This document shows, in pieces, positions 1-32,934 of a stretch of 32,934 nucleotides of DNA. Made by a program: the position numbers and the translations under genes. This DNA comes from Pseudomaricurvus alkylphenolicus (lineage in GTDB: Bacteria; Pseudomonadota; Gammaproteobacteria; Pseudomonadales; Cellvibrionaceae): NCBI RefSeq assembly GCF_011683955.1, contig NZ_JAAQPI010000035.1, positions 1 to 32,934 of the forward strand, read 5' to 3'. The first letter of the stretch is position 1. Every line of letters starts with the position of its first letter. The notes beneath the pieces were generated by a model. That model was not told the DNA's origin. It saw only the letters and a list, made by a program, of their open reading frames with translations, and did no database searches.

Positions 1-65
1 GCCTTGACCGGAAAACACCGGATGAGGTTTACTTCAATACAACGCCGCTTTCCCTGGTGGCTTAA
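1..65 (+). CDS. IS3-family transposase (OrfB/integrase core), C-terminal fragment
   Basis: Reading from base 3, the plus strand encodes about 20 residues ending in TPDEVYFNTTPLSLVA and then TAA. The TPDEVYF signature is typical of the extreme C-terminus of IS3-group DDE transposases (rve domain), which catalyse cut-and-copy transposition of the element. The rest of the protein lies beyond the left edge of the window, so group and functionality cannot be judged. Confidence rests on this short signature and on the interrupted gene next to it. Confidence 0.65.
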   Translation, partial: LDRKTPDEVYFNTTPLSLVA

Positions 66-126
66 ACCTTGGCGTGGATCCACTTATAGAATGGGGATGA
101 GCTGTTCAAAGGAAGGGGGCCAGCTC
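1..126 (+). mobile_element. Right end of an IS3-family insertion sequence (partial)
   Basis: The left edge of the window lies inside an insertion sequence. It encodes the last residues of an IS3-type transposase (stop at 63-65), followed by about 60 bp of non-coding terminal sequence. The element appears to end near 123-127, because the receptor reading frame on the minus strand becomes recognisable again from about 128. The exact terminal inverted repeat cannot be defined without the left end. The insertion truncates the neighbouring TonB-dependent receptor. Confidence 0.7.
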
Positions 127-1195
127 TGGCAATCCACTGCAGGGGCTTATCCCCGTTTGATTGCAGCCTGAACTCCTGGCCGATACTCTTAGTATCGGTT
201 AACGCGTTAAATGATACTCCAGCCCCGGTATAGATAGTATTCAATAGCGCAAAATCAGAATCACCAAAGGACTCATTGGTGTCATAGGAGGTAATCGATA
301 TAAAGTCCATACCCTGCAAATGATAATTCAAATTAAGGCTAACAGAGAGTGAGTCGACGTTATCTGCAGAAAAACTACTGGCTATAAATTTGCGATATTG
401 GCTGTCGGTTACGTCAATATCATTGTGTAGAGGTACCCTGGCCTCCTGCTTAAAGTAGCTGGTTGTAAATCTCGCATCAAATGCTTCGCCAGGCTCATAG
501 ATCAGCGACAAACGTGCGCCTTCACTCTCTGACTCATCGATAGACTCCCCGGTTGTATCCGAGTCAAAAAAGCCATCTGTCTCGTCGTAGAAACCTGACA
601 AGCGTGCATACAGGTTCTGCTCAGTCAAAGCACCAGACACGGCGAAATCTATCTTTCGACTATCCTTGTTCCCGACATCAACACCAACTTCCGCTTCGAA
701 TTCATCAGAAGGTGTTGCGGTCGTGATATTGATGGCCCCGGCCAGCGTATTACGGCCGTATAGGGTACCCTGGGGACCACGCAGGACCTCTATCCGCTCT
801 ACATCATGGAAACCCGCAGCAAAAAATGACTGGTTAGGCTGGAAAACACCGTCGACAAAGAGGCCAACACCTGGTGTCACTGAGGAGAGCTCCGTTGCCC
901 CTACCCCGCGCATAGAGATTCGATTCTGCATTCCAAATGTCTGGCTGTAATTCAAGCCTGGCACAGTACCTGATAACTGTTGAAAGTTATTAATACCTTG
1001 TTTTTCAAGGTCGTCACCACCGATAACTTCCAGGGACAATGGCACTTCCATTTGAGTTTCGCTACGCTTTCGCGCCGTAACTATTATTTCCTCCAGCAAG
1101 GATTCGACGCCTTCTGTTTCTGCAGAAAGGGCTAACGGGGTATGTGATAGACTTAATGCCAAGCCGACATGTGCTGCAAGCAGGACTCTCTTCAT
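62..1195 (-). pseudogene. TonB-dependent receptor, truncated by an IS
   Basis: Outer-membrane active-transport receptor of the TonB-dependent family, N-terminal half only. A signal peptide (about residues 1-24, ending ALS-AE) is followed by a TonB-box-like LLEEIIVTAR, then the plug domain with its conserved VERIEVLRGPQGTLYGRNT segment at about residues 130-155, and roughly the first third of the barrel. At about residue 355 (QWIA) homology stops and the frame runs through IS DNA for some 20 unrelated residues to a stop at 62. Full receptors are 700-800 residues and end in an aromatic residue needed for barrel assembly, both absent here. It is almost certainly non-functional. The AraC regulator just upstream on the same strand was probably its controller. 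Confidence 0.85.
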
Positions 1196-1353
1196 ATTCT
1201 TCGCCTCTTGGGATCAATGTTGATCCCTGTACTGGTCTGAACAAGCAATCTTTATGTTTGAGGCTTTAGTCTATCGCTCTGAGCCGGCAGAAGTTATGGA
1301 AAAGTAACGATTAGTTATGAATTATTCACTACTTTTGGGTCATTAGGGGAGAA

Positions 1354-2400
1354 TTATGTGCTCTTGGCCTTTCGAAATTGTGCAGGAGTCATCCCATAAC
1401 TGGATGAAAACGCATAAATAAAGTTACTTGAGTGACTGTATCCTAATTCATGGGCAATAATTGATACAGATTTGTTGCTATTCTTCAGCTCTTGAGACGC
1501 AATATCCAGCTTTAGCTGTTTAGTATACTGACCAATCGTCATCCCATATCGCTGCTTGAAACCATGATTTAACTTATTTCGATTCTGACCAAAGTGCCTA
1601 CAGAGTTCATCAATAGAGGGCGGTGAAGCATAGGATTTTTGGATTAGAAAATGTATTTCCTCAATCCAACCATCACAGGCATCAAGTGGTTGTTCCTTTT
1701 TAAACGTTTCCGCTCGAACTGCCAATTTTTGGTCTTTCGGGTGGGTTTCAATATAACGGCACAATAATTCAGCGCCTTTAGCCCTCAGGAATGTATGGCG
1801 CACCTTACCGGTGTAAGTGCAATTCAGAATATCCCGCGTTGCCTGTATCATGGAAGATGTTATTTGGGAGCGCTCAAAAAACACTTCGTTCATTTGTCCA
1901 CTTTTTATTTCTTTAAAGGGACTTGGATAAGACTTATGATCACCAAAGGTTTCAAAAAAATCCTTGCTGGTGACATAAAAGGAAACGCCCTGATTCTGGA
2001 TACCAACCGGAACGTATGATGTGATAACTTCGCCTTTCGGAAAATACAAAATCATACAGGCTGCATGGGGTGTATTTTTTAAGCGTTGCTGTCCCTTGGA
2101 GAACTGAAATTCGCCGTTAAGCGAAAAGCGTATTAACAGCAAGTCGTCTTCCGACTCAACACCCGCTCCCTTTAATTGTTTTAAGGGCCTTGAGAGCGTC
2201 ATGTCTTGCACATACATGCGAAAGCGGGGCAAAGGAGACACGATTTCCAGCGTTCCTTGGCCATAGTCCTTGCGGAGATTCAGCAGCACGCCTTCTTCGT
2301 CACACGTGAGCGTCGGGTCACAATAGAGTTCGTTCAACCCCCCCTTACTCTTGTCGCTCCCTGAGTGCATTTCAATAATAGAATCCGTGAAGTCGGACAT
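1354..2400 (-). CDS. AraC-family transcriptional regulator
   Basis: Cytoplasmic DNA-binding regulator of about 348 residues. The C-terminal ~90 residues form a double helix-turn-helix AraC domain: first HTH around IDELCRHFGQNRNKLNHGFK, second around SIIAHELGYSHSSNFIYAF, closing with YGMTPAQFRK. The N-terminal ~250 residues are a sensor region without an obvious named domain, in the style of PchR-type regulators that act with TonB receptors. A GTG lies one codon upstream (2403), but the ATG at 2400 with AGGGCCAGG before it is the better start. It lies directly upstream of the IS-truncated receptor on the same strand, which suggests that it controlled that receptor. Effector unknown. Confidence 0.88.
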   Translation of the reverse strand: MSDFTDSIIEMHSGSDKSKGGLNELYCDPTLTCDEEGVLLNLRKDYGQGTLEIVSPLPRFRMYVQDMTLSRPLKQLKGAGVESEDDLLLIRFSLNGEFQFSKGQQRLKNTPHAACMILYFPKGEVITSYVPVGIQNQGVSFYVTSKDFFETFGDHKSYPSPFKEIKSGQMNEVFFERSQITSSMIQATRDILNCTYTGKVRHTFLRAKGAELLCRYIETHPKDQKLAVRAETFKKEQPLDACDGWIEEIHFLIQKSYASPPSIDELCRHFGQNRNKLNHGFKQRYGMTIGQYTKQLKLDIASQELKNSNKSVSIIAHELGYSHSSNFIYAFSSSYGMTPAQFRKAKST

Positions 2401-2499
2401 CACCTGGCCCTAAGAGATATCAATGAGTTCTCATATGCATGTACTATATCAGTTTAGCCATAGATTTATGAGCTTTCAGTTCTTCAGTTTTGGTCGCCA

Positions 2500-4032
2500 T
2501 TATTGCTCCACCGTAATTCGGTTAAAGTGCATATCGGAACGACCATGCTTATTCAGTGGCGCAGCTACCGGATAGGCAACACCAAAGCTGTTACTGCTCA
2601 ACGCCTTAACTTCCACATAGTTACCCATATAGAGTGGCTGGTGCGGGGTCGGTGCTTGCTTCATGTCGAAAGACTCAGACAGCGGCACCTCTTTCCAGCT
2701 GTTGCCGCCATCTGTAGACACCGCAAACATCGCCCGTGAGGTGATTTGACCATCATCCGGGATATCGTCACGGGAGTCGTACCAGAAAGCACCGAGTGTG
2801 CCCTTGTCGGTTACGGCTATGGAGGCATTCCAAATCGGTCCTTTAACTGCCGTAATGGCCGCTGCTTCACTCCAGCTAACGCCTCGATCCGCCGAAGCTG
2901 AAAACAGCAACTGCCCCTGCTCTTTTTGGGGGCTACCACACCAACCAACCGAAGTAGCGAGCGTTAAGTCGAGCATCGAACAAATTGTTGAGCGCTCAAA
3001 ACGAGAGGCAATTTGATAGAGGCGATCATCAGAGCCTACAGTTACAGGCACATCGATGGCCATTACCGTATCCCCTTCCGGGTGGTTAAAAACGCCGGTA
3101 TTGGAGATCAACGGCAGCTCAAAAGGCTGGCTCCAATCGCCTTGTTTATTATCGATAGCGCCCACTAATCCGGCATTCAGGAACCAGTCCATCTTTTCCT
3201 GGGTATTTGGTCCTACCGCCAGCAGCTGGCCATCCGAGAACTGAACCAGATCCAGTGCACCGAACCCTTCCATCACCTTTTCTGGCTTGCTCCAGCTTTT
3301 ACCACCGTCGCTGGTTTTTGCGATATAGACGTATTTATCCTCCAGGTGAGGGCTCATATGCTCCAGTACACTGGGGTTTTCACCCACCGCCCAAAGCACC
3401 ACGGCATGGCCTTCGCGCTGTTTGTCCGCGGCCACCAGCACCATATGCTGGTATTCACCCATGGGAGATAATTCCAAGGGCTTGGACCAGGTTTTGCCGC
3501 CGTCTTCGGAAACGGCAGCAACCACCTTGCTGTCCATCCAGGCATCCATGGTTGCATCCATTGGCTGACCTTCAGGCAGAAAATTGCCCTGGGTATGGGC
3601 GAGATAGAGCCGGCCACTGGCATCGGTATCAATATCCTGATCGCCATAGGCGTTGTAGTCGGTTCCAGTACAGGGGGAGTGTTCGGGCGGCTCTGATTCC
3701 TGCCAGGTTTTGCCACCGTCTTGGGTGTAAGCGGCCGAGACCGCGAGAATCGGATCGCGCATAAACGCCACCGTCATCTCGTCTGGATTATTGGGATTTA
3801 CTGCTAGACGAGGATCCGTCTCTTCATCCTTTATAAAGGTAAAACCATCGCTCAGTTGGCCGCACATATCCTCAAACGGGGATATTCCCGAACCCACCAT
3901 CACCGGCTCGGATACCTTCACCGAGAGCCTGGCCGGTGTAGGCTCCATAACCGATTGACTGCAACCCGCGAGCCCAATAGCTGCAGAAGTAGCTAGCACA
4001 GCACGAACCAATGCGGCTGTTGAAACTCTCAT
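2500..4032 (-). CDS. Secreted BNR/Asp-box (sialidase-fold) lipoprotein
   Basis: Predicted lipoprotein of 510 residues with a sialidase-like six-bladed beta-propeller. The N-terminus is a lipoprotein signal with lipobox LAGC near residue 24. At least five Asp-box repeats (S/T-x-D-x-G-x-x-W) are visible: TQDGGKTW, SEDGGKTW, TSDGGKSW, SADRGVSW and STDGGNSW. Asp boxes are structural, and I do not see a clear sialidase Arg triad, so glycosidase activity is not claimed. The gene starts 35 bp after the stop of the upstream amidohydrolase, with GGGAAAA as a weak ribosome site, and is probably co-transcribed with it. It may be an extracytoplasmic binding or hydrolytic partner of that enzyme; substrate unknown. 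Confidence 0.8.
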   Translation of the reverse strand: MRVSTAALVRAVLATSAAIGLAGCSQSVMEPTPARLSVKVSEPVMVGSGISPFEDMCGQLSDGFTFIKDEETDPRLAVNPNNPDEMTVAFMRDPILAVSAAYTQDGGKTWQESEPPEHSPCTGTDYNAYGDQDIDTDASGRLYLAHTQGNFLPEGQPMDATMDAWMDSKVVAAVSEDGGKTWSKPLELSPMGEYQHMVLVAADKQREGHAVVLWAVGENPSVLEHMSPHLEDKYVYIAKTSDGGKSWSKPEKVMEGFGALDLVQFSDGQLLAVGPNTQEKMDWFLNAGLVGAIDNKQGDWSQPFELPLISNTGVFNHPEGDTVMAIDVPVTVGSDDRLYQIASRFERSTICSMLDLTLATSVGWCGSPQKEQGQLLFSASADRGVSWSEAAAITAVKGPIWNASIAVTDKGTLGAFWYDSRDDIPDDGQITSRAMFAVSTDGGNSWKEVPLSESFDMKQAPTPHQPLYMGNYVEVKALSSNSFGVAYPVAAPLNKHGRSDMHFNRITVEQ

Positions 4033-4067
4033 ATATTTTCCCGTTTTTTGTTGGTTTGAGCAGATGC

Positions 4068-5498
4068 TTATTGAGTACGAAGTCTACTCTGCTCAATCAC
4101 CTTGCCCTGGGTAACGACCGTATCGATATACTGGGCATTTTTGATGGTCTCCAGCGGGTTTTTGTTCAGCAACAGGAAGTCGGCAACCTTGCCCGCTTCC
4201 ACCGTGCCAAATTCGTCGCTCTTGCCCAAGGCCTCAGCGGCATTTTTAGTGGCAGCCTGAATCAGGTTGGCAGGTGTAATGCCCTCCTCTTCCAGCATCT
4301 GCATTTCGGTGTGAACCGCCACACCGTGAGGTGTGCCGATATGGGAACCGTCGGAGCCGATCAGGAACTTGGCACCGGCACTCTGCAAGCGTCGCACGCT
4401 GTCACCAAGGGGTTCACGGATGTCACCCAACATAAATTGCAGCCCCCAGGACGAGAGCTTAAAGGCGACCTTTTTCATAAAACTGTCGGGGTAGTCGATA
4501 TAGGTGCTAATCACCTCTTTGTCAGCACACTGCTCTTCAATGGGTGTCATCCGGTATTCCCGCTCCATCACTTCCGTGTACTTGGGGAATACAGCAATGG
4601 TTGGCGCGACAAAAATACCCTTGTCGACAATTTTCTGCACAGACTCATCGCTGATGGGCTCATCAAAAGCGATATGGGCAAAAGCATCCAGGTTGGTATC
4701 AACGACGGCTTCCACCTCTTCTCGGGCCATCACATGGGTTAATACCGACAGGCCCAGTTTGTGGGCTTCATCCGCTGCAGCACGCAGTACCGGCGCGTAC
4801 TGTTGAGGGGTCACTTCTGCGTCTATCATGGGAGGCCCAAGGTAACCCAGCTTGATAGCATCGGCACCTTTACTGGCGAAGAAGCGAATTTTTTCACGCA
4901 TTTCGGCTTCGGTATCCGCTGAAAAAACGGCGTCCTCACCGTCAAATTTCCACTCCATACCACTATTGCTGATAGGTCCTCCGGCGACCAGCACCCTCGG
5001 TGCCAGCTCCAGCTGTTTGGCTTGCTCTTTGGCACCAAACTCAATATGTAACGGACCACCGACAGACAGTGCCGTGGTTACCCCGCTGCAAAGATAACGG
5101 CTGAGAGTATAGGGCTGGCGCTGTTTAACCCATGCAATATCCGCCTCTTCGGTAATTTCGTCGTCAAACATGGGGACCACTTTGTCCATATGAATGCGGC
5201 CGCTTTCAAAAAAATGCATATGGGTGTCGATAAAGCCAGGGACTATGTATTTACCATTGGCCGCAACGGTTGTTACATCTGCGGGTAAAGCCACGTCAGA
5301 TGATGCACCGGCAGCCAGTATGCGATCACCTGCGATCAACACTGTTGCATCAGTAACAGGTTCGCCGCCATTACCATCGATAAGCGTAGCCCCCACAAAG
5401 GCGGTAAGCGGTTGCTCTGGCTCACCAGCAGGCTCGGTAGCAAAGCAGGTTGCCGTTATAGCCAATGCCAATGCACTGGCGGCGATGCGTTTTACCAT
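4068..5498 (-). CDS. Exported metal-dependent amidohydrolase (imidazolonepropionase/prolidase-like)
   Basis: 476-residue amidohydrolase-superfamily enzyme, probably periplasmic. The chosen ATG follows TGAGG at good spacing and gives a clean signal peptide (about residues 1-20, ending CFA-TEP); further upstream ATGs at 5519 and 5555 would precede it and spoil it. Metal-site features: HxH (H93, H95) in FIDTHMHFF, candidate bridging Lys in DAIKLGY, His in VLTHVM and FAHIAF, and Asp in LIGSDGSHIG. These are the elements of the binuclear TIM-barrel group that cleaves Xaa-Pro or Xaa-Arg/Lys dipeptides, carbamates and related amides. It is first in an operon with the BNR lipoprotein. Substrate not predictable. 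Confidence 0.88.
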   Translation of the reverse strand: MVKRIAASALALAITATCFATEPAGEPEQPLTAFVGATLIDGNGGEPVTDATVLIAGDRILAAGASSDVALPADVTTVAANGKYIVPGFIDTHMHFFESGRIHMDKVVPMFDDEITEEADIAWVKQRQPYTLSRYLCSGVTTALSVGGPLHIEFGAKEQAKQLELAPRVLVAGGPISNSGMEWKFDGEDAVFSADTEAEMREKIRFFASKGADAIKLGYLGPPMIDAEVTPQQYAPVLRAAADEAHKLGLSVLTHVMAREEVEAVVDTNLDAFAHIAFDEPISDESVQKIVDKGIFVAPTIAVFPKYTEVMEREYRMTPIEEQCADKEVISTYIDYPDSFMKKVAFKLSSWGLQFMLGDIREPLGDSVRRLQSAGAKFLIGSDGSHIGTPHGVAVHTEMQMLEEEGITPANLIQAATKNAAEALGKSDEFGTVEAGKVADFLLLNKNPLETIKNAQYIDTVVTQGKVIEQSRLRTQ

Positions 5499-5525
5499 AA
5501 TTGCCTCATACTGTTTCATGGGGTA

Positions 5526-5555
5526 AATATAATCCATATGGATTAAACATATCAA
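5526..5555 (-). promoter_or_regulatory. Predicted sigma70 promoter with internal palindromic operator
   Basis: On the minus strand, TTGATA (5555-5550) and TATATT (5531-5526) are separated by 18 bp, a good sigma70 match. The perfect 16-bp palindrome TAATCCATATGGATTA (5530-5545) fills the spacer and touches the -10, as expected of a steric repressor site. It lies about 30 bp upstream of the amidohydrolase start at 5498. The cognate regulator is unknown. Confidence 0.55.
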
Positions 5556-5572
5556 ACTTAATGTCTGGCTCC

Positions 5573-5603
5573 AAAAAAAACACCCCCGCTATTCAAGCGA
5601 GGG
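5573..5603 (-). terminator. Rho-independent terminator of the TonB-receptor gene
   Basis: On the minus strand, CCCTCGCT (5603-5596) pairs with AGCGGGGG (5590-5583) across a 5-nt loop, with one G-U pair, followed by GTG and a run of eight T (5580-5573). It lies 38 bp after the receptor stop codon, so it separates that gene from the downstream amidohydrolase promoter. Confidence 0.8.
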
Positions 5604-5641
5604 TCAGGGTATAGCTTACTCGCTACCCCCAAGAGGAGAGT

Positions 5642-7843
5642 TTAGTGCTTGACAGTGACCTTCACCCCGAAAGTACGTGGTGCGTTGACTGAGCCGGCCA
5701 CATCGGGAAAACCCGGGGTAGAGAAGAAAGACGTCGACATCCAACCAAATGACTCCTCCTCGGTCAGGTTTTTACCGTAGAGTTCAAGGCTCCAGAATTC
5801 GTCCGCTGAATCAAAACGTATGTTGGCATTAACCGTATGATAGGACCCTTCGGTGACCACATCGTCCTCGAAAACGTTGTAGCGGGTTTCATCGGTCCAG
5901 GCGTAATCGCCGCTGAAGGTCAGCGTACCGGCGTCAGCCACATTCATGCTGTATTGCGCCGCCAAACTGAACGTCATCTCCGGGGCATAGGGCATCTGAT
6001 TACCGGAAACGTCCACCAGGGAGCCGTCATAGTCCAGCGCATTTTCGAAATCATCGTACTCACCCTGGGTATAGGTGAAACTCGAAGTCAGCATCAAGTT
6101 CTCTGACGGGCGAACAGACAGATCCGCTTCAATTCCATACACGGTAGCCGTTGCCGCATTTTGCACACTGGATAAGCTGGCGGAAGAGGCATCAAACACC
6201 AGTACCTGCAGGTCTTCAATATCATTGTAGAAGGCTGCCAGGTTTAGCGTCACGCGGCCACCCATAAGCGTGGATTTAACGCCGGTTTCATAGGCCAGGA
6301 TCAACTCTTCGTCATAGGCTGAGCCATCACCATTGAAGGAGCCACTTTTGAAGCCGGTCGATACGGTGCCGTAAAGCATCACATCTTCGTTAATGAAATA
6401 GTCGATACCCAGTTTAGGATCGATGGAACTCCAGTCTTCATCAGCGGTAACCGCCGAAGGAATAGTGACAAACCCAAGGCCAGGATCAAAAGCCGTGGTT
6501 AATGAGTTGGTATCAATTTCCGCCTCTTCGTAACTGTAGCGCAAGCCCAGATTGATATTCAGGTTATCGCTCAGCATGTACTTCACGTTGGTAAATGCTG
6601 AATAGGCCGTACGCTCATCCAAAGTATCGGAGATAATGCTCATGCCTAACCCCGCAACGTCAACCAAACTGGTACCGTCACGTTCACTGTCAAAGTAATA
6701 GAGCCCCATCAGCCATTCGGTCTTGTCGCCTTTACCGATTAATTGCAGTTCTTGCGTAAAGACCTGTTTATCATCTTCAGCATTCATACCACCTATGGGG
6801 GCTTCCGTGGTATCCAAATCGGTAATCCACAGGCCTTCCCGCTCCCGATAACCGGTTATCGATTTAAGCAGCAGGTTTTCGCTCAGATCTTTTTCCAGCG
6901 TCAGCGACAGGCCTGTGAACTCTTCTTTGATCCGCTCATCCACATCGGTACTGATGGTATAAAAGTCACTGTAGACTTGCCCCCCCAGCAGATGACCCAC
7001 ATTGGTATCGGTGGCGGGACGGTAGTTGGGTGAATAATCCTGATCCAGGTAGTCCATCTTTAAGGTGGCATTCAAGCTATTACTGATGTCAAAGGTCAGG
7101 GTCGCATTGGCTACCAGTGTGTCCTCATCCATACCGTCATCGGCGGTAGGACTCTCGTTGTCAATGTAACCGTCATGGGAACGCTTCTGAATGGCCAGGC
7201 GACCACCCACTTTCTCAGACAGGGGGCCGCTGATCATGCCCGTGAATTCCTGGGCATTGTAGTCACCTGCGCCAATACTGGCTTTGTACTCCAGCTCATC
7301 ACCGGGATTTTGGGTAATGATATTGATGGCACCGGAGGTGGAGTTGCGGCCATAGAGTGTACCCTGGGGACCGCGTAACACCTCTACCCGCTCGACATCC
7401 AGAAAACCAGCGAGCCAGTTGCCGCTGTCCTCAACCACGACGCCATCAAAATGCACCGCCACGTTACCCAAACCGTTGAAGTCTGCCTGGGTGCCCATGC
7501 CACGCATCACCAGGGTGGTTGCCGGCCCGTTGACGGCAATATCCAGCCCCGGCGTAAACATTTCCAGGTCGCGGATATTAACAATGCCCTTCTGTGCCAG
7601 CGCGTCCTCGGTGAACGCCGTGATTGCAATGGGGGTATCCTGAATACTGGTTGAAGACATCTTAGTGGCGGTAACTATTATCTCCTCAAGCAGGAAGCCC
7701 AGATCTTCTTCCGCCTGAGCTCCTGGCACCATGGCACCGGACATCGCCAGGCTACCTGTCAACGCCAGCATCGAAAACGATGCTTTGTTTTTTTTGTGAC
7801 TCACTTTCTTATCACACACCATAGATGTTATAGGTTTACTCAT
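5642..7843 (-). CDS. TonB-dependent outer-membrane receptor, full length
   Basis: 733-residue receptor for energised uptake across the outer membrane. A signal sequence with a long basic n-region ends near AQA-EED (about residue 45). Then come the TonB-box-like LLEEIIVTATKM, a plug domain with VERVEVLRGPQGTLYGRNS at about residues 152-170, and a 22-strand-type barrel closing with RTFGVKVTVKH. Length and architecture match FyuA/CirA-like and SusC-unrelated TBDRs of Cellvibrionales and sphingomonads, which often import siderophores, terpenoids or aromatic molecules. GGGAG precedes the ATG. It is terminated by a hairpin at 5573-5603 and appears to be under the same palindromic operator as the ferredoxin-P450 operon, suggesting that it imports the substrate of that pathway. 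Confidence 0.95.
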   Translation of the reverse strand: MSKPITSMVCDKKVSHKKNKASFSMLALTGSLAMSGAMVPGAQAEEDLGFLLEEIIVTATKMSSTSIQDTPIAITAFTEDALAQKGIVNIRDLEMFTPGLDIAVNGPATTLVMRGMGTQADFNGLGNVAVHFDGVVVEDSGNWLAGFLDVERVEVLRGPQGTLYGRNSTSGAINIITQNPGDELEYKASIGAGDYNAQEFTGMISGPLSEKVGGRLAIQKRSHDGYIDNESPTADDGMDEDTLVANATLTFDISNSLNATLKMDYLDQDYSPNYRPATDTNVGHLLGGQVYSDFYTISTDVDERIKEEFTGLSLTLEKDLSENLLLKSITGYREREGLWITDLDTTEAPIGGMNAEDDKQVFTQELQLIGKGDKTEWLMGLYYFDSERDGTSLVDVAGLGMSIISDTLDERTAYSAFTNVKYMLSDNLNINLGLRYSYEEAEIDTNSLTTAFDPGLGFVTIPSAVTADEDWSSIDPKLGIDYFINEDVMLYGTVSTGFKSGSFNGDGSAYDEELILAYETGVKSTLMGGRVTLNLAAFYNDIEDLQVLVFDASSASLSSVQNAATATVYGIEADLSVRPSENLMLTSSFTYTQGEYDDFENALDYDGSLVDVSGNQMPYAPEMTFSLAAQYSMNVADAGTLTFSGDYAWTDETRYNVFEDDVVTEGSYHTVNANIRFDSADEFWSLELYGKNLTEEESFGWMSTSFFSTPGFPDVAGSVNAPRTFGVKVTVKH

Positions 7844-7944
7844 TATTCACGCTCTCCCGATTGGGGTGGTTTTTATTAGATGGATTCAAGTGTATCCGCG
7901 TCAGGCATTTTGTTAGCCCAAGCGATCACAAATAACTCAATCTA

Positions 7945-7974
7945 ATCTTATGATAAAATTATCGATAATTTCAA
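7945..7974 (-). promoter_or_regulatory. Receptor promoter with ATTATCGATAAT operator
   Basis: Minus-strand TTGAAA (7974-7969) and TAAGAT (7950-7945) are separated by 18 bp. The perfect 12-bp palindrome ATTATCGATAAT occupies 7958-7969 in the spacer, and a half-like TTATGATAA follows at 7948-7956. The same palindrome occurs twice in the promoter of the ferredoxin-P450 operon. It is a candidate operator of the GntR regulator at 12942. The promoter lies about 100 bp upstream of the receptor ATG. Confidence 0.6.
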
Positions 7975-8086
7975 CAAGCAAAATATCACTACCAAATAGT
8001 ACTTTATGCGTTTCACCTATATACGCAGTTCCCTCCAGGGCAAACGTCCTTATTTACCCGCATACCACTCCATTTATTACTTAAAA

Positions 8087-9337
8087 CTATAAAAAACTAC
8101 TCGAGTATTCTGAAATCAGCTGGCCATTTTGCACAATACCCGCCAACGCACCTTCGTCCTGGGCAAACAGGCTGATATCTTCCAGGGGGTTGCCATTCAA
8201 GAGCAGCAGATCCGCACAGGCACCCGGAGCAATGACACCCAGTTCACCTTCCTGACCGAGAATACGGGCATTGATGGATGTCGCCTGCATCAATACCTCC
8301 GCCGGTGAATACACCTGTGCGCGCAATTCAAATTCCAGGCATTGATGACGCTCCAAATCCCCTAACAGGTCGGTGCCGAAGCCCACGGTAACACCGGCGT
8401 CTTTCATGTTTTGCAAACCGCTGTGCATGACATCCACCACCTTGCGCAATTTGTCCATAGACACCTGCGGGTAGCCCAGGGCTTCACCTTCGCGCAACAG
8501 CGCGGTGGCAATGGCCAGTGTAGGCACGATATTGGTGCCCTTCTGCGCCGCCAGCTGTGCCGTCTGTGGTGAGATCATGGTGCCGTGTTCGATACAGTGC
8601 ACCCCCAGCTCAATGGCCCGGCGGATGGCATTATCCGGGTGAATGTGCGCAGTACAGTAAGTACCGTAGCGATCCACCTCGTCGACAATCGCCAACACCT
8701 CGTCATCGCTGAACTGGATGGCTTCCAGGGGACTGGAGGTACTGGACACACCACCGGACGCAGCGAATTTGATAAAGCTGCCACCGCGACGCAAATTGTC
8801 GCGCACGGCGCGGCGCACCTGGTCCACCCCGTCTACGGTGATGGTCATATGACCGGCATAGGTGCAGCCACAGGTCCAACAGCCCCCGTCCTCGTGCTCG
8901 TGGACCGCACGCACATCACCGTGGCCACCGGTCTGGCTGATAATCTTGCCGCAATAGATTAATCGCGGCCCTTTCACCAGCCCCTGCTCCAGCGCCTGGG
9001 CCAAGCCTATGTCTGCACCACCGCAATCGCGCACGGTGGTGAAGCCACGGGCGAGCATATTCTCCAGCCGCTGGTTGGCGTGGTGAGCAATCAGGGTGAC
9101 CGGTTTGCGGTCGTTGTTAAGCAGATTAATATCGGCGGCGTAAGCGTGTATGTGGGCATCGATCAGGCCCGGCATCAACACGCGGCCACCGGCGTCGATC
9201 ACTTTGGCTTCAGCGGGCAGCGGCTCACCGACAGGCAACAGCTGGGTGATACGATCCCCCTCCACGACCACGTTCACGTCATCTCGCAGTTGCGGTTGCA
9301 GGCCGTCAAATACACGGCTATTGGTAAATATCATCAT
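8087..9337 (-). CDS. Cytoplasmic amidohydrolase (imidazolonepropionase-like), complete
   Basis: 416-residue amidohydrolase without a signal peptide. Metal-site residues can be followed through the whole TIM barrel: H62 and H64 in LIDAHIHAY, K190 in SFIKFAASGG, H231/H233 in TAHIHPD, H251 in IEHGT and D323 in GFGTDLL. QTGGHGD (residues about 135-141) and a Cys cluster C153/C156/C158 before VDGVDQVRR are familiar in the Xaa-Arg/Lys/Pro-dipeptidase and carbamate-hydrolase branch of the family. Last gene of the ferredoxin-P450-MDR-cupin operon, 63 bp after the cupin. Two adjacent ATGs (9337, 9334) are possible starts. Expected reaction: hydrolysis of an amide or carbamate bond in the pathway substrate; substrate unknown. 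Confidence 0.9.
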   Translation of the reverse strand: MMIFTNSRVFDGLQPQLRDDVNVVVEGDRITQLLPVGEPLPAEAKVIDAGGRVLMPGLIDAHIHAYAADINLLNNDRKPVTLIAHHANQRLENMLARGFTTVRDCGGADIGLAQALEQGLVKGPRLIYCGKIISQTGGHGDVRAVHEHEDGGCWTCGCTYAGHMTITVDGVDQVRRAVRDNLRRGGSFIKFAASGGVSSTSSPLEAIQFSDDEVLAIVDEVDRYGTYCTAHIHPDNAIRRAIELGVHCIEHGTMISPQTAQLAAQKGTNIVPTLAIATALLREGEALGYPQVSMDKLRKVVDVMHSGLQNMKDAGVTVGFGTDLLGDLERHQCLEFELRAQVYSPAEVLMQATSINARILGQEGELGVIAPGACADLLLLNGNPLEDISLFAQDEGALAGIVQNGQLISEYSSSFL

Positions 9338-9400
9338 CGCAGGCTTGCCCCTGGTAATACAAAATAAATACTGTCAAGAATGCAACGCATATTCGTTACA

Positions 9401-9964
9401 CTATTCAAACTCCAGCCCCACTTTTTCGCGGAAGAACTTGAGATAGTCGGCGTCTTTTTCCGAAATCTGTTCGGCGGTTTTCTTCGGAAATAAAATGTCT
9501 TTACGATCGTGAACACCACCACTGATGATCACCTGCAAGACACCTTCTTCGTCGCTGACATTGCGGAAGGCCCGGTTGACCTGCGGCGGCACCGAAATGG
9601 TATCGAATTCCCCCAGCACCACACTGTGCTCGCCTTCGTCACCCCAGAAAAATTCAAAACGGCCTTTCATTACCGTGAAAGTTTCGTGGGTTTTGTGATG
9701 AGAATGTAGAGTCGGCCCGGTTCCCGCGGGGCAAATTGCATAGGTGATGGTAATACCCGCGGCGCCCACTATGGGGGCGTCGCTGCCAAAGGGCGAGTCT
9801 GGATCCTCACCCAGGGTGATCACGGGTTTGAGTTTGCGCGAGTAAATCAGGTCCATCACATCCTGCGGCACTTCAGGATTCTTTTGGGTTTCCAGTACCT
9901 GCAGTTCATCAAAGCGGGCGACCCGCTTTGCCATTTCTTCCGGGGTTGGGGTTATGGTTGCCAT
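9401..9964 (-). CDS. Cupin-domain protein
   Basis: 187-residue single-cupin protein, predicted cytoplasmic. Cupin motif 1 is intact around residues 83-101: GPTLHSHHKTHETFTVMKG, giving H87, H89 and E94 as metal ligands. In motif 2 (SVPPQVNRAFRN, about 124-135) the usual His is replaced by Arg or Phe, so one of the four standard ligands is missing. That could leave a three-ligand metal site, or mark a non-catalytic binding protein. GAGG precedes the ATG. It lies between the MDR oxidoreductase and the amidohydrolase in the same orientation, with a repeat-containing 109-bp gap upstream. Role could be isomerase, dioxygenase or ligand sensor; not decidable here. Confidence 0.8.
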   Translation of the reverse strand: MATITPTPEEMAKRVARFDELQVLETQKNPEVPQDVMDLIYSRKLKPVITLGEDPDSPFGSDAPIVGAAGITITYAICPAGTGPTLHSHHKTHETFTVMKGRFEFFWGDEGEHSVVLGEFDTISVPPQVNRAFRNVSDEEGVLQVIISGGVHDRKDILFPKKTAEQISEKDADYLKFFREKVGLEFE

Positions 9965-9980
9965 AATGTCCTCTTGCTCT

Positions 9981-10050
9981 TTAGTTAACAGCTAACAGTA
10001 CACAGCTAACAGTGAAAGCCTGTTTATCCGATCCTTAGCTGTTAGCTTTT
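9981..10050 (-). repeat. Small repeat cluster forming a hairpin
   Basis: Two direct copies of GCTAACAG (9991-9998 and in AGCTAACAG at 10004-10012) are followed by the inverted copy CTGTTAGCT (10039-10047), so the transcript can form a stem of about 9 bp. Its character resembles the GCTTACAG repeats at 29461-29530. It lies inside the operon between the MDR gene and the cupin gene and could affect mRNA processing. Confidence 0.5.
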
Positions 10051-10073
10051 AAGCGTTTTCAGATACGAAATAA

Positions 10074-11099
10074 TTAGGGAATCACCACAATCTTGCCAAT
10101 ATGCTTGCCGTTTGCGAGATCCTGATGAGCCTCGACAATCTCATCCAGTTCGAAGGTTTTTGTAATCAGCGGTTTTAATGCACCAACGGAGACGCCGTAC
10201 TCCAGAAAGTCCATGGCTTCATCCATCGCCACGTCATTTCGGGGCAGGTTCATGGCCTGACTGCCGGAGTAGCCGTAGATGGTAAAACCCTTGATGGTGA
10301 GATACTTGGGCGCCATCTGGTAAATAGAGTGTGTTGCCTCGGCAGTGCCCAAAGCACCGTAGTGAATAATACGGGCGCGCCAGCCACACATTTCGCTGAG
10401 CGCCTGACAGCAATCCCCCATCACCGGGTCCAGAACCACATCCACACCTTTGCCGGTAATGGCCATGACTTGATCGACGATGTCATCGCCCCAGACCAGC
10501 ACATGATCAAAACCCAGCTCTTTTAAGTGCTCGGCTTTGGCCGGGTTACGCACTACGCCAATAACCCGAGCACCCGCTAACCTGGCAATCTGGCAGGCTG
10601 CCATGGAGGTGGTGGCGGCGGCCGCATTGAGCAACACCCACTCGCCCGCTTTCACTTGCGCCTCTTTAATTAATGCAAAATACATGGGCACAAACGCCAA
10701 CGAAAAGCCGGCCCCCTCCAGGTCGGAAAAACCGGTGGGAGTTTTAATGAGGGAGAATTCCGGCAGCAGCGCATATTCACCGTAAATAGGGTAACGGTTG
10801 ATAGACATGGAAGAGAGTGAGCTGGCGCGATCCCCCACTTTCCAGCGAGTAACGCCTTCACCAACCGCAATGACTTCGCCACAGACTTCAGTGCCCAAGC
10901 CGGAGGGAAACTCCGGTTTTTCCAGATAGGTGCCAGAGCGATACATGGCATCGCCCTGGGTCATGCCAATACCGAGCACCTTAATCGCCACTTCACCAGC
11001 TTGCGGTTCCCGTAGCGAAGCGGTTTCCAGCTTCAACACTTCGGGTCCACCGGTCTCGTGAAGGCGAACTATTTTATAGCTATCGACCAAACTCATCAT
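10074..11099 (-). CDS. Zinc-independent MDR-family oxidoreductase (quinone-reductase-like)
   Basis: 341-residue medium-chain dehydrogenase/reductase. The N-terminal GroES-like domain is seen in GGPEVLKLETASL..PQAGEVAIKVLGIG and GLGTEVCGEVIAVGEGV (about residues 13-85). The Rossmann half begins near LLNAAAATTSMAACQIARLAGARVIGVVRN (about 155-185). The Cys residues that bind structural and catalytic zinc in alcohol dehydrogenases are absent, pointing to the NADPH quinone-reductase/enoyl-reductase branch. The usual AAxGGVG loop is replaced by AAAATTSMA. It starts 9 bp after the P450 stop, so co-transcription and probably translational coupling are likely. It may reduce or oxidise a product of the P450 step; inference. 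Confidence 0.88.
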   Translation of the reverse strand: MMSLVDSYKIVRLHETGGPEVLKLETASLREPQAGEVAIKVLGIGMTQGDAMYRSGTYLEKPEFPSGLGTEVCGEVIAVGEGVTRWKVGDRASSLSSMSINRYPIYGEYALLPEFSLIKTPTGFSDLEGAGFSLAFVPMYFALIKEAQVKAGEWVLLNAAAATTSMAACQIARLAGARVIGVVRNPAKAEHLKELGFDHVLVWGDDIVDQVMAITGKGVDVVLDPVMGDCCQALSEMCGWRARIIHYGALGTAEATHSIYQMAPKYLTIKGFTIYGYSGSQAMNLPRNDVAMDEAMDFLEYGVSVGALKPLITKTFELDEIVEAHQDLANGKHIGKIVVIP

Positions 11100-11108
11100 C
11101 TTTACTCA

Positions 11109-12311
11109 CTAAGAGCTTAATTTCAGGTGGTAGTAATCAACACCGGTCAGAATGCCGTTGCCCATACTGCGGAATGAACCCGCACCGCGTGTCTCTTCAA
11201 TGGTGCTGGTCGCCTCCAGCAGTCGCTTGAACGCCATTCGCACTTCCATACGCGCCAGCACATTGCCGATACACATATGGATACCACTACCGAATGCCAG
11301 ATGACGATTGGGCTTGCGGGTAATATCAAAGGTTTCCGGGTTTTCAATAACGTCCGGATCAAGACTGGCCGAGCCATTCCAAAGCGCCAGGGACTCGCCC
11401 TTGTATATCTTCACACCACGGATTTCCATATCTTCGCCAGCGATACGATCCTGCTTGCGAATGGTACCGCGCATGCGCAGCATCTCTTCCACCGCACCGT
11501 CAATCAGGTCCGGATTGTCGCGCAACATCTGCATCTGCTGCGGGTGACGAATCAGCTCCTGCATGCCGTTGGCCATTAAATTCATGGTGGTTTCAAAACC
11601 GGCGCCCAGCAACAGAATACATAGCCCGGTCAAGTGCCTCGGCTCATCAATCTGGGTGGCAATCTCATTGAGCATATTTTGCCTGGGGTTTCTTACGCGC
11701 TCTTCGAGGTGTTTATTGAAGTAGTCCGTCAAGACGGTAATGGCCGTACCCAATTGCGCCTCGATATCTGGCCTTTGTCGTTTCCAGAACACCGCCTGGC
11801 CATCATTTTTGGCCAGGTTCTGTGTCATTTCGAACATTAACGGCCAGTCTTTCTCCGGTATATCACAGATATGACAGATGGTGCCGAGAGAAACTCGCAT
11901 GGCAAAGGTGCGCAAAAAATCGACCTCGCCTTTATCCACTGTGTCGGCGATAGCCTGGTCAATCTGCTCCTCAACAATGGCTTCCATTTTATGCACCGCA
12001 CTGGGCAAAAACAGCGGCGCCACAATATCGCGGTAGGTGGTGTGCAAGGGGGGATCATTGCCAATCAGGATAGACGCATCACCCAACGCCTTTTTGTTGT
12101 ACTCCTCACTGCGCTGGCTGGAAAAGGTTTTCCAATCGCGCAGGGCCGCACGAATATCGTCGTTGCGGAACAGCGATACCACCGGCATCAGTGTGCCCTG
12201 GTGGCGATACACCGGGTGATTCTCGCGCATGCGCTTAAACTCTGCAAAGGCATTGCGCTCAAAATAATCGGAGAGCGGATCAAACTCGTGTTCTATTGGA
12301 TCGGACGACAT
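11109..12311 (-). CDS. Cytochrome P450 monooxygenase
   Basis: Soluble bacterial P450 of 400 residues. Visible motifs: I-helix oxygen-binding LLGAGFETT (residues 235-242, with Glu instead of the common Asp), ExxR at E276-R279, and the heme loop HLAFGSGIHMCIG with proximal Cys347. The ATG at 12311 is chosen because AAGGAG lies just upstream; a TTG at 12332 would add only seven residues. It starts 24 bp after the ferredoxin stop. Bacterial class I P450s receive electrons from a 2Fe-2S ferredoxin, so the upstream gene is the likely partner. Expected to hydroxylate or demethylate a hydrophobic substrate, perhaps a terpenoid or aromatic compound; the sequence alone does not assign a CYP family. Confidence 0.95.
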   Translation of the reverse strand: MSSDPIEHEFDPLSDYFERNAFAEFKRMRENHPVYRHQGTLMPVVSLFRNDDIRAALRDWKTFSSQRSEEYNKKALGDASILIGNDPPLHTTYRDIVAPLFLPSAVHKMEAIVEEQIDQAIADTVDKGEVDFLRTFAMRVSLGTICHICDIPEKDWPLMFEMTQNLAKNDGQAVFWKRQRPDIEAQLGTAITVLTDYFNKHLEERVRNPRQNMLNEIATQIDEPRHLTGLCILLLGAGFETTMNLMANGMQELIRHPQQMQMLRDNPDLIDGAVEEMLRMRGTIRKQDRIAGEDMEIRGVKIYKGESLALWNGSASLDPDVIENPETFDITRKPNRHLAFGSGIHMCIGNVLARMEVRMAFKRLLEATSTIEETRGAGSFRSMGNGILTGVDYYHLKLSS

Positions 12312-12335
12312 ACTCTTGCTCCTTAATGCCAATCA

Positions 12336-12656
12336 TTAAACTTGATGCTCTGGAATGTGCACCACCATTCCATTGAGGCTTTCATCAACCACAATCTGAC
12401 AGGCCAGGCGGGATTTTTCGGTCACATCCATAGCGCCTTGCAGCATGGCATCCTCGGTGTCGCTTTTGGCGGGCACCTTGGCCTGCCACTCCGGCTCCAC
12501 CATCACGTGACAGGTGGCACAAACGCAGGCGCCGCCACACTCCCCCAGAATACCTGGCACCAGGTTATCCACCGCGACATCCATCAAGGTGCGGCCGTCA
12601 TCGGCCTCAACCGTATGTTCCTCGCCGCTGGATTCAATAAATCGAATACTGGTCAT
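12336..12656 (-). CDS. 2Fe-2S ferredoxin (adrenodoxin/putidaredoxin type)
   Basis: 106-residue ferredoxin when started at the ATG at 12656, which has GGAG nine bases upstream; a 9-residue longer form from 12683 is possible but has a weaker context. Cluster ligands follow the vertebrate/putidaredoxin spacing: C40, C46 and C49 in ECGGACVCATC and C86 in RLACQI. This family hands single electrons from a flavoprotein reductase to P450s, and the P450 gene follows directly. First gene of the operon, downstream of a strong predicted promoter with two operator palindromes. No cognate ferredoxin reductase is in the window, so one must be encoded elsewhere. Confidence 0.95.
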   Translation of the reverse strand: MTSIRFIESSGEEHTVEADDGRTLMDVAVDNLVPGILGECGGACVCATCHVMVEPEWQAKVPAKSDTEDAMLQGAMDVTEKSRLACQIVVDESLNGMVVHIPEHQV

Positions 12657-12688
12657 CGTTAAGTTCTCCATCTTTATCGCCATACAAT

Positions 12689-12728
12689 ATTATCGATAAT
12701 TTATATCTCAGATTATCGATAATATCAA
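12689..12728 (-). promoter_or_regulatory. Ferredoxin-P450 operon promoter with two ATTATCGATAAT operators
   Basis: Minus-strand TTGATA (12728-12723), 17-bp spacer, TATAAA (12705-12700): a near-consensus sigma70 promoter. One perfect palindrome ATTATCGATAAT (12712-12723) lies in the spacer and a second (12689-12700) covers the predicted transcription start; their centres are 23 bp apart. A further half-site CGATAAT is at 12729-12735. The layout predicts tight repression by a dimeric regulator, most likely the divergently encoded GntR protein. Confidence 0.7.
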
Positions 12729-12831
12729 CGATAATTAGAGATAAGGAAGGCACACGTAATAACCAAAAATGCAGAAAGCCCACTAACCATTTGATTTTAT
12801 TGACTTTTTAATTTCATAGATTGTCGCTATC

Positions 12832-12843
12832 TTTATCGAAAAT
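12832..12843. promoter_or_regulatory. Degenerate copy of the ATTATCGATAAT operator upstream of gntR-type gene
   Basis: TTTATCGAAAAT matches the 12-bp palindrome at 10 of 12 positions. It lies about 100 bp upstream of the GntR start at 12942, so weak autoregulation is possible. The rest of the 285-bp divergent intergenic region is AT-rich and shows no other clear element. Confidence 0.3.
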
Positions 12844-12941
12844 GTAACAACAAGATCAATTAAAGGTATATCTATAAGCACTGGTTGCGCTAAAATTACC
12901 GCTAATGCTCATTAATAGATGCTGATTAAACAGGAGTCACT

Positions 12942-13634
12942 GTGGCAAAAGTTAGCGCCCTCAAAGATACCGCCCCAAAGGCGTCTCCAAAAACTTCATC
13001 CGTCGACAAGGTGATTGAGCTGTTATTAGACGGTATTCAACGGGGCAAGATAGTACCCGGGCAACGCCTGATCACCTCGGAGTTGTCGAAAGACATGGGA
13101 ACCAGCCTGGCACCGGTGCGCGAAGCGTTTCACCTGTTGGCCGGCCAGGGGCTGCTGGAGCTGCTGCCCAACCGGGGAGCCCGGGTGCGGGAACTCACCA
13201 CCGAGAACCTGCTCGAGGGCGTGCAAATTTTGCAGGTGGTCGGGGGCCTGGCAATTCGTCTGGCCAGTAAAAACAAACCCAACGAAGCCCAGACCAAAGC
13301 ACTGAATAACATCATGGCGCGGATTTACCAGGCGGGAGAAGAACGCGATGCCACGGAGTTTTTCCTGGCTATCTCTGCCTCACACCGCTATATGAACGAC
13401 CTGGCCGGCAATTCCTACCTCAACCCCGTTGTCAGCCGCTTACACCTGGAATATTTCAACAGCCAGCTGGCGACCATCATTCCAGGCAATTGGGACCGCT
13501 ATCTCAGCAATTATCGTGAACTGGGTGCCCTGGTGGCTTCCGGAGACTATAAGAAATTGGAACAAACCCTCGACAAGCATTTTGATTGGGTGATGAGTAT
13601 TCTGCGGGAGAAGATTGAGCAGGAACAAGGTTAA
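12942..13634 (+). CDS. GntR-family regulator, FCD subfamily
   Basis: 230-residue transcription factor. Winged helix-turn-helix at about residues 20-85 (KVIELLLDGIQRGKIVPGQRL, then LAPVREAFHLLAGQGLLELLPNRGARV), followed by the all-helical FCD effector domain with the characteristic His-bearing segment SASHRYMNDLAGN near 145-157 and a second His in DKHFDWV near 217. GTG start preceded by CAGGAG. It is transcribed divergently from the ferredoxin-P450 operon and is the only GntR protein in the window. The ATTATCGATAAT palindromes in that operon's promoter and the TonB-receptor promoter are therefore its probable operators. FCD regulators are usually repressors released by a carboxylate-type ligand. 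Confidence 0.92.
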   Translation: MAKVSALKDTAPKASPKTSSVDKVIELLLDGIQRGKIVPGQRLITSELSKDMGTSLAPVREAFHLLAGQGLLELLPNRGARVRELTTENLLEGVQILQVVGGLAIRLASKNKPNEAQTKALNNIMARIYQAGEERDATEFFLAISASHRYMNDLAGNSYLNPVVSRLHLEYFNSQLATIIPGNWDRYLSNYRELGALVASGDYKKLEQTLDKHFDWVMSILREKIEQEQG

Positions 13635-13676
13635 AGGCTGCACTCATCGAAACCCTGCGTAAGAGGCGTCACCTAA

Positions 13677-14408
13677 TTGCGGTTGCTTATTCAGCTTTCT
13701 ATACCTATTTTGTCCGTGCTGCTTTTATGCGCGCCGCTCTCGACAGTTGCGGCGAAGGGCACGGTTACGATCGGGTTCGACCACTGGCCTCCCTATAGCT
13801 TCAAAAACGCTCCCGAGCAAGGCATCATTTTTCCCCTCATTCAAAAAGCCCTGTCGCATTCCGGCTATCAGGCAATACCACACTTTTACCCACCCAAAAG
13901 ACTGTTGCCCCAGCTGTTACAGAATAAGGAAATAGATACCGTCTGCGGTGTATGGCGTACAGCAGAGCGGGAGGCGTTTCTGCTGTTCTCTCTCCCCATA
14001 CTCACGAACCACCTGAGTTTCTATGCGGTCGCAGGCCATTCTCACCCATTCGTCGAGTTGAGCGACTTGCAGGGCTACCGCATTGGTCTTATCAGAGGCT
14101 ACGAGTACAATGAGGGCACCAAGAAAACTCAACTCCAATCGCTCAAGGTGACCCTAGTAACCTCCGCAGCGGAACTCTTCAAAATGCTGGCGGCGGGACG
14201 TATTGATCTGGCCCTGTCGGATCAACGGGTTGCGGACTGGGCATCTGAAAAAATTATGTCGGCAACCAGCTTTGAAACCGTGGGAAACGTGTTTTTGTCC
14301 AAGGATTTGCACTGCGTCACCAGTAAAAATCACCCGAGGGCACAAGAGCTGATTGACGCAATCAATGCAGGCTTGCGTGAAGGTGACATTGCGCCCATCA
14401 CTCGCTGA
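13677..14408 (+). CDS. Periplasmic solute-binding protein, family 3, orphan
   Basis: 243-residue secreted protein with a signal peptide (about residues 1-26, ending VAA-KG) and a bacterial extracellular solute-binding family 3 fold: TVTIGFDHWPPYSF at the mature start, a hinge region near LQGYRIGLIRGYEY, and IDLALSDQRVADW toward the end. TTG start with AAGAGG upstream. No permease or ATPase gene accompanies it, so it resembles the stand-alone family members common in marine gammaproteobacteria, whose role is often sensory or unknown rather than ABC import. It follows the GntR gene by 42 bp on the same strand and could be co-transcribed. Confidence 0.85.
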   Translation: MRLLIQLSIPILSVLLLCAPLSTVAAKGTVTIGFDHWPPYSFKNAPEQGIIFPLIQKALSHSGYQAIPHFYPPKRLLPQLLQNKEIDTVCGVWRTAEREAFLLFSLPILTNHLSFYAVAGHSHPFVELSDLQGYRIGLIRGYEYNEGTKKTQLQSLKVTLVTSAAELFKMLAAGRIDLALSDQRVADWASEKIMSATSFETVGNVFLSKDLHCVTSKNHPRAQELIDAINAGLREGDIAPITR

Positions 14409-14524
14409 ATAGCTCCCCGACAAGGTCCCCTTTACTCGCTCCACTCTCCACTCTCACTCGAGTTTGCGGCAGCTACCTAACGGAGCAAGAGTATCCAAGA
14501 AGGCAATATACCATCCCCGAGCAC

Positions 14525-14953
14525 TCAAGTGTCATGCCTTTGCAGAAAGTAATCAATACCCGCCTGGGCACACTCCATATCCTGCGCAGGTGTTCCCGAA
14601 CTCAGGCCTATACCGCCAACCACCTCACCGTCGACCACCACCGGCAAACCACCGCCGACAACACTGAGACGTCCGCCCACTTCAGTATGGATACCAAAGG
14701 CGAGACTGCCAGGCACGCAGGCCTCATTGTATTCATGGGTAGCCTTGCGTGCCGCTGCTGCGGTGTAGGCCTTATCCAGGGCGATAGTCGCACTGGTGAC
14801 TTTACCTCCGTCCATACGGGTAAAGGCAATCGGGGTTCCGGATTCGTCTACGACGGAAATACACATGGGTACGCCGATTTTTTGCTCCTGCTTGCTGGCC
14901 CCTTCGATCAGCAACTGGGCCTCTGCCAGTGACAGCCGGTTAATTGTAATCAT
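14525..14953 (-). CDS. GlcG/HbpS-family heme-degrading-domain protein
   Basis: 142-residue protein starting at the ATG at 14953 with AAAGGG upstream (a 12-residue longer frame from 14989 has no good site). Typical family features: SLAEAQLLIEGA near the start, VDESGTPIAFTRMDGG, SATIALDKAYTAAAAR, GGLPVVVDGEVVGGIGLSS, and QDMECAQAGI near the end. Members bind heme or small cofactors, and many sit in catabolic operons (glycolate, diols, aromatic compounds) without a proven reaction. Last gene of the minus-strand cluster led by gamma-glutamyltransferase, 76 bp after the broken POT transporter. It appears intact. Confidence 0.88.
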   Translation of the reverse strand: MITINRLSLAEAQLLIEGASKQEQKIGVPMCISVVDESGTPIAFTRMDGGKVTSATIALDKAYTAAAARKATHEYNEACVPGSLAFGIHTEVGGRLSVVGGGLPVVVDGEVVGGIGLSSGTPAQDMECAQAGIDYFLQRHDT

Positions 14954-15029
14954 GGTAATGCCCTTTAGACTTGTGTGAATAACCCACACGCAATTGGTTA
15001 AATTTATTGGTGGTCAACGATCAAAAAGG

Positions 15030-16420
15030 TCAGGAACAAAGACCCACACCGCGATAAAAACGCAAAATAAAGCTGTCACCATGGGTTTCATCCCGGTCAT
15101 GCATGTGCTGATACAAAAAGGGTGACAATAAATACAGCATTAAACCAAAACAAATGGCGATGCCGCCAAAGGCAAAAAAAGCAGAGGCATAGGTATCCAG
15201 AGCAGCGCCGGCATCCACCAAGCTGCCATCAGCCCGTTGTGCCACCTGCGTGAATCGCGCCGCCAACTCTCCCGCGACAATGCTGCCGATCGCCAAGGAC
15301 ACAAAATAGGCCCCCATCATCATGCCGAGCACGCGCCTGGGGCAGAGTTTGGTAATCATGCTCATGGAGATTGGCGCCTGGCATAATTCGCCAATGACCA
15401 TCAACACAAATATCATCACAAACCAGAACAGACTAATGCGCATGCCGTCATCACTGAAAGATTGCCCCAGGGAGGGCATCATAAAGGCCAGCCCCACCAG
15501 TACCAGCGACAACGCAAACTTCACCGGGATATTGGGGTTTAAATGGCGTTTGGCCAACCAGAACCACAAAAAGCTCAATACCGGCGCCAGGGTAATCACA
15601 AAAACAGAAGGCAGGCCGTTTAACTGAGACGCGGCAATTTCCACGCCGAACAGATCGCGATCAACCAGTCGGTCAGAGAACAATGTCAGCGAGCCAAACA
15701 TCTGCATGTAAAGGGACCAGAAAATAATCGCAAATACGATCAATGTGGCCACCACCAGCATTCGGTCCCGCTCCAGAGGCTGACAGCGAAAGATCGAGAA
15801 ATACATGACAAACAGCCCCAAACCAGCGGCAAACCACAACAAGGTGCCTGACGCCAGGGCATACACATTCAAAGCCTGCCAGACAAGTACCACCAGCAAG
15901 AGGGCACAACCATAAATAGCCCACTCCCGGGTAATGCCCGGCAGTAGCTTGCGGCGCAGGGCTTCAGGGTTTGGAGGGCTGGTTCTGTCACCCAGGAATT
16001 TCTGGCCGTAGAGAAAGGTGCACATGGCCACCAGCATACCTATGCCCGCGGCGGCAAAGCCGTAACGCATACCAAGCCAGTTGCCCAATCCGCCACAAAC
16101 CAGAGGCCCCAGCGCCCCGCCGATATTGATACCCATATAGAAGGTGGTAAAACCCGAGTCCCGGCGTGCATCTTCGGGCTCATAGAGTGCCCCCACCACC
16201 GTCGATATATTGGCTTTCAAGAAACCAACACCGGCAGCATCCACACCAGGGCACCATAAGCGGCTACGATTTTGTTGCCCTCGGCATCTGACAGCAGATA
16301 GGTTTTGGTCAAGTGCAGGATAAGCAGCGATAACATGCCGTAATAGGCGAACCGCTCCCACATTTCAGTCAAGAAACAAACAAATAACCCCTTGGGGTGC
16401 CCCATAAACGTTGCAGACAT
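15030..16420 (-). pseudogene. POT-family proton/oligopeptide transporter with internal frame-shifting deletion
   Basis: Inner-membrane major-facilitator protein of the proton-dependent oligopeptide group (di/tripeptide uptake). The N-terminal frame starts at 16420 after GGAG and encodes FMGHPKGLFVCFLTEMWERFAYYGM (ExxERFxYYG motif) through YGALVWMLPVL, then stops at 16217. Homology resumes in another frame at GVGFLKANISTVVGALY and continues through the remaining helices to 15030. The stretch normally joining LPVxGG to the GxGxxKANxS helix, about 75-100 residues, is missing. The junction lies at about 16225-16240. A deletion plus frame shift therefore inactivates it. The segment from 16361 to the junction in the downstream frame is out-of-frame translation. 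Confidence 0.85.
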
Positions 16421-16451
16421 GCAGTCATTCTCCAGGCAATTGGTTCACTTC

Positions 16452-17243
16452 TTACAAAAGGGCGCGCACAAACTCGCCGCCTTTCATAATCATCGAGAAG
16501 TTCTCGTCCGGCTTGGTCATGACATGGATATCTTCCAGCGGGTTTTTGTCGATGGCGATAATGTCTGCGAAAGCGCCCGGTGCGATACAACCGACCATAC
16601 CGTCTTTTTTCATGATTTCCGCATTGATGCTGGTGGCAGAACGCAGCTGGTCGATGGGTTTAACGATATCTGCGCGGAATTCAAATTCGCGATTCTGCAC
16701 TTTGCGCAATTCGTTGCGGCAGAATTTGCGTACCTCATCAACACCGTCAACCACTTCGGAGAAAGTCGAGTTGGCGGCGCAACCACAAATATCATCGGCC
16801 GCATCCGATGGACGCATATCGCCGTGACCACCGGTTTGTGACAGGGCCTTGCCGCCATGATAAAAGCGCGGCCCTTCCATTAGCCCCTGGTTAATGGCCA
16901 ACTGCAGGCCAATTTCACCACCGGCGGGGTCACGTACCGTGGTATAGCCGCGATGCAATGTACCCTTTAGCAGCCGCGCGGCGTGAGCCACTTTCATCGG
17001 CATGGTCATGGTGTCGAGCTTGTGCATATTAAAGGTGATGGAGTAAGCATGGAAATGCAGGTCCAACAAGCCCGGCATCACAAACCGCCCGCCCATATCG
17101 ATGACACCGGCATCACTCAGGGATACATCACCGGTTGTGACTTCACGGATCAAGTCGTTCTCGATCACAATGCTGCCGTTTTCAATCAGTTCTTCGTTGC
17201 TGCCATCGAAGATAGTGCAGTTTTTTAAGATATTGATAGTCAT
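16452..17243 (-). pseudogene. Amidohydrolase with large in-frame internal deletion
   Basis: 263-residue open frame related to the complete amidohydrolase at 8087-9337. Matching parts: HxH at H63/H65 (LLDLHFHAY), SQTGGHGDMR, VDGVDEVR, and the C-terminal EFEFRADI..SATSINAEI...APGAFADIIAIDKNPLEDI. The frame jumps from NELRKV (about residue 182) straight to QNREFEF, so about 145 residues present in the relative are absent, including the Lys, both later His ligands and the active-site Asp. The frame is preserved but an active barrel is not possible. The join is near 16690-16703. It belongs to a minus-strand operon with gamma-glutamyltransferase and the POT transporter. Confidence 0.85.
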
Positions 17244-17273
17244 GTCAATTCTCTTTCGCTCCCAGCTGTTAGG

Positions 17274-17546
17274 TCACTGTTTTTCCAAAGACTGCTTTAA
17301 CTCCAGCATCACCTTGTCCAAATACTGCTGCGCGCCTTTTTGGCCGCTGCTTATGTAATTAGCAATTTGCTGCTGAGGGTTAGCCCCCTCGGGTGCAGGA
17401 ATATACAACTGCGTATAGGCGTCGAGACTATATTTAACGCCTGACTCTGTAGAGGTCAGGTAATAGCTGGCATTAACGGTCATCCCTTTGAATGGCGGTG
17501 CCAGGTAGGTAGCAAACAGTGAGAAGCGTTTGTTCTGCTCATCCAT
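17274..17546 (-). pseudogene. Probable 5'-truncated gene, possibly the C-terminal end of an SRPBCC-like protein
   Basis: 90-codon frame between two operon genes. The product (SLFATYLAPPFKGMTVNASYYL.., then IPAPEG and an amphipathic C-terminal helix GAQQYLDKVMLELKQSLEK) reads like the last strands and long C-terminal helix of an SRPBCC/polyketide-cyclase-like fold. This is an impression, not a match. The same frame stays open and plausible (YERIAKITE) upstream of the ATG up to the stop of gamma-glutamyltransferase, and no ribosome site precedes the ATG, so the 5' part seems to have been lost. It could still be a short real gene. Confidence 0.4.
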
Positions 17547-17575
17547 TTCGGTAATTTTTGCGATACGCTCATACT

Positions 17576-19327
17576 TTACAATGCAAATGCCTGGGCACTG
17601 CGCCTTGGGTCACCACAAGCGTGAGCCAGACCACTTTCATCAAAATAGATGCCGTCGAAGGAGCCATTTGACCAATTCCACGGGTTTTGCAACTGGTACT
17701 TAGCATCGTGCTTATTCAGGTAATCGAGCACTGACTTGTCCATATGCCCTTCAACGAAGAAGGCGCCCGGCACCTTTGCCCCCCAGGCACTGCCGAATCG
17801 CGGTTGATGGACGGCCTCTTCAATGTTCATGTCGAAGTCCAGCAGGCTGGTGCTCACTTGTACAATATTTTCTACCAGTCCGACACTCGGCGAACCCGAC
17901 ATCAATACGGGCTTGCCATTTTTAGTAAACAGGTTTGGTCCAATTCGGGCTTTAATCCGCTCGCCGGGTTTGGGAATACCGGAACCGTAATGGGCGGAGG
18001 CGGCACAAATATTAATGCCGTCAACAAACAGGCCGTTGCTCCAGGGCCATGACATACAGGAGTGCAATACGGTGGCTACGTTGCCCTCGGCATCGGTGAC
18101 GGTGAGATGATTGGAACCCGGTGGTGGTGGCGCTACCGTATCCATCTCCGAGGCGAGACTGGCAATGCCCCGTTTACGCAATTCGCTCAAGCGCTCTTCG
18201 GCCAATTCCATCGACATAATACGCTCGATATTGGGGCGATTATTCTGATAGTGCCAACCCATGGCCTGCTCCGTCACCAGGTCGATGGTACGACGCATGG
18301 TCAGCAGGGTTTCACCGGACTGGGACGCGGGGCCCATGGACTTCAGGTCCAACAGCGAAAGTACATTGAAAATCTCACCCAGGAACTGACCACCAAAATC
18401 TGGATAAGGTGCCCCGAAATAATCATACTCGCGATACCGAGTGCGAGCAGCGTCCTGCCACATGGGTTTATAGGCCGCAAAATCTTCCGGCGTCACCCAA
18501 CCGCCGTTTTCCTGCACCAACTTGGAGAATTTTTCGGCAAAAGCACCGTGATAGAAGTAGTCGTTGCCCTCTTCTACCAACCGCTCCAACAGATCCGCCG
18601 CACGCTTTTGATAAAGCTTTTCACCCACGTTGGGAATATTGGTGCCATTGGGCATAAAAATTTCCCGACCGGCTTCGGTGCGGCACAGGTGGCTCATTTC
18701 GGCAAACATTTCCCCCCAGAGGAAGGGGTGAATTTCAAAGCCGTTGCGGGCATAGTCAATGGCCGGCGCCACCAGGCGTTTTTTCGGCAGAGTGCCGTAC
18801 ACCTTCAACGCCTCTTCCACCCCGGCCCAGAACCCGGGTACGGTCACACCGCGACCATCATTCATCATCTCAACGGCGTTTTTGTTCCACTCGTCTTGAT
18901 TCACCGGTAGATTGAGCGGTGCATTGTTACTGCAGTTGAGGTAGCTAACCTTGCCGGTTTTGGCCTCGTAGTAGAGCATGGACCAGACCCCGGTGAGGGT
19001 AGTCATATGGGGCTCAACAACACTTTGCGCGATAGAGGCGGCCACTATGGCATCTACGGCATTACCACCGTCACTCATGACATCCAGCGCCGCCTGAGTG
19101 ACTAATGGGTGAGTTGATACTGCCAGGCCCTTGCGACCGGAAGCCGGCTGTTTGCGACCGAAATCTGCCATGGCGACCAGTTGCTGGCGCTTCTTGTCAC
19201 TCAGTATGCCACCCGCCGTAGGCCTAACGGCACCAGCAGGAGCCGCAGTGGCACAACCCGATAGTCCGGTGGTGGATGCCAGTGCCACTCCCGCCGCCAG
19301 ACTTCCCATAAATTCACGTCTACGCAT
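17576..19327 (-). CDS. Gamma-glutamyltransferase family protein
   Basis: 583-residue Ntn-hydrolase precursor. The N-terminus has both a twin-arginine-like RRREFM start and a lipobox (LSGC, Cys25), so export as a lipoprotein is likely. Family landmarks: HPLVTQAALDVMSDGGNAVDAIVAA near 73-97 and the C-terminal GSPSVG (478-483) of the oxyanion region. At the processing site the usual TTHxSV is SNHLTV (S405 in place of the nucleophilic Thr), followed by the standard TDAEGNVAT. Such enzymes cleave gamma-glutamyl bonds as in glutathione. GGGAG precedes the ATG. First gene of the minus-strand cluster containing the amidohydrolase, POT and HbpS genes, consistent with peptide or conjugate use. Confidence 0.88.
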   Translation of the reverse strand: MRRREFMGSLAAGVALASTTGLSGCATAAPAGAVRPTAGGILSDKKRQQLVAMADFGRKQPASGRKGLAVSTHPLVTQAALDVMSDGGNAVDAIVAASIAQSVVEPHMTTLTGVWSMLYYEAKTGKVSYLNCSNNAPLNLPVNQDEWNKNAVEMMNDGRGVTVPGFWAGVEEALKVYGTLPKKRLVAPAIDYARNGFEIHPFLWGEMFAEMSHLCRTEAGREIFMPNGTNIPNVGEKLYQKRAADLLERLVEEGNDYFYHGAFAEKFSKLVQENGGWVTPEDFAAYKPMWQDAARTRYREYDYFGAPYPDFGGQFLGEIFNVLSLLDLKSMGPASQSGETLLTMRRTIDLVTEQAMGWHYQNNRPNIERIMSMELAEERLSELRKRGIASLASEMDTVAPPPPGSNHLTVTDAEGNVATVLHSCMSWPWSNGLFVDGINICAASAHYGSGIPKPGERIKARIGPNLFTKNGKPVLMSGSPSVGLVENIVQVSTSLLDFDMNIEEAVHQPRFGSAWGAKVPGAFFVEGHMDKSVLDYLNKHDAKYQLQNPWNWSNGSFDGIYFDESGLAHACGDPRRSAQAFAL

Positions 19328-19355
19328 TACATCGCTCCCGCTCTTATAAGCCAGC

Positions 19356-19367
19356 TAGTTTAAACTA
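19356..19367. promoter_or_regulatory. Palindrome upstream of gamma-glutamyltransferase
   Basis: The perfect 12-bp palindrome TAGTTTAAACTA lies about 30 bp upstream of the start codon at 19327, and an inverted repeat AATCA-GT-TGATT follows at about 19375-19386. A half-site AATTGGT is at 19419-19425. Candidate operators; no well-spaced promoter was recognised with them. Confidence 0.35.
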
Positions 19368-19622
19368 ACATTAAATCAGTTGATTGAAAATCTAGCCTAT
19401 CAAAAAAGGGGGTAGATTAATTGGTTGATCCGCACTATTTGGAGGGCAGATGACACTATTCCAGTACAACTGAGCATCAAAAAAACCTCGACGCGAGAAA
19501 GTGCTGATTGCCCACCTAATAGTGTCTATTGGCACAACTTTATCACTCCACATCCATTAGGATATTTACTTACACTTCGCTCCATTACGACGCCAATTAC
19601 GAACAGCAAAAAAAGAGTTATT

Positions 19623-20030
19623 GTGTTAAGGAAATTGCTTAAAAAGCATTACAAAATCGGCCTGATAGGCGGCACTCTCTACGCCTCCTGGGCACTGTGG
19701 CATAACTGGCCCGCGGGCCCGTCCCTGGCCCTGGTGGCGGCAGCCACCCAGTTCGCCCTGAGCTTCTCGCTGGCCGTGACCTTCTCCGCCTATATCCAAT
19801 GGTTATTTGATATTGGCTCTAGCGCGCTCTCGAAGTTTCTCAATGTGGTTGTGGGAACCAACCTCACTGCCCTGGGGTTATTGGTTGGTGTTCACAAAAT
19901 AATGGGCACGGCTGCCATTCTCGTGACCATTGCACCCAATATGGTGATGGCCTTGCTGGGCTCAGTGGCATTCTATTTTCAGGCACAGAGAGCAACGAGA
20001 GAGCTCGAAAACCAAACCCAGGATGGGTAG
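19623..20030 (+). CDS. Small inner-membrane protein of unknown function
   Basis: 136-residue protein if started at the GTG at 19623, which has AAGAG five bases upstream; the open frame extends back to 19425, but those 66 residues look unlike coding sequence. A basic cap (LRKLLKKHYKIG) is followed by about four hydrophobic segments: GLIGGTLYASWALW, LALVAAATQFALSFSLAVTF, LNVVVGTNLTALGLLVGV and AAILVTIAPNMVMALLGSVAFY, and a polar tail. I do not recognise the family. It is a lone plus-strand gene between two minus-strand clusters, ending before the hairpin and bidirectional terminator at 20149-20286. Confidence 0.6.
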   Translation: MLRKLLKKHYKIGLIGGTLYASWALWHNWPAGPSLALVAAATQFALSFSLAVTFSAYIQWLFDIGSSALSKFLNVVVGTNLTALGLLVGVHKIMGTAAILVTIAPNMVMALLGSVAFYFQAQRATRELENQTQDG

Positions 20031-20148
20031 ATTACTACAACCAATAGCAAAAGGTAGACCATGCAGTTTGTGATTCAAATTCGGCGGGTAGTGGAGAGGT
20101 GAACTATACTCGCTCTAATTAAGGGAGTATTCGATAATGTATTAGGAT

Positions 20149-20226
20149 ACTAGAGTTTAGAGCGAACCGAATCAAAAGGGCTGGAATTACCCCGCCTGAC
20201 GGCCTCAGTTCGCTCTAAACTCTAGT
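20149..20226. repeat. Long perfect inverted repeat, intergenic
   Basis: ACTAGAGTTTAGAGCGAAC (20149-20167) is repeated perfectly inverted at 20208-20226 around a 40-bp centre. A 19-bp perfect stem with a 40-nt loop is too open for a simple terminator. There is no T-run. It lies in the 268-bp gap between two convergent genes. It may be a mobile-element relic or a recombination site. Confidence 0.6.
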
Positions 20227-20256
20227 TCTAAAGAATTCAAGAGGTTAACGAAACAT

Positions 20257-20286
20257 AAAAAACCGGTAGAGAGCTGCCGGTTTTTT
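20257..20286. terminator. Bidirectional rho-independent terminator
   Basis: AAAAAACCGG (20257-20266) pairs with CCGGTTTTTT (20277-20286), and the inner bases GTAG/CTGC extend the stem around an AGAG loop. Both strands give a GC stem followed by six T, so it serves the membrane-protein gene on the plus strand and the amidohydrolase ending at 20299 on the minus strand. Confidence 0.9.
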
Positions 20287-20298
20287 GAGAGTAAGTTA

Positions 20299-21627
20299 TT
20301 AGTGGTGTCGTACAATGCTGCCGCCCTTCATAACAAAATTGACGTCTTCAATATTCGTCATCTTATCAATGGGGCTTTTGGGCGTTGCCACTATATCCGC
20401 TTGTTTACCAACTTTAAGGCTGCCAATCTGATCGTCGAGCCCCAGCATCTCGGCACTGGTGATGGTACCGGCCTGGAGCACATACCAGTTGTCGTTGAGG
20501 CGACGATTCATGGCATCAAACTCCTTGATCGCCTGCTCGATCGGGAAAATACAATCGGAGCCCAGCGCCATTTTCACACCGTATTTATAGGCCATTTCAG
20601 CGGATTTCTGGTGTTTGGTTTCCACCAACCTGGCTTTGGCCAGGTTATCAGCAGTGATACCGCCATTTTCACCCATCTCCAGAATCCAGTCCAGCACATG
20701 GAAGGTTGGAATATAGTAGGTGCCTTTTTTCGCCATCAGCTTGGCGGTTTTTTCGCTCATCATTGTGGCGTGTTCGATGGAGTCGAAGCCCGCTTTCACC
20801 GCCGCATAAACACCGGCATCACCGTGGGCGTGGGCGGTGATTTTTTTCTTGTGGCGGTGTGCCTCTTCCACCATCACCCGGAATTCTTCTTCACTGTATG
20901 CCGATACTTCCGGATCGTCGTGCTGGCTCATAACGCCACCGGAGGCCATGACCTTGATCCAGTCGCCACCGTATTTGAATTCTTTGCGAATGGCTTTGCG
21001 GATTTCATCCACACCATCAACAATCATCGGCCCCTGCACCTTAGGGCCATCCGGCGCAAAGGAATTAAAGTCTGCGTGACCGCCGAGCGCGGAGAGATAG
21101 TGCGGCGCCACCAGCATACGCGGTCCCATAAACTCACCGCGATTGATGGCATTGCGGATTTCGATATTGGCGTACTGGTAGTCCATATCACCGGGAATGC
21201 GGACGGTGGTAAAGCCCATCTTTAGCAATTCCTGACTCAACCGCAGCCCCTGGAGAGCGTTGAAAGCGCTGGATTGGGTGGTGCCCAATACGTCTACCGT
21301 ACCCTGAGAGCTCTGGGTAAACAGATGCACGTGCATATCCATTAACCCCGGCATGCACACCTGATTGGACAGGTCTATTTTTTTAGCGTCCGCAGGTGCA
21401 TTAACACTGGCACCCAGCTCGACGATAACATCGTTTTTCACCAAAATGTGCTGGTTGCTCAGGGTTTTCTTTTTCTCGACATCCAGCAACTTGCCGCAGT
21501 GAATATCCTGATAGCGATCGGGGCCAACATGAGCGGGCGCCGCAGGGGAACCCCACACAGGTGCCAACATCAGTGCGGTTGATAGCCCCGCCACGAGTCG
21601 CGTCAATATCATTTTTTTTGCTTTCAT
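20299..21627 (-). CDS. Exported amidohydrolase (imidazolonepropionase/prolidase-like)
   Basis: 442-residue enzyme with a signal peptide (about residues 1-27, LMLAPVWG-SPA), so probably periplasmic. All metal-site elements are present: H99/H101 in LMDMHVHLF, Lys in GGDWIKVMASGGV, His in ITAHAHGD, His in SIEHATMM and Asp in MALGSDCIF. QxxGGHADF occupies the position of GGHGD in the cytoplasmic relatives. GAGAG precedes the ATG. The gene begins 61 bp after the Nramp-like transporter and ends at the bidirectional terminator, so the two form a simple operon. It likely hydrolyses a dipeptide- or amide-type compound before uptake. Identity of the substrate is not predictable. Confidence 0.9.
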   Translation of the reverse strand: MKAKKMILTRLVAGLSTALMLAPVWGSPAAPAHVGPDRYQDIHCGKLLDVEKKKTLSNQHILVKNDVIVELGASVNAPADAKKIDLSNQVCMPGLMDMHVHLFTQSSQGTVDVLGTTQSSAFNALQGLRLSQELLKMGFTTVRIPGDMDYQYANIEIRNAINRGEFMGPRMLVAPHYLSALGGHADFNSFAPDGPKVQGPMIVDGVDEIRKAIRKEFKYGGDWIKVMASGGVMSQHDDPEVSAYSEEEFRVMVEEAHRHKKKITAHAHGDAGVYAAVKAGFDSIEHATMMSEKTAKLMAKKGTYYIPTFHVLDWILEMGENGGITADNLAKARLVETKHQKSAEMAYKYGVKMALGSDCIFPIEQAIKEFDAMNRRLNDNWYVLQAGTITSAEMLGLDDQIGSLKVGKQADIVATPKSPIDKMTNIEDVNFVMKGGSIVRHH

Positions 21628-21688
21628 TGCTTCTCTCTCTCGGTAAAACGGTTATGCCACTGACCGCGAACGGCAACGCCCGCGAAAG

Positions 21689-22999
21689 TCAGATTAACCA
21701 GAACTTCAAATATAAATACCCGAACGCAAACCCTGCCATCATGGCAATGGAAAATTTGCTGAAGAGTCTGAACTTCACACCGGGCTGACACGCCATCGGC
21801 ACGTTATCAGCCGTGATCGCTTTGTGGTTAAGGTAAGCAATCAACGGCGCGGTAATAAACGCCACTGTCGCGGCCATATCGATCAAGCCGGTTAAAGACG
21901 TCAGGAAAAACTGGTAGGTCAGGGCTGCTCCCATCGCCATCAAGGCCAGAACCCCCAGGTAGAAGGGATCGGTTTCACTGAGCTGATGGTCATCCTGCGC
22001 CTCGGGAATATCCTGCCAGCGACGGTAGAGGGATGACAAGGTGCGCGGAAAAGCATCCATCAAGGCCAGCAGGCTGGAGTAGATAATCGCCAGCGCCGCC
22101 AGGCCAATAACCGGCCCCGTGCTACTGCCAAACACCGCTTGATAAAGACTGATCAGCTGTGCCGAAAAAGCCGCTGACCCCGATTGCAGCTCAATGCTCT
22201 TGCCGTGCATCAGGCCTGCTCCCAGCAGCAGAAAACAAATGGCCAACACCAGTGTGCCGCCAAAACCCAGGTTAAAATCGAATCGGCTTTGCTTCAACGT
22301 CGGAGCCTGTTCGCTACTTTCCGATTTAGCCTTGGCCCACAGGGATTGCCACACAGAGGCATCCAGTGGCACCGGCATCCAGCCGATCAAGGCGGCGATA
22401 AACAGCAATCCGGCGATATCCAACTCGGTTGGCAACAGCTGCACACCCTGCCCCCAAGGAATCTCGGGAATCACTGTCGCGGTAGCCACCAGGGTACACA
22501 CCATCATTAGCAGCACCAGCGCTTTGATCACCCGCTCCAGCGTCTGATAATGCCCCACCACCAGCAGCGCGGCGGTGGCGCCGATCAAGCCCAATGCCAG
22601 CCAATGCGCCGGGATAGACAAAGCGAATACCACCTTGATCAGACCCGCAGACATCAAGGCCAGGGCTGAGACGGCAAACAACAATGTACTCAAGGTAATA
22701 AAGAAGTAAACGCACAATACCCACCGCCCCTGGCGGCGGTAGGCCTCCAACAAGGTATTGCCCGTGGACGGGAAGTAGTCACTGGCAAAACGAAAGGCCG
22801 GGTATTTGATAATATTGGCCAATACGATAATAGCCAATAACGCCAAGCCATACAGAGCCCCGGCACGGGTGGACTGCACCAGGTGGGATGTGCCGACACT
22901 GGTTGCCGCAAACAGCAATCCCGGCCCCAGGACACTTAACTGGCCCCACCAGGGCGATTCTTCCGTAGTTACGGATTGCAGGGGTTGATCGCTTTTCAT
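21689..22999 (-). CDS. Nramp-superfamily membrane transporter, non-canonical
   Basis: 436-residue polytopic inner-membrane protein with about 11 hydrophobic helices. LGPGLLFAATSVGTSHLVQSTRAGALYG at about residues 28-55 aligns with helix 1 of Nramp/MntH, but the DPGN metal motif is replaced (TSVGTS). In helix 6 the MPH motif is replaced by MPVPLDASVW (about 213-222). The protein is therefore in the LeuT-fold Nramp group but unlikely to be a standard Mn/Fe importer; related branches carry other substrates. It precedes the exported amidohydrolase in the same operon, so it may take up that enzyme's product. Ribosome site is weak (AGAG at -14). Confidence 0.8.
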   Translation of the reverse strand: MKSDQPLQSVTTEESPWWGQLSVLGPGLLFAATSVGTSHLVQSTRAGALYGLALLAIIVLANIIKYPAFRFASDYFPSTGNTLLEAYRRQGRWVLCVYFFITLSTLLFAVSALALMSAGLIKVVFALSIPAHWLALGLIGATAALLVVGHYQTLERVIKALVLLMMVCTLVATATVIPEIPWGQGVQLLPTELDIAGLLFIAALIGWMPVPLDASVWQSLWAKAKSESSEQAPTLKQSRFDFNLGFGGTLVLAICFLLLGAGLMHGKSIELQSGSAAFSAQLISLYQAVFGSSTGPVIGLAALAIIYSSLLALMDAFPRTLSSLYRRWQDIPEAQDDHQLSETDPFYLGVLALMAMGAALTYQFFLTSLTGLIDMAATVAFITAPLIAYLNHKAITADNVPMACQPGVKFRLFSKFSIAMMAGFAFGYLYLKFWLI

Positions 23000-23382
23000 A
23001 GGGCGTTGTCTCTTTGAGTTCAGCTTGTTTCACAGATCATACTTTGGGGGGGCACTGACCTGCTGCTTATTGTTTACACCGCTCGTTTTTACCGGCTTTG
23101 CCGTCATTTGACAATTATTGCCGGTGGCAGCAAGCCGTACCGTACGAGGCAATTTTACGGTTAGACCGCACCAGCCGGGAGTATCAACGCTTGTTCTCTA
23201 TGCCTAAATAAAACGCCCTCCAGGTGACAAATTGGTCCAACCAATTAGCACCTTATTCTTGTATTGAGGAACGCCGGTGGTCTGTTTATAAATCTCCCGC
23301 AAAGCAGAATAATCCAACTGAATTAATCCTGCAAGCTTATGGCCTACAATATATTGCATAGAACCTAACCAGCTGTACGAAA
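23000..23382. other. Gene-free region upstream of the Nramp-like gene
   Basis: 383 bp without a credible gene. It holds the palindrome at 23230-23246, and an imperfect repeat ACCGGC/GCCGGT near 23090-23130 on either side of TTGACA. Otherwise nothing recognisable was seen. Confidence 0.5.
23230..23246. promoter_or_regulatory. GntR/FCD-type operator (PdhR/LldR-like)
   Basis: AATTGGT-CCA-ACCAATT is a perfect inverted repeat with a 3-bp centre and agrees exactly with the known AATTGGTnnnACCAATT pattern bound by PdhR- and LldR-type GntR regulators. It lies 230 bp upstream of the Nramp-like gene start (22999, minus strand) and about 155 bp upstream of the doubtful plus-strand frame at 23401. No regulator of that type other than the one at 12942 is in the window. 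Confidence 0.6.
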
Positions 23383-23400
23383 GTGGCGGTAGTCACCCAT

Positions 23401-23673
23401 ATGGAAACCATCCTCGACACCACCGACTATGCGCGGATCCTGATTGGGGTGCTGCCCGATAAGGCGTCGGAGATCGAAGCTGAGCTTGTCCGCTTGCGGG
23501 ATGGTTATGAGCATATCTTTATCGCGTTGTGTGACCAGCTGCCGGTCAAGAAAACGGTGGACAAGCGATTACTGCGGTTGATGAGCGCCACGCTCGGGTG
23601 CTGCGAGATGATCGCAGCGCAGGCCAGCAAGCGGTATTTCAGTATGCCACCCTGTCCCTCGCCCACGTTATGA
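23401..23673 (+). CDS. Uncertain short open frame
   Basis: 91 codons from ATG (GTG possible at 23383). The product (METILDTTDYARILIGVL.., ELVRLRDGYEHIFIALCDQL) has regular helical character and no signal or membrane segment. I do not recognise it. Its 3' third overlaps, in a different frame, sequence that resembles a regulator fragment (23598-23783), so it may be part of a frame-shifted relic rather than a gene. Confidence 0.25.
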   Translation: METILDTTDYARILIGVLPDKASEIEAELVRLRDGYEHIFIALCDQLPVKKTVDKRLLRLMSATLGCCEMIAAQASKRYFSMPPCPSPTL

Positions 23674-23783
23674 TAGCCCTGCGGTTTTTACTGGGCGATG
23701 AGCACTGGCATCCGCAAGCCGTCCATTTCTCCTTCAGCCCAGTCCGCCAGCCCCAGCATTTTCACCGCTATTTTGAAGAATGA
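23598..23783 (+). pseudogene. Fragment resembling an AraC-type regulator sensor domain
   Basis: The frame encodes FQYATLSLAHVMIALRFLLG followed by WHPQAVHFSFSPVRQ and HFHRYF. The order helix, W-x-P-x-x-VHF, then YF resembles the arabinose-binding-like sensor domain of OruR/ArgR-type AraC proteins, where sequences such as W-x-P-x-x-V-x-F-x-H-x-x-P end in Y-x-x-FF. No start, no DNA-binding domain and a stop right after: a relic if the likeness is real. The intact AraC gene at 24172 has the same domain type. Confidence 0.35.
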
Positions 23784-24171
23784 CTGGATTTGGCTGTTCT
23801 CTGAAGCTGACCGCTGCAATAAAAATGGTCCGTTTTTTGATTTGTGAATTCCGATAATCTCGTTTTAGCGGTCATTGCTCAACGAAAATAATTACTGGTT
23901 TCTCCCTCACCAAAACGCCCGGCGACCACTCCAAAGCTGAAGGATAAGGTCTACCCCTACCCTGGCAGGCACCATACCGCCTTAAATCAATTGGTACCGA
24001 ATTTTTTTTGCTGTCCCTGTGAGGATATTGGCCATGACAGGATCTTTCAGTTCACGATGGAAGATCGGTCGCTTGGGAATCGCGCGGAGGCGAGCTAAGT
24101 GGCGCTTGTTAACGGGTCAGCAGCTTAGCAGACCGACTTTTGCTGACGGGAAAAGGCAGCTCTGGAATTTA
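23784..24171. other. Gene-free, probably degraded region
   Basis: 388 bp without a credible gene. An 8-bp inverted pair TGACCGCT/AGCGGTCA (about 23807 and 23867) and an A/T-rich tract near 24000 are the only visible features. No transposase or tRNA signature was recognised. Confidence 0.4.
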
Positions 24172-25182
24172 TCAGGCAATTGAGTTGTCTCCACGGTACT
24201 CTGTTGGCGTACAGCCATGCCAGGATTTAAAGGCCGTTGAAAAGGATGTGGGGTCGCGATAACCGAGCATTAATGCAATATCAATGATATTGACATTCTT
24301 GTCTCTGAGGTACTTCACTGCCAGTGCGGATTTAACTTGCTGCAAGAAGTATCTAAACTGCGTGCCCCGCTCCTGCAAGCGCGCTTGTAGCGTGCGACTG
24401 GACATATTCAGCTTTTCAGCCACAGAGTTGACTGTACAACTGCCTCTGGGTAACTGGCGACGGATCACTGAATATAAATTAGCCGTAAACGTGTCGGACT
24501 CCCAGGTAAATTGACTCAAGAACTCATCCAGCTCTTCCTTCACATTTTCATACAGAGAAGTGGATACATGCAGTTGTGGGAGCTCCAATATACTTTTGTG
24601 ATAATACACCGCGCTGACCGGTTGTTTGAAATGTAGCGGCGCGCGAAAAATGTCATTGAGCATTTTGGTATCACTTGGCTGGGAATAGGTAAAGTCCACC
24701 CGTACCGGTCTGACAGGCAACATACAAAACCCGTCCATCAACATCGCTGCGGAGGCCAAAAAATTATCCGTGACCAAACACCGCGTCAGGTTTGATGGCC
24801 TGTCCATGTGAAATTCCAAAATCAGGTAATCGCCTTTGCGTTTGACCTCGATTCTTACCAGGTCGCCCAAACTGGGGATCATATCCGGCAGCAGGTTGAT
24901 CCATTCTCGAAATGTATTACTGGCGGAAGCCACCGACATATAGAGATGGAAGCTTTCCATATAACTGATGCGCCCGCTCAGCAAGCCGAAATCTTCGTTG
25001 CCGGTTTGCTCTAAAATCTCCTTGTGAAGACGAAAGTAATTTTCGACCGGGAAGGTTGCCTCCGGCATATTGAGCAAACCGATATCGATACCCGCCTTAT
25101 GGGCCAGCGCTTCAAATGGCACCCCCAGCGCATCGGCCAATTTGGCCAAAACGTTCAATGAACTGGCATAGACAACACTCAT
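24172..25182 (-). CDS. AraC-family regulator with arabinose-binding-like domain (OruR/ArgR type)
   Basis: 336-residue regulator. The N-terminal ~210 residues form the arabinose-binding-like sensor of the OruR/Rv1395 group (PENYFRLHKEIL-type segment at about 45-60, NFLASAAMLMDGF, VRVDFTYSQPSD). The C-terminal AraC HTH pair covers about 250-330: TVNSVAEKLNMSSRTLQARLQERG and IIDIALMLGYRDPTSFSTAFKSW, closing with GCTPTEYR. AGAGG lies upstream of the ATG. It is divergent from the acyl-CoA dehydrogenase across a 196-bp gap, which suggests that it controls that gene; members of the group often respond to amino acids, fatty acids or quorum-like signals. No operator was identified. Confidence 0.92.
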   Translation of the reverse strand: MSVVYASSLNVLAKLADALGVPFEALAHKAGIDIGLLNMPEATFPVENYFRLHKEILEQTGNEDFGLLSGRISYMESFHLYMSVASASNTFREWINLLPDMIPSLGDLVRIEVKRKGDYLILEFHMDRPSNLTRCLVTDNFLASAAMLMDGFCMLPVRPVRVDFTYSQPSDTKMLNDIFRAPLHFKQPVSAVYYHKSILELPQLHVSTSLYENVKEELDEFLSQFTWESDTFTANLYSVIRRQLPRGSCTVNSVAEKLNMSSRTLQARLQERGTQFRYFLQQVKSALAVKYLRDKNVNIIDIALMLGYRDPTSFSTAFKSWHGCTPTEYRGDNSIA

Positions 25183-25378
25183 GATGGCTTCGGCCTCTTA
25201 GTATCCGGTGCCCTTCTGGGGCCAACTTTACGGTTTAATTCCCATGCTACCCACAAATCTGCGCACTTTCTAGCTCATTCTGCGTATATTCAAACTCGCA
25301 CGGGCATCAATTCACTAAAATCAAGTCATTATCTACACCACAAGATTTCGCCAGACCTCAATCACAGGAGACTCCAGC

Positions 25379-26551
25379 ATGTCACTAGATTTTGACAGCG
25401 CCCGCCTAAGCAACGCCTACCTCACCGCTGAGCACGAAGAATGGCGCTCCCAGATACGTCGCTTTGTAGAACGTGAAGTGATGCCCTTTGCCGCCGAGTG
25501 GGATGAGACGGGCAAGGTTCCGGATGAGCTCTGGCCCAAGGCTGCCGAGGTGGGCATTTTAGGTTTGGGTTACCCCGAAGAGTACGGTGGCATCACAGAG
25601 GGCACCGACCTCTGGTATGGCAACATTATGACCGAAGAACTGTCTCGCGTGGGCGTGGGGGGTATTTTTCCCAGCCTGCTCGTGCACGGTATTGGTCTGC
25701 CACCGGTGGTTAACTTTGCCAGCGACACCATTAAGCAAGAAGTTGCGCCAGCAGTACTGGACGGCAGCAAACGCATCTCCCTGGGCATTACCGAACCCAG
25801 CGGTGGCTCTGACGTGGCCAACCTGCAAACCACCGCCAAGCGTGAAGGCGACTACTATATCGTTAACGGTTCAAAAACCTTTATCTCCGGCGGCATGAAC
25901 GCCAACTGGACCTCCACCGCCGTACGCACCGGTGGCCCGGGCCCTGCAGGTGTATCCATGCTGTTAATTCCAATGGACCTGGAAGGCGTATCGCGCACCG
26001 CGCTGGATAGCAAACAGGGCTGGTGGTGTTCCGATACCGCCACCATTTACTTCGACAACGTCAAGGTGCCCGTGGGCAACCTCATCGGTGAAGAAGGCCA
26101 GGGCTTTAAGGTGATCATGAATAATTTCAACAGCGAACGCCTGGGCATGATCGTCCAGATGGAAGCCTACTCCCGCGTCTGTCTGGAAGAGGCTGTTAAC
26201 TGGGCCCAGGAACGCAAAACCTTTGGCAAGCGCCTGGCCGATCACCAGGTTATCCGCCACAAAATTGCGGAGATGAAACAACAAATCAACGCCTGCCAGG
26301 CGATGACCCAACACTGCACCCGGGAAATTATTGAAGGCAAAAGCAATCCCGGGGATCTCGCCCTGCTCAAAGTACAGTGCAGCCAGACCATGGAATTCTG
26401 CGCCCGTGAGGCCAGCCAGATTCTGGGTGGCGCCAGCTACCTGCGCGATAACCGCGTCGAACGTATTTACCGCGAAGTGCGCGTGCAGGCTATCGGCGGT
26501 GGCTCAGAAGAGATTATGCGCGATCTGGCTTCACGTCAGTACGGCGTGTAA
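25379..26551 (+). CDS. Acyl-CoA dehydrogenase
   Basis: 390-residue FAD enzyme that oxidises an acyl-CoA to the 2,3-enoyl-CoA, cytoplasmic, tetrameric in the family. The first signature, LGITEPSGGSDVANL, is at residues 135-149, and the FAD/ETF-side motif ILGGASYLRDNRVERIYREVRV at 348-369. The C-terminal catalytic Glu found in medium-chain enzymes (YEGT) is replaced by AIGGGSEEI; the base is more likely E270 or E271 in LEEAVNWAQERKTFGK, the position used by isovaleryl- and long-chain enzymes. CAGGAG sits eight bases before the ATG. Solitary gene, divergent from an AraC regulator. Likely handles a branched or cyclic acyl chain; inference. Confidence 0.94.
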   Translation: MSLDFDSARLSNAYLTAEHEEWRSQIRRFVEREVMPFAAEWDETGKVPDELWPKAAEVGILGLGYPEEYGGITEGTDLWYGNIMTEELSRVGVGGIFPSLLVHGIGLPPVVNFASDTIKQEVAPAVLDGSKRISLGITEPSGGSDVANLQTTAKREGDYYIVNGSKTFISGGMNANWTSTAVRTGGPGPAGVSMLLIPMDLEGVSRTALDSKQGWWCSDTATIYFDNVKVPVGNLIGEEGQGFKVIMNNFNSERLGMIVQMEAYSRVCLEEAVNWAQERKTFGKRLADHQVIRHKIAEMKQQINACQAMTQHCTREIIEGKSNPGDLALLKVQCSQTMEFCAREASQILGGASYLRDNRVERIYREVRVQAIGGGSEEIMRDLASRQYGV

Positions 26552-26698
26552 AACTGGGAGAGGGGAAAATTGCCCTCCTTTTAAACCGGGTTCTTTCATC
26601 AGCTCCAACTCAGGCACATATCCAAAACCGTAGATCTTCCACATAAAGCGGGGGTCGGAGCTGATATATAGATTACTCAAACCATCGCGCCGATTAAG

Positions 26699-26716
26699 GG
26701 CCCCAGAATTGGGGCC
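26699..26716. terminator. GC-rich hairpin between convergent genes
   Basis: GGCCCCA (26699-26705) and TGGGGCC (26710-26716) form a perfect 7-bp stem with loop GAAT. It lies between the convergent acyl-CoA dehydrogenase and TonB-receptor genes. No T-run follows on either strand, so it is at best a weak intrinsic terminator or an mRNA 3'-end stabiliser. Confidence 0.35.
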
Positions 26717-26744
26717 GCAGTAAGCTCAACAGGGCGAGGAGAGA

Positions 26745-29144
26745 TTAAAAGTTGTAGCGGAAGCTGGCCGAAACCGTGCGCGGACGATTGACACCAAACT
26801 CGTTAAAGCTGAAACCACTGGGAATATCGGAAGCGGCAAAACCCAGGCCGCCGAAGGCCGCAGGAGTCAGGAAAAACGGCAAGATGTCATCATCCAAATC
26901 CTGGACGGAGACCACTTCAATGGTGTTCAGCAGGTTATCGACCCGGAGCTTGAGCGACCAGGTCTCGTTCTCCAACCCCGCTGACAGGTTAAAGAGGCCG
27001 TAGTCACCCAGTTCGGTGGAATTGTCCTCAAAGGTGATGGTGTAATCGCCGGTGTGAACATACTGGGCGTTAAGCACCAGGTCCGATTCAAAAGCCAGGT
27101 CCGGGAAGACCACTTGTCCGCCCACCGACAGTGTGTACTCAGGGGTATAAGGTGCGGAAGTACCCGCCGGGGTGAGGACATCAAATGCAGTACCGGCATT
27201 ATCCCGGAAGATGAAATCATCGTCGTTTTCCGTTTTCACATAGTTACCGCTGGCGAACAGGGTCAGGTTTTCGTTCACGGCCCAGGTGGATTCAATTTCA
27301 AAGCCCTCACTGGTGTTGTCGGTGGCATTGGTAATCACAGCAAACAGACCGCCGATAAACTGCTGGGTCTGCAGGTCTTCAATCTTGGTCTGGAAAGCCG
27401 CCATATTCACCTGCAACGATCCGTCCAGCAGGGTTGACTTCAAACCCAGCTCGATGGACTTGGCCAGTTCCGGTTCATAGCTGTTGTATTGGGCGCCAGT
27501 GCCGGGTGCCAGCGCTTCAATCTGGGCAACGGAAAGGGGTGAGTTGAGATTGCCGTTTTTCACCCCCTCGGAGTAACTGAGATAGGCCAGGAGATCTTCA
27601 TTCGGGGTGAATTCCACCGATACCTTCGGCAGTACCTCCTCGACACTGACAGTTTCAGTGGTCAGCGGGAAAGCGGCAAGCCCTGTAAAGAGGCTGAAAG
27701 ACGCACCGCCGATGGAGAGGTCAATATCCTCCTTATGGCTGCGAACACCGGTAATTAACGCCCACTGCTCATTGATCTCCCAGGTGCTTTCAAAAAAGAC
27801 GGAGATCTGTTCACCCTCATTATTGGTGGTAGTGGGATTTCCCGGCGCGAACGCGTTCGCGATATCCGTTGTGCATTCCGCGGGCAAAGCAAACAGAGTT
27901 ACATAATCAGGGTTACAGGCGCCGTCCCCTCCCAATTCCAGCTCAAAGTCGCGATAGAAAGCGCCGGCCACAAAGTTAAAAGGGCCGTCAAAGTTGGAAA
28001 TAATGCGGAACTCCTGGGAAAGCTGTTCCCACCCGGTTTCAGCCGCGATAAACGCATCCGACTGTACAAAGGTCGGTGAACCGTTAACGGCAGACATCAA
28101 GCCCGATGCAGCAATGGTATCCAGGGAAGAATAAATCAGGTCCGGCTGAAAGGTATCCCGCTCCCGATCATAGTAGGAGGTAATGGATTCAACCTTGAAG
28201 CTTTCAAAGTTAAAGCCCAAATTAGCACTGACAATAGTGTACTCGTCGCTGGTCTTACCCTCGCTACCACGGTGGTCAAACGTCAAGTCCTCAGGATCGC
28301 CGTTTACGAACCACAGCATATCCTGCTCCATCTCTTCATAGGTTGCCATAATACGGGCACTGAAGAAATCGTTGGGCTCAGCCAGTAACACCGCCCGGAA
28401 ATTGTCGACGCTGTAGCCATTAACTTCACCGCCGCCATCAAAGCTGTTATCGATAAAGCCGCCCTGGTTGATATGGTTGGCAGACAGGCGCAACCCCAAT
28501 TTGTCTTCGATCAGGGGAATGCTGACCGCTGCCCGGACACCACCGTCCAACTCGCCACCATCAACCTGACTGCCATCCACCTCTATGCTGGCCTCGAACT
28601 CATTCAGGCTGGGGTTTTCACTGAAATAACGCAGGGCGCCACCCTCGGCGCCTTCACCAAAGAGGGTACCCTGGGGCCCACGCAGGACTTCGACACGGTT
28701 GATATCCCAGAAGCGAATATCCAGCTGCGTACCCACCGCAATATTCACCGGCACATCGTCAAAGTAGAGCCCGACACTGCTGTTAATGGGCAGTAAATCC
28801 TGTGGTACAACGGTACGGCCGACGCCGCGAATGGATATTTCATTGCGGCCGGGACCGCGATCCTGCAAGTTCAGGCCCGGGGTAGAAAGCGCCAGGTCCG
28901 CGACATTTTCGAGGCCCATATCATCGATGTTTTCACTGCCGTAGGCGCGAATGGAAGACCCCACATCCTGCAGGCTTTCTTCTTTGAAGCGGGCGGTTAC
29001 CACTATTTCCTCAAGCAACGCGCTCAAGTCTTCATCTTCCGCGGCCTGAACCGGCATCCCCAGGGCAGCAGATGTTACCGCAACACCGGCCAGCAGGCGG
29101 GTGGTTATAGATACATGTCTTGACAAGGTATTTTTTAAGAACAT
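26745..29144 (-). CDS. TonB-dependent outer-membrane receptor, full length
   Basis: 799-residue receptor. The ATG at 29144 is preceded by GGAG at proper spacing; a TTG five codons upstream (29159) would overlap that ribosome site. Signal peptide to about residue 35 (PVQA-AED), TonB-box-like LLEEIVVTAR, plug with VEVLRGPQGTLFGEGAEGGAL at about 150-170, and a barrel ending VSASFRYNF with the terminal aromatic. The plug carries EGAEGGALRY where relatives have GRNTxxGAIN, a variation seen in receptors for non-siderophore substrates. An AraC regulator lies upstream on the same strand, separated by a 416-bp gap with a repeat element, and may control it. Confidence 0.95.
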   Translation of the reverse strand: MFLKNTLSRHVSITTRLLAGVAVTSAALGMPVQAAEDEDLSALLEEIVVTARFKEESLQDVGSSIRAYGSENIDDMGLENVADLALSTPGLNLQDRGPGRNEISIRGVGRTVVPQDLLPINSSVGLYFDDVPVNIAVGTQLDIRFWDINRVEVLRGPQGTLFGEGAEGGALRYFSENPSLNEFEASIEVDGSQVDGGELDGGVRAAVSIPLIEDKLGLRLSANHINQGGFIDNSFDGGGEVNGYSVDNFRAVLLAEPNDFFSARIMATYEEMEQDMLWFVNGDPEDLTFDHRGSEGKTSDEYTIVSANLGFNFESFKVESITSYYDRERDTFQPDLIYSSLDTIAASGLMSAVNGSPTFVQSDAFIAAETGWEQLSQEFRIISNFDGPFNFVAGAFYRDFELELGGDGACNPDYVTLFALPAECTTDIANAFAPGNPTTTNNEGEQISVFFESTWEINEQWALITGVRSHKEDIDLSIGGASFSLFTGLAAFPLTTETVSVEEVLPKVSVEFTPNEDLLAYLSYSEGVKNGNLNSPLSVAQIEALAPGTGAQYNSYEPELAKSIELGLKSTLLDGSLQVNMAAFQTKIEDLQTQQFIGGLFAVITNATDNTSEGFEIESTWAVNENLTLFASGNYVKTENDDDFIFRDNAGTAFDVLTPAGTSAPYTPEYTLSVGGQVVFPDLAFESDLVLNAQYVHTGDYTITFEDNSTELGDYGLFNLSAGLENETWSLKLRVDNLLNTIEVVSVQDLDDDILPFFLTPAAFGGLGFAASDIPSGFSFNEFGVNRPRTVSASFRYNF

Positions 29145-29431
29145 TGCTTGGCTCTCCAATTGCTTAATATCTGTCGTTTTTATTAAACGTTATAAGTCGC
29201 TACAGGCGAGAGGCTGGTCTATTTTTAATCCAGACGCCTTAAAAGAATATTACGATTTAGACGCGATCAAGAGTTGACGGATCGACACGGAAAGTTGTCC
29301 GATTAACACCATTTAAGTATAGCGGCTTAATTGAGCGGGGTAGTTATGATGGATGAGAATATAGATCGAGCATCTTATAACAACAGGGTCAATAGAGGGT
29401 ATTTCCTGGAAACGGAGATTTTGCTGGCGCG
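29145..29431. other. Promoter-side region of the TonB receptor, no gene
   Basis: 287 bp upstream of the receptor start, AT-rich, with GTTT-TTATT-AAAC (about 29175-29187) as the only near-palindrome. No clear promoter assignment was made. Confidence 0.4.
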
Positions 29432-29566
29432 AACTAGTGTCCATCCAGAAACGTAAAAAGCTTACAGAGTACAGCTTACAGTTGACAGCAAAAGCACGGT
29501 AAAAGAGGCTTTTACTGTAAGCTGTAAACTGTTATCTATAGCATCGTTTCCGGCTGAACACTAACT
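29432..29566. repeat. MITE-like palindromic element
   Basis: About 135 bp with imperfect 22-bp terminal inverted repeats (29432-29453 and 29545-29566, matching at 17 of 22 positions) that enclose an inner inverted repeat: TACAGCTTACAGT (29470-29482) and ACTGTAAGCTGTA (29514-29526). No coding capacity. The right end overlaps the stop codon of the AraC gene (29561-29563). The element can fold into a long cruciform and may end that transcript. It resembles non-autonomous mobile repeats. Confidence 0.5.
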
Positions 29567-30667
29567 AAATTGCCTGGGCGACACGCCGTAATAGCGCTTA
29601 AACGCTCGACTAAAAGCCCCGTGCCCCTGATAACCCACTTTGTCTGACACGTCACTGACGGACATTCCCCGACGCAAGAGTTTGCCCGCCTGGGTCATTC
29701 GCTGCTCCAACAGGTATTCATGCACCCCGGCACCAAACAGCGCCTTAAAACCCTCGGTCAGTTTGCGGCGATTCAGGCCCGCGCGGCGGGCTAGTTCTTC
29801 CAGTGTCAGGTGGTGGGCATAATCGGTCTCCAGCAGGTGTTTAACCGATGTCAGTTGCTGGATGTCCGTCTCCCTGAAACGGATGCTATTTGCACCCTTG
29901 CCGCCCTTCTCGCTCAACGCCTGAAGAGACAGGGCCAACAGCTCCTGAGTCCGACTCTGGACCAACATCAAGTAAAACGGGTTATCAAACCTTAACGCCA
30001 GTATTTTGCGGATAAGCTCACGCAGTTCTGCATTCACCTGAAACGATAGCAGATGCGCCATAGGCTCACTGGCTTGCCCTGCCGCCTGGAGTTCATCGAG
30101 TAACGAGTGATGGCCAGAAAAGAGGCTTTTAATGACTGATTCCGGTTTAAACAGTATCACAACGCCGGTTAATGGCCCCTGAAGAGCCTGCTCTATGGTG
30201 TACTGAATACCACTGCCGTAATGCAGAAAAGAACCTTCCGCTTCGCGCTGTGCCTGCGCCTGGTTGTCCAAAGACTCAATAAAGCTTCCTTGAACCATAA
30301 AACGTAACGCACACCAACCTGACAAATTATGACCCGTGTTTTCCATATAGGAGCCGCCGGTCACACGTGAGATCACCAGGCAACACTCATCATTCAGGAA
30401 GTGATAATCGCCAGTGCCAATCCCCGGGTAGCGTATCCGCAACACCGGAGTGAGGGTTTCACTTTGCACCAGACGCCACATATCCGTGAGGAAGTGGGAC
30501 ATTTTGATGTTATCGCCCCCCAGTTCAGCGGTCAGGTAATCGATAGTGCCTGACTTTGGGGATGCGACCGTTACCGGGCCCTCTCGATGAAGCTCAACAG
30601 CAGAGAGGAAAGACCGGGTGGACTCACTGATCGGCGGCATTTCCGGCTCTGGTTTAGTCTGGGGCAT
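29561..30667 (-). CDS. AraC-family transcriptional regulator (PchR-like)
   Basis: About 368 residues if started at the ATG at 30667; the frame is open to 30751 and an ATG at 30640 is also possible, and no start has a strong ribosome site. The C-terminal AraC domain is clear: LTLEELARRAGLNRRKLTEGFKALF as first HTH, SVSDVSDKVGYQGHGAFSRAFKRYY as second, and GVSPRQF at the end. The N-terminal part is a sensor region of the type found in siderophore-responsive regulators such as PchR (inference). It lies upstream of the TonB receptor on the same strand, so receptor control is likely. Confidence 0.9.
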   Translation of the reverse strand: MPQTKPEPEMPPISESTRSFLSAVELHREGPVTVASPKSGTIDYLTAELGGDNIKMSHFLTDMWRLVQSETLTPVLRIRYPGIGTGDYHFLNDECCLVISRVTGGSYMENTGHNLSGWCALRFMVQGSFIESLDNQAQAQREAEGSFLHYGSGIQYTIEQALQGPLTGVVILFKPESVIKSLFSGHHSLLDELQAAGQASEPMAHLLSFQVNAELRELIRKILALRFDNPFYLMLVQSRTQELLALSLQALSEKGGKGANSIRFRETDIQQLTSVKHLLETDYAHHLTLEELARRAGLNRRKLTEGFKALFGAGVHEYLLEQRMTQAGKLLRRGMSVSDVSDKVGYQGHGAFSRAFKRYYGVSPRQFS

Positions 30668-30751
30668 GGGTCGAACACACCATCGTGATACACATACCGA
30701 TACTATAGTGCATTGAAAATTATAAAGAAATTGGTTTGAGCTATCGTACAC

Positions 30752-31155
30752 TTCAGCGCCGAGGGACAGATTCGCCCCCGATTTCCTCAGCCAGGTAGGG
30801 CGGCATCATACGCTGGCTATCAGATGGCGATTTCAGCCCCGGGGTATCCAGCTATTCCATCTGAGACGGAAGATAGACACCCAGAGCTTTGATCATCATC
30901 CAGTCACGTTTACTAGCCTCGCCTTGGGTAACCGAGTTATTGGGTAACCGAGTTATTGGGTATCTACTAATTACCGGGTTTAAAACCCACGACCTGAGAC
31001 GTGTTGGCAAGCAGTTGTTGGTCTTGATTTTCATCCAGCTCCAGATAGCTGATGAACATGCCAACTTACCCCATATCGCCACCGCCTATATGCGGCCGCA
31101 CTCAACTCGCCTACAATCTACCCTTACTTGAAATAACCTTCACGCGAGCCCCGAC
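30752..31155. other. Gene-free region with possible coding relic
   Basis: 404 bp between the AraC gene and the thioesterase. Minus-strand translation around 30780-30900 gives KRDWMMIKALGVYLPSQME, a TAG, then a plausible-looking stretch ending MMPPYLAEEIGGES, which could be the worn end of an old gene; family not recognised. The tandem repeat at 30924 lies in this region. Confidence 0.3.
30924..30963. repeat. Tandem repeat, 16-bp unit, 2.5 copies
   Basis: TTGGGTAACCGAGTTA occurs at 30924-30939 and 30940-30955, followed by the partial copy TTGGGTAT to 30963. Perfect copies in a non-coding region indicate recent slippage. Confidence 0.8.
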
Positions 31156-31578
31156 ATGCAAGACTTTAATCCCACCGATTATAATATCCCCGATGACTTC
31201 CAACACTATCCCGGCGATCCGGCTGAAGACTCCTTGGGCCCCTTTTTTTATCGCCAGGCGGGCGATCAGCTGGAAGCCGCCCTGAGCGTTCAGGCCCGCC
31301 ACTGTAATATTATGGGGGGAACCCACGGAGGCATCCTCATGACCATGGCCGATTACTGCCTGGCCACACCTCTCTTTCTAGACCACCCTGCCGGTGTGTT
31401 GACGGTGAGCTGTAATTGTGACTTTGTTGGCGCCTCACAAGAGGGAGACCTGATTATTGGTCGCGCCGAAATCACCCGCCGAGGAAAGTCACTGGCCTTT
31501 ACCCGCTGCACCCTGAGTGTTGATAAGCGTACGATCCTGACCGCCAACGGAGTAATCAAGCCACTGCAACAGCGTTAA
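31156..31578 (+). CDS. PaaI-type hotdog thioesterase
   Basis: 140-residue hotdog-fold protein. The central-helix segment CNIMGGTHGGILMTMADYCLA (about residues 50-70) carries the family pattern of G-T-H-G-G followed by the acidic residue of MAD, and the strands FVGASQEGDLIIGRAEITRRGKSLAFTRC match the fold's outer strands. Such enzymes hydrolyse aryl- or acyl-CoA esters, freeing CoA. Weak ribosome site. Stand-alone gene, convergent with the esterase at 31634. In this catabolic setting it may release blocked CoA intermediates. Confidence 0.88.
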   Translation: MQDFNPTDYNIPDDFQHYPGDPAEDSLGPFFYRQAGDQLEAALSVQARHCNIMGGTHGGILMTMADYCLATPLFLDHPAGVLTVSCNCDFVGASQEGDLIIGRAEITRRGKSLAFTRCTLSVDKRTILTANGVIKPLQQR

Positions 31579-31633
31579 TGAGCTTAACAGGGTATGAAAC
31601 TTAAGCGGAAAATTGTGCTACGTCCCCGATTTA

Positions 31634-32602
31634 TTAATATTGTTGAAAGAAGTACCAGATCTCAGCGGCACCAAAGTAATCAAAAGTCTGTTTGCCAAGT
31701 ACCTCATCCATGTCGGCAGGAATCTCTACTGAGAGCAGTTCCTGTAGATTGTCTGGAGTTTTTGTTCCCGGCAGGCGATGGCCCATGCCATCAACCTGAT
31801 AACCTTTAACGGATACGTTATTACGGCACTCATTCCAGAGGGTCGCATAAGTCTGGATGCCATCGTTACTATCAAGGTCAAAAAGTGTGGCGGCGCGGCT
31901 GTTATTACAGCCATTTGCTTTCGCCCAAAAATTGAGTGATTCAGAGTAAGAGAGAAGCTTATTTTGTGGGCCGCCTAATTCGCCACCCTTAAATGGCACA
32001 CTCTTGTCTTCTGTTCCCATAGTGAGCAGAACAGGGAGTGGTTTGGACGGCTGACAGCTTTCGGCTACCTCTACCAGCATGGACGCAACAACTGGAGCAA
32101 TGGCGGTTAGCCTATCGGTGCGATGGCAGCTGAGATAAAAACTCATATAGCCGCCCATGGAATTTCCAGTAGCAAATACCTTGTCTGGGTTAAGCAGCCC
32201 TTTGCTATTGAGGTCTTCCAGCATGTTGTCGAAATAACTTAGGTCATCGATCTTCTCTAGGTCGGGAGCCATTTTTGGGAGTTTAAGCCCCACATTCCAC
32301 ATATTGTTAATACCTTGCGGATAGACAATGCGAAAGCCATACAGATCAGCCAGTGATTCGTAGCCATAAAAGCGGGAAAGGTTGGCATTGCCTCCACCAC
32401 CGTGAAAAACCAGCAAGGTTTTTGATGGGCCTTCGACGCCTTTTGGGGTGTATAGGTAGTAGCTTCGATTAACGCCGTCAACGGTCAGGTCTTTTTGCTG
32501 AAAGCTTCCTTCACCGTAAAAGGATTCGATCGTGGCTGCCTGCAATGGGCTAACCAGAACTGTGGCTATGAGTAGCAATTTGGAAAGTTGGCTTCGAATC
32601 AT
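31634..32602 (-). CDS. Secreted esterase, PHB-depolymerase/LpqC family
   Basis: 322-residue alpha/beta hydrolase with a signal peptide (about residues 1-22, SPLQA-ATI). Elements in order: LLVFHGGGGNAN (oxyanion region, about 63-74), YPQGINNMW, nucleophile elbow ATGNSMGGYMSF with Ser148, Asp in TMGTEDKSVPF and His in DGMGHRLPG. Four Cys residues in the mature part suit disulfides outside the cytoplasm. Relatives are extracellular PHB depolymerases, feruloyl esterases and LpqC-like enzymes; the precise ester substrate is open. Convergent with the thioesterase across 55 bp. Confidence 0.88.
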   Translation of the reverse strand: MIRSQLSKLLLIATVLVSPLQAATIESFYGEGSFQQKDLTVDGVNRSYYLYTPKGVEGPSKTLLVFHGGGGNANLSRFYGYESLADLYGFRIVYPQGINNMWNVGLKLPKMAPDLEKIDDLSYFDNMLEDLNSKGLLNPDKVFATGNSMGGYMSFYLSCHRTDRLTAIAPVVASMLVEVAESCQPSKPLPVLLTMGTEDKSVPFKGGELGGPQNKLLSYSESLNFWAKANGCNNSRAATLFDLDSNDGIQTYATLWNECRNNVSVKGYQVDGMGHRLPGTKTPDNLQELLSVEIPADMDEVLGKQTFDYFGAAEIWYFFQQY

Positions 32603-32695
32603 GGTTCTGTTTTTTCGTGTTGAGTCAATCTATGATTTGTTGGTTAGATGAGTAATCTGGGGTATCGAATGTCCTGTCATTATATCTGCGCGTCC

Positions 32696-32934
32696 CTATA
32701 ACAGTGCAGACAAAGAAATCCCTATAAAATTAGCCAGTGCATAACCAAAAACACCACACAGCAGAGCTGGTGTAGTGAGGTTATGCCAGCCCTTGGAAAC
32801 CGCCATCGCTGCCGTGTTGGCACTGCCGCCAATATAACCTGCAGTCATGATACCGGCCAAAACACCTTCATCCGGCCCCAGATCAACCATCCGAACCGCC
32901 ACAAAAGCACCTACTACCGTTGCGAAGGCGGCAG
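32696..32934 (-). CDS. DUF819-family membrane protein, C-terminal part
   Basis: The frame runs off the right edge of the window; about 79 C-terminal residues are present. Hydrophobic helices (AAFATVVGAFVAVRM, PALLCGVFGYALANFIGISLSALL) flank the family-typical GYIGGSANTAAMA motif, which I recognise from DUF819 integral membrane proteins. Their function is not established; some have been annotated as putative permeases. Upstream part not available. Confidence 0.7.
   Translation of the reverse strand, partial: AAFATVVGAFVAVRMVDLGPDEGVLAGIMTAGYIGGSANTAAMAVSKGWHNLTTPALLCGVFGYALANFIGISLSALL

What the first reader, a model, noticed from the sequence alone, without database searches (positions are those of the whole stretch)
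7945..12735. One palindrome, ATTATCGATAAT, marks two promoters: a proposed GntR regulon for uptake and P450 catabolism
The exact 12-bp palindrome occurs in the spacer of the TonB-receptor promoter (7958-7969) and twice in the ferredoxin-P450 operon promoter (12712-12723 in the spacer, 12689-12700 at the predicted start). In both the -35/-10 spacing is 17-18 bp, so a bound dimer would exclude RNA polymerase. A 10/12 copy (12832-12843) lies upstream of the adjacent GntR/FCD gene. The palindromes and promoters are read directly; assignment of the GntR protein as binder is inference. This would link receptor and enzymes in one substrate-specific system.
Basis: partly seen in the sequence, partly recalled or inferred. 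Interest (0 to 1): 0.8.

Follow-up and report, generated by a model that had tools for sequence, protein, structure and literature searches.

The report
Shared DNA switch for catabolism genes
A short mirror-image DNA word in front of an outer-membrane uptake gene and a P450 enzyme operon is very probably the docking site of the repressor encoded next door, and one amino acid in that repressor's reading helix may explain why it reads this word and not the usual one.

Summary
In detail: ATTATCGATAAT is at 7958, 12689 and 12712. The 8.88-Mb genome holds one more exact copy, inside a chemoreceptor-like ORF; three in this contig have P about 1e-8. In both promoters the palindrome starts on the last base of the -35 hexamer. 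The GntR assignment is well supported. A scan of 84,980 species genomes for tandem copies found 27 loci; 21 have a GntR gene within 1.5 kb. FadR-subfamily regulators normally read GT/AC boxes with Arg at helix position 38; regulators near the tandem pairs have Gln or His (20 of 20 rows), the window GntR Leu. Among 169 FCD regulators chosen mainly by protein, R38 goes with TTGTNNACAA (18 of 151) and Q/H38 with TTATNNATAA (4 of 7); allowing for relatedness this is not significant. BioR and AphS/BphS have similar sites in print. Most likely: a BphS-like autoregulated repressor controls the TonB receptor and the ferredoxin-P450-dehydrogenase-cupin-amidohydrolase operon until an unknown ligand releases it. 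The kind is known; the operator class and residue switch are the new part. Binding is not shown.

The parts
7958..7969 (.). operator in the TonB-receptor promoter, exact ATTATCGATAAT
   Evidence: begins on the last base of -35 TTGAAA and fills most of the spacer
7945..7974 (-). candidate promoter TTGAAA-18-TAAGAT of the TonB receptor gene
   Evidence: 9 of 12 matches; unproven
5642..7843 (-). TonB-dependent receptor, 733 aa
   Evidence: PF00593 and PF07715; terminator-like hairpin 5604-5582 follows it
12712..12723 (.). operator 1 of the ferredoxin-P450 operon, exact, begins on the last base of the -35 TTGATA
12689..12700 (.). operator 2, exact, begins on the last base of the -10 TATAAA and covers the predicted transcription start
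   Evidence: promoter read by eye
12724..12735 (.). weaker copy (2 mismatches) abutting operator 1, with an intact half-site GATAAT
   Evidence: resembles the additional half-sites described for GntR operators
12832..12843 (.). weak copy (2 mismatches) upstream of gntR
12895..12906 (.). weak copy (2 mismatches) upstream of gntR
12336..12658 (-). 2Fe-2S ferredoxin; the listed ORF extends to 12683, start at 12658 preferred because of a GGAG upstream
   Evidence: PF00111 for the listed ORF; start read by eye
11109..12332 (-). cytochrome P450, 407 aa
   Evidence: PF00067
10074..11099 (-). zinc-type alcohol dehydrogenase/quinone oxidoreductase
   Evidence: PF00107, PF08240; TIGR02824 below its cut-off
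9401..9964 (-). cupin; 57% identical homologue beside a GntR and a TonB receptor in Niveispirillum
8087..9337 (-). amidohydrolase (prolidase-like)
12942..13634 (+). GntR/FCD regulator, 230 aa
   Evidence: PF00392 and PF07729
13107..13109 (+). codon (CTG) of Leu56, equivalent of FadR Arg45 (HTH position 38)

Best explanation
The GntR/FCD protein at 12942-13634 is a ligand-released, autoregulated repressor. As a dimer it binds ATTATCGATAAT at the -35/spacer of the TonB-receptor promoter, and a pair of copies (centres 23 bp apart) over the -35/spacer and start region of the ferredoxin-P450-dehydrogenase-cupin-amidohydrolase promoter, so RNA polymerase is shut out of both. Weaker copies upstream of its own gene give autoregulation. 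It reads TTAT and not the usual TTGT because helix residue 38 (Leu56), normally an Arg that contacts G, is replaced. An unknown substrate or intermediate bound by the FCD domain would release it and switch on uptake and oxidation together. Shown: positions, rarity, promoter phase, association of this palindrome with GntR genes, residue-38 correlation at the level of single sequences. Inferred: binding by this protein, repression, operon structure, autoregulation, induction, ligand, substrate.
For: Rarity and placement. Tandem-palindrome scan: 27 loci; GntR within 1.5 kb in 21, at 3-4 kb in 2, none found within the 5-10 kb looked at on either side in 4. In 18 genomes behind these loci PF07729 matches number 182 in 97.5 Mb, so about 0.7% of places would have one that near by chance; 10 of 18 have a listed PF07729 match that near, 12 of 18 by my GntR HMM, and in two genomes (G1179, G1183) the only PF07729 match sits at the pair. 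Same regulon logic elsewhere: Hyphomonas has the palindrome before GntR, before a TonB receptor (pair) and before a carboxylesterase gene; Roseibium between GntR and TctBAC and before a dehydrogenase operon (pair). Residue 38: Q or H in 20 of 20 HTH rows near the pairs; R in 30 of 31 background rows, the exception (L, L104) being the own-genome GntR with ATTATCGATATT in its divergent gap. Larger set: R38 TTGTNNACAA 18 of 151 (1.0 expected) and TTATNNATAA 2 of 151 (1.9 expected); Q/H38 TTATNNATAA 4 of 7 (0.01 expected) and TGTNNACA 0 of 7. Homologous GntR-TonB divergons: Niveispirillum (R38) has the only TGTCGACA of its 14.65-kb locus there; G030 (Q38) the only TTATNNATAA of its 14-kb locus. 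In print: BioR TTATMKATAA, AphS/BphS AwATATCGATATwT with multiple sites.
Against: No close orthologue was found (best 36% identity), so there is no footprint of this very regulon. Leu38 is represented by two proteins only, both in this genome. With relatedness allowed for, the residue-operator link rests on 2-3 independent pairs and is not significant. The larger set is not wholly blind: L047 and L226 were put in after I had read their gaps; without them Q/H38 is 3 of 6 and R38 2 of 150, P=3e-4. Exceptions: R38 L151 has TTATCGATAA and R38 L044 has TTATGCATAA; Q38 L119 and H38 L221 have no A-type site in 420 bp; K38 L216 has TGTCGACA; most R38 proteins (133 of 151) show no exact TTGTNNACAA either. 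Four of 27 tandem loci have no GntR found nearby, and one of these genomes (G1180) has no PF07729 match at all. The sites upstream of gntR itself are weak, and the promoters are unproven.
Confidence: 0.84

Rival explanations
1. The second Leu38 GntR of the genome (C55, L104, divergent from an MFS transporter) binds these sites, alone or in competition, so the two uptake systems are cross-regulated.
For: It shares Leu38 and has ATTATCGATATT, one mismatch, in its divergent gap.
Against: The window GntR is adjacent and has weak copies upstream of its own gene; one half of the C55 site reads GATATT, not GATAAT.
Confidence: 0.12
2. The GntR acts as an activator at one or both promoters, as reported for BphR1 of strain KF707 and ORF0 of LB400.
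For: GntR-family activators of bph genes are in print (passages).
Against: The palindromes overlap the -35, spacer and predicted start (promoters unproven); the passages tie activation in KF707 to an operator that does not overlap the promoter.
Confidence: 0.1
3. The palindrome is read by an unrelated protein (another regulator family or a methyltransferase) and its closeness to gntR is incidental.
For: Four of 27 tandem loci have no GntR found nearby, and G1180 has no PF07729 match.
Against: 21 of 27 have one within 1.5 kb, against about 0.7% expected from FCD density in 18 of the genomes; the residue-38 correlation.
Confidence: 0.05

Closest known systems
AphS/BphS, GntR repressors of phenol and biphenyl catabolism (PMC6449761 and PMC10282184, passages read)
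   Same: GntR-family repressor of oxygenase-type catabolic genes; even palindrome with TCGA centre (AwATATCGATATwT; AAATmTCGAkATTT) and several sites upstream; in KKS102 operator binding blocks RNA polymerase, and repression holds in the absence of a pathway intermediate
   Different: outer bases of the site differ; targets are biphenyl or phenol pathway genes, no TonB receptor named in the passages read; BphS and AphS helix residue 38 not seen here
BioR, GntR repressor of biotin genes (PMC4494728 sections, PMC4554459 passages)
   Same: site TTATMKATAA includes TTATCGATAA; tandem boxes, and boxes before bioR itself; BioR-like proteins here (next to BioY, L208 and L221) have His at position 38, not Arg
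   Different: controls biotin synthesis and uptake, not catabolism
AlkR, GntR/VanR repressor of alkane monooxygenase AlkB2 (PMC12042122, passages and section 9)
   Same: FCD repressor of a monooxygenase; half-site ATTGTC differs from ATTATC by one base; R45 and R49 on the recognition helix matter for binding
   Different: Arg where the window protein has Leu (position matched by its 4-residue spacing to the second Arg, not by an alignment to AlkR); odd 13-bp palindrome; released by long-chain acyl-CoA

Membership tests
GntR family, FCD (FadR/VanR) subfamily | N-terminal GntR winged helix and C-terminal FCD domain | tested here: met
   PF00392 1.9e-10 and PF07729 1e-10, both over cut-off
GntR family, FadR subfamily, canonical operator | palindrome with TKGT/ACMA boxes | tested here: not met
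   the site has TTAT/ATAA; PMC4494728 names BioR and NanR as non-conforming examples
GntR family, FadR subfamily, canonical helix | Arg at HTH position 38 contacting G | tested here: not met
   Leu56 in the window protein; of the 5 solved homologues aligned (of 12 listed) 4 have Arg and McbR has Ile
AphS/BphS type | several TCGA-centred even palindromes at catabolic promoters beside a GntR gene | tested here: met
   (form and placement of the sites only)
AphS/BphS type | orthology with AphS/BphS and aromatic-pathway targets | not tested
   no AphS or BphS sequence was fetched; the Pfam families of the targets here are different enzymes
AphS/BphS type | repression lifted by a pathway intermediate | not testable with these tools
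   needs an experiment
BioR | linkage to biotin genes | tested here: not met
   no BioY or other biotin family among the Pfam hits of the 29 window ORFs scanned (26 of them with a hit); other window ORFs were not scanned

The most novel reading that the evidence does not exclude
A single recognition-helix position (38, FadR Arg45) acts as an A/G selector for FCD-GntR regulators across phyla: Arg reads TTGT, while Gln, His or Leu read TTAT, and the change has arisen many times (10 changes by parsimony on the tree, many of the non-Arg rows having been chosen by motif). ATTATCGATAAT would be the operator of this second class, and operators could be forecast from protein sequence.
Probability: 0.58. 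Interest if true: 0.65.

Novelty: new variant of a known kind. Interest (0 to 1): 0.52.

Why it matters
It ties an uptake receptor to a P450 pathway of unknown substrate and gives a cheap route to that substrate (find what releases the repressor). More widely, it proposes a one-residue rule by which operators of uncharacterised FCD regulators could be predicted and their regulons found.

Tried and rejected
No orthologous operon could be found: the GntR protein was searched in 145 relatives, 390 genomes of the order, 369 of the class, 398 of the phylum (these draws overlap), the GTDB contigs (nothing confirmed) and plasmids (best 36%). The cupin was found in 1 of 97 genomes, the own one (E up to 1e-25); 41 plasmid records match it, Niveispirillum best at 57%.

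A first converse test on 80 FCD genes held too few Gln/His/Leu proteins to be informative and was enlarged. The phylogenetic pair test lacked power. P450, cupin and amidohydrolase comparisons with solved structures did not point to one substrate. The idea that contig C28 is foreign to the genome is not supported: GC is 0.516 against a median of 0.540 in 41 own-genome loci, and tetranucleotide r=0.90 with them (0.98 between two halves of those). A VanR operator ATTGGATCCAAT was recalled; one search listed one yeast paper with both terms, not read, so it is not used.

In print: searches (TTATCGATAA; 20 of 68 papers listed, listing only; 0 papers; 6 papers, listing only; 6 papers, passages of one read; 2 papers, sections of one read) showed no report of ATTATCGATAAT as a GntR operator or of the residue-38 link. 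The library holds only CC0, CC BY and CC BY-SA papers, and 48 of the 68 were not listed.

Corrected on re-checking: one-mismatch sites outside ORFs are 5, not 6 as first counted; the larger test was not wholly blind (L047, L226); FCD-by-family counts near pairs are 10 of 18, not 12. I lowered two odds slightly for this (0.85 to 0.84, 0.60 to 0.58).
Full report
OBSERVATION. The window is the whole of contig C28 (32,934 bp) of an 8.88-Mb assembly. Only one other exact copy exists in the genome, inside a chemoreceptor-like ORF. Of the 31 one-mismatch copies, 26 lie in ORFs of 90 aa or more picked by script; of the 5 that do not, one (ATTATCGATATT) lies between another GntR/FCD gene and a divergent MFS transporter gene (recounted; families). 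Three exact copies in this contig have a Poisson probability near 1e-8. The 258-bp gap between the listed ferredoxin ORF and gntR holds, besides the two exact copies, three with two mismatches (0.05 expected, P=0.0005); the TonB gap holds none.

PROMOTERS. On the minus strand the two start regions read TTGAA-ATTATCGATAAT-TTTATCATAAGAT and TTGAT-ATTATCGATAAT-CTGAGATATAAATTATCGATAAT (hyphens mine): the palindrome begins on the last base of the -35 hexamer in both, and in the second promoter a further copy begins on the last base of the -10. The scan lists the first and not the second, because of its rule on the -10. Such matches are no commoner in the region than in shuffles, so the promoters remain a reading. 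A terminator-like hairpin follows the TonB gene at 5604-5582 (16 such sites in the region against 11.4 in shuffles).

GENES. Ferredoxin, P450, dehydrogenase, cupin and amidohydrolase lie on one strand with gaps of 3, 9, 109 and 63 bp (listed ORF ends; families); the TonB receptor follows after 243 bp. The divergent gene is GntR with FCD. That the five form one operon is inferred from spacing.

WHO BINDS? I searched 84,980 species genomes for two exact copies 5-30 bp apart, with no reference to any gene: 27 loci. By HMM and tblastn a GntR gene lies within 1.5 kb in 21 (L053-L055, L058, L060-L063, L065, L066, L068-L076, L078, L079), at 3-4 kb in 2 (L056, and L067 with a distant match) and is not found in 4 (L057, L059, L064, L077) within about 9 kb, or to the contig end 5 kb away on one side of L064. 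L064's contig has a Q38 FCD gene 12 kb from the pair. Some loci are near-copies: 7 are Hyphomonas-type and 6 Obscuribacterales/Melainabacteria; by my grouping from the record titles the 21 are about 8 lineages in Alpha- and Betaproteobacteria, Cyanobacteria, Melainabacteria, Bacillales and Phycisphaerae. For 18 of the 27 loci I searched the whole genome: PF07729 matches are 182 in 97.5 Mb. Of the 18, 10 have a listed match within 1.5 kb of the pair; two Hyphomonas regulators are found by my HMM, and the one scanned falls below that family's cut-off, which makes 12. In Hyphomonas the sites mark GntR, a TonB receptor and an esterase gene; in Roseibium, the gap of GntR and TctBAC and a dehydrogenase operon. 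L057 has the pair just upstream of a TonB-receptor-like ORF but no GntR found.

WHY THIS SEQUENCE? A published survey of the FadR subfamily gives TKGT/ACMA boxes as the consensus, lists Arg at HTH position 38 (FadR Arg45) as a base-specific contact to G, and sets BioR (TTATMKATAA) aside as non-conforming (PMC4494728; abstract and sections 5, 10, 13, 16 and 17 read). Its section 13 names Gln-A and Leu-A among known preferences, but also His-G, which does not fit the His rows here. In 20 distinct HTH rows of GntRs near the tandem pairs (two of them from the loci at 3-4 kb) the residue is Q (17) or H (3); in 31 background rows it is R (30) or L (1), the L being the own-genome regulator named above (identical and gappy rows dropped). 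The window protein has Leu56 there. The background came from hits similar to the window protein and two wider searches, plus that one chosen by motif.

LARGER TEST. From 172 loci I kept 169 rows (gappy HTHs, short or repeated upstream regions dropped). 170 loci were chosen by protein; L047 and L226 I added after reading their gaps. Expectations are from mononucleotide shuffles. R38 (151): TTGTNNACAA in 18 (1.0 expected), TGTCGACA in 18 (0.9), TTATNNATAA in 2 (1.9). Q/H38 (7): TTATNNATAA in 4 (0.01), TATCGATA in 3 (0.02), TGTNNACA in 0. Other residues (11): TTATNNATAA in 0, TGTCGACA in 1. Fisher P=2e-5 for TTATNNATAA per sequence; 3e-4 without L047 and L226. Against: L151 (R38) has TTATCGATAA and L044 (R38) TTATGCATAA; L119 (Q) and L221 (H) have no A-type site. 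On a tree without the helix columns there are 10 changes between R and Q/H/L, but the independent-pair tests rest on 3 pairs (all rows) or 2 (without motif-chosen rows) on supported branches and cannot reach significance. L208 and L221 lie beside BioY, L208 also beside a radical-SAM gene, and so are BioR-like.

HOMOLOGOUS CLUSTERS. The nearest homologue of the regulator on plasmids (36%, Niveispirillum) is divergent from a cupin (57%) and a TonB receptor (33% over 716 aligned positions). It has R38, and the only TGTCGACA of the 14.65-kb locus is in that divergent gap. In G030 a Q38 homologue (31%) is divergent from a TonB receptor, and the only TTATNNATAA of 14 kb is in that gap; the gap is AT-rich. 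A second G030 homologue, R38, has ATTGCATGCAAT upstream.

COMPARISON. AphS/BphS sites (AwATATCGATATwT) and the link of BphS repression to a pathway intermediate (PMC6449761 and PMC10282184, passages) are the closest mechanism. BioR is the closest site. AlkR (PMC12042122, passages and section 9) shows an FCD repressor of a monooxygenase with ATTGTC half-sites.

VERDICT. An ordinary kind of circuit (repressor, receptor, enzymes) with a non-canonical operator that now has a likely reader and a possible reason. Direct binding, repression and ligand are not shown.

Noticed in passing
G000:C55:96800-101800 (L104 2518): A second Leu38 GntR/FCD gene, divergent from an MFS transporter gene, has ATTATCGATATT in the gap; cross-talk with the window regulon is possible.
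   Followed up: partly
window 3-59: The left contig end is open in frame and, by eye, the peptide resembles the end of an IS3-type transposase; the assembly may break at a mobile element. No family search was made.
   Followed up: no
L058, L060, L063, L071, L078, L092: Obscuribacterales/Melainabacteria regulators sit beside two or three palindromes; in two of these genomes (G1179, G1183) it is the only PF07729 match.
   Followed up: partly
window 14525-22999: A run of genes with HbpS-like, POT transporter, amidohydrolase, gamma-glutamyltranspeptidase and Nramp-like domains; one amidohydrolase ORF (16452-17243) matches separate ends of the family profile and may be incomplete.
   Followed up: no
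L057 2680-3981: Tandem palindromes before short TonB-receptor-like ORFs with no GntR found within about 9 kb.
   Followed up: no
L046 1251: R38 homologue of the regulator in G030 with the palindrome ATTGCATGCAAT upstream.
   Followed up: no
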